Shown here: piece after piece, positions 1 to 64,000 of the stretch
How positions within the stretch are numbered: the first letter of the stretch is position 1
Layout: each line of letters begins with the position of its first letter
Source: Chaetoceros tenuissimus
Lineage: Eukaryota > Bacillariophyta > Thalassiosirophyceae > Chaetocerotales > Chaetocerotaceae
Length of the DNA: 64,000 nt
Assembly: GCA_021927905.1 (NCBI GenBank)
Contig: BLLK01000058.1
Coordinates: 1,178,001 to 1,242,000 of the forward strand
Direction of reading: 5' to 3'
The notes under the pieces: generated by a model
The model's input: the letters and a program-made list of their open reading frames with translations, nothing else
What the model was told of the DNA's origin: nothing
Databases searched by the model: none
Made by a program: the position numbers and the translations under genes

Positions 1-425
1 TCCTCTACATCAGGATGACGGTTCCCAGTCTCGTCTTCGTCAGGTCCAGGTGCACGCTTCAATTTCTCATTGAGAAACGCCTTTCTATGCTTCATCATAG
101 ACAAGGAAGGTACACGAGAGAAGTCAATATCCCCGAACCTATTGGTACTCATCATCTATTCAGGACACTTCAATACCTTGGACAGTCTTGCAACAAGCTT
201 TCGATAGTCTTTTTTGGTGTCAAACTATCTGGAAATGTATGCTTTGCAAGAGCTGAAGCTTGCTTCATGTACTGACTTGACTCACGAGGAATCCATTTAG
301 CAAGCAAAGAAATCTTCATACTGTCACTTCCTTCTGCCTCAAGAGCCCGTTGGTCCTTCATTAGCTGCTCTGAGCATAGATCCAATATCACTCTTTGAAT
401 TCTATTTTTCTGACCGAGACTTTGA
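1..425 (-). pseudogene. Truncated second copy of the DUF2828 gene
   Basis: This stretch aligns by eye almost base for base with 4370-4795, the middle of the DUF2828 gene further along the window, in the same orientation. It runs off the left edge. At about 206-214 it has lost one base relative to the other copy (a run reading tcttttttgg instead of gctttctttgg), which shifts the frame. Homology stops abruptly near 425, eight bases before the start of an unrelated reading frame on the + strand. It keeps a TAC tyrosine codon at about 270 where the longer copy has TAA, so it records the ancestral state of that codon. A truncated, frameshifted duplicate is the simplest reading. Confidence 0.8.
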
Positions 426-432
426 ATTTACA

Positions 433-888
433 GTGGAGAACAAGGCCAAGGCACGGAAACAAGCCGAAAATAAGGCAAAACAACTAGAAAATGCCCAGAA
501 ACAAAAGATAGCTGCAAAGGCTGCAGGTACAGCCGAGGACAAACCAAAGAAAAAATCAAAAGGGCGTGGTGCTAAGCAAAGAGAGAGAAAGCGTAAGATG
601 AGAGCTGAGGGGCTCTTGGACGATAATGGAAATAAGATTGAGCCTGAGCAAAATACCAATAAAAAACAGAAACAGTCAGAAGAACCTGTCGAAAGTAAGC
701 CATCGACAAAGAAGAAGGCTGTGAAACCAAAGAAGAAACCAAAGAAGGTAGATAAGGAAGAAAAGAAATTTGAGGATATGGTGCAATCTTATAAGAATAC
801 TTTTGCAGGTATCTCCGAAAAGACTGAGATAAAGGAACCCGAAAATCCAAGGAAAGATATTTCCAAGAAACGATGGTTTGAGGAGTAA
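433..888 (+). CDS. Lysine-rich C-terminal piece of a nucleolar RNA-binding protein (RBM28/Nop4-like), partial
   Basis: An open frame of about 151 codons, very rich in Lys and Glu, ends in ...KKRWFEE. The layout of a basic linker, then a short helix (FEDMVQSYKNTFAG), then a terminal RWF/E resembles the C-terminal tail of RBM28/Nop4 ribosome-biogenesis proteins; this rests on recall and is not certain. There is no ATG at the start. Instead the frame opens directly after tttacag, a good 3' splice site whose AG is at 432-433, so this looks like a last exon. The upstream exons would lie left of the window or were lost when the DUF2828 fragment arrived. Without its RRM domains the piece is probably not functional alone unless spliced to an exon outside the window. 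Confidence 0.45.
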   Translation: MENKAKARKQAENKAKQLENAQKQKIAAKAAGTAEDKPKKKSKGRGAKQRERKRKMRAEGLLDDNGNKIEPEQNTNKKQKQSEEPVESKPSTKKKAVKPKKKPKKVDKEEKKFEDMVQSYKNTFAGISEKTEIKEPENPRKDISKKRWFEE

Positions 889-1042
889 ACATATCACTCG
901 TTGTTGGAATTGTAGTAATTTTTAAATCGTGATGTTATGTATTTGTCTTTAAAACTAGATTCCATGGGTAATATGGTTCCTTTTCTTCTCCTTTTACGTA
1001 CTTGCCCAATGCGTAAGCTCGTACGTCAGTTATTTTAGCCAC

Positions 1043-1738
1043 ATGTGTCAAATCTGGAACCAAGCCGCCATCTCAAACGAAACAGAAAACAACGGAATTG
1101 ATGAGCAGTCAACAAACACTTCTTCTCATAAAGCTTTAAGTAAAGCACTATTGAGGATGAAGTTTACAATTCTCAGGCTCATTGCAGGCTCACCTGCATC
1201 GCGCTCCCCCCTTGCTGCTAGCAGTGAGGATGAAAAGTCAAGCTCTCCAGAGAGCCCTCCGGCTCAAGGATTGCTTGCAAGGTATCTCCCTTCTGTATTC
1301 TCATTCAGAAGGAGTTCCGACTCCGATGTCGACTGTGCTGATAGCACCTCGGCTTCTGGAAGCACGGAAGGAACCGACGGATGTACCAACACTGGTGGAA
1401 ATGCTACTGCTGAACGCAGAGCTTCTTCCAGAGCATCCAATCGTCCTTCCTCCCGGTCTGTGAGATTTACACTCCCTAAAAAAGGTGAGCACCGTGAATT
1501 TCCAAAAGCAGAACCGGGCGTTGCCGATACTCGCTGGTGGCTGGATGAATCTCTTGGAGATCTTCCGAAGAAATCAGCTGAGATGAGTCCACCCTCCCGT
1601 GGAATCATCAAGAAGGCAACTAGTTCGTCTTGTAGAGAACCACTCGGATCTGGCTACTTCATTGTAGGCGGTCGCATTCGTCGGTACTCTCATCGCTTGC
1701 AACAGAAGGCTCTGAAGGAAGCTTCTAAGTCTATCTAG
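1043..1738 (+). CDS. Hypothetical basic, serine-rich protein, 231 aa
   Basis: A single-exon frame from an ATG to TAG. I do not recognise a family. The protein is low in complexity, with many Ser, Arg, Glu and Pro; the middle (about residues 60-140) looks disordered. Around residue 140 it contains RSVRF followed by TLP, which fits the RVxF docking motif for protein phosphatase 1, and it has several basic-serine patches that could be phosphorylated. A second in-frame Met at residue 39 is a possible alternative start. The DNA is visibly richer in G and C than its surroundings, which supports real coding. No signal peptide or membrane segment is evident. Confidence 0.6.
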   Translation: MCQIWNQAAISNETENNGIDEQSTNTSSHKALSKALLRMKFTILRLIAGSPASRSPLAASSEDEKSSSPESPPAQGLLARYLPSVFSFRRSSDSDVDCADSTSASGSTEGTDGCTNTGGNATAERRASSRASNRPSSRSVRFTLPKKGEHREFPKAEPGVADTRWWLDESLGDLPKKSAEMSPPSRGIIKKATSSSCREPLGSGYFIVGGRIRRYSHRLQQKALKEASKSI

Positions 1739-3360
1739 GTAAGTAAAATGAAATGAAGTTGTGTCGTCTTGTTGATGAAAGATGATGAAAGAAGATGCAT
1801 TAGTTTCTGTTGGAGAACAAGACTCATTTGACATCAGATTTGACACCAAATACAACGTTTACTTACCGACAATGCATATACTCACTCTTCCTTCCTTTTC
1901 TTTCTACAATAGGCATGTGATAGCGAACTGCATCTCTCTTCAACCTTTGTGTAGAGGGGGGAGGCTTTAGATACAGGATATTTGTTCGTTGAGAAAATTG
2001 AACCATTGATGAAACCACGCAACAGGTCGTTAAGGAATCCATGTACTAACAAAGGATCGTCCTCTGGACGGTTGTACATGACCCATCTCTGGACGCCAAA
2101 GGAGATTGGGGTTGATTCATCCTTAGCAACCCAGGCCTGGCCTGTTCGTCCCCTTCCATTACTTGTAGTGGAAACAGCAATGAATTTATTCATTGTCTGA
2201 AGCAGCTCGACTTTCACTTACCCAACCTGGGAACAAGTTGATTCGCCAGAAATGGTAGTTGAGAGGTGTTTGGGGTTCACTAAGTAGCAATGCGTAAGCG
2301 ATTGTTGTAGGTTCATCTTTTCTTTTTTCTCTGGCAAAAACGAAATACATCTGTCCTGTATCTAAGCTCAATCTCACCATTGGATTGGGTTGTGTGACTT
2401 GTCCACGGCTTCTCTCGCTCCAACTTGTTCAAGGCCTTCACGTGGCTTGGAGTGTCAGTAGGAAGTTGATTCATTTGTTTGGATCTTTGGGTTGTTGTGA
2501 TAGCCCTGACTTCTGAAGCTAACGTTGAACAAATACTTTCTTTTCAAATCGTAAGCATGGTCCCTTTACATACTCGGTGAGTGCATTTGTGTGTAGATTT
2601 TGTTTTTGTCTATCTTACTAACTTGATGTTACCTTTTTCATTCAAAGTACATTGCAATCGTATTGTTCGCATGCACAGTTTCTTATCCAAGTTCGATGTT
2701 GCCCATGGAGGAGCGATTCTCGAGTTTCATCCTCATAATCATGGATCAAATGCTTTCTCATCTGTTTTGACGAACATATTCTATTGCGTACATAGAATAC
2801 TAGGTTGTTTACTTTCGTCTTTCGCAGGCAAATCACTTACTTCACGAGGATCCATCCTTTGCTTGTGCTATCCTCATATGATTCCATATTTAAGGACTTG
2901 CTATGATTATCTTTCACCAGAGGTGATCGATCACAAAAGTAAATGAAAGTAGCCCCTAATGCTTGTAACCATTCATCGTCAAGTCCAGAAATAGATTGCA
3001 TTGTATCATGGAAACTTCTGTGTAGCTTTATCGCCTTTTTCGATAATATACTGAATATATTGGCTCAAACTGCGAGTCATAAACCATGAAACAGGAAAAC
3101 TTCTGATTCTTTGTGATTTATTGTACTGGGCAGAGTTGTAAAGACATCTTTCGTTGTTGTGATAGTGATCTCTCGCTGGCCAAGACTACAGCCAATACCT
3201 TTCCTCATATAGGTTCTTCTCGCTAAGGAAGTTTCAATACAACAACAAGGTCTAGATCGTTTCCAAGTCCTCCTCTTTCTGTCCTTCCACAGTGGTCAAA
3301 ATTTAGAAGATAGATAGATTAATATACTTGAAAGCTCTTGCTGAATTGAATACTATACAT
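1739..3360. other. Gene-poor stretch with a possible decayed coding segment
   Basis: About 1.6 kb with no intact gene. The 1900-2400 part reads partly like old protein-coding DNA on the - strand and is listed separately. From 2400 to 3360 I see only short frames of unconvincing composition and no clear repeat, RNA gene or mobile element. Confidence 0.5.
1900..2400 (-). pseudogene. Possible relic with a biotin-ligase-like GRGR motif
   Basis: On the - strand two overlapping frames look protein-like. The downstream one contains FIAVSTTSNGRGRTGQAWVA (around 2100-2190), which fits the nucleotide-binding signature of biotin-protein ligases (GRGR, then Gly, then Trp). The upstream frame ends at a good donor (tgg|gtaagt, about 2215). 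I could not assemble a start, the catalytic lysine region or the rest of a ligase. It may be a decayed gene, a part of a spliced gene that I cannot reconstruct, or chance. Confidence 0.25.
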
Positions 3361-5214
3361 TTATGTTACATTTACAAACTCTCCATAAAACTCAAGATCA
3401 CCCTCTCTTGAGTCCTTCAGTACCTTCCGCACTGCTTCGTAGTCTTCACTATCCAAGGCCTTACGTACCGTCGAGTATGGATCCTTCTTGGTTTGCATCA
3501 CGACCTCGTCACCATTCTCATCAATCCAAGTCTCCTCTTCTCCCAAGGACTCTCCATCTAGAAGCAACTTCATCAACGATGGTGAGTATCCCGACAACAT
3601 GGTCACGTTCTCAGTATCAGCTTGGGCTGGAAATCCTTGTGTGTTACCTCTTAGATTCCAGTAGATGATATGAGGCGCTGGCCATGCCTTTCCACATACC
3701 TTTAATCCCTCCTCCTTGAACCTACGAACAATCCTCTCCTGATGCGTTTCCCATGCTCCATTTTGATCACTTGCCACATCGAATTGCATATCAGAGAATA
3801 CAATTAGATCTGGAATGTCCTCTGGCTCAAGCTTAGCCTCAACAGCGACCTTGAGAATGTGCTCACAAGCTTCCTCGAAGTTTGTGTTGCATCCCCATGG
3901 AGCGCTTTGGACTCGGCGGACCTTCTCTTCCAAGGACATAGACGGATCGATCTCCACCCATTCCGGCCTTGCGGAGAATGTCAAGCACCTATTAGCATAA
4001 GAAGGAGAAGTAATCTCACTTACAAGTATGCCAAGTGCAATGGCAACTTCCATCGGAGTTCCCAACATGGATCCAGACACATCCACCAAAGGAACAACAT
4101 TCCCAAGGTCTACCACCTTGCCCATTACCTCATCCTCATTCTTTTCCTCCTTGATCTTAATCATGGCTTCGAGTACACCACCTCGGATATCATCCCACTG
4201 ACAACAGAGTAAATCCTTTTCAAGGGAGCTGAACTCATTGGTCCGGAAACTCCAGCCATCATTCATGAATTTCTTCACAATTTGATGAGGATATAGTTGT
4301 TGCCCCTTGATTTTCTTCACCTTTGTGTCGAGGATAGTTTCACGAAGTCTCTTCCTACACTTGACTCTATCCTCTACATCAGGATGACGGTTACCAGTCT
4401 CCTCTTCGTGAGGTCCAGGTGCACTCTTCAATTTCTCATTGAGAAACGCCTTTCTATGCTTCATCATAGACAAGGAAGGTACACGAGAGAAGTCAATATC
4501 CCCGAACCTCTTGTCACTCATCATTTGCTCTGGACAATTCAATACCTTGGACAGTCTTGCAACAAGCTTTCGATAGGCTTTCTTTGGTGTCTTACTATTT
4601 GGAAAGGTATGCTTTGCAATAGCTGAAGCTTGCTTCTTTTACTGACTAGACTCACGAGGAATCCATTTAGCAAGTAAAGAAACCTTCTTACTGCCACTCC
4701 CTTCTGTATCAAGAGCCGTTTGGTCCTTCATAAGATGCTCTGAGCATAGATCCAATATCACTCTCTGGATTCTATCCTTCTGATCGAGACTTTGATTCTC
4801 CGCCAGATCATAGATTTGGAACCAGTCTTTGTAACTACCATACTCAGGAACAAGTACCAAGAGCTCCTCCACAGTGTCTGGATAGATGGAATGGAGTTTC
4901 AATATCATACTGTGGAAGAGATTTCTCTCGCCCTTCCCTCCTCGACAGTTGCGAGTCTGAAATGCCATGATGAATAGATCGGCTATTCTATCTGGGTTTC
5001 CCTCTGCCTCCTTCATCACCTCCTTGATGAGATCATCCAATCTTGTCTTTGGTAAATCTCTCACTAAAGCAAAGAATAGAGCTACAATACTTTCCTTTAC
5101 TCCAGCTGCTGTGTACTCAGGAGAATTGTTTTCGCCAAGCATCTTTTCAGATGGAACCTTTAATGCAGCATCCATCGCGTTGAGAAATGCAGATTGATTT
5201 TGTTCAACAGACAT
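3361..5214 (-). pseudogene. DUF2828 / von Willebrand factor A protein, interrupted by one stop codon
   Basis: Reading from the ATG at 5214, the frame encodes a DUF2828 domain: an N-terminal alpha-helical part (residues 1-190, with FQTRNCRGGKGERNLF and GSYKDWFQIYDL) and a C-terminal vWA domain with the metal-site motif DVSGS. Such proteins are related to TROVE/Ro60 vWA proteins; their cellular role is poorly known. The frame is closed by TAA at 4639-4641, yet continues open in the same frame to TAA at 3361, for about 617 sense codons in all, a normal family length. In the fragment at 1-425 the matching codon is TAC (Tyr), so a single C-to-A change made the stop. It is either a very young pseudogene, a sequencing error, or a read-through codon. 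The promoter side faces the 3' end of the plastid protein gene. Confidence 0.85.
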
Positions 5215-5476
5215 GGTTTCTTTATGCTGTAACTTTATGCTTTAAAGTTTTTGTGAGCGAAAATGAATCGTCTGAAAGAAATTCAGTGTTATATTACTAT
5301 GTATGCGAAGCTTTGAAGACTTTAGAATTCATGAGAAGTTCCTAGACTATCTTGTTAGGTCACAGACCTTCGCATTGTTCTAGATTGTTCCTCGAAAGCT
5401 AAATTAGTAAACATTAAAGACCTCTTTTCTTTAAAACAAATTCTTGTTCTACAATAATTACACTATTGCGCTCTTC

Positions 5477-6418
5477 TTAGAGAATAGTCTTGCAAACACC
5501 ATCACAGTCTCCTAGCTGTCCAAATCCAACATCAATATCGAAGAACACTCTAAGAGCTGGTGCAATGAACAAAGTTCCATAAGCAACGACTTGGATTACG
5601 ATAAATGTAAGTGCTCCAAGTCCAGTTACAAATCTTCCTCTTGCAGCAGCTGATGAGAATTCATCTACATTGAAACTATTTCCATTCTTGTAAATTGATA
5701 GAGTCTTTTCCACCTTATCTGGAGTTGCAATAGATGCTCCCCATGCCCAAGTGTCAAACACTGCATCAAGAGCAGAATCCCCAATTTCTACATTGTTCTT
5801 GGAGATACGAGCCTTTTCAGCCTTTTCAAGATCCGCCCCTCCAATTGGTTCGCCATTTTCATCAGTTGGCCATCCCAAAAACTTTGCCTTTCTAATATTT
5901 TCCTTAAACATATCTCTTGGTAGCCACATTACATTTGCTGCTTGTTGGGTAGATGGAAGATTTTTCCAATCAGCTATGCTCTGATACCCTTGGATTCTTC
6001 CAATGATTGCAATAATATCTACAAGTGGAATCTCTTCATTTGCAAAAATAAGAGCTTGACCCTTCAATGGAGGTCCAGATGCTCCAGATTCAACAACATA
6101 GTTTTTTCTATCATCTCCACCAGCACGGTTTCCAGATAAAGTTGAAATCATACTCTTATTTGCTGCAATTGCTGCTGGAATAAGTCCACCTCCAAATAGA
6201 AGTACAATTAGAACACTCTTGACAACCTCACCATAATCTTCTACTTTACTCATGAGGATATCAGAAGATTGAACCAAAGATTCCATGTTCTCAGTTAGAC
6301 TTGCTGGTTCTGGAAGAGCAGACATTTGTTGAGTTCTAGGAGAAAAACTTCTTGGAGCTGGTGCAAATGCACTCGCCGAAGCAATACATAGTAGAAAAAG
6401 AGATGAACTAAGCTTCAT
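5477..6418 (-). CDS. Plastid-targeted two-helix membrane protein, 313 aa
   Basis: The first in-frame ATG (6416-6418) gives a bipartite plastid presequence: a hydrophobic signal peptide (residues 3-17) ending in ASAFAP (15-20), the motif in which cleavage before Phe exposes a transit peptide in diatoms and other red-lineage plastids. The mature part has a hydrophobic segment at about residues 66-86 and a second near 263-293, separated by a soluble loop that contains a proline-glycine-rich stretch. I do not recognise a named family; a thylakoid or inner-envelope protein conserved among diatoms is likely. It has no evident intron. Its 5' end faces the RING-Smr gene across about 330 bp. Confidence 0.85.
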   Translation of the reverse strand: MKLSSSLFLLCIASASAFAPAPRSFSPRTQQMSALPEPASLTENMESLVQSSDILMSKVEDYGEVVKSVLIVLLFGGGLIPAAIAANKSMISTLSGNRAGGDDRKNYVVESGASGPPLKGQALIFANEEIPLVDIIAIIGRIQGYQSIADWKNLPSTQQAANVMWLPRDMFKENIRKAKFLGWPTDENGEPIGGADLEKAEKARISKNNVEIGDSALDAVFDTWAWGASIATPDKVEKTLSIYKNGNSFNVDEFSSAAARGRFVTGLGALTFIVIQVVAYGTLFIAPALRVFFDIDVGFGQLGDCDGVCKTIL

Positions 6419-6746
6419 TGTTGCGATTCTATAAAACAAGATACTCAAGTGTATATTCGGTATCAAGGATCAAGGAAGTAAGATGAAGAAAAAGTGATGG
6501 ATCGGATGTTCAACTTCGCTGCGGGCAATCTACGTCACAAAAATGAGATCAATCCCTTCTTGACATGGAATACTTGCATTAATTTAGCAAGTATGGTTTG
6601 TTTGGTCCTTTTGGTCCGTCCATCGAAACATGTTTGGTTCAACATCTTGAATCTTGAAGCTTTCATCTCATTATTCGTATTCATCCATTCATTGAAATTA
6701 ATACCATAAAGTAATATACCAACAGCGTACAAATCAAAAACTGAAC
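6419..6746. promoter_or_regulatory. Divergent intergenic region between plastid protein and RING-Smr gene
   Basis: About 330 bp of AT-rich DNA between two divergent start codons. It must hold both promoters. I see no distinctive operator or repeat. Confidence 0.5.
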
Positions 6747-9700
6747 ATGTCTTGGGAAGAATTTCGTGTTGGCCAGCGTGTTCTATTTAAATGCGAAGAG
6801 AATGATGTGTGGTGGTGCGAGGGGAAGATCACCAGAGTAAATGCTGATTCCAATACTACGAACACGTATTCTATTCAGCAATGGGTTGCTGCCTGTGATA
6901 CTATTCCAGGATCAAGTGATCCACCTATGATGCAACCTGGGGAGACTTTTTCAGGAGTTCCTCAAAGAAGGATGAAGCTCTTTCCAAATGAAAAATCGTA
7001 CGTTGACAAATTAATGGAGGCGACATACCAAAGTCCTCCCTACAACGACCCTCATGCACACTTGTATATGACACAGAAAACAAAGACTGTTATTGTCAAT
7101 GGAAAACGAATGCAAAAATCTTGTATTAAGATACCACTAGAAGAATTGTCAGATATTGTCGGTGATTCGGATGCTATCTGGAGAATAATTGGACAAGTAA
7201 AAAATAGAAGAAAGGTTAGTGGTGGCGCTAGTGCTGCTAATGTGGACCCCGTGATGCTTGTACATAGTGTGATCCCGAAGAATAGAAATTTTGACAAAGA
7301 TGTCCTTTATGAAAAGGCTCAACAAAACTCCGCACTGATGCTTCAACTAGCTGATCTTACTCACTTTGGATTATGTAGAGTGTCCCCAGATTTCAACAAA
7401 GCCTTAACGTACTACAGGTGTGCTGCATGGGGTTTGTCCGAAGAAGACGGAGAAAAACTTGGTGAGCAAGCAGTTCATTATGGTTTTGCTTATCCTATGG
7501 GTCAACCCGAAGCTCTCTGTGCCCTTGCTGGTATCTTGTGGTTTATGCTAGGCGAATCAATTAATGAACACAATCCTGATGCTATGATTCAAGCCATTCG
7601 ACAGTCACCTGATTTGAACGGAGTGGCTCAAATGGTAGTGTTTTTACTCGGGCATGCTATTCGTAGAGAATGGGAATGCCCTCTAGCATTCGTGGTTGGA
7701 CAAGCATTGCGGGATGCGCAAATTATAGATGCTTTCCTTCCCGGAAGTTTCAACCTACTTCAAGCTTTGGAGTGTAAGATTACAAGGGAGGAAGAAGAAC
7801 CTCCTCAATTTATGGAAGACTTACGCCAGAACCAGATTAGTCATGATGACTACCTCTCAACACGAAATGCATCAGCAGAATTGAGTGAAGAAGATTTCCT
7901 GATGTTTTCGAAGAAAGCAAATTCGATATTTCTTGATCTTCCAGTGAAAATTCTTGCGCCTTCGGGAATGGTTCATTCCAACATCCATGTAGAATATGCT
8001 CGCATGTCATTTCCTCCGTATCCATTGGTAGTTTTTATCATTAACCCACTTGCTGAATATATTTACTGTACAGTTAAGTTACTGGGTGAGCTTGAGTATA
8101 TACCGTACTCTCCAGATGCTTTCAAGTAAGTGCAATCAGTATTGTTTTTATTCTAGAGTTAGTACTCCCTTCTCAAATTACTTCCGTTACTTCATCCAAA
8201 TGCAGATTCATTTGGGATAAAGTTGTCTTTTCTCTTCATCGTGGAGTAAATGGTACTAAGAGATTTCGCCCCCCACTGATCACCTTCGCTGATAGACCAG
8301 GAGATAGGCGTTTAGCTGAGTTTATCAAGTCACAAATTGGATCGAATTCTGGCACTGAAATTAAAGTTGTGCGAACAAATGAATATAAATTGAAACAAGG
8401 TCGAGAATATAGAGCAATGTATGATATTATGGAAAGCATGAAGGAAGATATGAATAGTGGAATGAAGCGAATCATGCGTAATAATGATGCTGAAGTTAGA
8501 CTTCCAACACAAACAAATGAGTGCGTAGATATTCCCATTGAAGAACTATTATTGGATGTCGAAGGGATCAAAGCAGAAGGAAATGCTTTGTTTATTCAAG
8601 AGAGGTTCCATCCGGCTCAAAGATGCTACTCCGAAGCTATAGATAAAATACAGAGATCAATGAATGTTGATCAAAGAGTGAAAAAACTACTTGGTACTAT
8701 TCTCAGTAACAGAGCTGCTTGTTTTTTGAAGACTTCTGAAAATATGAGTCCCGATTCAGCCAAGGCTGTATTGATGAAGGCTGTTGATGACTGTACTGTA
8801 GCGATGAAATTTTCTAGCATTTTACCAAGTAGAGTAGTGATGAAAATTGAACGAAGAAAAAATGATGCCATGAAACGAATTGGGGGAATAAAGAGTCAAG
8901 ATTCGGCATGGGGAGAATTATCGTCTTTTAATGCTGTAACAGAAGAGCAGTTTGGTGTGCCAAATCAAGCAGTGCACCCAAGTGGGTCCAGGCCTCGACG
9001 TGGAAATAATCGCAGTAGAAGAAATAGAAGAAGGAGAGGAGGTCGAAGACGTAATCAAAATAGGAACCAACGTAGTTCAACCAGCGAAGTTGTTGAAAAT
9101 TCCGATGAAGTATCAGTAGAATCTGTGGTAACAGCTACTACTGTCATCCTTGGAAAGGATCTGCTTGAAAGTGAATTAGCAGAGTTTATCACGGAAAGCG
9201 AAGACCCTTGTCCATGCTGCTTCGAACGTTTTCGTGTGGAACTCTCTGATACGCATACCACAATACTGCAGTGCAATCATGTTTGCTGCCTGCCATGCTT
9301 GGCAGATCTACAGAAAAAGAGTAAAAGAAACAAAGATCCTATACCCTTCACATGTCCTATTTGTAGATTTCCCATTCAAGAAAACATTATTGAGAATGCC
9401 ATCAACCCCGTTCTTGAGAGTACGGTATCTATTCAAGAACGATTAAAACTCCTACCACTTGGGGAACTAGACTCTGAAAATGTAGCAAGAACTTTACTTG
9501 CAGCAAAAATGTTCAAAGTTGGTGATGTGTTGAGAGCGCTTGATGCAATGCTTACTGACTCTCTTCAAGCTACGTTGCGCAAAGATAAACTTTTATCTCC
9601 CGAAGAGAAGCAGACGATCTATGAAGAGTGTAGGCGCCCTATTGACATTTTGCTTTCAGAAATTGATCAAAAGCGAAATGAGTACAACTCGCTTAGAGAT

Positions 9701-10096
9701 TGGGAAAATGAAGAGGCAAAAACTATAGCAGCTCGGATCGAAGAAATTGAAGAGGTTCTCATCCCAAAAGAAAGAGAAAAAGCAGTGAATGCAATTTGGG
9801 AAAAAGTAAACATTGGAAAGGGACATGAAAACGAGTTTGGTGAGGTGGAAGTTGATTTCCACGCTCTTCATGTCGACGAAGCAAAGAAACAATTTGACCA
9901 AAGAGTTCTTCCTGTTTTAGAGGCACTGCGGAGTGTCTTGTTAATTGTAGGTAGAGGAAATCATAGCGAAGGACACATTTCGAAACTAAAGCCAGCTCTT
10001 CGCAGACATATTCAAACTCATCGTAAAAAGAAGTCAATGTCTCACGAACAAGTTGAAGGGAACGATGGGGCAATAAGAGTAAAATGGATCGGATAA
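6747..10096 (+). CDS. TPR-RING-Smr domain protein, 1,089 aa
   Basis: Two exons, 6747-8125 and 8206-10096, join through an 80-nt GT-AG intron (ttcaa|gtaagt ... aaatgcag|attc) that keeps the frame. In order: a small Tudor/SH3-like N-terminus (residues 1-60); an alpha-helical SEL1/TPR-like region; a TPR block at about 570-665; an Arg-Gly/Arg-rich stretch at about 720-750; a RING-HC finger at 795-846 with all eight ligands (CPCC, CNHVCCLPC, CPIC); a coiled coil; and a C-terminal Smr domain at about 1008-1065 with the D-x-H motif (VDFHALH, Asp1010 and His1012) and GRGNHS (1042-1047). RING domains recruit E2 enzymes for ubiquitin transfer; Smr domains of the Cue2/NONU-1 type cut mRNA at collided ribosomes. 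The combination suggests an RNA-linked E3 ligase acting in ribosome quality control; that role is inference. Confidence 0.88.
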
Positions 10097-10262
10097 TTTG
10101 AAGAGGGAGTAGGAATCTTAAAAATCCCATATTTGCATCGAATACTCTACTATTCCTCAATAGAAGCGCATTACGGCATACGTAAGATATCAAACAGGAA
10201 ACTTTCTTATCCTTACATATCTCTTTAGCTTATTATTCGTATTTCAGGAGTCGTCCCCCACT

Positions 10263-10892
10263 TTACAAAAACGTGGCTATCCACCGCAATGCCTCTTGAT
10301 ATCCTTCACCTCGATAAACACTCATTCGAAACATTTTTATACAATCACTCGAGCCTAATTTCTCCTGATAAAAAGGAATAATCTCATCCAAGTATCCAAT
10401 CTGTTGCGCAATCAATTCATTACTAGCAGCACGACCATCATCACATTTGTTCAACATGATTGCCAACGGTATAGGACTCTCACTACCATCATCATTTCCA
10501 TCTTCATTCAACAAGACACTATCATGAATCAAAGCATCCAATTCATCCTTGACTTCTTCTAATCGATTCACATCAACAGCATCAATTAAAAACAAGACAC
10601 CTTGTACATTACACACATAATCTTCCCATAAATGCCTCACAGCTTCATGACCACCTATATCCCACGCATGAAACGTAATCCCTTCATGTGTAAATGATTC
10701 TTCATGTGCACGTTGTGTCGGTGGAAAGTAATTTCGTAATGCTTTATTGGTTTGCAGTTTATGTAAAAAAGTCGTTTTGCCGGCGTTATCTAATCCCAGA
10801 AAGAGGATTGTTCCTTTTTTATGCTTGAGTCCTAGAGATGTGAATAATTTATCAAGGATCGCTTTGATTATTTTTTGAATTGTACTAATCAT
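10263..10892 (-). CDS. Sar1-like small GTPase, 209 aa
   Basis: A single exon. The G motifs are present: P-loop GLDNAGKT (33-40), a PT of switch I (58-59), WDIGGH (77-82, with the catalytic His of the Sar1 type), and NKCD (148-151). The C-terminal MSVYRGEGYQEALRWIA matches the Sar1 signature rather than Arf, which would instead have an N-terminal myristoylated Gly. Sar1 recruits the COPII coat at endoplasmic-reticulum exit sites. The N-terminal 20 residues could form the membrane-inserting amphipathic helix. An acidic insertion (about 130-139) before beta-5 and the replacement of the usual NKID are unusual, so it may be a divergent paralogue rather than the main Sar1. It converges on the RING-Smr gene. 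Confidence 0.85.
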   Translation of the reverse strand: MISTIQKIIKAILDKLFTSLGLKHKKGTILFLGLDNAGKTTFLHKLQTNKALRNYFPPTQRAHEESFTHEGITFHAWDIGGHEAVRHLWEDYVCNVQGVLFLIDAVDVNRLEEVKDELDALIHDSVLLNEDGNDDGSESPIPLAIMLNKCDDGRAASNELIAQQIGYLDEIIPFYQEKLGSSDCIKMFRMSVYRGEGYQEALRWIATFL

Positions 10893-11462
10893 GATAGAAT
10901 CTTGTTGACTTTGCTGATTTTGTTTGGTCGTCTATGAGGTGAGATTGGCAATAGTATCTTTTGCCTTGTATCCTTTCGAATTACTACGATAGTAGCTAGT
11001 TTCTAGTATTGTAAGATAGGGTAATTGGAATTGCTTTCCTAATTCCTAATTCATATAGAGACCACATCAAATGAAACAAGAAGAAGAAATGAAAGATGAA
11101 CACATTTTCAACATGAAATGTCCAATGACGACAGGTCATTCTTCCTTCCCAACCCGACAAGGCAACATAACAGCGAAGCAATGGTATTCGTTAGCACAGT
11201 GCCGTGGTTCAACTCTCCCTAAAAATCTATACAAGTTGTACGAATGAACGCAATTCAGCAACGGTCTCTACTATCAAAGCAATCTCCACCACTACTACTA
11301 CTGCCCTCATCTTGATCTACTAGAAAGAACATCATCGTTCCTCTCATTCTTCTCTGGATCATCAAAGAAGTACAACGGCATCCATTGCAATTTTAGGATA
11401 AAAAGAGATTAGAATTTGAATTCATCGTGTATAGTTCCGTTTCCTCTTGTTTGCACTTTATC
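10893..11462. promoter_or_regulatory. Divergent intergenic region between Sar1-like and importin genes
   Basis: About 570 bp between divergent start codons; it presumably holds both promoters. I see no convincing gene, repeat or strong regulatory motif. Confidence 0.5.
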
Positions 11463-14400
11463 ATGTCGGATCTTACAACTACATTGCTCAACTGTCAGAG
11501 TCCTGGTACGTTACATGTGTTCTTCTTTTTCGTGGGTAGTACATGGCTGTGGAATGCCTTGTTCTCTCTGGAAAAAGAAATTCTTTATTCATGCATGCTT
11601 GGAATGGCAACGATGGAAAGGCACTGTAGATACATCATGCATATATTTACATCATCGACATGTCTTTGTTCTTTGCAAGAATGAGACTAGCCTTGATGAT
11701 GTATTTCATCCAGTCATTCATAAAAGCTTGAATAAAAGAATCAAGAGAGTTCAAGAGAATAATATTCCTTGCTGTTTCTAGTTGATATCAACATGGCTAC
11801 TCGATATATTGCATTTTTTATATTTTACATGTCTCACACTTTCTTTTCTTTTACCGCCATTCTTTTTTGTTGCTCTGCTTTGATTCCTATCAACCCTGTC
11901 TCATCTACCATTGATAGACGTGACTATTCGTCAAAATGCAGAACAGACACTCAAATCTGCAGAACAATCCAATTTCGCAGAATTTGCAAATGCACTCGCA
12001 CAAGAACTCGCTACAGAAGGAAAAGACTTGACCGTACGTCAATTGGCAGGAATTCACTTTAAAAATCTATTGGTGGCAAAGGAAGAATCTCTTCAACAAT
12101 CTAAACATCAAGCATGGATGAATATGGATGCTGCCATGAGATCTTCTGTCAAAGCTACTTTACTCGCAGCAATTCGATCCCCTGAGAATATTGCACGTCA
12201 TACTGCTGCTCAAGCATGTGCGGAAGTGGCTGCTGTTGAGTTGCCATACAAGCAATGGCCAGAGTTTCTACCTACCTTGATGGAAAATGTCACCTCGAAT
12301 GATCAGCCAGATGCTGTCAAGATTTCGACTCTTGAATGTCTTGGTTTCTCATGTGATCGTATTGCACAACTTGAAACTGTGGATATTGACCCAGCTACTA
12401 CCGATGGAATGTTGACTGCGATTGTGGATGGAATTAGAGCTGATCGTCCTGATCCTATTCGATTGTCGGCTGCTACTGCTCTTCGTAACTCACTCTTGTT
12501 TACCCGTAAAAATATGGAAACCAAGGCTGAACGTGATATGATTCTACAGGCAATTTGTGAAGCGACCCAATCGGCTGATGCAAAAGTTCGTGAAGCGGCA
12601 TATGAATGTATTTGTCAAATTGCATATCAATACTATGATAAATTGGCAGATTACATGGTTACACTTTTTAACCTTACCACTACTGCTATCAAAGAGGATG
12701 CTGAAAATGTTGCACTTCAAGCGATTGAGTTTTGGAGTACCCTTTGTGAAGAGGAAATAGACTTGATTGAAGAGCAATACCATTGTCAAATGTCCAACAT
12801 TCCAGTTACTAGACAATGCATGAGTTATGTCAAGGGTGCTTTGGAAACTCTTGGACCACTTTTGACAATTACCTTGACCAAGCAGGATGAAGATTACAAC
12901 TCCGATGACGATGTTTGGGGTATTGCCATGGCTGCGGCGACATGTCTTAAGTTGGTCTCACAGACTGTAGAAGATGATGTTGTTGGTGTCGTGTTCCCTT
13001 TTGTTCAGCAACACATCAAGAGTGAAAACTGGAGATTCCGTGAAGCAGCAACCATGGCTTTCAGTAGTATCTTGGATGGACCAAGCTCAGAGACTATTGG
13101 GCCATATGTCAATCAGAGTATTCCTATCCTTTTGCAGGCATTATCGGATCAACATGATATGGTGAAGGATACCAGTGCATGGACTATTGGAAAAATCTGT
13201 GAGCTTCATGTGAGAGCTATCCCACATGAGACTTTCCCAACCTTGGTAGAAGGGTTGATGTCCAAGCTTCTGACTGAGAATCCATCCATTTCTTCACAAT
13301 CTGCTTATGCGATCCATAATCTTGCTCTTGCATTTGCAGATGATGATCAGGCTGAAAAGAGTGGATCCAATGCTCTATCACCATACATGGGACCATTGCT
13401 TCAGACATTGCTTCAAGTTACTGATCGTGAAGATGCTGATGATAACAATCTCCGTTTTTCTGCATTCGAGGCTATTTCTGCTTTGATTCAATATTCAGCT
13501 CCAGATTGTTCTCCGATGCTTCAGGAACTTCTCCCAGTCATTGTGCAGCGTCTTAATGCAACTTTCTCTGTTTCTGCTCTTACCAACGAAGATAAGGAAA
13601 GAAATGAAGGAGTACAAGGTCTTTTGTGTGGATTGATTCAGGTACTTGTCCTCAAGATCGATGCACAATTCATCCCACCTCATGCAGACAGCATTATGCA
13701 AAATCTGTTGCAAGTACTTCAGGTTAAGAACGCTACATGTCACGAGGAGGCGTTTAGTGCAACTTCTGCAGTGTGTGACAAGATGGAATCAGAATTCAAG
13801 AAATACTTGCCAGCTCTTGCTCCGTTCTTGGTAATGGGACTCAAGAACTTCCAAGCATACCATGTATGTTCCATCGCTGTTGGTCTCGTGGGAGATATTG
13901 CTCGAGCTATCGAGAAGGAGATTTTGCCATACTGTAATGACATTATGACTGCTCTTGTAGAATCACTTCAAAATCAAAACTTGCACCGTAGTGTCAAGCC
14001 GCCTGTGCTTTCATGTTTCGGAGACATCGCTCTCGCAGTAGCTGAAGGGTTCGAACCATACCTCCAAGTTTCAATGATGATGCTTATGCAAGCTTCCCAA
14101 ACTACAATGCCAGATGACGATGAAGAGATTATCGATTTCATCAACCAACTCCGTGAAGGAGTATTGGAAGCCTTTACAGGTATCATCCAAGGACTGAAGG
14201 ATGGTGGACGTGTAGATTTATTCCAAGTTTATTTACCAACCATTATGCAATTCCTTCAAACCCTTTCGGCTGAAGAGAATAAAGACTATGAAGTTTTGAG
14301 TAAGGCAGCTGGTCTTCTAGGAGATATCGCATCTGCTATGGGACCACCTGTCAAGCCTCAATTATCAAATCCATTTGTAATTGCGCTTCTTTCGGATACT

Positions 14401-14475
14401 TACCAAAATGGTGATGAAACTACTAAAGAAACATGCAATTGGGCAAGGGGAGTTATTGAACAAGTATGTCGATAG
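11463..14475 (+). CDS. Importin subunit beta-1 (karyopherin beta), 866 aa
   Basis: A short first exon (11463-11505, beginning MSDLTTTLLNCQSP) joins a long second exon (11918-14475) through a 412-nt intron (cctg|gtacgt ... ttgatag|acgtg). The join creates Asp and leads straight into VTIRQNAEQTLKSAEQ, the conserved importin-beta N-terminus. The rest is HEAT-repeat helices throughout, with an acidic loop near residue 340 (DEDYNSDDDVWG) typical of importin beta-1. It carries importin-alpha and cargo through nuclear pores under Ran control. The length of 866 residues matches the family (about 870). The intron is the longest simple one in the window; its start and end are well supported by the N-terminal match. 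Confidence 0.95.
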
Positions 14476-14899
14476 ATTCGACGAGGAACAGTGCATATAT
14501 GATTGATGTCGCAGAAGCAAATTCTTGGAATTTTGAATAGGAGGCATGAATGATGTATGTACCACCAGATCTTGAGGAGGTCAAATATGAATAACTTATC
14601 TTTGATTGCTCAACATCTGCTATCCCTTTCTTCCAAAAACTATACCAGAGATCAAGACATGAAACGTGATGACATTAGATATCATGACGTATCATCTCTT
14701 TCTCTTAGAATAAAGCTATTTAACATTATAATTAGAACTTTTAATCACTATATCTCAATGAAAATTGTCTACATGGACAGATAAGTGCATCTTTTCTTAC
14801 AGTACTGGGGACTTTTTATGGTACGCATGATTATTCTTTCCTTCTGAAACTTGAAGCATCAAACTCATTTTTATCATATTTTCCTACTAAAATCTATAG
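14476..14899. other. Intergenic stretch
   Basis: About 420 bp between importin beta and the transporter relic. AT-rich; I see no gene or repeat. The last bases (ctatag at 14894-14899) resemble a 3' splice site belonging to the relic. Confidence 0.5.
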
Positions 14900-15639
14900 G
14901 GAGTTTTTCGAGTTGATACCACAGGAGCTACTTTTTACAACCGTCATCTCATTTAGCGTCATTTGCGTCTTTGTTGTATTTTTCATTCCAAACTTTGTTG
15001 CTATTATATCAGTGATACCTACTGTGGCAATGATTTACGTCGATATTCTAGGCTTAATGCAATAGAACAGTGAGTAGTTGGTTTGTCTACAATGCCACTG
15101 CTGATTCTTCTTCCAAACTTTTTCAGGTAATTTATGTGATTTTCTTCAGCTTTGTAGCTCTCTCGTTAACACATGGACTGATTTTAGTGCCTGCGATTCT
15201 TGTCTTCTTCGACAAGACGCACAATGGCAATGTCCAAACAGTAGAAGATGCGAAATATGAGTCCAACGATGGAAGTAAAGGCTCTACAGATGGCATGAAA
15301 TATGACTTAGGAAGAGATGATACCTCATTGGATAGCTTCGGAGGCAAAGTTGAATCCAATGATGGAAGTAAAGGCTCTTCAGATGGTATGAAATATGACT
15401 TAGGAAGAGATGATACCTCATTGGATAGCTTCGGAGGCAAAGCTGAATCCAATGATGGATGTAAAGGCTCTACAGATGGCATGAAATATGATTTAGGAAG
15501 AGACTGTATCTTTTTTGACACTGATCTTGCTAGTGACGTTGAAATTTCGTCGAGATCTGATTCCAGTGATTTAAGTGATGGATCTAGTTTTTATGCATAT
15601 GCTTCAAGTGACGAAGGTAATGATGAGGGTGTTTGTTAG
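14900..15639 (+). pseudogene. Remnant of a Patched/RND-type sterol-sensing transporter with a repeated tail
   Basis: 14900-15064 reads REFFELIPQELLFTTVISF..., then a hydrophobic run ending VDILGLMQ and a stop; this matches the late membrane segments of Patched/NPC1-like RND proteins. The frame reopens at 15070 and, at about 15115-15210, gives SSKLFQVIYVIFF and LSLTHGLILVPAILVFF, which is the last membrane segment of the same family. The roughly 60-70 residues that should lie between them are missing and stops intervene, so a deletion has destroyed the transporter. The cytoplasmic tail that follows is intact and contains 2.7 copies of a 31-residue repeat. Expression of the tail alone from an internal start is possible but unsupported. 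Confidence 0.6.
15259..15510 (+). repeat. 93-bp tandem repeat, 2.7 copies
   Basis: Units begin at 15259, 15352 and 15445, each coding a 31-residue acidic Ser/Gly/Asp unit (ESNDGSKG...KYDLGRDD). Copies differ at few bases, so the expansion is young relative to the host gene. Confidence 0.9.
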
Positions 15640-15747
15640 ACTAACAAAGGAAAGTACATATGCATGTTACTACAATAGCAAATGTCAATTTCCATTTTGC
15701 TTATTAAATCTAAATGTTTCAAGCGAGCATATTTTTTATTGATTCCT

Positions 15748-17256
15748 TCAGCGCACAATCTCTCCATACAAAAAATCTAATCGACGTCGAATCTTTGCAT
15801 CAATTTTCTTTGCATCTTGTCGAGATACAGGGGAATAGCTGGAATCTAAATCTTTTGGTTTTCTGTAAATAAATTTATATCGTTGAGAACGACGTCCAGT
15901 TTCAGGATGCTCATAAACATCACCCAATATTTGTACTTCGCATTTAGGCTGATGCATTTCAATTTGTGCACATCCATCGCTTGCAATTTTCTGTAAAACT
16001 TCCAACATTGAGGCTTTGTCCATTTTTATTGAGTTATCAAAACTTCCCTCCAAATGAGGATTGTCGAGCCATATAGAAATAACAAGTGAATGTGAAAAGT
16101 GATTTGGTATTTCTTGCACAAATCTTGCATTAGACTTTTCTTTTCCACTGATTTTATTGCATTGTGATATGCTCTTTTCGTCATCTGCGAGGGGGATCTG
16201 TAAATCCACCTTCTGTGTAAGAGGTTGGCGCTCGAAGAAACTGGATGGCTGGGATAGAGACTTGTCACGATTTCTAAATGAGGTATCATTTTTTCTTTCT
16301 GCCATCATCAAACGATTTCTTGCTGTAAAAATATCTGGAAGCATGACTTCTTCTACATCATATCCTGCATTTTCCAACGTCTTCAATCTAACATTATCAA
16401 GAACGTCTGCAACTGCAATGCTTGGTGAATCATCCCTGTTCAAATGTTTCTTCTTTTCGTCCACTAAAGCTACAATCTGGCTAATATCCATCCCTAATAA
16501 ATCGTGAGGTCGATATCCTTTTCTTTCTTGTATAGTATGACAACAAGGGACGACTGCTAATGGAACACGACCATCTGAATTTGTATGTCGATTCTTGAAA
16601 TCACCAATTGCTAATTCAATCAAATAATCTGTCAATGTCCCACAAGCATGTACAGATGAAATCAAGCATGAAGGATGTGGTATCACCGATGATAAGTCTG
16701 ATTGAACATATGTCCATCTAGATTCCAGATCAGGATAATGATTTATCATGGCATTGGCAATTTTCTCCGCAGAAGGAGGCATTCGTCGATCCACACAAAT
16801 CGCAGTTCGCGGTTTTAGTTTCTCAGATATGTTACTCCCTTCACATTCCTTATAGTCCAAAACAAGAAGGAACCAAGATAGTAAACCGTGACCAGCTGCC
16901 AAATCTGCTACCCGTCTCATGTGTCGAAACTTTTCATGTATATGCAATGCAGCGGAATATGTTTCAAACAATTCTTTACGAGGAACAACACCTGTTTCAC
17001 AAAGAATGACTGCAAGTTCATCAAACAAAACTCTTTGCTTGTCATTTTCTTGACTATATTCATTTTGGAATAAACTTTGATGTCTTCTCTTCAGTTTCCC
17101 GCGAGGTCGTCGATCCATCGACAATTCTTTGATGGCAGGATGTTGAACAATATCATCAACGAGAGTAGGTGGTGATAATGAAGACAAGGAAGTAGATAGA
17201 GCTTGAAGCCTTGATGGCATCAGTAAAACTAGTGCACTGACTGATGCAAATTTCAT
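15748..17256 (-). CDS. SAM-dependent methyltransferase joined to an FDX-ACB domain, 502 aa
   Basis: A single exon with a hydrophobic N-terminus (residues 3-20), a possible organelle or secretory presequence. Residues 110-240 form a Rossmann methyltransferase: motif I VADLAAGHG (116-124), HACGTLTD (203-210) and VPCCH (236-240), a pattern seen in GSTCD-like/Methyltransf_32 proteins. The C-terminal 110 residues (about 392-502) look like a ferredoxin-fold anticodon-binding domain, with HPETGRRSQRYKFIYR and a final helix resembling the end of phenylalanyl-tRNA synthetase. Human FDXACB1 also joins a methyltransferase to FDX-ACB, so a tRNA substrate is plausible; that is inference. It lies tail-to-tail with the transporter relic. 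Confidence 0.8.
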   Translation of the reverse strand: MKFASVSALVLLMPSRLQALSTSLSSLSPPTLVDDIVQHPAIKELSMDRRPRGKLKRRHQSLFQNEYSQENDKQRVLFDELAVILCETGVVPRKELFETYSAALHIHEKFRHMRRVADLAAGHGLLSWFLLVLDYKECEGSNISEKLKPRTAICVDRRMPPSAEKIANAMINHYPDLESRWTYVQSDLSSVIPHPSCLISSVHACGTLTDYLIELAIGDFKNRHTNSDGRVPLAVVPCCHTIQERKGYRPHDLLGMDISQIVALVDEKKKHLNRDDSPSIAVADVLDNVRLKTLENAGYDVEEVMLPDIFTARNRLMMAERKNDTSFRNRDKSLSQPSSFFERQPLTQKVDLQIPLADDEKSISQCNKISGKEKSNARFVQEIPNHFSHSLVISIWLDNPHLEGSFDNSIKMDKASMLEVLQKIASDGCAQIEMHQPKCEVQILGDVYEHPETGRRSQRYKFIYRKPKDLDSSYSPVSRQDAKKIDAKIRRRLDFLYGEIVR

Positions 17257-18050
17257 GGTGACAATTCTTTATGAGTTCGTGTATCTATATTTAAAATTCG
17301 TTGTTGTCTCCCTATCTCGATTGACCAAGTCTAATTGAATCAAAAATGGTTGGAAAACAGGAAAAGAAAAAGAAGTTGAAATGTTGTGATGGACCAGAAT
17401 CGTCTGTCATCGTAAGTGACTTCCAATTTTTTCAATTTTTTTAGAGGAATGGACTATATAACTATCTCTTGATTGATGTATATTCAATCAAATGAAAGAA
17501 CTAAATATACAAATGCAGTAAAGATTATAAAAATAGCATCATCACTGTATCTCCTAGTTTTTTTAGATAGATATGATTTGTTCGTAGTTCCTTCAGCTGA
17601 CACTTCTGACGTACTGTGTACTGTGCTTACATACAAGAACCACTGTACTGGCGACTACGTGACTAAGACGCATAAAAGCTCAATTCCAAGCTTATGCTTT
17701 GCAAACTTGTTTAGATATCTAATAAATATAATATATACACCTTCAAATTCAAATAGTTCATATTTCAAATTTGTATCAAAGGAAATTCCCTTCTTCAGTT
17801 CAAATTACTATGATTATTCAAAAATTCAAATTCCTGACCCGGAGGCCGAGAATGGTGACGTCTTGATTGGCTTCCGTTGGTAGTGTGCTAATTATTATAC
17901 CGATAGGACAAATTCTGCTTGTTCTGCATGAAGAACTGTCACCTCCTCGCAACGAATTCTTCTTCATTCTGCATGTTCCACTTGTTGATGCAGTCATAAA
18001 ATTCAAGAGCACATAAGTAAACACTATTCAAAACACTACTATTTCAAAAA
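17257..18050. other. Intergenic stretch, AT-rich
   Basis: About 790 bp. It contains a short ATG-led exon-like piece (17346-17415) ending in a good donor (gtaagt) but with no convincing partner exon, and an AT-rich frame around 17473-17883 of poor coding quality. Promoters for the genes on both sides must lie here. Confidence 0.5.
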
Positions 18051-18416
18051 ATGAGAAGAAGATCTGGCTCCATCACTCCAACCTACAGTACCGACCGTGA
18101 CCTCCTTCTTTCATCTTATCCAGGTGTAAAGGCAGTCTCTTCCATAGACGAGGTCAAGACCGCTGTGTCCAAGCTTGCTATATACGATGATGCAACCTTT
18201 CAAAGAAAAGTCCCACTCACTACTATTGAGGAATGGACTGAATTCGCATCTACATGCCACGACGAAGCTGAACCAGAGAAATATAATTTGGAGAAATGTC
18301 TAAAGAAGTGTTACTCCGCTGCATATTCTATGCCACCTAGCCCAAAATCTCTACTTATAAGGCCTCAGAAAAGCAAGGAGGAGGCAATGAGTTCACCTAG
18401 ACCATTGGCGATTTAA
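18051..18416 (+). CDS. Hypothetical small protein, 121 aa
   Basis: A single exon from ATG (with an A-rich upstream context, tcaaaaaatg) to TAA. I do not recognise the family. The N-terminus is basic (MRRRSGS), the middle (about 30-95) is predicted helical with four cysteines, three of them in CLKKCYSAAY and upstream THCDE-like context, and the C-terminus is basic and serine/proline-rich. Codon composition is less AT-rich than the flanks, which favours real coding. No signal peptide or membrane segment is evident. Confidence 0.6.
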   Translation: MRRRSGSITPTYSTDRDLLLSSYPGVKAVSSIDEVKTAVSKLAIYDDATFQRKVPLTTIEEWTEFASTCHDEAEPEKYNLEKCLKKCYSAAYSMPPSPKSLLIRPQKSKEEAMSSPRPLAI

Positions 18417-19204
18417 GCCTTGTCATACTGCTGAGTCCTGTACAGTACCATAGATCCTTTGTTCTTTACATCTATACCTAGCTAGACAAAAGTAAATCAA
18501 AAACTAGGGGGTGTCAAAACTAGAGAGTCTCTTTGTTTCAGAGAGTATTACCGATCGTTGTAATCATCACTGGGCATTAGATACTTTGTACTGCTATAAT
18601 ACATATTGATGTCAAACATGAGGGAAACAAAACAGTCCAGCAGATGAGTAGTTAATAATATATATAAATAGAATCATGTGAAGTAGTGACACCGCTCGGC
18701 GGTCTAATTAGTCTTTGAAAAGTAAAATTGGTTTTACACCATCAACAAGTGTGAGCCTTCAGAGCCCATGAAACTTTATAGATATAAATGAGGTAGAGAT
18801 TATTGGATCTAGAATCTAATTATTAGAAATGAACCTCATTATTTTTATTTAAAGGCTAGGGTGATGTCAAACTTTCAATTTACTCCAACGATGAAGAACA
18901 TTCACAGGTGTCAACTACCAGCAAACGGGAGGAAGTTGAAGTGGCTAGCTGCAAAAAGGAAAAGATATTCAAACTAGCTACACAAGAAAAATCTTTTGAT
19001 CTAGCTAGCTAGCCATGGAAGCAGAACCAATGAAAAAGATGAGACGAACGAAAAAAAAATTGTTCATTGATTTCACTCTTTCTAATGAAACTGTTTTGCA
19101 ACTCATAGGACCATCAAAGAAAGAATATATTTGCAAATCAGTCTTTTAGATATAGAACAAGAATACTTGGTTGGAAGGCAAAAAGAAGCATAACGAATAG
19201 TGAA
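18417..19204. other. Intergenic stretch
   Basis: About 790 bp of AT-rich DNA with some gctagct runs (around 18940-19015) and a small inverted repeat (accgctcggcggt, about 18691). No gene or RNA recognised. Confidence 0.5.
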
Positions 19205-22200
19205 ATGATTGCAAATAGATCACTGCAAAGAAGTACAAAACTGAGAAGTATCATATCGTCATCCTCATTTTCAATACCCAAACATAGAGCAAAGACAACA
19301 TCGATAATATTGCAAACAAGTCGAAATCACTTGTTTCATACCAAGGCATATTTTAAGGGATCAATATTTTCTTCAGACTTTGCTATACAAACATTTTCAA
19401 CAATATTTTCTTCAGACTTTGCTATACAAACATTTTCAACGATAGCCAATGATGATCACAAAGAAGGAGATGACAAGAACAAATTATCGCGAGGAAAAGA
19501 AGATTTTGAACAAATTCAAGAATATACATATGAAGAAAACTATGATGATGGCGAATTCGACGAATACGCTGATGAAGATGACGATGATTTTGAAATGGTA
19601 AATGTACAAATGACATCGTTCTCGATGGTACCAAATGAAGCCACGGAAACAGAAGTGAATGATCTCATTCATCGATATATTACATCACCTAGTACCGAAG
19701 GCGATGTTGAAATGACAAAAGAAGATTTACTGAGAATTAAACCATGTATAAAATTTCTTTCCGAGCGAGTGCAGAAATCTCAAAGGCGAAGTATCCAAGA
19801 TGTGGAACTTGCATTTCAGGATGCTACAAATGCTGAAAAGCTTTTGCAACTCTTGATAAAACACGCAAATTTTGCTTCAGGAGCAAATTCCAACGAAATT
19901 GCAATTAAATCTCTCGAGACAAATGATGAAGTGTATATTACACATATAGATGTTCATAATGTCATTGAGGCATATCGATATTCAGTCAAAAGGATAAGAT
20001 CAATTCTCAAGAAATATTTGAATAGGAAAAAGAATACAGAATACATGGGGAAAACGGTTCACTTCAGTCGAAGATTAGCTTGTAGGTGTATATATTCTAC
20101 CAATCACGCACTTGGTGTCCTGAAACAAATGGAAGAGATGTCTAAGCAATATCCTTATCTTTTACCTTCACAAGCTTCTTATGAGTCCACGCTCAGTCTG
20201 CTTGCCCTAGCATCGACGGAACTGAGTTTTCTACTGCGAAGTGAAGGTAAAGCTAGAGGGTATCTAGATTCCAATCATAGATTTGGTGTTCGGGATAAAA
20301 TCAACCCAAGATCTAGTTTGAATGATGATTATCCAGAGTTTGTAAATAATCCATGGGATGATCATACCCTCCTAAATAGCTATGGGTTGCTCACTGCTGC
20401 AAAGAAGGCTGATGAAGTCCTCGAGAACTTGGCAGAAATAGAAAAGACAGGCACTGGGAATGTCAAAGTAACAGCTGAAGCTGTAGAATATGCGCTGAGA
20501 GCATGGATTAAGATTATGATTAGGCCCAGGAGATTCATGGGATTTGTAAGCAGTGACAATGAGGTGCAGAGTGAGAAAGACAGAGAAGAGCTCAATGTAC
20601 CAAGGAAAGCAGAAGAATTATTATGGAAATTAATAGAAATGGTCAACCTTGAGGACGACAACAAAAAAACTAGACTGCATTCGTATATGTTCCGTGGTGT
20701 CATAAGCTCTTGGTCGTACAGTAATCATGTCGACGGAAAGTACGTTCAAATTTCTTTTTGTTTAATGTCTTTACTATGTGAAACTCACATTTTATTTGCC
20801 TAGTGAACACGCTGAGCGAGTACTGATCAAGATGGGGGAAATGTGGGAAAGTGGTGTCATACCCATAAATCCCACTTCAGATCTTTTCAATGCGGTGATT
20901 GGGAGTTGGGCAAGAAGAGCTCATGTCAATCCGCTCGTGATAACAGAAAGATGCGTTGCTTTAGCCAAGCATATGGAAAAAAATTCTGAAAATGAAGTTG
21001 AGAAAGGTAGACATTTGTTGACTATGAAACCATTGACTTATCAAACTGCATTTAGTGCATTCAAAAGTGCTTTACATGCAAAAGATCTAGAAGATTATGA
21101 AGAGATATTACATATCGCCAAGAATGCTGATCAATTTCTCCAATATCTAAACTGGAGAGCTAAAGAAGGAAGAGATGAGGCTACACCCACTTACAGCATG
21201 TATTCTACTGCATGTCAGTGGTATTCAAAAGCTATTACTGCTATTCACATGGGGCTTGAAAATGAGAGATCTATTCTCTCGGATGCAGGAGTTGAATTCA
21301 TTGGTTCGACTGATGACGAGATCGACGGGGTTCTTGAAGACGCGTTTTCTCGATTAAATGCTCTCATCGAAGATGTGGAGACAGGTGTTGTTGTTTCTGA
21401 GAACACACATCAAGCTACTGGAATGGATATTTATTCGCAAGTCTTGAGGGCCTGGGCTGGGGCACCATTGAACTCTCAAGCAGATGAAGAAGTGTCTAAA
21501 ATTTTAAAGAAAGTGATTTCTCTTCACAACGAAGGGAATCAATTCGCTAACCCCACATCTGAAATGTTTGAAATAGCAATCAAAGTCTTGGTTCGCAGTC
21601 GCAAACAAACAAAGATAGAAGAAGCGAGGGAACTCATGAAGAAACTCGAGGCATTGCATTTAGATGGAGTTCCAAATTGCAAACCAAGCATCGACCTTTA
21701 CCGATTGTTGATAGCATCTTTGGAAGACAACAAAGACATTCTTGAAGGAATGAGCAAGATATACGATTCGAACATTGTTGATGACTTGCAAGAAAAGTAT
21801 GGAGGAAATACCCTTAGCTTTCACGAATTGCTAGAACTATGGAAAGACTCTCCAGAAGATGCTGCAATTTGGGCGGAATCCACTCTATTTAAAGTCGTTG
21901 AGGAAGGCCCTACATCAGAATCGGCAGAATTGCTAAAAGCTAAAAATTTCAACGCAGTTGTCAAACTCTGGATTGAAGCAGACAAAATTGAACGGGCAGA
22001 AAACCTTGTTCAGTTTATGGAGAAGAGCGACTTGAATGGCACACAACCAGATGCTCTTAGTTACCATCTTTTGATGGGAGGATGGACTCGATCTGACCCT
22101 AGCACCGCGTATGAAAAGTCAATAAATGCACTTGAAAAAATAGAATTCCCTTCTAGTGTGTCTTATACCCTTGTTCTTGAGGCATTGATTAATTCCAACA

Positions 22201-22853
22201 AAGATGATGGAATCGAGGAGGCGGAAAAAATGTACAAAGGCCTTAACTCAAACAAAGATGAAAACGGCATCTGGCCAAATAGCGCCATGGGCAACAAAAT
22301 TTTGGAAGGTAAGACACTTATAACTTATCCATGCTCTTAATCTTGGTGCTTCTATGCTCATAACTTTTCAATTTTAGGATGGAAGAATAGTACAGACCCC
22401 GATAAAAGTGTAAAAGCTCGAAATTTGTTAGATTGGATGATGGAAGAATACAAAAAAGGTAATCAATACGTGAAGCCGAACATGACGTCTTACTACACTG
22501 TAATGGTTGCATGTATTCATAGAACAAGGGGATTAACTGGGGTAGAGAAGCGTCGTAACTTTGAGATTCTTCGGAAGACGTTCAATGAATTGCATGCTCC
22601 CCAAGTTTTTGTCTATCAAATTATGTTTTCCGGAATTCATCGGCTTCTAAAAGGAAAGGAGCAACAATATTTTCTTCGAAGAGTATTCAAGAAGTGCTGT
22701 TCTGACGGTTTTGTCAAAGAATCTTTTTTCGAAACATTCATTAAGCTTGCAACCGAAGAATCAAAGCTGAAAGTTTTCAATAATTGTCCCTACTCCAAGT
22801 ATGAGGATATACCAAAAACATGGAAAATCAAATGCTCTGCTCAATTAGAATAA
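19205..22853 (+). CDS. PPR-like organelle RNA-binding protein, 1,171 aa
   Basis: Three exons, 19205-20739, 20804-22308 and 22378-22853, join through 64-nt and 69-nt GT-AG introns with the frame kept at both junctions. The N-terminus is basic, Ser/Thr-rich and without acidic residues (RSLQRSTKLRSIISSSSF), as in mitochondrial presequences. An acidic linker follows, then helical-pair repeats of pentatricopeptide type to the C-terminus (for example about residues 900-1000, with DALSYHLLMGGW and SSVSYTLVLEALINS about 35-40 residues apart). Such proteins bind organelle RNA and act in processing or translation. The presequence contains a perfect 13-residue tandem duplication. Which transcript it serves cannot be told. 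Confidence 0.8.
19362..19439 (+). repeat. Perfect 39-bp tandem duplication in the presequence
   Basis: Two identical 39-bp units, 19362-19400 and 19401-19439, each coding a 13-residue segment (IFSSDFAIQTFST in one phase). It keeps the frame and lies in the mitochondrial-type leader. Confidence 0.95.
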
Positions 22854-22982
22854 GCTATTTTACAAATATTTTTCTTTTTACTATCATGTAGAAAACACAT
22901 TTCGAGAAGAACGCGTAAGCTTATTCATATTCCTATTGCAAAATTAACCCCTTTTACAGACTATATCATGTTCATAAATATT

Positions 22983-25153
<2,171 letters not shown>

Positions 25154-25692
25154 TCTGCCTCGATTATAGTAAATATATGATGCCTATGGTATATTTTAAA
25201 TTGAACTAGCTGTAGAAGTAGTGATGATATAGTTTTATGTGATGAAAGGAATGCGGTTGTGTGGCAGCAAGTTCAAAAACGTCGCAGTCACAGATTCTTC
25301 TTCTTCAGATGCTTCTCCGAGCTTCTCAAGCAAGAGCTCGATTTTTATTTTGACTGGCTAGAGAGCAAAGCTAGGATGATAATCTATCTACCTGATACGG
25401 TTTGATTCGTGTTTTTGACACTGCCAAATTGGCCCCAAAAAATATCTTTCCTCACTATTTTTGTATGTTGAGATACGTTGAGGTCTAATTGAGGTGTACG
25501 TATAAATGTGACTTCTTTCCAGTTTGTGTGTGATTTCCCGCGTAAACGGCCTCTCGCCACTTTTCAACGCTCGCCACTTTTCTGTGCGCGTAGATAAACC
25601 CCAAAAAATAATCTTTCCTCACTTTTTTCTTTAAATACATTTACATAATCTAAACGTGTCCTAGCCTATCAACACTATCATAATCTTGTACA
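25154..25692. promoter_or_regulatory. Shared divergent promoter of SPX kinase and metallophosphatase
   Basis: About 540 bp between divergent start codons. It holds a direct repeat about 25 bp long (CCCCAAAAAATATCTTTCC-type, at 25433 and 25599), a 13-bp repeat ctcgccacttttc at 25553 and 25570, and TTTCCCGCG at 25534-25542, which fits the E2F consensus. The repeats are close to the phosphatase start. Their function is unknown. Confidence 0.5.
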
Positions 25693-27852
25693 ATGACGGC
25701 TTTTGCTAAACTCTTGCTCCTAATTATCATTCATTTTGCCAGCGTTCAAGCATCAACACCTCAATGGTCATTCATAGTTCTTGCTGATTGGCATGGTGTT
25801 GAATCTTTTGCTCGTGATGATACTCCAAAAGACTATTACCAAGCACGTAAAGATCAGCTTCAAAGAATCAAAAGTACATTTAAAGGTGATTTTGTGGCCT
25901 TGGTTGGAGACATGGTGGAAGGTGAATGGTACAGACAACAGTGGATAGATAAATTCATGCCTGGCAAGTCTCCTCAACAGGCAGTATATGATGCAAGTAT
26001 GAATTGTTTTACTACAATCAAGAAGATTTTCAATGAAGTAGGCTATGACAAGATTTTGTACGCTCTAGGCGATCATGAAATTGGCGACAATGGTTGGCAA
26101 CCGAATACAGCACATACCAATAGTTTAGGTCAATATCGCAAGGGTTTTGTAGAAAGTCTCTACCTTGACCCAACCTCTAGAGAATACATTTACAAAAATT
26201 TGAAGCTAGGTAATACTCACATTACACCCTATGGTACACCATTCGAGTATACATCTTTTGCTCATGTGCACAAAAATGTTTTATTTGTGACTATGGATGT
26301 ATTCAAGCAAGTTTCTTCATCACTTTTTCAAAAGACAAGTGGTGGGATTGGTGGAAATGGAGTAGTAACTGCTGATGTCGACGGCGATCATTTGAAGTGG
26401 CTTGAAGATATTCTTCGTGAAGGTAGGAATGATCCTAGTATCAAACACATCTTCGTTCAAGGTCATGTCCCAGTAATCACACCAGTTCAGAGAAGTGCCT
26501 CCTCTTCCATGACATTTGACAGACAAGAAGAAAGTAACTTTTGGAAATTGTTGGTCAGCTATGGAGTTGATATATATTTTGCAGGGGAAGTGCATGCTAA
26601 TACGGTTCTGAAGGATAAGAATTCTGAGCTTCTACAAGTATCGACTAGAGCGAATGGTTTGGAAGGGCTACTGGATGTTATTGTTACAGATGATCAAATT
26701 GAGCTGAGGGCCTATAGAGATGAGAATGTAGATAGAGTCAATAAGAAAAACTACACACAGGCCGGTGTTTTGACTGTTGATAAGACCTCTGAAATCACGC
26801 AGATATCATCAGATGGAATTCTCCATATCGTAGACTTGACCAAACCTATTCTACATTTTGACTTTGAAGAAAAAGTTTCCATTTCCGATAGTCGGATCCA
26901 AGGTCTCAGCAGTATAAGCAAGCAATATCTCGATAAAGTCGAGATGCAAGGAAATATTCTTCGTAATGTAGTCCTCAACAAAGGAGAGTTTGGTCAGAAC
27001 TACAATGCTCCTGTTGGTGGTGTACAGATCAGAGATGAGGGAATAGGTGGAATGCATTCGGGATATTTTGACGGAACAATGTCTCAAATGGGTATACATT
27101 CATTGGGTCCATTCGTTGCTGGAACTATCATTTCAGTCAGTATGTGGATCAAAACCACAGCAACAGAAGAAATGCTTCTACTTCACTATGATCGGCCATG
27201 GAAAGCAAATGCATCAGGCCTTGAGAACAGAAACTTGTTCTCCATAACATTGAAAGATGGCCTACCTCGTATTTATGTCAGCAAAGCTGCAACTTTACTC
27301 TCACAACATTCTGAGGCAATTAATGATAACGGATGGCACCAAATCGCATCAGTCATGCCACACAAGAGCTGCAAATTGTCTGAGGTCCTTTTATTTATTG
27401 ATGGGAAAAAGGTTTCAACAAGTGTGACAAAGGATACCCCTCTTCATTTTGAAAACTTTGGACATTTATCCGTTGGAGGGGTAGGGTTTGCTGGTACAGA
27501 TGTAAGTAATTTGTTTCCTTCATGGAGACCGTATGTTGGAAACATAGATGAAGTATATTTGTGGCAGCGTAGGGTATATGCTAGGCAATTCCGCACAGCT
27601 CCAATGAGACGTTTCAAGCGAAGAAAAAACTCCAAATGTACACCGATAGGTAGAGTTGTCACAATAGATCAAGTACCTAAGGTTCGAAAATGCCGTGGTA
27701 AATGCAAGCGGACTGTCAATTGTGTTGGTTTCAAAACATCAAGTGTAGAGGGCTCAGAAGATCTACAATGCACTCTGTTTCTATCACATGCACCACATGT
27801 CAACAAAGATCGAGATACAACAGACAAGTGTTTTCTACTTTCCTCGTTGTAA
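25693..27852 (+). CDS. Secreted calcineurin-like metallophosphatase with LamG-like and PAN-like domains, 719 aa
   Basis: A single exon with a signal peptide (residues 1-20, LLLLIIIHFASVQA|S). Residues 22-350 are a metallophosphoesterase with its metal-site motifs in order: ADWH (Asp32, His34), GDMVEG (Gly72, Asp73), GDHE (126-129, normally GNHE), GHVP and GEVH. A concanavalin/LamG-like beta-sandwich follows (about 440-620). The last 80 residues hold paired cysteines in a PAN/apple-like arrangement. The substrate is unknown; an extracellular phosphoester is likely. The Asn-to-Asp change in the GNHE motif is shared with the second copy at 35.2 kb, so it is an old feature. It shares a promoter region with the SPX kinase. 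The basic patch RRFKRRKN before the last domain is notable. Confidence 0.85.
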   Translation: MTAFAKLLLLIIIHFASVQASTPQWSFIVLADWHGVESFARDDTPKDYYQARKDQLQRIKSTFKGDFVALVGDMVEGEWYRQQWIDKFMPGKSPQQAVYDASMNCFTTIKKIFNEVGYDKILYALGDHEIGDNGWQPNTAHTNSLGQYRKGFVESLYLDPTSREYIYKNLKLGNTHITPYGTPFEYTSFAHVHKNVLFVTMDVFKQVSSSLFQKTSGGIGGNGVVTADVDGDHLKWLEDILREGRNDPSIKHIFVQGHVPVITPVQRSASSSMTFDRQEESNFWKLLVSYGVDIYFAGEVHANTVLKDKNSELLQVSTRANGLEGLLDVIVTDDQIELRAYRDENVDRVNKKNYTQAGVLTVDKTSEITQISSDGILHIVDLTKPILHFDFEEKVSISDSRIQGLSSISKQYLDKVEMQGNILRNVVLNKGEFGQNYNAPVGGVQIRDEGIGGMHSGYFDGTMSQMGIHSLGPFVAGTIISVSMWIKTTATEEMLLLHYDRPWKANASGLENRNLFSITLKDGLPRIYVSKAATLLSQHSEAINDNGWHQIASVMPHKSCKLSEVLLFIDGKKVSTSVTKDTPLHFENFGHLSVGGVGFAGTDVSNLFPSWRPYVGNIDEVYLWQRRVYARQFRTAPMRRFKRRKNSKCTPIGRVVTIDQVPKVRKCRGKCKRTVNCVGFKTSSVEGSEDLQCTLFLSHAPHVNKDRDTTDKCFLLSSL

Positions 27853-27922
27853 GCTGTTGTTACAACACTAAATTCAAGAATAAAAATAATGATATATCTT
27901 TTTTCAACATGTGAATTTACAA

Positions 27923-30430
27923 TTACATATTTGACTTTTCTACCTTCCTTTGCTCGCGAATGAGTTTTGATTTCTCCATGGCAAGCTGTTTCTTGAGTGC
28001 GTACCGTTTCGCTTGTGATAGACTATTATTTTCTAACTCTATGGTCAGCTTTTCAATGCTCTTGGTAATCAATTCAATGACACTCAAGTCCTCAGATTTA
28101 ATGTTCAAGTTTGTTTCTATTCTTGTCTTTGATTTTTGACTAGAATTCACCATTTCAACACAGTCGTCGTCGTCTTCTTCTTCTACAAGATCGTCATAGT
28201 TGTCACTATCATCGCTTTCTTCCTCCAAAGCATCACGAATCTCCTGGTGATTTTGCCGTGCTTCGTCCAAATCTTCGACCGACATGCGATCACGAAGATA
28301 TTGTAGAATATGGGTGCAGCCTCTGGTAAGTACATTGAACCTCACCTGTTGTTGGGGATTCCCTAGCAAGTCTATACTTGTCAAATGTTCCAAAAGGCCA
28401 ATCTCCAATGGTATCTCTGTCAGTGCATTGTTATTCAGCATTAACACTCGAAGATGTTGACATCCAGCCAAGGCTAGAGGGAGATATCCTAGATTTGCAA
28501 TTTTATTGTTGGATAAATCCAAATGTATCAAAGAGATAAGCCCATGCTTCCATCCCTGACCTTCCTCCTTAGCTTCATTGTAACTCCAATCAAGAGTTGT
28601 GATATTATTATGTGATAGATTCAAGGTAGAAAGCTGTTTGAGATCAAACAAGCTCTCTGGAATGAAGTCGATATTGTTTGCAGATAGATTCAAGGTAGTC
28701 AAGTTTCTCGCTAGTAAAGATTTCTTGACACATATTGAATCTCGAAGAATTGCAGATGAAATTTTGTTACGAGCCATCTCTAGAGTATGTAGAGGAAACT
28801 TGTGAAAATTATCAGGTAGCTTGGATATTTGATTGTTGGTCATCTCCAATGTTTGAATCTTTGGAAGCGCCTTTACCCAGTCTCGATGAATACATGTGAT
28901 TTTACCTTCGCATGCCTTGAATGTATGGAAACAAGCTCCGTAAGATGAGTCGTGGCTCGAATTTTTCAGTCTCAATTCTTGTACCATTTCTTCCCATTCC
29001 AATGGTCCTTCCAAATTGGACCTAGAGATATCCAGCGTTTTACCGTTGCCATTGCTCAAAGCTGCACTGATTATTTCTCTCGCTTCCATAGCTTTCGTAT
29101 TTGACAATGAATCTTGCTCTATCTGATGCATTTGGCCTTCATAGGAACTCCCAAAATATCCTGGTCCGAGAGGCGCATCTCCCTTGAGTCTTAAAGACTT
29201 TTTCAACTTTTCTGTATCTACGCCTCCACTCGATGTAAATTTAATAGCATGACGAATCATTCGCAATGGATTCGACTCCAACACAATCTTGTTCAAATTA
29301 TCAAGATAACCAAGTTCATATGGAACTGCCTCTAACTCATTACAGCTTAAATCCAACAATATCAATTTCGTCATGACACAGATAGTGGGTATATGCAACG
29401 ATTTATGCGTCAACTTGTTCTTTTGTAAATGTAATTCGGTCATGTTACTTCGAAACCAATTTCCAGTTTGTAAATCTTTACAATTCTCATCCATTTGACC
29501 TTTGTACAGATTTTCTATGGAATCAATGTTATTATAACATAAATCAAGCTTGTATAGGTTTTTGTGAATAGATGGAACAAGTTGCAATTGATTGTATCTC
29601 AGCTCTAACGATTGTAATTTCTCGTGTTTCGATACGTCTAGATTGGATGATATTTTATTCTCCGCCAGGTCTAGACTCACAAGTGAAGCAAGAGATTCAA
29701 GAAATCCAGAAGGAATACTTTCAATCGAATTTTGTTTCAGTCCTAAATGCTGTAAATGTGGACTATGAAAAGAGTTTGGTAATGTGGATACCTGATTGTC
29801 TGTAAGATCAAGCTTGATCAATTTGGGTAAATTGACAGATGATGATTCATCTTGAACAAGTGTCTTGATGCGATTCTTTGGAAACAGGACAGATTGAATA
29901 CTCTCTGGTAACAAATCTAATCTGATTGATGCAAACTGATTGTTGGACCCATCTATATGCTTCAATTGGCTCATACTTTCAATAGTACCCCATGGAATAG
30001 ATTCTAGATTGCAATTTCTCATAATCAAAGATTCCAAAGCTCGATAACAACCGATCCTATCATCAAGTGCAATGGGAATCTTGTCACTAGGTTTATTAGC
30101 AAAATCATTATTGGAAATATCAACCAAAGTCAACATTTCTTCGCCATAACATTCCCAAAAGTTTTCATTGTCGCCATCTAAAACATTTCCATCAAAGTTT
30201 GCAATTAGTTCTTTACGAAGGTCAAAGATTGCCTCTGGTAAAGGAAGCGTGAGTTCAATATTGTTTAAATTGAGTTTTCCAGTTTTACGTGCTTCATCGA
30301 TGCCTTTCTTGAGTTTGACTTGAGATATCGAGATGGATGTGCCTGTCATAGCTGCCAACTCGTCATCTTGTTCTCCGTGTGCTTCGAGAAATGCTGGATT
30401 GATTTGTAGCTTTCTTCTTGCCTTGGACAT
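27923..30430 (-). CDS. Leucine-rich repeat protein, LRRC40-like, 835 aa
   Basis: A single exon. The N-terminus (a basic helix, then a segment GIDEARKTGKLNLNNIEL) and the stretch near the end of the repeats, GCTHILQYLRDRM, match LRRC40-type proteins, which carry about 20 leucine-rich repeats. Repeats with L-x-x-L-x-L-x-x-N are visible from about residue 60 to 690, interrupted by a loop at about 395-470. An acidic stretch and a Lys/Glu-rich helix end the protein. It has no signal peptide and is probably cytosolic; LRRC40 function is poorly known. It is tail-to-tail with the phosphatase, with only about 70 bp between stop codons. Its 3' end was copied together with the phosphatase to 37.5 kb. 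Confidence 0.85.
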   Translation of the reverse strand: MSKARRKLQINPAFLEAHGEQDDELAAMTGTSISISQVKLKKGIDEARKTGKLNLNNIELTLPLPEAIFDLRKELIANFDGNVLDGDNENFWECYGEEMLTLVDISNNDFANKPSDKIPIALDDRIGCYRALESLIMRNCNLESIPWGTIESMSQLKHIDGSNNQFASIRLDLLPESIQSVLFPKNRIKTLVQDESSSVNLPKLIKLDLTDNQVSTLPNSFHSPHLQHLGLKQNSIESIPSGFLESLASLVSLDLAENKISSNLDVSKHEKLQSLELRYNQLQLVPSIHKNLYKLDLCYNNIDSIENLYKGQMDENCKDLQTGNWFRSNMTELHLQKNKLTHKSLHIPTICVMTKLILLDLSCNELEAVPYELGYLDNLNKIVLESNPLRMIRHAIKFTSSGGVDTEKLKKSLRLKGDAPLGPGYFGSSYEGQMHQIEQDSLSNTKAMEAREIISAALSNGNGKTLDISRSNLEGPLEWEEMVQELRLKNSSHDSSYGACFHTFKACEGKITCIHRDWVKALPKIQTLEMTNNQISKLPDNFHKFPLHTLEMARNKISSAILRDSICVKKSLLARNLTTLNLSANNIDFIPESLFDLKQLSTLNLSHNNITTLDWSYNEAKEEGQGWKHGLISLIHLDLSNNKIANLGYLPLALAGCQHLRVLMLNNNALTEIPLEIGLLEHLTSIDLLGNPQQQVRFNVLTRGCTHILQYLRDRMSVEDLDEARQNHQEIRDALEEESDDSDNYDDLVEEEDDDDCVEMVNSSQKSKTRIETNLNIKSEDLSVIELITKSIEKLTIELENNSLSQAKRYALKKQLAMEKSKLIREQRKVEKSNM

Positions 30431-30782
30431 GCTAGCTTTTTGAGATTAGTTATTTGTTGGTAATGTTCATGTAGAGAGACAGAAGAATGTTGGAAAATGA
30501 TACCTACATAGCTTTCGCTTTGAAAAACCAGCAGCAGCTTCTGTTGTTCATCTTCATCTGTTCTGCTGTTCTTCGCTAAATTTCAATGATGGTCTGATGA
30601 CGTCATAGATGAGTTAATCTTGTTAAAAGATACTGTGAATCAATACGTACACCAAAGGCAACAAAAAAGAGCAACGTTCAAAAAATACCTTAGTTACTGT
30701 CGAAGATTTTTCATGATCATCTGATGAAATTGAAATACTACCTTACCTAAACTACTTGAATACATCCTTCATCTGTACTACT
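30431..30782. promoter_or_regulatory. Divergent intergenic region between LRR and FkbM genes
   Basis: About 350 bp between divergent starts. It contains a run with tctgttgttcatcttcatctgttctgctgttcttc (pyrimidine-rich, 30540-30575). I see no other distinct element. Confidence 0.45.
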
Positions 30783-32063
30783 ATGAGAGCTAAGGGAACG
30801 ACAAGCATAAAGACTCTGGGCAAAAAGAGAAAGACTTCACAGTCATCCGAAGCTAGAAACTTTTTTCTTTTCTTGTGTACGATACCCATTGTTGCCCTGT
30901 GTATCATTGTATATGCAATCATTCAAATAAAGTCACATGAAGCATCTTCTTCCGAAATTTCTAATTCGTCATCGACAGAATCTCATTTAAGATCGAAACT
31001 TACAACGTCTACATCTACAGAATCAGTACACAAACCATCGAAATATGGCATACACAATGATCTAACAGCCAAATGGAAAAAAGGAGGACCGATACATAGA
31101 GGAGGAGCCGACAAGGTATGGGACTTGCTACTAGAAGAAGCAATGGCATTCCGTGACGAAAATAATAATATACCACTCCACTTGATGGAAGTTGGCATGC
31201 ATGCACCCACACAGTGTTTAGCCATTGCAAGACATGATTTACAAGCTTATTGTGTCGAACCTAGTCCAAAGTCTCGTGAACGAATCATTGCAGGTTTTGA
31301 AAAGGCTGCTCCAGATGTACAGAAACGCATCAAGTTTTATCAAATGGCTGCTTCAAATCAGTCTAATGTAGATTTGAAATTTGCATCGGCGGGAGGTACA
31401 GGTGACCATATAGGAGATGCCATCAACATTTGGGAAATGAAAAAGATTCCACAGGGGGATTTAAGTCAATCCGATCAAGGGATTAGTTTTGTCACGGTCA
31501 AGTCTGTGGCAATTGATGATATTGTCTCGAATGCTATTGAACCTACTGATGACTATGCCAAGAAACTTGGTAATAGTCAAAAGATTGATAAATTGTTTGC
31601 CATCAAAATTGATACACAAGGCTTTGAACCATCTGTCTTTTCGGGAGTGAAAAAGACAATTGAACAACATAATGTGGACTATGTCATGACGGAATTTTGG
31701 CCAAAAGGTATTGACTTTATGAGTGATGCGACGGAAAAATGTGAAAAGCCAGTTGAAATTTTGGAATTGTTGGCGAGCAATGGTTATAATCTTTTTGCAT
31801 TGCGAAATATTGGACATCCATCTGATTCAAATCCAAAGGAGGCAAAGCATTACATTAATGATTTCAGTCATAATAATATTCCATATCATGATGTGAGAGC
31901 TTTCTGTCATTGGCTCTACAATGTTGAAGAGCTCTTTCCTTCGAAAGATTATCACATGGGTTACTGGACTGATATTTTGGCTGTTTCTCCAAATGCAAGG
32001 TTAGCAAAGATTCCAGCGAGTGAAGTTGGTCATTTAATTCAACCTTATGTTCCAAGGCGGTAG
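30783..32063 (+). CDS. Membrane-anchored FkbM-family methyltransferase, 426 aa
   Basis: A single exon from the ATG at 30783. A basic N-terminus is followed by one hydrophobic segment (about residues 26-49), giving a type II membrane topology typical of Golgi enzymes. A Ser/Thr-rich stem follows. The catalytic domain has LHLMEVGMHAPTQCLAIA (motif I region), CVEPSP, and AIKIDTQGFEPSVFSG with TEFWP, the FkbM signature. FkbM enzymes transfer methyl groups from S-adenosylmethionine to hydroxyls, often on sugars or polyketides. Methylation of cell-surface glycans in the Golgi is likely but not shown. Cysteines near the C-terminus could form disulfides in the lumen. Confidence 0.85.
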   Translation: MRAKGTTSIKTLGKKRKTSQSSEARNFFLFLCTIPIVALCIIVYAIIQIKSHEASSSEISNSSSTESHLRSKLTTSTSTESVHKPSKYGIHNDLTAKWKKGGPIHRGGADKVWDLLLEEAMAFRDENNNIPLHLMEVGMHAPTQCLAIARHDLQAYCVEPSPKSRERIIAGFEKAAPDVQKRIKFYQMAASNQSNVDLKFASAGGTGDHIGDAINIWEMKKIPQGDLSQSDQGISFVTVKSVAIDDIVSNAIEPTDDYAKKLGNSQKIDKLFAIKIDTQGFEPSVFSGVKKTIEQHNVDYVMTEFWPKGIDFMSDATEKCEKPVEILELLASNGYNLFALRNIGHPSDSNPKEAKHYINDFSHNNIPYHDVRAFCHWLYNVEELFPSKDYHMGYWTDILAVSPNARLAKIPASEVGHLIQPYVPRR

Positions 32064-32315
32064 CTAGGATTTTGATAAGTTGATAGATTTTGAATAAAAT
32101 AATCTCTCTAACCAATGACATAGCTAAATATCCATATTTTAAATTTTGACGTGACGGTTTTAACCGTTGGATGATTGGAAACAACAACGAATTCGTATGA
32201 AATATGAAGCTAGATTCCCCATCTATTCATCTCCTTCATCACATTGATGTTGCATACCCTTGCACTGATTTCAAAAATACGAGTAGTTAGTTTGTAATAC
32301 AAGGCTTCATAAATT

Positions 32316-34799
32316 ATGTATAGGAAGCAGGGAGATTCAAAGTTTACAACGAGAGAAATTGCTGCCTTGGATTTTCTTCTCAATATCCCTCTTGAAGCGG
32401 AAGTAGATATAGTACTAAAAGGTCTAGAAGCTGAAGTCGATAAAGGTCTGAATAGTGGTGCAAATTTAGGCGTAGATGTGGCGTTATCAGATGATGAAGG
32501 ATTAGCAGTCACTAGAACGGTCAGTGCGGGGAAAGGAGGCTGGTGGGATAGCATAGCCAAGTCCTCAAAAAAATTCAAGGCAGAAGATGATGAAATTTTG
32601 AAAAAGCAAAAGCAACTCGAACTGGAGACAGAATTGCTGGAGTTGCCTGAAGCTAATAATCCAGATGGTCAAAGTGATATAAAGAAGCAAGAAGTTCGAA
32701 GTAGAAGAGGTTCTTTCGCTGATTCTTCTTTGAATGTGAGTAATGCACCTAGTAGCATAGGACGCAAGAAAGAAGCCAATATGAATTTCATTCCTGGACG
32801 ACGACTTGATGGTAAAGAGGCTATACATGTACATATTCCAAGGCAAGCCAAGGAACTTGGAGTAAAGACAAGACATCGAACAGTAGCTTTGAAGTTCCAA
32901 GAGAAAGAGTGGGAACGTAGTATGGTGCATCCTACAGGAGACTCGACTAATATCTTAGATGGACGAAGTTTCCTTTCAAGTAAGCTTTCATATCCTGTAG
33001 GAATTTTCTCCATAATCAAATACGATCAAAAGAATGAAGAAGAAATTCGTAGACGGCAAAAGCTAGAAGCTCTTGGTGGGGGTGGAAGCCAGTTTGTGAT
33101 TCCATCTAGAGATTGGAGAGGTGTTAGTTATCGTTACCTATTTCCGCGTAGACAAAAGAAGAATAAAGTTTTCAACAGGCAAATGGACATTGCACAGCGT
33201 AGATGTAAAGAAAATTTCGAAAAGATGCAACAGCTGATGAAAGATGAAAGTAATAAAAAGAATGAATACTTTCATTTCGAATTTGACATGAGTTCATCAG
33301 ATGATGATGAAGAAGAAAAACTTGCTAGGCGAAGCGATAATATGGGTGATGACTCAGACTACGAGTTTTCATCAGTAGAAAAGGATCCAGAAGAAGATCA
33401 AAGTTCTAATATGGAAGATTCTGATAATTATGAAGATGATCTTTCAAGCTCTTCAGATGATGATAGTATTACATATGAGCCAGGATTTCTGGATGATCCA
33501 GACATGAAGAAAGGAAAACATAGAACTCAAATGAGGGGAGACAAAATCACCGGTTGTATAGCATCATCGATTATTCACTATGTTCATCCAGCTGATTTGA
33601 AAGCTGATCTTAATAGGCAATTTAGACAAAGATTTGATGGTTGGGAGCCGCCAAAGTCAAGGAGGAAATACATCGGTGCAAGAGTTGTGGATGGAACATA
33701 TCGTTTGTTAGACATGTCTACACTTGAACTTGGTATGGAAAATGAAGACGACGGAAGCATTTCAGATGACAGTGGTACGAAAAGAGAAGGTAGACGTAGG
33801 CTGAGTAGTATAGTAGGTGAATTTGACAACATTAGGATACCTCCATCACTCACCTTATCAAAAATTAGAAGTTTAAAGCAGACTGCTCTGACAGCTTGCA
33901 TCAAGGCCAAAATTGAGGTGAGCACGGTTGCTCTAGCATCTGTGTATTTTGAGAGGCTAGCTTTAGATTGCCGTGTTGACAAGTCAAACAGAAGATTGAC
34001 ATTTGCCACGTGCCTCCTTCTTGCTATCAAATTCAATAGTGAGTCTAACGTACATCTAGTTCATGAAGATTCTGAACAAGACTCTGAACAAGGCGGTGCA
34101 AGAATATTAAAAGCAATCATCAAACCGAGAAAAGATTCTGAATTCTGGGAGCCACTTTTTATATTCTTTACTCAAAGTTGGGGGCTATCATTGAAGAGTA
34201 TTTTTGCTGCCGAGTTTGGAGTCTTTGCTGCGCTTGACTTTCGACTTCAAGCAAGCCCTTCACAAGTTTCTTTTCACTTTAAGCGTTTGATGAAATCGCT
34301 ACATTGGAACTCAGTTGATTACCTGAACAAAGAAATGTATGTCTATTGGCAAGAAGCTCTGGAAGACGAAGAAAATAGAGGCAGACAACACGTGAGACGT
34401 AGAGAACTGAGGGAGAAATTGAAAGAACGAAGAATCCTCAAGTTGCAAAGGCAATTACAACAGAAGGAGAAGGCTGAATTTTCAAGCCGCCGAGATCTTA
34501 ACCCAGCAGATGATGACATTTCCACTAGTGAACATGAACCTCTTCCTACGACTGTTGAAGAGCCAAAAAATACAAGTCGCTCTAGCTCACCAAAGGGAAA
34601 GTTAAAATCTTCCATCTTTAGTAGATTGGGCCGAATGAAAAGAATGTCCAATGGTGATTTGCCAAAAGCAGAAAAGAAAGAAGTAAGTTTCCATCGAGCA
34701 ATGTCATCTCCAAATCTTTCCATGCAAGAAATGGAGGAGGTGGCGAAGCTACCAATCAACGAAACTGTCCATACTGTTGGTGCTATTGGACATAGATAG
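32316..34799 (+). CDS. CABLES-like cyclin-fold protein, 827 aa
   Basis: A single exon. The N-terminus (TREIAALDFLLNIPLEAE) resembles the start of CABLES proteins. After long disordered, acidic and Ser-rich linkers, residues about 510-690 form a cyclin box: LSKIRSLKQTAL, VALASVYFERLAL, NRRLTFATCLLLAIKFN, then FAAEFGVFAALDFRLQASPSQV. This match to CABLES1/2, which link cyclin-dependent kinases to tyrosine kinases in animals, is stronger than to ordinary cyclins. The C-terminus is basic with a coiled coil and Ser-rich motifs. An internal loop (about 590-620) contains a short acidic duplication (EDSEQDSEQ). A role in cell-cycle control is inferred from the fold only. Confidence 0.8.
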   Translation: MYRKQGDSKFTTREIAALDFLLNIPLEAEVDIVLKGLEAEVDKGLNSGANLGVDVALSDDEGLAVTRTVSAGKGGWWDSIAKSSKKFKAEDDEILKKQKQLELETELLELPEANNPDGQSDIKKQEVRSRRGSFADSSLNVSNAPSSIGRKKEANMNFIPGRRLDGKEAIHVHIPRQAKELGVKTRHRTVALKFQEKEWERSMVHPTGDSTNILDGRSFLSSKLSYPVGIFSIIKYDQKNEEEIRRRQKLEALGGGGSQFVIPSRDWRGVSYRYLFPRRQKKNKVFNRQMDIAQRRCKENFEKMQQLMKDESNKKNEYFHFEFDMSSSDDDEEEKLARRSDNMGDDSDYEFSSVEKDPEEDQSSNMEDSDNYEDDLSSSSDDDSITYEPGFLDDPDMKKGKHRTQMRGDKITGCIASSIIHYVHPADLKADLNRQFRQRFDGWEPPKSRRKYIGARVVDGTYRLLDMSTLELGMENEDDGSISDDSGTKREGRRRLSSIVGEFDNIRIPPSLTLSKIRSLKQTALTACIKAKIEVSTVALASVYFERLALDCRVDKSNRRLTFATCLLLAIKFNSESNVHLVHEDSEQDSEQGGARILKAIIKPRKDSEFWEPLFIFFTQSWGLSLKSIFAAEFGVFAALDFRLQASPSQVSFHFKRLMKSLHWNSVDYLNKEMYVYWQEALEDEENRGRQHVRRRELREKLKERRILKLQRQLQQKEKAEFSSRRDLNPADDDISTSEHEPLPTTVEEPKNTSRSSSPKGKLKSSIFSRLGRMKRMSNGDLPKAEKKEVSFHRAMSSPNLSMQEMEEVAKLPINETVHTVGAIGHR

Positions 34800-35249
34800 T
34801 ACAGGAAAAAATTATTTGAATGAAATGTGAATCATTAAATATTGCCTAGGATAAAGAGAGGGTGAGACTTCCACATGCGATAGCACTTTACATCGTCATT
34901 GTCATTTTTCAATCACAATGAAAATCATGCTCGATCATCGTGAAAACAAATTTAATCAGGTTTCGGAATTTCGGAGAAATAAAATGTCATATCAAATTCT
35001 GATGTTTGTGTGATGCTTTTTCTATCTAATCTTACATTCCCATCTCACCAACACAAAAATGGAGAACATAAACTGAAAAGAACCCTACATACTCCTCAAA
35101 TCAATATTTGTGCAGCGTTGTGAAAAATCGCTAGAGAAACAACCAGAAAGCACCATTCTTTGCTTCTAAACACTTTAGACATTACAACCTAAAGGCTTTT
35201 TATTTATATTCTAACGTATCCTAGCCTGTCAAAACCAATAGCTTGTCAA
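34800..35249. other. Intergenic stretch upstream of the second phosphatase copy
   Basis: About 450 bp, AT-rich. Only the last few dozen bases (from about 35210, cctagcctgtcaa) resemble the DNA upstream of the first phosphatase copy, so the duplicated block begins near there and did not bring the full shared promoter. Confidence 0.5.
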
Positions 35250-37409
35250 ATGGTTGCTTCTATTACACTCTTGCTCCTAATCATAATTCATTTTGCCAGC
35301 GTTCAAGCATCAACACCTCAATGGTCATTCATAGTTATTGCTGATTGGCATGGGGTCGAATCTTTTGCTCGTGATGATACTCCAGAACAGTTTTACCTAC
35401 AACGAAAATGGCAACTTAACAGAATAAAAAGCTTATTTGAAGGTGATTTTGTGGCCTTGGTTGGAGACATGGTAGAAGGTGAATGGTACAGACAACAATG
35501 GATAGATAAATTCATGCCTGGCAAGTCTCCTTAACAGGCAGTATATGATGCAAGTGTGAATTCTTTTACTACTATTAAGAAGATTTTCAATGAGGTTGGT
35601 TATGACAAGATTTTGTACGCTCTAGGCGATCATGAAATTGGTGACAATGGTTGGCAACCAAAAAGTGACCATACTAACAGTTTAGGTCAATATCACAAGG
35701 GTTTTGTAGAAAGTCTCTACCTTGACCCAACCTCTGGAGAATACATTTACAAAAATTTGAAGCTAGGTAATACTCACATCACACCCTATGGTACACCATT
35801 CGAGTATACATCTTTTGCTCATGTGCACAAAAATATTTTATTTGTGACTATGGATGTATTCAAGCAAGTTTCTTCATCACTTTTTCAAAAGACAAGTGGT
35901 GGGATTGGTGGAAATGGAGTAGTAACTGCTGATGTCGACGGCGATCATTTGAAGTGGCTTGAAGATATTCTTCGTGAAGGCAGCAATAATCCTAGTATCA
36001 AACACATCTTTGTTCAAGGTCATGTCCCAGTAATCACACCAGTTCAGAGAAGTGCCTCCTCTTCCATGACATTTGACAGACAAGAAGAAAGTAACTTTTG
36101 GAAATTGTTGGTCAGCTATGGAGTTGATATATATTTTGCAGGGGAAGTGCATGCTAATACGGTTCTGAAGGATAAGAATTCTGATCTTCTACAAGTATCT
36201 ACTAGAGCGAACGATTTGGAAGGGCTACTGGATGTTATTGTTACAGATGATCAAATTGAGCTGAGGGCCTATAGAGATGAGAATGTAGATAGAGTCAATA
36301 AGAAAAGCTACACACAGGCCGGTGTTTTGACTGTTGATAAGACCTCTGAAATCACGAAGATATCATCAGATGGAATTCTCCATATCGTAGACTTGACCAA
36401 ACCTATTCTATATTTTGACTTTGAAGAGATTATGCTCATATCAGAGAGTTGGATCCAAGGTCTCAAGAGTAAAACCAAGCAATATCTAGATAAAGTCGAG
36501 ATGCAAGGAAATATTCTTCGTAATATAGTCCCCAACAAAGGAGAGTTTGGTCAGAACTACAATGCTCCTGTTGGTGGAGTACAGATCAGAGATGAGGGAA
36601 TAGGTGGAATATATTCGGGATTTTTTGACGGAACAATGTCTCAAATGGGAATATATTCATTGGGTCCATTCGTTGCTGGAACTATTATTTCAGTCAGTAT
36701 GTGGATCAAAACCACAGCAACAAAAGAAATGCTTCTACTTCACTATGATCGGCCATGGAAAGCAGATGCATCAGGCCTTGAGAACAGAAACATATTTTCT
36801 ATGACATTGAAAGATGGCTCACCTCGTATTTATGTCAGCAAAGCTGCAACTTTACTCTCGCAACATTCTGAGGCAATTAATGATAACGGATGGCACCAAA
36901 TCGCAGCAGTCATGCCATACAAGAGCTGCAAATTGTCTGAGGTCCTTTTATTTATTGATGGGAAAAAGGTTTCAACAAGTGTGACAAAGGATACCCCTCT
37001 TCATTTTGAAAACTTTGGACATTTATCCGTTGGAGGGGTAGGATTTGCTGGTACAGACGTACGTAATTTGTTTCCTTCATGGAAACCATTTGTAGGATAC
37101 ATAGACGAAGTATATTTGTGGCAGCGTAGGGTATATGCTAGGCAATTCCGCACAGCTCCAATGAGACGTTTCAAGCGAAGAAAAAACTCCAAATGTACAC
37201 CGATAGGTAGAGTTGTCACAATAGATCAAGTACCTAAGGTTCGAAAATGCCGTCGGAAGTGCAAGCGGACTGTCAATTGTGTTGGTTTCAAAACATCAAG
37301 TGTAGAGGGCTCAGAAGATCTACAATGCACTCTGTTTCTATCACATGCACCACATGTCAACAAAGATCGAGATACAACAGACAAGTGTTTTCTACTTTCC
37401 TCGTTGTAA
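35250..37409 (+). pseudogene. Second copy of the secreted metallophosphatase, broken by one stop codon
   Basis: It is collinear with the gene at 25693-27852, with the same length and the same signal peptide, metal motifs and LamG/PAN-like parts. Codon 95, CAA (Gln) in the first copy, is TAA here (35532-35534), a single C-to-T change. The rest stays open for another 624 codons, with no further stop or frameshift. Differences cluster at residues 45-65 and about 415-435. The loss is therefore very young, an assembly or sequencing error, or a segregating allele. If translation stopped at codon 95 nothing catalytic would be made; restart at an internal ATG (35556) would give a form without signal peptide and without the first metal ligands. 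Confidence 0.85.
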
Positions 37410-37479
37410 GCTGTTGTTATGACACCAAATTCCACTATACATATTAAAACATCCATTTCTTCAATAATACAAAATTACA

Positions 37480-37670
37480 TTGTTGACTTTTCTTCCTTCC
37501 TTCGTTCGTGAATGAGTTTTGAGTTCTACATTGCAAGCTGATTCTCAATTGTACAACGTTTCGCTTGTGATAGGCTATTGTTTCCAACCTATAGTAAGCT
37601 TTCAATTTTCTTGGGAGTATTTCAACATTAGTACTCCAAGTCTTAGGCTTGACACATAAATTAAATCCTA
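37480..37670 (-). pseudogene. Truncated copy of the 3' end of the LRR gene
   Basis: Base-by-base similar to 27935-28125 (for example tgaatgagttttga and cgtttcgcttgtgatag in both), but diverged, with small indels and no start. It arrived as passenger DNA in the phosphatase duplication and decayed more than the phosphatase part. Confidence 0.8.
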
Positions 37671-37833
37671 ACGCTTGATTAAATCATGTCTACCGTAACG
37701 CCCTCGACACTAAAATGAAATTTCAAAAGACACCATAGTACGTACGACTTGATTCGATTTTTTTTCATCCAGCTCTTACTGTAATTCCACATTTCTGAGG
37801 AAGATTGCTACCACACTTGATGCATAATGCAGT

Positions 37834-40800
37834 ATGATTGCAATACACGACAAGGCTTCAGCTCAAGTGATTCGAAAGAAAAATATTCTCGATCGAAACG
37901 ATGAAGAACAGAAATTCGTTGCAATCGATAAGCTTTTAAATTCGCATCTCTACTGCACCACGGATGATACTGGATGGCCCAGTCTTAAAAGTTCGCGTCT
38001 CCAAAAGATACTATCTTTACCTTTATTGCTAGTAGAGTCACTTGGATTTTTGGAATCTTCCACCGAGCTTGAAGTTTATCAAATCATACATCGTCATTAC
38101 AATATAGAAGTAGACCAAAATGAGATTTTAAAAGAGATTCCAAAGCAAATCGTCACCATTGACGCGAGGACCATAAATGTAGAGGTACTAGGACGTCAAC
38201 TCTTCGTCGCTCAGAGAGACTTTCAGGATATTGATGATTCATATCTTTACTTTGGACTAGAGGAAGTAGAAACAGAAAAGCTCGACCCACAGTCGTTGAG
38301 TTTCATAACGTTAGAGAGATTGCAGAATCAATGTAAAAGTCAAAAAGAGTCTCTATCAAGCACCAAATGTCAAATATTTATTGAAGAAGAGAGATTAACA
38401 ACACTTGCAGAACCATTATCGATGAAAACCAAACCAGAGACTGTCCATAATTGCCCATTTGTTGTTTCGAGAAAGGGGACATCAAAACTTTTGAAATCGC
38501 TAAAAATTAGCTTGGTATTCCAAGGTGTCTTTGAGGGCAATGTCTACCTTCCAAATAGAATATCTATATCTCTTAAAAAAATGAACACACATGGAAAGGA
38601 GGAGGAGGTAGATGTAATGGTGTTGGAATTGCAATTGAATTGTCAAAAACAAATAGGACGCGTAGTTATTGATCACTGCCCTGATGATACAGAAGTCGAA
38701 GGTCATTATGTTTTATCCATCACCTCCTTTTCAAAAGGATCTTGCACTGTTTCGTTTCTTGGAGAAGTTGTATATGCACTTGACCAATACCTTGTGAACG
38801 AATTACATTCCTACGTAGATATCAACAGACAATGCAAATGTCTCGAGAAAAAAATTGAGCAAGCCCGTCTAGATACTAGTGTATTCGAGCGCAAGAAAGA
38901 ACTTGCAGGCGATTTGCAAAAACAAGAGCTAAAACTCGGATACGAAACGGAGGAGCAACTGACAAAAGAGGAGGAGGAGAATGAGGACAGTAGCAGCGAT
39001 CACAATCAGGTGAAAAGGTTTCGCTTAAAGGTGAGACATTACACCTTCGTCACTCTTACCTCTTTCAATATTTCATATTCTCACGATTACAAAAACATTT
39101 AGTATTTATACGAGAAAATTAAATCCCATCTTCAAATGGCAAACCATTTAAAAGTAATAGAGGAAGGGGCCTTGACTCAATTAGATTTGCTCAGAAAAAA
39201 TGAAATACAACTTGCCAAAGATCTGGCAAGTCTCCAAAAGAACAACAACGAAAGAAGAAATTTGTATGAGCCTGTGTTCAATTATTTGTCCCCTAAGTGG
39301 CTTGTTTCTCTGATGAAAGAATGTTTGTTCAAGTGTGAAAATGGTCGATTTCAAATGGGTCCGGACAATGATGAGGTTGAAAGTGACTTGTCCTTTCAGA
39401 AGAAAACTAGATCTATTGAGGCAGAACTTTGTAGAGTAAAATGCTTGGATCAAGATTTGATTGATAGTTCCACTTTGCATTCTGTATTACAACTTTATCC
39501 GAAAGTGGAACTTCTAGATGAACTGCGTAGAGCAAAGGATGACTTGATCCTTCAAAATATCCATCAAGAGGCAAAAGAAATTGAGTCGCACTTGAACAGG
39601 AACATATCTAACAAGTGTTGCGACGATTCGGACTCATTTGACTCCTTTGAATCAGAGGATGAGCTAATAGATCAAGAGAAAGAATCGTCAGAAGCAAAAC
39701 TTCAACTAGAAAATAAAATTTGCATCGCCTGTGACTCCGAGCAGTGCAAGTGGACTAGTAGTATCCCATACCTCCAAAATTTGCGGAAAAGAAACGACAT
39801 AACTAATTCCATTCTACAACTCAAGAGGTCTCAACTATCCCTTTCCATCAATATGGAAGAAGAAAAACCCTCCCCAACAAGTTCAAACTCCATGATAAAC
39901 GATCAGCTCCTTGATTTGCAATTAGAAGCAAAGAGAATTGACGACCAAAACAAACTGTACAATGTGGATATCGAATTGCACAATGCTTTCAATAAGCTCC
40001 ATGAGAAATATATTGTAACTCGTTCTCTTCATAACTATGATTCTGTGATGGAAACAGAAAAGGCCATATTGGCTCTTGGAAAGGAACAAGATTGTCTCGT
40101 TGCGAAAGTCTGTGCTAATGAAGTAGTCTTTGATATCTTGGACTGGATGGACGATGGGTGGTATTTCTCGACGCCAAAAGAAGGAACGTCCAAGTCCAGA
40201 GACTCTGTCTTGAGAAATAAGGATCTCCTGCTTCAAAGTATTCATGAAGAAGGTCTTGAAACATATGACAAAAAGGAGCAAAGAATCCTTGAGGAGAGAA
40301 AGGCTGACTCCTTGAGGAAAATCGGGAAAGCGATGAAGTTTTCTATGCTTTACACAGTCCTACACTATCTACGATATGTCGATTCTTTGAAAAAAGAAAA
40401 ACCAGTAAACAAAGTGAAAATGGAGGAAGAAGCTGCAATGAGAAGGAACGAAAAGATAAAGGTTGCAAATGAAATGGCAAGGGCAGGAGCTAGACGCATA
40501 GCAGAACGACAACTGTATGAAGCAAGGGTGAAGGTAAAACGATCCCAAAAGGTCAAGAGAGAAACTTCAATATTCAACGCGTCAGCCTTGACAATCCAGA
40601 AACACTTTAGAGGAATGATTGGTAGAAAGGTCGCTGACAGTTGGAAAAAGGAAATTTCCTATCAAAAGACGTACAGAGCTCTATGTAACGCTTGTGCCAC
40701 CACAATAGCAAGGTGTGTAAGAGGGCACTTTGCACGGGAGTATGTAAGACGACTCAAGCAAGAAATGGTGGAATTCATGATGAATTTAAGACTTGAGGAC

Positions 40801-40875
40801 CTGCGAAAAGGAGAAGAGGAAATAAAGCAAGAAGAAGAAAGGAAGCTGTCTGTAGCTCGCTTATTCAAGAGGTAA
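37834..40875 (+). CDS. Coiled-coil protein with C-terminal IQ motifs, 989 aa
   Basis: Two exons, 37834-39030 and 39103-40875, join in frame across a 72-nt intron (cttaaag|gtgaga ... catttag|tattta). The N-terminal third is mixed alpha/beta and unrecognised. From about residue 330 the protein is charged and helical, with long coiled-coil heptads. Near the C-terminus are two IQ-type calmodulin-binding motifs: ALTIQKHFRGMIGRKV and TTIARCVRGHFAREYV. The layout suggests a cytoskeletal or centrosomal scaffold; similar proteins occur in flagella, which centric diatom sperm possess, but this is inference. A truncated copy of its middle part lies at the right end of the window. Confidence 0.8.
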
Positions 40876-41466
40876 CAATCGTTTGGAGGAAGTTGTGGAA
40901 ATAGCTGTAATAGGTGCTTTGATCTATGAAGCGCTACCTTTCGGCGAGCTAGGAAGTATACTACGATATTTGACTTTGAAGACACTTGCTGTACTACAGA
41001 GAAAGCCTTTATTACGAAGATCGGTCATTCATACCTTAATAAATTATTAAACTTCTCCAATTTTGTACTATGCAATTGTTTCTCATTCAATGAGCCGCTT
41101 CAAAAATCACTGATAACTGTTGGCTCTCTTTTATACCGATGACTCTCCTGCAAATCATGAAAAGGTAATCACAGGGATGAACCCGGTGACTCTATACTTA
41201 AAGCTCAGATTGACTGCTTTCTGAATAGTCCGAACGATAATTAGCATACTTTAGTTCGAGTGCTTTGGCCTTGCCAGCAGCATGAAAAGACCAATCCTCA
41301 CGACCACTTCTCAACAAAATACAACACTCTTTGTGTCTTTGTAGGGTGTGCAATTAACATGTTTAAGCAGATTACGAATAGATGCAACGTGAAAGGATAA
41401 TCTGGCAGAAATCGTTTCACGCTTGTTCAAACAGTCTTTCAAGGGAGTCATGGGGCATTTTGTTTC

Positions 41467-41510
<44 letters not shown>

Positions 41511-42048
41511 CAGAAAGCTAAGTTTCGAGGTCAGTTTGTCTTTTTCTGATACCTATGCATGCTCAGTCATCTACTGACATCAACGAGCTTTACCCAGTCC
41601 CAATCCGTCGTACCATAATTTCATTGGACACAACACCATTGTGCCTACATGTACAGTAAGTGGTTACCACCAATCCCAACCGTAAGTTTCTCTTTTAGTG
41701 TCTACTGTCTACTATCTAAGCTTGTAGACCCTGAACTCGTAAGCATCTACTATGCGTTAATTAAATAACAAACAACTGAATTTAAGGTTGCTAACCTAAG
41801 AAGGGAACTACCCAGAATGAAGAGTGTCTCACTATCTTCCAAAATACCCTTAAGTTAGTATTATAAAATCTTGGAAGAGAAGGCAAGACTGGTTGGCGAG
41901 TTCATTGTTGTTCCTCAAGACCGAAAGTTTGCAAGGTAGTCGTAGTCCCTCGACCTCTTCTTTCACATTTACTACTCATAAAACACATTACTTAAGACAA
42001 CTTCTTTGGTCTGAAACGTCATTCACATACAAAGCTTTCTATTTCACT
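40876..42048. other. Gene-free stretch with a microsatellite
   Basis: About 1.2 kb. It holds the ATCT microsatellite listed next and a short ATG-led exon-like piece (41555-41655) ending in a gtaagt donor, with no partner exon found. I see nothing else. Confidence 0.5.
41467..41510 (+). repeat. (ATCT)11 microsatellite
   Basis: Eleven uninterrupted copies of ATCT. Confidence 0.98.
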
Positions 42049-42589
42049 ATGAACACTGTAACCTCCATCCAGGATGTCGCTAATGCTGCAATCATGAAAG
42101 AGAACCAAAAGCTTTCCGCTGAAGCCAAGGCAGAATCATACTACATGGGTGCTATATTTTTGAACAATACGGAGCATACTTTTACTATGAAAACATTAAC
42201 TGATCACTACTGATTTTCGCATTGACGTTGGCAAACCCGACGTAATTGCTGAAAAAATGACGCTTTTCAACAGACTTCGATTTTATGAATTACTAATGCC
42301 ATCCAAAATTTGCATTGCATACCTTCCACCAAATGTTATTTCTGATATTGTGGAAGATAGAGATGTCTTTTTGGGGTCAGGTGTAGATAATTATAGATTT
42401 TGGCTCTCTCTCTTGGGTGCTACAAGGTCTGAAGGAATTACCATTGGCTCAAATCTTATCGAAGAACTCAAGGGTGATATCAAAATTGAAGAACCAAGAG
42501 ATGGTGGTTTGGGCGTATCTCTGGAAGACTTATTCTATAGACGTGGCTTTTGGCATGCTTTGACTGCGAGAAATGTTTGGCAGCTTTGA
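42049..42589 (+). pseudogene. Frameshifted hypothetical gene
   Basis: From the ATG at 42049 a frame gives 54 codons (MNTVTSIQDVANAAIMKENQ...) ending near 42213. About 20 bases before that stop, another frame opens (ITTDFRIDVGKPDVIAEK...) and continues to 42589 with good composition. A single one-base indel at about 42195-42205 would join them into about 180 residues. I do not recognise the family. The 3' end overlaps the end of the nuclease gene on the other strand by about 55 bp. It could instead be two small genes, or an intron I do not see. Confidence 0.4.
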
Positions 42590-43653
42590 TTCGAAAGATG
42601 AGCTTCTCGAATTGAAATCTCACTGTTATAAGGAGTTACAATTGAAGCAGGTCCAAATAAAAACATATTCCGTGCATGTTTCCATAACTTAAGATGATTT
42701 TCCTTGTATTCCTCCGTCCATTTCGCTTTTGCATCATCACTAACATTAGTAGGAATAAGCCATCTGGATTTCACGGCATTATAAAGAGCTACATCGTCCA
42801 TCAAATTTCCTTCGGTATCAGTGATGCTTTTTAGAAAATCAGGTACCTTTGCCATACTGTTGCCTGGATTCCTTTCGATGAAATCGCATCCCGAGAAACA
42901 GCAAACATGTGAAAGTAATTCCTTTGACCACTTGATATTATCTTTGCATATTTTGTCAGGAAATCTTGTTTTCAGCAAATCGTCAAATTTAACGTGAAGA
43001 CACTTCCCGTCTGACTTAAGATTCAAGATTACGTCACATCCGAGGCAGCATAGATCATTATCATTTGTCCAAACTAAATCAATTATCTTTTGGTGGAAAA
43101 GAGCTGCTAGTTGATGGTCAGCTTCGAATGGTGCGCCAACACAATAGATTCTACCTTCAAATCTCTTTTCCAATTCTATCTTCAAATCGTATAGTAAATC
43201 TGGTCTATTGAAAGATACGAGTTCTTTCCTCAGCTTTGCTACTTTCACCGCATTTGCCAACTCCTCATCGAACGAATCAAAATCATCTTCCTTGTATAGT
43301 TCTTCTAGTTCTCTCCTTTTTTCTTCATTCTTTCCATATCTTGAAAGATGAGCATGATTTTTTTTCAAAGACCCAGGTAAACCATCGAAAACACAGACCA
43401 AAACCCCCTCGTTTTTATATATTGGATCTAATGCATTACATATTGCGTCGATTAATCCATGCACAGGTCTTTTTGGTTCAGTAAAGAGTTGATCTATATG
43501 ATTTGGATTTCGCTTGATCATTTTTATGATAGTGATCGACATATCAATCCCAACGATAATTCGTTCTGGTGTATCTTTGATAAGCCGTTTCAATGTAGTA
43601 TTGCAATGGTTCTCACCATCACGAATTTTTTTCATTAAGTCGTTAACACCCAT
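42535..43653 (-). CDS. XPG/FEN-type structure-specific nuclease, 372 aa
   Basis: A single exon. The N-terminal XPG region has VGIDMSI (Asp37) and VFDGLPGSLKK (Asp90). The internal region has FEADHQLAAL (Glu177, Asp179), TNDNDL (Asp198, Asp200) and FSGCDFIERNPG (Asp257), so the metal-binding acidic residues of the FEN1/EXO1 family are kept. Family members cut 5' flaps or degrade DNA from 5' ends. The usual TEDSD is TNDND and the helix-hairpin-helix GIG is degenerate (NPGNSM), so it is a divergent member rather than housekeeping FEN1. It lacks a PCNA-binding tail. The final 20 residues overlap the gene on the other strand and may be a replaced C-terminus. Confidence 0.8.
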   Translation of the reverse strand: MGVNDLMKKIRDGENHCNTTLKRLIKDTPERIIVGIDMSITIIKMIKRNPNHIDQLFTEPKRPVHGLIDAICNALDPIYKNEGVLVCVFDGLPGSLKKNHAHLSRYGKNEEKRRELEELYKEDDFDSFDEELANAVKVAKLRKELVSFNRPDLLYDLKIELEKRFEGRIYCVGAPFEADHQLAALFHQKIIDLVWTNDNDLCCLGCDVILNLKSDGKCLHVKFDDLLKTRFPDKICKDNIKWSKELLSHVCCFSGCDFIERNPGNSMAKVPDFLKSITDTEGNLMDDVALYNAVKSRWLIPTNVSDDAKAKWTEEYKENHLKLWKHARNMFLFGPASIVTPYNSEISIREAHLSNQSCQTFLAVKACQKPRL

Positions 43654-44381
43654 GATTCCATATTGTAATTAGAATATTCCCTCGAGGGGTTAATTGTTGA
43701 GTGGTTGAGTTCCAAAGAAGGAAAAGATGAGGCTCTGGACGTCGTTGTCTCACATATGTCAACATATCGTGTCAATTGTGAATGAAGTCACAATTCCTTC
43801 AAGCACACGACACTATTATGTAGTATGGATGTATATGTGTAGTTTGTAGGTGCTTGGTTATGTTTTATTATGTTATATAGGTGTAGAGAAGTAAGGTTTT
43901 GTAATGAGTGGTTGTGTGTTGTTTTTTGGTGAGGGGGTGAGAATCGCCAAAAATGGAGGGTGTGCGCCCCGCAAAAAGCTATTGGACAGGATAGTGGATA
44001 ACGTTCCATCAAAACAAGCCTACCAACGTTGTATCCTACCTGGTGTATTTGTTTTATACTCATTTAGCCATGTCAAAATACAAGGGCATATTTCAAACCA
44101 ATCTTGTTTTCAAACAGAGCTAAATTATCGTGATGATTCCATTTAAAAAATATTGTACATACTTGCGTGGTATATGATCCAGGACCGCGACTCGACTCGT
44201 GAATAAATTATTTCCAACACAAGGTAAAAAGTAAAAAGTACCATACTTATGTTTGTACATAGACGTTCACATTTATCTCTTTTAGGAACACCACATTTGC
44301 AATTTTGGACTAATAGCTAGACTACATTGTTTTGTACAACTCTTAGAAGCCATTGCAATTGAAGACTCGAGCAACTACGAG
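43654..44381. promoter_or_regulatory. Divergent intergenic region upstream of the giant gene
   Basis: About 730 bp between the nuclease start and the proposed start of the giant gene. A G/C-rich patch around 43930-43975 (ggagggtgtgcgccccgc) stands out from the AT-rich surroundings, with an inverted CCAAT box (attgg, 43981-43985) just after it. These are plausible promoter elements for one of the two genes. Confidence 0.4.
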
Positions 44382-47300
44382 ATGAAACAAGGCTTTCAAC
44401 GTGGTATGTTCTTCTTGAGAACAGGAACAAAGAAAGACAGCAAGAACGAGAAAAACAAATTGACTTTTGATATTTCAGAGCATCATTGGATGATCGACGA
44501 ATTGAGAAGAATTGAAGATAAGTATTGTCAGCCAGGTGTATCTTCTACGATTCCTGGTATTATGAGGATGCCTTCCGCCAGGGAGACTTCCTTGAAGCTC
44601 ACTGCTGAAAAGAAGAGGAAAAAGGTAAGACGAAATAGTAATATGAAATATATACTAAATTGATAGTACAACTACTTTCAATCATGAGTTCTATCTATCC
44701 ATGCTTTGGACCCTACAAATACTTGTATATTCCTGTGAATATCATATTCTAATCCTCTCTTTCTTTTCCTTCATAAAAAAGAGTTCCCCCGTCATCATTG
44801 AAAAAGAACAAAACAAAACAAAAAATAAAGACTTCAAAGCCATCTTGACCAATGTAAACACTAACGGAACTGACAAGGATACATTTGACGCATACGGCTC
44901 TGGTGACAAGCGCCAAGATGAAACTGAAGATGCTAATACTATGAAGAAGGGAGAGGAACACACCGGGCCAAGTGCTGCTGTTGGAGAGGATAAGATCTTG
45001 CTGCTATTTGATTGTACTGATAATAAATCTGTTCATATCGATGGCCATGGAGAAGAGAAGGACAAGAGGGATGCCAGAGGAGATAACGAGAAGGATGTAA
45101 ACAACAAGATTGGACATGGGAACGAGAAGGATGTTGACTTTGTTGCTTTTAAGTCTGCTTTAGAGATGCTCTATATTGCCGATGCGGCTAGTTGTATGAA
45201 GACAGAGGGAACTTACACCGGACCAAATGCTGTTGAAGAGAAAGAAGATTTGCACCGTCAATTGACGATTTTAGCTGGTATGACTCGTGAAAAAGAAGGT
45301 ATTGATATTGATGGAGCTTTGCCTAGCCACAATGCTAGTATGACAGGTTCCAACCCTTCATGTTCTAGTAACGGTTCTATTCGGAATGCAAGGAAGATAC
45401 GCGAGACAGAGACTTTAGGTCTATCACAGCCAACACCAACTGCAGTAGTCTTTGGATCATTTCTGGCAAAGGCACTTACTTCGCTCTTTGAATTTTTTCA
45501 GGGAAACCGTCTGAACAAGCTTTTTCCATCTATGATCCTATTGCTTTTCCCTCTTGCCTCTGTTGCTGCATCTAGTACTACTACCACGTCCATTTCTATG
45601 CACAAGTCTTCACTGTGTGATATCAATGATGCGGTGCCTTTCAAGCAAATGGATGCAACTTTGGGAGAGTGCAAATACCAGTGCATCTCTTTGCGTACTT
45701 GTAGCGGAATGCAGTATGTTGATCCGAAACAATGTATTCTCTATGATGTCCCATTTTCTTCAGTAAGTATTTGATCATGACTTAAATAGTTGAAACATGC
45801 TTTGTCTCAATTTTGTTTTCCCTACTCCAGATGAAATCTATTGATAATGACGCACTTTCATGTGGAATCAAGGAGAAGATTTTTGCTTATGAAGTTGCCT
45901 CTAATCAACTTGATGCTTTTGTTTATCATTTTGGATCCAAATGTGGCGAAGCAATCGACTATGACCATGTCACGAGAGTGACTGGTTTAGACTCTTTCTC
46001 TGCTTGTGAGGACAGATGTTTCGCTATGGAAGATTGCTATGCTTTTGACTGGAAAGGGTCATCCAAGAATGTTTGTAATATTCTTGAGTATGTTGTTGTC
46101 GAAGGAGATATCTTGCCTGTTCTTGGTCTAGACATTAAGTCAGATCGTGTATGTGGAGTGAGAATTCAAAAAGACAAGAGTAAAGCAGGTGACAAGCACA
46201 GTTTTGGTCAACATGTCAAAAATAGTGATACTCTAGATCCTATTGGTGAGATCAAAGATTCCAGAAGCTTGGAAACTGCTCCAGCATCTGTAGAGTCGGA
46301 ATCGGAACAAGATGATTTTGCATTGGATGTTTCAAAATCCTTTCAAATGAGCTTGGAATCATTTATGCTTCTTTCTAGCTTCAAGTTTGATGATTCAAAC
46401 CGTGAATGGTGTGTAATGTCCGACACACTTAACGAAGACTCCAGAATCAAGATGTGGCCATGTCCAGACGTCAAGAATTTGAAACATTGGTTTTACATTG
46501 ATACTATGGATCGTTTGAGATTAAGTGTGAGACCTGATCTTTGTCTTCGTTGGCAAGAAGGAACCAAGCTACTTTTCAAAGATTGCGATTTGAACGGTTC
46601 TCCCAACTTCAAATTTGATTTTAGTGATGGAGCTCTTCGTGCAAGGAAGGATAATAACTCACTCTGGCTACTTGGTGTGAAGACTGAGAACAAGTATGGA
46701 TTTCTTCGTTTGTTCAATCAAACTAATCATGGTGATAATCCTTCTTTGAATCTATGGTACACCATTTACGCCAGTGAAAGTCCATCTTTAGTTCCTTCAT
46801 CTCAACCAACGTCTCAGCCAAGTTCCAGCCCATCCTCAAAACCATCCCCTTCCCCTTCGCGTAGACCAAGCCCTCAACCTTCCCCAAGTCCTTCCGCAAA
46901 ACCGACGCGTCTTCCTTCCAGTGAACCTTCCATGCTTCCGTCTTTGCTGCCAAGCATCTCTCCATCGGACGAACCTAGTTCAACACCTTCAGATCAACCA
47001 TCTTTAGATCCTACATCACTGCCGTCATTTGAACCATCTTTGCCGCCTTCTTCAGAGCCGAGTCTCTTTCCGTCAAGTGTCCCATCGGATCAGCCTAGTT
47101 CACTTCCGTCATCTACGCCAAGTGATATCCCATCAGATATTCCATCAGGTAAGTGCCATCATGACTGAGAATTTCGCACATTTGACGATCATCTCTCACT
47201 TGAATTAACCAACTCCAATATCTCGTATTCCAACCCAAAAAATAGACGTACCTTCAGACGTTCCAAGCGACATTCCTTCAGATATTCCATCAGGTAAGTG

Positions 47301-50300
47301 CCATCATGACTAAGAAATTCGTACCTTTGACCATCATTTTCACTTGACTTAACCAACTTCAATATTTCGTATTCCAACTCAATAGGTGTACCTTCAGACG
47401 TTCCAAGCGACATTCCTTCAGATATTCCATCAGACGTACCATCTGATCAACCAAGTTTGCTTCCGTCATCGATGCCATCAGATATTCCGTCCAACATTCC
47501 ATCTGATCAACCAAGTTTGCTTCCATCATCGATGCCATCAGATATTCCGTCAGACGTACCATCTGATCAACCATCTTCACTTCCGTCATCGATGCCATCA
47601 GATATTCCGAGCGACATTCCATCTGATCAACCAAGTTCACTACCGTCATCGATGCCATCAGATATTCCGAGCGACGTACCATCTGATCAACCAAGTGTGC
47701 TTCCATCATCGATGCCATCAGATATTCCGTCAGACGCACCATCTGATCAACCATCTTTACTTCCGTCATCGATGCCATCAGATATTCCGAGCGACGTACC
47801 ATCTGATCAACCATCTTCACTTCCGTCGTCGATGCCATCCGATATTCCTTCAGATATTCCTTCAGATCAGCCTAGTTCATTACCGTCGTCGATGCCATCC
47901 GATATTCCTTCAGATATTCCATCTGATCAACCAAGTGTGCTTCCGTCGTCGATGCCATCCGATATTCCGTCAGACGTACCATCTGATCAACCAAGTTTGC
48001 TTCCGTCATCGATGCCATCAGATATTCCGTCAGACGTACCATCTGATCAACCAAGTTTGCTTCCGTCATCGATGCCATCAGATATTCCGTCAGACGTACC
48101 ATCTGATCAACCAAGTTTGCTTCCGTCATCGATGCCATCAGATATTCCATCAGACGTACCATCTGATCAACCAAGTTTGCTTCCGTCATCGATGCCATCA
48201 GATATTCCGTCAGACGTACCATCTGATCAACCAAGTTTGCTTCCGTCATCGATGCCATCAGATATTCCGTCAGACGTACCATCTGATCAACCATCTTCAC
48301 TTCCGTCATCGATGCCATCAGATATTCCGTCAGACGTACCATCTGATCAACCATCTTCACTTCCGTCGTCGATGCCATCCGATATTCCGAGCGACGTACC
48401 ATCTGATCAACCATCTTCACTTCCGTCGTCGATGCCATCCGATATTCCTTCAGATATTCCTTCAGATCAGCCTAGTTCATTACCGTCATCAATTCCATCC
48501 GATATTCCTTCAGACGTACCATCGGATCAACCAAGTTTGCTTCCGTCGTCGATGCCATCCGATATTCCTTCAGATATTCCATCGGATCAACCAAGTTTGC
48601 TTCCGTCATCGATACCCAGTGACATTCCGTCAGATATTCCATCGGATCAGCCGTCAGTTGAGCCATCTATTTGCAGGGATGAGGAAGGATGGATTGTTGG
48701 AGGTATTCTTAATGAAAACAATTCGTATGCTGGTCTTACTTGTGAACAAATTGCTTCCGCGAACTCTGACTCTTGGTGCGATGCAATTATGGCACAGTCT
48801 AATTCTACATATCTTGGTAAATCTGTAGTTGAGGCTTGCTGTGCTTGTCAAGGAAGTACCTACAAGACAACATATCCTTCATCCTGTCCATCTGACAAAC
48901 CATCACTTTCCAATAGTCCAACTGTAGAACCAATACCATCATCTCAGCCGACTGACTGTATTGATGAACCTGGATTTCTCTTTTATAACGGAGAGAATGA
49001 TGATATAGGACTTGGATGCAGTGACTTGATTGTGAATTTAGATGAAGATATGTGCAAGAGATTTGAGAACGTTGATTTTCATGGGAAGACCGTTTTAAGT
49101 GCATGCTGTATTTGTGGAGGAGGAATTCATCAGTCTCGCGAGCCAAGTTCCTCTCCATCTGAATCCCAGATGCCTTCTTCAGAACCATCTATGTCCGTTG
49201 CACCAAGCGACAAACCCAGCATATTACCGTCTTTAAACCCTACTGTCTCTTCTCAACCTTCCAACTTTCCAAGTAGTTACGGTGCTACCATCATTGATGG
49301 TAAGCCATGTAGGTATAGTCGAGAGTGTTTTTCTTCATTCTCATCTGAAGTATATGACGATAATGCATGTTTGAAAGACGCGGAGGAGACAATCGGACTT
49401 TGTAAACCTGGAGTAAGTTCCTAATGTATCTTTTTCATTTTTAATAGAATACAGAACCTAATATATCTTCAGGTATTGCACAGACAAGTTACCACAGTGA
49501 ATTTTCAACTATTGAAGGATGAAAAATATTTCTCAAAAGACTTGACCTATTATCTTATTTTCGAGGAAAAAGGGAATCTCCGTCTTAAAAATTCTACCGA
49601 TGTTGATGTTTGGTCGGCGATTGACAATTTCCCAGAGGAAGGATATGTTGATAACACATGTTTTCTGCAAAGAAATGGAAACTTAGTCATATTTGATAGT
49701 ACGAATAAACCACTTTGGACAAGTTCACAGGACTTGCTCGAAGTGTGTCATGGAAATTGTCTCAGCGACGATCATTGTACTCCAGGATTGATTTGTTATT
49801 CTCAGACTTCTAGACGACGTCTTTTGGAAGATACTAGTGACAGTCCTTCAGATCAACCTAGTTCTGTTCCGTCATCGATTCCATCAGATATCCCAAGTGG
49901 TGAGTAAATGAAGAATAGTTCTCTCTTTCCCTTTTTTCCGTCATTTACACTTTACTAAGTTTGTTCTTTCGTTTCTACTTGTACTCAATAGACCAACCTT
50001 CAGATATTCCGTCAGACGTACCATCTGATCAGCCAAGTTCACTTCCGTCATCTATGGCACCATCCGATATTCCGTCAGACGTACCATCTGATCAACCATC
50101 TTCACTTCCGTCATCGATGCCATCAGATATTCCGTCTGACGTACCAAGTGGTGAGTGAAAACGATTCTAGTTCCACTGCTCAATTATTTCTTGACTTGAG
50201 GTTGTGTGTTTTGCTACAGCTTTTGTTGATGACAATTTAATCGATTTTCTGCCTTTCATTGTTTTCTATATGACTTTCTCTTTTCTAACTGCGTTTCTAT

Positions 50301-53300
50301 AGACGTCCCTTCCGATGCTCCATCTGATATACCATCGAATCAGCCTTCTTTGCTTCCGTCATCGATGCCATCAGCTATTCCAAGCGACAATCCTTCATAC
50401 CAAACAAGTTCTGTTCCGTCATCGATGCCATCAGATGTTCCGTCAGACGTACCATCTGATCAACCATCTTCACTTCCGTCATCGATGCCATCAGATATTC
50501 CGTCCGACGTACCATCTGACGTACCAAGTGGTGAGTGAAAACGATTCTAGTTTCACTGCTCAATTATTTCTTGACTTGAGGTTGTGTGTTTTGCTACAGC
50601 TTTTGTTGATGACAATTTAATCGATTTTCTGCCTTTCATTGTTTTCTATATGACTTTCTCTTTTCTAACTGCGTTTCTATTAATATTACATAGACGTCCC
50701 TTCCGATGCTCCATCTGATATACCATCGAATCAGCCTTCTTTGCTTCCGTCATCGATGCCATCAGCTATTCCAAGCGACAATCCTTCATACCAAACAAGT
50801 TCTGTTCCGTCATCGATGCCATCAGATATTCCGTCAGACGTACCATCTGATCAACCAAGCAATATGCCCTCTGTAACCCCGGTCCCGGGTTGTTCTGGAC
50901 AAAACGATGCTTCTACAAATTTCTGTATAGACCCTTCCTTTACCGATTCATCGCCCAAAATTGGTGAAATCACAGACAAAGGACTAGATGCTTTTAGTCT
51001 AATCGAAAATTTGGGTCTTTGTGAAGGAAATTGTGACACAAATTGTGCTGACGGTCTTGTATGTATTTCACCAGACCAAGATGGTAGTGTGAGGGGATGC
51101 TATGGAATTTCAAATGCAAATTATAAATACTGTACATACCCCATTTTGGACAATTCCAAGAGTAGTTCGGGTAGCCTTGACTTTACAGAAAGCTTTTTCC
51201 GGGTAACCAATACGGGAATTCTACAAGTGTACGGCTTAAGGACTGATTTAAGCGTTGCTTCCGAGAAATTTTTGGTTTGGGATAGCAACAATTTAAAAAA
51301 TTCAAATCCAGTCAGCGTGAGCAATGACTTCGAACACGACTCAGACTTTTCGATATCTACTGCAAGAGATATTTTTTTCTCCGGAGACTTTACGCACCAT
51401 AACTTGATCATGGACATCGTTGAAAACGAGAGCAGCGGGCTTCATGTGACGACATCATCTATTGAGATACATGGAAGTACATCAAAGTCCTACGAATTTG
51501 CCTCTCCGATTGATGTTAATCAAAGTACTATGATTTCATTTAACGTGACTCTAGGTAATGGTGTAAAAGCAATTGCATTATGCGTTGACGTTGTAAGGGT
51601 AGCAAGTGACTCTAGTACCGATGGTGGGTTATCAACCAAATGCCTAGCTATAGGAGGGACAGCATCTTCTCCCTCATCTTCAGAAGAAGCGCCATATGAA
51701 GGCATTCTCTCTGACTACGTGTCAAGTGATACCACTGTTGAAGCGGGAATCAAAACATCAATGGAATATAAGCTTTCAGAAATGTTCCCAACAAGACTCG
51801 AAACAATCAAATACATTGGTATTATTCAAGTAGTAAATGAGAATGATGCTTCCGTTACATCCTCCTTGATCGAAGATTTGTTGTTTGCTGACAACAACAA
51901 TGACTCTCAAGTCAATAGAAAGCTAACGTCGAGCTCTGAAATCTGCGTCTGTGGTCCCAATGAGCTTGCTTCAACCCAGAGAGCTGGTCTCCATCACACG
52001 TGCTCAGATGCATTAGATTTTTGCTCTTCTGCCGAAGATAAATTGAAAGAAATCACAAAGAACGAAAATGAGTTTTGCTCTTCCCACTTTGAATGTAGAT
52101 CGGGTCTATGTCAAAATGACAAATGTACATCAAGGGTAAGTGAACATTCACAGCTCATTGCCATTACTACTGCAATTTTGAAGTGGCACTTATTTCTAAT
52201 GTTTTTGTTTAGAGTATGAAAATTACAGAGCGAGTCTTCCCCGGGAAAGATCTCGAGATTAAAAAGGTCTTTTCTATCAAGAACAGAGAATATACAGATA
52301 GATACATTTTTGTGTCGAGCTGTGATAATGGTGGGCAAGAACTTGGCTACTCAAGTGATGCCAATGATCTAGGATCTCTTTTTTTTAGAGGAGATGATGG
52401 TGCAACACTTCACTCTGTTCGGTGCGGTACAGCTAAAGCAGTCCATCTCGATGGTGGATGTAGCGATTACACTCCTATCATAATGTATGACACAGACCGT
52501 AGTAAAACTCATCAAAAATGGATCTTTACGAGTGATGGACAAATCCGGAGCCACAAGTGTAACTCTTGGAACTTAAGTGGCGATCGAGCTCCTGCAGATC
52601 GTGTTGATATTCCGCAACTCTACCTTGCAAGCCCTAACACAGGTGATTGGAGAAAATGGAATATTGACTACAAAGGGACGGCTCCTAAACTGAGTAATTG
52701 CGAAGGTGGCTGCTGGAATAATGATCACTGTAGGTCAGGCTTGATATGTGAAAAAGGCATTACAACAGACGTTACATCTGTAGCCGGATGTTTTGGCATT
52801 CCCGAAGCTGGCGCCGGTTACTGTTCTGAACCAGGTCTGCTCAGGAATATTGTATGGCATGGTGCATATGGTGATCAAAATACATTTATTGGTTCTGAAG
52901 GAGGGTCTAATGTAGACGACATCAATGGTATACAGTTGTTTGGTAATGTGTGGAAGGCTTATCAATTGGAGCAGCCGTATAGTGTCACAGGAAATACCCA
53001 CGTATCTTTCAAATTCAAGATGATCAAAGAAGCAGAAGGTCATGCTATTTGCTTTGATGATGATGATGTTGCTGATACATATGGTGGGTTCCAAAAGCGC
53101 TGTATTGTATTAGCAGGAACTGAATTTGATCACTGGGATAACCATCATGTACACAAAGTCGTTTTGCATAACAGAAATCAAACTGTTGTAGACACCGAGA
53201 CAGGTTCAGTAGAAGCCGTGGTAGATGTAAAAATTGGACATTTTTTCAATAGAAAGGGAAAAACAATTAAGTTTATTGGGTTTGTGCAAGATAATGATGC

Positions 53301-56300
53301 GGCCCCTTTTGAGGGCATTTCGAGTTTTAGAGACATTCAAATTTTTGAGGTTGAACCAGTAAGTTGAGAAATCTATAGGATTATAAGCGATTTTTGCATA
53401 TTTGTTTACTGACAAATTTATTTTCTCCTTTTGCGAAAAGAACTCTGCATGGGAAATTATTCCAAAACCCGAGTCTGAAAAAGATTTTGATGCATCATCG
53501 GTTGATGTTTTATCTCAAGCCGTCTCTTACAACCGGGAATTCCAGGCTGTCGTTATGAACGAATGTTTTGAGTCCGACCGTACAGAAGAAATATCTCGGA
53601 ACATGTATCTTCGTTCTCAAACCTCATTCACAACTCCTCTCCGTAAATTGAGATGTACTCGACAGCATTGTGGTCGTATGGAAGTCTATACTGACATCAA
53701 ATCAGGTCCCCAGTTTATGGAGAACAGTGCGCAATTTACTATCTCGCAGTTTACTGGTACGCTTGGAGAACAAAGTGCATCCTTTAAAAATGGCTCATTG
53801 CAGTATGGAGATTTTTCGAAAACGTTTAGATGCCCTGGGGAAACACTAGCTACAAAATTTATAGTCAATACCAGTGATTCCAAAGAAACTTTCCGCATCA
53901 AAAATAGAAGAGTTAATTCATACCTTACAGTTAGAGGGTGCACTAATGGAAGTATGATTTTTGGATCTAGTGAGGACGGTTTGAACACTAGATTCTATTT
54001 TGGTAATGATGGAGAAGTACTACACTCTGCTTTGTGTGGCGATAGTAAAGCTGTATATCTGGAAGGCGGAAATTGTGATAACTTTAATGTATTTATGTGG
54101 ACAACTCATGGAGGCAGTAATCAGAAGTGGTCCTTTAATGACGAAGGAGAATTAAAGGTTCAAAAATGTTTGTCTCGATCAGCTGTATTATTTTTTAATA
54201 GGCTTATCATGTTTCCTTCAGATGGTTTTTGGCTTGCTTTTTCCAATTGGGAAATAAAAAATCGGAGGACACAAAGTATCCGTGAAATGTCTTGCAGTGA
54301 TGTGAAACCTAATGCTGGGCTCAAAGTTCATGGCAATGTGTTTGAAGAAAGTAGATATATTACAAGTTCTTACGGTAGTGAATATACTGAGTGTCCTAAT
54401 GGATATATGGTTGCAGGTTTCGAATGCAGGGATACATTTTGTAACAAGTTGAGACTTCTTTGTAAAATGGTTGAGGTAAGACAGACTCTCAAACAGATCA
54501 AACTCTCAAACAGATCAAACTCTCAAACAGATCAAACTCTCAATATATGTTTTCATGTGTTTCATTTAGATTGTACCAAGGTATACGATTAGAACGAGTT
54601 TAAAAATTTACACAAAAGCAAATGATTGGGGTAGCGAGACCGATGTTCTTCTCATACGCAACACTGAACTAGCTATAACTAACCAAATGAGAGGAAAGAG
54701 AGAATGTTTCAGCGAATACGGGCAAAATTTGTTTAGAGGGGAAGGACTTGGTTTTCCGTTATCTAATGAGGAAGTTTTCTATTTTAATGGTGAAGCGGAC
54801 GTATTTGTGAGATACTCCATCAATATCGATGGAACTTTAGGAGTAAGGTCTGAAGAATCATTTTCGGATGGTAATTATAACACTACTTTCAATAGTGTCA
54901 GCAAACCTATTGGTTTCGGGCAATTTGATAGAAGTGATGAATTCAGTGATAGTGATGGAAATCTTTTGGTGGCAGCAGTAAGTGCTGCATCCACCAAGTC
55001 CCCAAAGGAACTTGTCAATAGTGGTGCGATTGCTTTCTACACAAGGATTAATAGTACTTGGCATTTAAAAGGGGAAGTATACGGTCAAGAAAGTGAAGAC
55101 AAATTAGGTCTTCTATCAGTTGAATTCATCGGTCAACACGATTTGAAAGTTGTCTCAGATAATTATTTTATTGATTATGTCAGTGACAAACTGGTAAGTA
55201 GGAAGGAATTCAACGCTATCATGCTTTCTCAATTTACCTCTCTTACCCTTCGTTTCTTTGATCAAGAATGAGTGCCCGTTCCATGCTCATATGGATGATG
55301 GCACCTGTATTTGTGATGAAGGTTATATTGCAGTGAATAATGAAGATACATTGACAAGGAGAGTAATTGGCGCTGATTACTGCGTGTTAGCATTTTTCTC
55401 TACTCTTTTGGTCCACGAGGTTGAAAATGAACAGAGTTTAATCTCTATAATAATCAACAATAACGCTTTACAAAACATTAGCATCCAGCAGTTCAGTGAG
55501 GGATCGAACAACCCTGAAGATGTAGGCCTAATTTTGAATGAAAACATAATAGTCACAGAACAGCAGGAAAGTACAACAGTCACTCTTATCGGCTTAAATC
55601 CAGGACGTCGATATCTTACAACAATTACTCTAGGAGAAGAAGAAACCGTGAACTTTCCTTTAGTCCCAAGTTGCTCATGCTCTTCTTTGACGAACAATGA
55701 TCAAACCGGTAGACCAATGAATCTAAGACTTATCCAAGACAGAGGTCATGTTATTCTAGAGTTCACTGATAATTCCAAGTGTGAAAGTGGGTTTTCTTTC
55801 ACTAGATTTCTTGGATATGCTGAATTTATTGACGATAGTAAACATGCAACCAGTTTTGCTCCTGACTTTTTGTTTCAAGCTCCAAAACAGTGTAACTCCA
55901 TAATTACTCCAGAGACTGAAGCCAGTGATGATTTGACTATCTCTAGATTGCTTGTTGGACAAGTTTATTCATACTGTGTGAGAGCCATCAAGGAAGGAAA
56001 TTACATGGACCTGACACCAAATGCGCAGGAACTTCGAGCACTTTCTTCTTCATCGGCAATTTGTGAAACTCATAGGATTGCATGGGAGTCTTCCATATCC
56101 GGATTCATATCAAGTACACCTGATGCAGGTTCATTGGCAATCAAAAATGTTCATGTGCACTGGCAGCTTTTATCTGAAGATGGAAGGCCCCTCAGTTGTT
56201 CAGGGTGCATAGGTTCTACGAAAACAGACGACGGCGGCTTATTTAGCATTGATTTTAACATCCAAAACGAAGCTGATCTCTTTCAATCAAATGATGCTGA

Positions 56301-59300
56301 TATACCAGTGAACTTATACTTTTCAAAAACTACAACGAGCAATGGAACTGCTTTCTCTCACCGTTTCCTCTGCAATCAAGGTCAAGATATTTGTGACGAT
56401 GTTGCAGGGCACACTGTGTATTTGAAACATCTTCACTTCGATTCTCCAGTACATATTTATGATGATACAAACCTCCCATTCTCTGGTAAATTGTTAATTC
56501 ATGGGACCAACTGTCCGATAATGAATGCCAGGGTGTGCCCCTTGCACAAAGCAAGTTCCGCTCAAAGCCTTGAGGTATTAGTAGGAGACATTTGCGTTGA
56601 AACTAATTCATATGGAGAGTACACCGCCCCTGTTGTGATAGGCAGTGTAATCTATGGAGTTAGAATAGAATACGAAGAGCATATTTTTGAAAGAACTTTT
56701 GAAAACAAATGGAATTATGAAGCAGGAGTAACAATCACTGAGGGAGGATTCTATGGAAAGAATGATTTTTACGACATGTCTAAAGCGCGCTTGATTATCC
56801 ATGGTTAGTTCATTCATTTTTTCTTAACTTTAACTCAACATCATTTCTCACAAATCCTTTGTTTATGCAGTTGCTGGAGGACAATGCAACCATAGTCTTG
56901 GAACAGCTTCGATTGAAATTCGTATCAGAGGTTGTGATTCAAGCCTTCACGATGGTGGATATCTTGATCAAGACTTTACTCAATCTTCTTTCGAAAAAGT
57001 TTACAATGCAATGCCTGCTCACTTCTTGAATGTCAGGATTAAAGAAGTGGACGCTGGTGACGCAAGTGCAGTCATAACGAATTATTTTTTGAGTGAAGAC
57101 CCGCGTTCAATCAATCTATTGAGAACAGCAGAAGAGGACCAAGCACTGAATACCGTTATAGAAGAAGAGGAAGAATCGACTAGTAATACTGGAACGCCAA
57201 ATGAAGGACTGGATGATATAGAGTCAGTGAAAACTGCGGAAACCCTTAAAGAAACTGTTAGATTCCAATATGACGGAAATCTGAAGATGGAAGTGTCTGT
57301 AGTAGGGGATCGTCTCGAATGCGAAAAAGACCCTGCAACAATTTCTGGAGATTCATTTCATGTCGTTGATTATATGCAGCTCATTGATATCTCAGTCAAA
57401 CTGAAATTTGAAATCATACGAAACACTCTTTTCTGCAATTTAGTAGATACTGACAAACACAAACTCCTTATCGAGTCAAATCTAGGAATGGATAAAAATG
57501 CTGGTTTTGACCAATTCTATAATGCACTTGGTGATGATCAGGAAAAGAATTTGATTTCCAAATGTTCTACAATAGCACCACCAAATGATGACGGAGTCGT
57601 AAGATCCGCAGACGGTCCATGCTTATTGAATATTAACAGTAGCAATTCTGGAAGTGGTTTGGATATAAAATTGACTGTTGGGAGACCAAATATTTCTTCT
57701 CCATATACAAAAAGAGTTAACATCAGAGTACAAGGTGCTGATACTGATGTGCAACACAGAGCAGATTTCTTTATTGTCGGCCTATTTTCAAAAGGTCCAA
57801 AGGAATCCTTCGCTTTGCCGACTCACCAACCAATAATGGTCTTACGAGATCCACCGGGTAGTGGATCCTTTGCTTCATACGAAAATATAAGGACAAGTAT
57901 ACGAATATTTGCAACTGATGACAAAACAGGGACAGAAGGGAAAATCAAAATCAAAAGTATGTCGATTCTCATTTCTATTATAACACTTTCACTTCGTTTC
58001 TCACATTCTTCTGCATTTTCTAGCTGGTTTATCATTAGACCCAACATTCAAATTATGCTCGGGAGGAGGATTTGGTGCTGTCATACTTGGCTGTAAAGAT
58101 CCCGTCGCCGGTGAAAATGATGGCGCTGTAGAAACCGAATACGAAGTAGAAACAGGCACAGCGAAATCGAAGAGAACGACGACAAACAAATTTTCTACTA
58201 CATGGAGTTATTCCACTTCTACTGATGCAGGAATGTAAGTGACCCACGGTATCTCCAACATAAATTCTGCTAAAGTACTCACTCTTTATTGGATCTTGTT
58301 TCAGAGCGGGAGAGGAGAGTGATATATTTGTGGTACCGAACTTGAATGTTGCGTTTGAAGAAGTTCTTATCGTTGATTGGTCGAATGAAACATGCGCTGC
58401 TAAATTAGACGGTGACGATTTCCCTTCATCAGTCATTTTCGACCTGGAATCAGAGAGCAGTAAACCCGCGCTCTCTTTTTATTCTAGATATCATATAGTG
58501 ACCACGAAGATGGCAGAAATATCCAACGCTATAGATGCCAAAGGGAGAGAAGTGGGGCTTGTGTTGAATTCAACAAACGACGTAGGTGATGATGTTTGCT
58601 GCGTTACAGGGGAAGGCTACTGTTTAGAAGATGAACCCCGAAGAAAGTGTACAGATGATGATTATGTGTATGAACTAGTGGAATTTGATGAGCTTTCCAA
58701 TGCTGGTGATGCGTGGGTTGATATTCTCGAAGCCGCAGATGCAACAAAGACTCAAGCTATCGACAACGGCCAAGAAAAATCAATTTTGAATTGGTTCGAA
58801 AGCCAGAAAGAAAATCAGTATTTTAATAGAGCAGGTTATTACGAAGAAAAAGTTGACTTGGACATGGCATTTTCTGGACTAGCACCAGAAAGTCTAACAG
58901 ATGGAGCTTTACCTTTGGATTACTATGCAGACCCTATTCAAGAAAATGCAAATCTCCAGACTGCGAATAGGTTGCAGTTTAGTGGTGCCGGCGGATCATA
59001 TCAATTGACATTTAACAGAGCATCATCTGTTGAGTTTAGCACCATGACTTGTGAAAATGAAAATATCATGAAGGTGAGTTCACACACAGTTTAATATGAT
59101 TCAAATAGATCCACACACTAATTAGAATGATTATAGTTTCTTGATTGGATGAACGGAATCTTAAGCTTGAGTGATCCCGGAACTGCAGTAGCTACAGGCA
59201 TTGGAGAAGCTTGGAACCTATACTCGGAACTAAAGCTAACACATCAAACTGGTATATCTCATAACAAGCAATTAGGCAGAGGATTACAGAAATATTTGAA

Positions 59301-62069
59301 AAACTTACAAGCCAGGTATAAAATTTGGGAGAAAGAGGAAGCAAAAGCGAAAATAGAAGCTGAAAGAAAGAAGAAATTAGGAGGAAAGCAGGGTGCAGAA
59401 GATAAGAAGAAAAAGCTTGAAACTTTGAGAAAAGAGAAAAGACAATATGATTCGAAAATAGAAAAAGATCCCTCCAAACAACTTGTCAGACAGGATGCAA
59501 GTTCCAGCTCTGATTTACTGAACAAAAGAGATATTGAGAAAGCTATGAAAGAAAAGAAGCGACAGGAGAGAAGTGACCCGGCATTAAAGCAAAGGAAAGA
59601 ATCAATAGCTGCTGAATCAGCTGGTAAGGCTCAGAAGGGATCGAAAGGTACCTCCCTAGGTAAAAAAATTACAAAATCTCTCGGTATGGCTATGGGATCT
59701 GCACCAGTTCTTATTGGATCCTATATTGCAGGCTGTGATTACAAAACAACATCAGAAGCCGAACCGGCTGAATTGGAATATGAGCTTTCTGCGTTTGGTA
59801 TTGGGGTAACAGCAGGTTTTAGTGGAGGTAAGTATTGGCATCTAAAAACATGGATATGTCTATCATAGCTATTTCGGAAACTTACTTTATTGCTTGGAAA
59901 GATTTCCAAGTTGTTGTTGAACATGAAACAGTGAAAACAGACACAGAAGAAGAGTCAACAAGTATATCTGTCACTTTCACCGATGCCGACTTTGATGACG
60001 AGTTTGTTGTTGATATGTATTATGATGAATTATATGGAACATTTATATTTAATACTGTTTCTGGAAGAAGTAGGTGTATGTGGGAGAAGGGAACAGGAAG
60101 GGCTGAGGACCCTTCACTAGTTGTATTGGAGTCGGCATCATCCTATATTTTTCCCGACGAATCGATGATATTTGAAGTGGAGATGAACAACATTGGGAAG
60201 ACTCAAGATAGTTTTTTCTATCTTGCTCAAGAACATGCACAAAATAGACCCTTGGATGTAGTTTTAGTTGGGGGTGACGCTTCCGGAATAAATACAAATG
60301 GGAATGTGATTCATCTTTTCAGAGACAACCCGGTTATAAGGCAGATTAAAGTGGAAAGAGGCATTACTGGGTACGAATTTCCCCCAGTCCAGCTTATTTT
60401 GAAGAGCAAGTGTGAAAGTGATTTAAACATGCGTCAGGATGATGTTAGTGGTTTGTATGTCACTGTGCCTTTATACAACCATATAAATGAGGCAGGGGAA
60501 CCGGTTCTAAAATGGATTGAACCTTGTCCTAAGATATACTGGAGTGGAAATTTGAAAAGGGAAAGAACGTTCTTGGTTAACAAGAATACAGTAGATGCAA
60601 ACAACGGCGAAATGTCTATTCCAATTCAGATATTCAATCCATTAGCGACTAGTAGTGGAAAGAACATCACAGATTTGAGAGACGATGGGAAACTAGAAAA
60701 CATACGACTTCGCTATAGAAGAGTCGGTGACATATCTTGGGATTCAGCATTAATTGCTCAGACAATATCTCCCTCAAATAGTCCGACAGACTTGGACTTT
60801 TTAAGAGACGAGCTAGAAGTGAACGAAGATCCATTTGGATTTTCTTCTCTTGTATGGTCATTAGACACAGTTCAACAAGGCCAGGTTGAAATTATGCTAG
60901 AGATTAAATGCTCAGCTCCTGCAGGTGCACCTGAGGAAGTCATGGGGTCTAGAGAATCTGTCATTACTGGTTTCTTTGATATTGAACCGCCAGATCAATA
61001 TGGGAGAAAAGCCTTACCTCTTCGACATGATATTCTGTTTGGCGAAGAGCTCGAAGTCCTATTCACAGAAGAAATCAATTGTCAGAGACCATTTTCTTTT
61101 TCAATCAATGTTGATATAATTGGTACCAACTACATTGGGCTTAGAATAGGTGAAAATATCCAAGTGAATTGTCATCAGAATACTTTAGGTTTTAATTTCA
61201 AAAACTTAGACCAAGAGCTCATTGCAGGAAAAGAATTCGAAGTAGAAATACAACATGTCATGGATAGAAATTATAACGAGATTGAGCTGCCAATTAAATT
61301 CACGAAGAGGTTCGCTGAGCTTGATTTCGATAGCGCGTCCATAACATTCAAGTTTCAGGTAGACGCAAATTGCACTCAAGAAAGTGTCGAAGAAGATTCC
61401 AGTGAAATCAGATCCACAATCACTAATAGCTTGGGGCTTGATTCTGACGACAGAATTCAAATTCACTTGTTGACTTGCAATGTCGACGGAATGATTGATG
61501 CCGATGTAAAAATACTCCCAGATACAGACGGAAGGAGGCTGAGAGCAGTAGAGAAAAAGGAGGCGCAATTTTTATCGAAGTCGACATTGGAGCTAATGAA
61601 CATACTCAAGAACAACATAAATAATGGCAACAATGGTAATCACGGGAGAAGATTGCATGTAAATTCAGAACCAAGGCTAAATGCCTATTCGATCACGTCC
61701 ATAAATGTCATTCCATCAAACGAAGACAAGATGAAATTTAGAAGTACTACAAAGGAATTAGCCGAAGAAGAAAGACTGAACAGAGAAAGTCTTGGAATTG
61801 TCGATGATCCAGAACAGGCTGAGCCTGTGCTGGGCAACGAAATTAAGGAATTAGAAAGGGAATTAAAAGAGTCTATCGCAAAAGAAAAGATTGAAGAGAT
61901 CAAAGAACTGAAAGATTCAATGGAAAGAGAAAAGAATGAGGAGATGAGAGAATTAAAAGACAACATGAACAACATGATGATGATGCAAACGGTATTGATC
62001 CTTGTTGTGGGTTCCGTCCTGGGGACTATATTTTACTTACAAAGTATGAGAAGCAAAAACATTGCTTAA
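44382..62069 (+). CDS. Giant multidomain cell-surface lectin/adhesin-like protein, 18 exons, 5,379 aa
   Basis: Exons: 44382-44624, 44782-45762, 45831-47148, 47246-47293, 47386-49412, 49473-49899, 49992-50150, 50303-50530, 50694-52135, 52213-53358, 53441-54475, 54570-55193, 55267-56803, 56871-57956, 58024-58234, 58305-59073, 59137-59827, 59902-62069. All 17 junctions are GT-AG and keep one frame. Parts: hydrophilic N-terminus; hydrophobic segment near residue 325; two PAN-like domains (358-404, 445-495); R-type lectin-like (584-724); Pro/Ser/Asp repeats (725-1290); two Cys modules ending CCxC (1290-1440); bulb-lectin-like domain (1540-1640); more repeats (1668-1870); C-x3-C modules (about 1630, 1920, 2453), each before a LamG-like part; a duplicated beta-trefoil-like unit in exons 10 and 11; EGF-like ECPF...CICDEGY (3228); carboxypeptidase-regulatory-like sandwiches in exons 13-14; Lys/Glu coiled coil; C-terminal membrane helix (about 5354-5373). 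A surface or wall-associated adhesive protein is inferred. Least certain: the start, the 157-nt first intron, and the exon 17/18 junction, where a 41-nt alternative exists. Confidence 0.78.
47149..47385 (+). repeat. Duplicated intron plus 48-bp mini-exon
   Basis: The introns 47149-47245 and 47294-47385 are clearly homologous (both start gtaagtgccatcatgact and end with a tcgtattccaac...atag stretch). The 48-bp exon between them codes DVPSDVPSDIPSDIPS. The repeat period is about 145 bp. The two introns differ at a number of bases, so this event is older than the one at 50.1-50.9 kb. Confidence 0.9.
47461..48660 (+). repeat. 60-bp minisatellite coding for the PSD stalk, 20 copies
   Basis: Twenty consecutive 60-bp units with no indel, each coding a version of LPSSMPSDIPSDVPSDQPSL. 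Units at 48001-48300 are nearly identical, with two exact copies (48001-48060 and 48061-48120), while outer units vary more, as expected of expansion from the middle. The dense Ser/Pro suggests an extended stalk, heavily O-glycosylated or phosphorylated. Copy number is likely to vary between strains. Confidence 0.97.
50151..50857 (+). repeat. Recent tandem duplication of an intron-exon unit (about 380 bp)
   Basis: The unit at 50151-50530 (152-nt intron plus exon 8) is repeated from 50531 (163-nt intron plus the start of exon 9). The two introns are nearly identical over their whole length; the second has an extra taatattacat-like insertion just before its AG, and the exon parts agree almost base for base. 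Exon boundaries are all phase 1, so adding a unit never shifts the frame. Confidence 0.95.
54491..54541 (+). repeat. 17-bp tandem repeat inside intron 11
   Basis: Three perfect copies of aaacagatcaaactctc within the 94-nt intron 54476-54569 of the giant gene. Confidence 0.95.
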
Positions 62070-62113
62070 AGGGGACAAATTATAGCATTACGAAAATAAT
62101 ACAATTACTTTAT

Positions 62114-62935
62114 CTAGATTTCACCCATCATTTTCAATGTGTAATCCCGAATAATTTCCATTTCATCAATTTCTGCATACGGATTCTCCTTCAAGTATTG
62201 AGACGGAGTGATACCCATATCATTCTTCATGTTGAAAGCTCTGATTCCCTTTTCTTCGAGGATGGTAAAGATAAACTTCCTTGAGAGGCTGAAATGAAGT
62301 GCAAGCTCTGTGTAGAGCATACCTGTCGTCATTGTTGATGTTTTTCATCCAGTTGTGCACTGCTTCTTCGTGAGAACAATTGTAAATATCGACCCTCTTC
62401 ATCTCCATAAGAAGTTGAGATGACAATCAATTTTGTATCCTCAACAACACAAAACTGAAGCTCTACATCCCGCGGAACGTTGCAAATAGTCAAGTTTGTA
62501 TTACGTGCAAATGCGTAGTCTCTAACTTGTCTACACCTTGGAGGAAGAAAGACGCTTGACAGATTGCACTGTTGAAATGAAAGTTCTCCAATAACCTCTA
62601 AATTGATTGGTAGCTTGATATAAACAAGACTGTCACAATTGAAGAAAGCACAGTACTCAATTCGAACAACAGTGTTTGCAAAAATGACTTTTTTGCTGTT
62701 GAAGCAATGACTAAAAGTATATGCTGGAATCTTTGTGATGCCTTCGACCACTATTATCTGCTGCCATGATTGTCGCTCTCGCCAGTAATGTTTACATTCA
62801 TCGGATAGAGGCCATTCTTCCCATCCATCCATCGTTTTATAACCAATATGGAGTTCATGCCACCACTCTTCTTCTAGATCATAATCGAAGAGTTCCGTCG
62901 ATAGTCACGAGATTGTCGACAGTAGCTACCCTCAT
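62114..62935 (-). pseudogene. Decayed BspA-type LRR_5 protein gene
   Basis: From the ATG at 62935 the frame opens with MRVATVDNLVT, then a frameshift at about 62895 leads to LEEEWWHELH and the long piece containing SDECKHYWRERQSWQQIIVV, followed by LRR_5 repeats (for example VIFANTVVRIEYCAFFNCDSL). Two further frameshifts, near 62400 and near 62280, separate this from NDDRYALHRACTSFQPLK and from a C-terminal ITPSQYLKENPYAEIDEMEIIRDY segment. All four pieces occur in the same order in the LRR_5 family that I recall as abundant in Chaetoceros. Three frameshifts in about 270 codons make it a pseudogene unless the sequence has errors. Confidence 0.8.
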
Positions 62936-63583
62936 ACTCGTATTACTTTCTATTGGCGCTTAGTTACCTCAAATCGTAGTAGCTAGCTAGGTTTTCTAGA
63001 GATGGTAATATTCAATGAAATTGAAATGCCAATGCAGTGCCCTGATCCCTGTTTGTGGTTTCAGTTCTGTTTGTTGTGTTTTGTGTCTGTCCGCTATCGC
63101 TTGGTCTGTCGCTTCGATCGCAATCTCTTTTTTTCTTCTTCCTTCACTAAATGACTACAACACTAGCCACATATTGCAGAACAATGACGAGTGAGTCCGT
63201 AAAAATAAATGCATTGATACCTACCATACTTATCAAATAAAATAAAACTCTTGAAATTCAGAAGACGCATATTAAAAAATTATGAATTATTATAATGAAT
63301 CCTCTTTGTTCAATCCATTACATACAGGCAATACTTGGAGTTCATAGGAATATCATACTCACGAAAAGAGCATACTTTATCGCCAACATCATTGAGAAGT
63401 TTGAGTTTAAATCTATCAGATCTATCAGATCTATCATATTATATTCTTTATTTTATTTTCATACATTTGTACAATTCCATTCTCCCAAGACGTCTGCAAT
63501 AAGAGTTATATTTTCTTTCAAAAAAAGAGGTTTTCTTCGATACCGTAGGGAAGGCGATAAACCCTCTCGAGTTGGTATAAGCA
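62936..63583. other. Intergenic stretch
   Basis: About 650 bp of AT-rich DNA. A short direct repeat (atctatcag, about 63411-63435) is the only structure seen. No gene recognised. Confidence 0.5.
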
Positions 63584-64000
63584 ATGTGCAATGTGGATAT
63601 CGAATTGCACAATGCTTTCAATAATAAGCTCAACTATGATTCTGTGGTGGAAACAGACAAGGCCATATTGGCTCTTGGAAAGGAACAAGATCGTCTCGTT
63701 GCAAAAGTATGTGCTAATGAAGTAGTCTTTGGTATCTTGGACTGGATGGACGAGGGGTGGTATTTCTCAAAGCCAAAAGAAGGAAAGTTACTTTCACGTG
63801 CAGACTCTGTCTTGAGAAATAAGGATCTCCTGCTTCAAAATATTCATGAGGAAGGTCTTGAAACATATGACAAAAAGGAGCAAACAATCCTTGAGGAAAG
63901 AAAGTCTGACTCCCTCCTTGAGGAAAATTCAAAAATCGAGAAGTTTTCTATGCTTTACACAGTCTTACACTACCTTCGATTTATCGATTCTTTGAAAAAA
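63584..64000 (+). CDS. Truncated copy of the coiled-coil/IQ protein, partial at right edge
   Basis: From the ATG at 63584 a frame of 139 codons runs open to the end of the window. It is closely similar to 39959-40396 in the IQ gene (NVDIELHNAFN, KAILALGKEQD, ANEVVF, ILDWMD). Relative to that gene it lacks about 11 codons near its start (around 63630) and has small in-frame insertions near 63790 and 63915. An in-frame TAA sits just upstream of the ATG, so the first half of the parent protein is absent. All indels keep the frame, which suggests either selection for the protein or a young duplicate. Whether the IQ motifs follow lies beyond the window. Confidence 0.75.
   Translation, partial: MCNVDIELHNAFNNKLNYDSVVETDKAILALGKEQDRLVAKVCANEVVFGILDWMDEGWYFSKPKEGKLLSRADSVLRNKDLLLQNIHEEGLETYDKKEQTILEERKSDSLLEENSKIEKFSMLYTVLHYLRFIDSLKK

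Follow-up and report, generated by a model that had tools for sequence, protein, structure and literature searches.

A giant, lectin-like, predicted membrane protein of the diatom Chaetoceros tenuissimus is encoded at one of about 25 colinear family loci with conserved R-x-L motifs and probable module exchange

Among described diatom proteins, Silicanin-1 and the silicalemma-associated proteins (SAPs) come closest to the protein analyzed here, as they have a C-terminal helix followed by a cytosolic tail and an R-x-L motif, and a cut that would free the luminal part has been proposed for them (PMC5525289, PMC5647440), as it is here for the giant protein of C. tenuissimus. As far as the available text of the reports goes, R-x-L is described as a cleavage motif of biosilica-associated diatom proteins (PMC5525289, PMC5647440, PMC9650480), and one of them states that its role remains to be proven (PMC5647440). 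The differences are large: Silicanin-1 has 426 residues against 5,379 and is NQ-rich, the SAPs are serine-rich, in both the R-x-L follows the signal peptide, unlike in the giant protein, and the accessible parts of these papers do not mention lectin, FN3 or CnaB-like modules (PMC5525289, PMC5647440). The R-type (ricin B) lectins (PF00652) provide a second comparison, since the predicted domain 3 of the giant protein passes the curated cut-off of this family, with the difference that three copies would be embedded in a giant membrane protein. According to the part of the article available, the Gal/GalNAc lectin genes of Entamoeba, an unrelated organism, form surface lectin families with gene conversion (PMC3125142), to which the present family may be analogous. 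Surface proteins of the FN3 and CnaB types (fibronectin, Gram-positive pilins and SdrD) share the fold predicted for exon 13 of paralog P6, at an identity of only about 8-19%. In the open-licence papers searched, no named protein with this domain order was found, and neither 'lectin' nor 'cell surface' occurs in the main text of the C. tenuissimus genome paper (PMC8613185).

The gene lies on the + strand of the window, i.e., the whole stretch of 64,000 nucleotides that was analyzed, and its features are collected in Table 1. The spliced exons amount to 16,140 nt with a single terminal stop (5,380 codons when the stop is counted), and the introns are 60-163 nt each. An earlier note, made from the sequence, had proposed a single 5,380-codon gene of 18 exons with 17 in-frame GT-AG junctions, and every one of these figures was reproduced exactly. 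The same note held that a chain keeping its frame in this way was unlikely by chance, and this was borne out when one fixed set of splice-site thresholds was applied to the true frame, the other frames and 20 dinucleotide shuffles. The true strand and frame could be traversed with at least 16 introns, all three reverse-complement frames failed within 381 nt, and the 20 shuffles failed without exception, none getting beyond 675 nt. One shifted + frame failed immediately; the second was traversed with 17 introns, which presumably reflects a splice into the true frame. The G+C content along the 64-kb window was 0.36-0.43. An antenna protein of this genome matched fucoxanthin-chlorophyll proteins whose structures are known. 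The giant gene is flanked upstream by an XPG-I nuclease-like gene (42535-43668, - strand) and downstream by a gene for a BspA-type leucine-rich repeat protein (62329-62904, - strand), and two further genes of the window (25684-27849 and 35535-37406) each contain a laminin-G/concanavalin-like domain, one of them also having a metallophosphatase domain.

Six probes placed along the gene were searched through the 41,027,912-base genome (68 contigs). Parts of exons 10, 13, 14 and 18 were found at 25 loci, the small Cys modules at 24 of them and the N-terminal lectin region at 20, and the order and orientation of the probes agreed at all 25 (one match per probe and locus, copied by hand). The locus spans between the outermost matches were 9.9-20.2 kb and summed to 347 kb, or 0.85% of the genome. 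The giant gene is one of about 25 colinear loci and not a lone oddity. Two partial copies with C-terminal parts only were left out of this count (G000:C34:3675441-3677421 and G000:C13:602966-609955). Moreover, family-type N-terminal lectin matches at G000:C5:22788-23252, near the end of a contig of 24,083 bases, and at G000:C6:21398-21862 are perhaps further copies cut by the assembly. Two tandem pairs in the same orientation were observed, at G000:C44:1291039-1326400 and G000:C16:2221760-2255974, and the copies of a tandem pair were close in exon 18 (P8-P9 and P10-P11, dS 0.27-0.28). Six paralogs, P2 to P7, were modelled; five had 4,157-5,782 residues and P4 had 4,071, as it starts at a contig end that cuts it, and these models may hold errors. 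The N-terminal match of copy P8 contains a stop. No relatives were confirmed on viral contigs or on bacterial and archaeal contigs.

The exon boundaries were further compared with a gene finder and with the paralogs. The gene finder took its codon weights from the other open reading frames of the window, used hand-set splice weights, and was not fully independent because its background composition was drawn from the introns of the giant gene itself; it recovered the start and the stop, together with all 17 donors and 15 of the 17 acceptors. The two differing acceptors were 47257 for intron 3, inside a PSD repeat, and 59868 for intron 17. The latter was set aside for 59901, which was backed by all six paralog models and by stretches of homology that start there in P2, P3 and P6. 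Paralogs lacking the intron read through five of the 17 junctions, namely 5 (P2), 11 (P2), 12 (P6, P7), 14 (P5, P6, P7) and 16 (P2, P4); junctions 3, 4, 6, 7 and 8 fall in PSD repeats, and so lie outside this comparison, and for junction 1 the support is that the exons of P2, P6 and P7 are arranged similarly. At junction 17, the metagenome protein P0001, 93% identical to exon 18, has 25 extra residues that may be a stop-free 75-nt intron translated by the gene caller. Collectively, the sequence data confirmed that the gene is real and was drawn correctly in the earlier note.

Table 1. Position of the predicted features of the giant gene, in nucleotides of the window
Feature	Position	Strand	Details
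Whole giant gene	44382..62069	+	18 exons, 17 GT-AG introns, 5,379 aa
N-terminal extension ahead of first hydrophobic segment	44382..45519	+	exon 1, intron 44625-44781 and 5' part of exon 2; little conservation; putative start codon
Mosaic block common to the window gene and P7 (C33)	45448..47135	+	1.7 kb, 84.2% nt identity, intron 2 included
First hydrophobic segment LFPSMILLLFPLASVAASS	45520..45576	+	residues 328-346; hydropathy 1.8
PAN-like module 1	45640..45747	+	Pfam PAN_1 E=0.068, 13.5 bits, below cut-off 21.4
PAN-like module 2	45963..46079	+	Pfam PAN_1 E=0.018, 15.3 bits, below cut-off 21.4
Linker R-x-L (RSL) after second PAN	46263..46271	+	residue 553; R-x-L in 4/5 comparable paralogs
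R-type (ricin B) lectin-like domain 1	46401..46694	+	Pfam E=2e-4, 22 bits vs cut-off 29
PSD stalk 1	46779..48671	+	includes introns 3 and 4; from sequence
Two small Cys modules (CRDEEGW... and CIDEPGF...)	48672..49124	+	found at 24/25 family loci
B_lectin-like domain	49548..49733	+	Pfam PF01453 E=1.1e-4, 23 bits vs cut-off 32.4
Linker R-x-L (RRRL) before stalk 2	49815..49826	+	residues 1654/1655; kept in 4/6 paralogs
PSD stalk 2	49842..50899	+	includes introns 6-8
Linker R-x-L (RKL) before exon 10	51917..51925	+	residue 2219; 6/6 paralogs; flank identity 0.19
R-type lectin-like domain 2	52453..52683	+	Pfam E=4e-4, 21 bits vs cut-off 29
Conserved module 'GNVWKAY...EGHAICFDD'	52819..53358	+	family alignment
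R-type lectin domain 3	53888..54175	+	Pfam E=1.9e-8, 35 bits, over cut-off 29
Exon 13	55267..56803	+	weak EGF-like start, FN3-like, two CnaB/carboxypeptidase-regulatory-like sandwiches
Exons 14-17	56871..59827	+	no credible Pfam match; exon 14 present at 25/25 loci
Exon 18	59902..62069	+	Ig-like sandwiches, beta-alpha-beta-beta-alpha-beta unit, long helix, membrane helix
R-x-L (residue 5202), juxtamembrane loop 1	61533..61541	+	kept in 21/21 sequences
R-x-L (residue 5240), juxtamembrane loop 2	61647..61655	+	kept in 21/21 sequences
C-terminal transmembrane helix	61977..62033	+	residues 5350-5368; hydropathy 2.06; then short tail with basic residues

The outer half of the predicted protein carries the lectin-like modules. 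The R-type lectin assignment made earlier proved firm: the exon 11 copy passes the Pfam cut-off, and the copies of exons 3 and 10 fall short of it; in exon 10, the lectin was the only Pfam match. These predicted lectin domains may have lost sugar binding. For PAN (PF00024), the earlier proposal found some support in relatives and not in the window itself, where both modules stay below the cut-off: among nine metagenome homologs scanned for PAN and FN3, two were over it (P0053, 21.9, and P0054, 24.7) and P0052 and P0050 scored 21.0 and 13.6. The domain first taken as bulb-lectin-like remained under the Pfam cut-off, and a match to the NCBIfam putidacin-type lectin (E=7.6e-8) gave 32 bits with a cut-off of 275, no NCBIfam match being over its cut-off. 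Fifteen pieces that together take in most of the gene apart from the PSD stalks gave no Pfam match to laminin G at E<=1, and the LamG-like module proposed before was not upheld. The PSD-repeat stalk, on the other hand, was supported and turned out to be two stalks. Introns 3 and 4 (47149-47385) are almost identical in sequence and are separated by PSD exons, and the same holds for introns 7 and 8 (50151-50693); the stalk seems to lengthen by duplication of exon-intron units.

The base of the protein was examined through predicted folds and profile searches. In the AlphaFold model of exon 13 of paralog P6, FN3 and CnaB-like domains were found, with the FN3 fold and the CnaB/carboxypeptidase-regulatory fold; the carboxypeptidase-regulatory-like sandwiches of the earlier note were thus recovered as two CnaB-like sandwiches. 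The model also supports the presence of fibronectin-III-like domains, which had been missed. The FN3 profile (PF00041, cut-off 25) gave 15.2 bits in the window gene and 25.3 in the homolog P0030, the one homolog of the nine over the cut-off, and it matched three of 12 family members, with a best E of 0.0011. In the last third of the gene, exons 14-18, no credible Pfam match was detected (best E 0.03 in the window), and 22 relatives of exon 18 gave a best E of 0.0052, to unrelated families. Profile searches of the PDB with two family alignments, A2 and A1, returned no match for A2 and one for A1, at E=0.48. The AlphaFold model of exon 18 contained Ig-like sandwiches and a juxtamembrane unit. 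The predicted beta-alpha-beta-beta-alpha-beta order of this unit was compared with the topology of SEA domains; no SEA domain appeared in the Pfam listings and the structure matches hardly cover that part.

When the copies were compared in detail, the degree of divergence changed abruptly along the genes. Between the window gene and P7, identity dropped to 0.3-0.5 on both sides of the shared block; the dS of the tip (residues 310-720) was 0.25, and it was 2.8 or saturated in every compared non-repeat module outside. With other block limits, the lowest values outside the tip were 1.2 and 1.5, in the PSD stalks. The PAN part of P6 was 76% identical to that of the window gene, and P3 shared with the latter a piece of 181 bases at 74%. 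Other pairs were close elsewhere: the small Cys modules without the stalk showed dS of 0.49 (P6-P7), 0.94 (P5-P6) and 0.87 (P5-P7), with exons 13, 14 and 18 of the same pairs saturated or above 3, and P3-P5 had diverged little from the B-lectin through exon 13 (dS 0.46-0.95), with exons 14 and 18 and the Cys modules saturated. In addition, P6 and P7 shared the tip at dS 0.82 and a piece of 389 bases at 82% near the 3' end. Overlapping stretches, those below 150 bases and those in PSD stalks were dropped from the comparison of shared stretches. In exons 14 and 18 no exchange was seen, as these were never close in the seven pairs compared by dS. Such pair-specific blocks are probably best explained by gene conversion or recombination.

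The Nei-Gojobori dN/dS of five usable pairs, two of them with dS above 2, was 0.115, 0.202 and 0.092 in exon 18 and 0.146 and 0.12 in exon 13, five more pairs being saturated. These codon comparisons show purifying selection on parts of the base. In the tip, the single pair formed by exon 3 of the window gene and P7 gave 0.56. A tree of exon 13 was built with 12 of the 25 copies and 36 of the 39 metagenome proteins, and near metagenome relatives, some perhaps of the same species, paired separately with the window gene, P2, P8 and P16, which shows that these copies are no artefacts of the assembly, more than it dates them. None of the 12 placed copies fell in one clade made up of 14 metagenome rows. 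Against exon 13 of the window gene, the 13 copies outside the tree were at most 44% identical in their best matches, and the 14 clade rows 44-52%. It is likely, from these sequence comparisons, that the family has spread to other lineages.

The R-x-L motif was retained in both juxtamembrane loops in the 12 copies of this genome and nine metagenome proteins that could be counted (of 22 rows, one was too short), although the loops vary in length and sequence. In the linkers, one of the six paralogs was not comparable at residue 553 and one had no R-x-L there, and at 1654 two of six were without it. As a control, the same scoring was applied to each of the 400 a-x-b motifs, in parts of the protein other than the PSD stalks where flank identity is low. 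R-x-L ranked highest, narrowly by count (five of nine kept, vs 51 of 1,140 over all motifs), and K-x-K was next, with four of 12 kept, in a stretch rich in lysine. Of the five R-x-L, those at 1654 and 1655 overlap, and when they are merged the count is four, level with K-x-K by count and higher by fraction. The site at 553 is outside this count. R-x-L was also kept in six of six paralogs at 3592 and 4773 (4784 in the numbering of the gene-finder model), inside conserved domains and so uninformative on linkers, and most of the 19 R-x-L of the protein are not conserved linkers. The first one past the hydrophobic segment, at 553, is about 200 residues downstream, away from the pro-peptide position of frustule proteins. 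As judged from this pattern, the conserved R-x-L fits a precursor that is processed for the wall or surface better than the roles suggested in the earlier note, i.e., chain adhesion, setae, girdle attachment or mucilage.

At the N-terminus, 327 residues precede the first hydrophobic segment, which is predicted to be a signal peptide or a signal anchor, and such a length is odd for a signal peptide. It is rather unlikely, in our opinion, that exon 1 and the early part of exon 2 belong to another gene or stay untranslated, the protein beginning near the hydrophobic segment. This arrangement would fit the methionine found inside the segment in the window gene, P6 and P7, the methionine about 20 residues upstream of it in P2, and the N-terminal 300 residues, nearly unalignable with those of P7 (amino acid identity of the extension, 0.24). 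However, stop-free stretches were present upstream in P2, P3, P5, P6 and P7, with a short exon 1 in the models of P2, P6 and P7, and the hydrophobic segment of P3 has no methionine. The extension of P6 (G000:C48, about 332668 to 334200) contains ten in-frame copies of a 51-residue unit, and a similar unit is carried by P7 and the window gene, which also speaks for translation. At the other end, the terminal membrane helix claimed before was found as a C-terminal hydrophobic helix. Basic residues stand before the first hydrophobic segment and after the C-terminal one, which would fit both flanks being cytosolic. Should the long leader be translated, the two termini may both lie in the cytosol until the protein is cut, and about 5,000 residues would then loop out on the other side of the membrane.

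Our preferred reading, which we consider reasonably probable, is that of a giant membrane protein of the secretory pathway that binds glycans at the surface or wall, is cut at R-x-L, and comes from an exchanging family of about 25 genes. The C-terminal helix would hold the protein in the membrane; the outer half would present PAN and R-type and B-type lectin-like modules on proline-serine stalks, above a base of FN3-, CnaB- and Ig-like sandwiches and the juxtamembrane unit. Its probable place of action is the cell surface or the cell wall, where it would bind glycans, and a cut at the conserved R-x-L would free most of the ectodomain into the wall or medium. The genes would swap modules, probably via gene conversion or unequal recombination, with the base under purifying selection. 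A related but less probable proposal is that of a mosaic family of giant lectin precursors, polyproteins that would be cut at several conserved R-x-L linkers, yielding pieces of lectin, stalk and scaffold for the wall or for release, whose modules, reshuffled among the about 25 genes, would give a changeable glycan-recognition coat facing bacteria, viruses or mates. The var families are an analogy for such a mosaic multigene system.

The membrane helix and the adhesin-like make-up, with lectin and FN3/CnaB/Ig-like modules, would equally suit an adhesin or receptor that is never cut and keeps its entire ectodomain on the plasma membrane, binding bacteria, other cells or mucilage, and an exchange of modules between copies is what a recognition family could show. 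We regard this as a minority possibility, since R-x-L, which would need some other explanation, is retained where the flanking residues vary. Large recognition families are common in gametes, and among the Foldseek matches there was one to a Chlamydomonas mastigoneme protein (9b4h; rank 38, E=1.4e-5, TM-score 0.19), so a gamete- or flagellar-hair-related protein of the sexual phase, not of vegetative cells, was also considered. Like the higher-ranked matches to titin and integrin, this one reflects a generic Ig-like resemblance, and a sexual-phase protein seems to us improbable.

Among the new results, the pattern of R-x-L conservation and the exchange of modules stand out as the strongest, and the function as a glycan-binding, R-x-L-cut surface or wall protein is a reasoned proposal. 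A giant protein with several R-x-L sites would allow the hypothesis of cutting at R-x-L, called unproven in the available text of PMC5647440, to be tested. Little is known of the way in which diatoms assemble and diversify their outer surface, and this family, which takes up close to 1% of the genome, offers candidates for surface recognition and wall assembly that can be tested directly.
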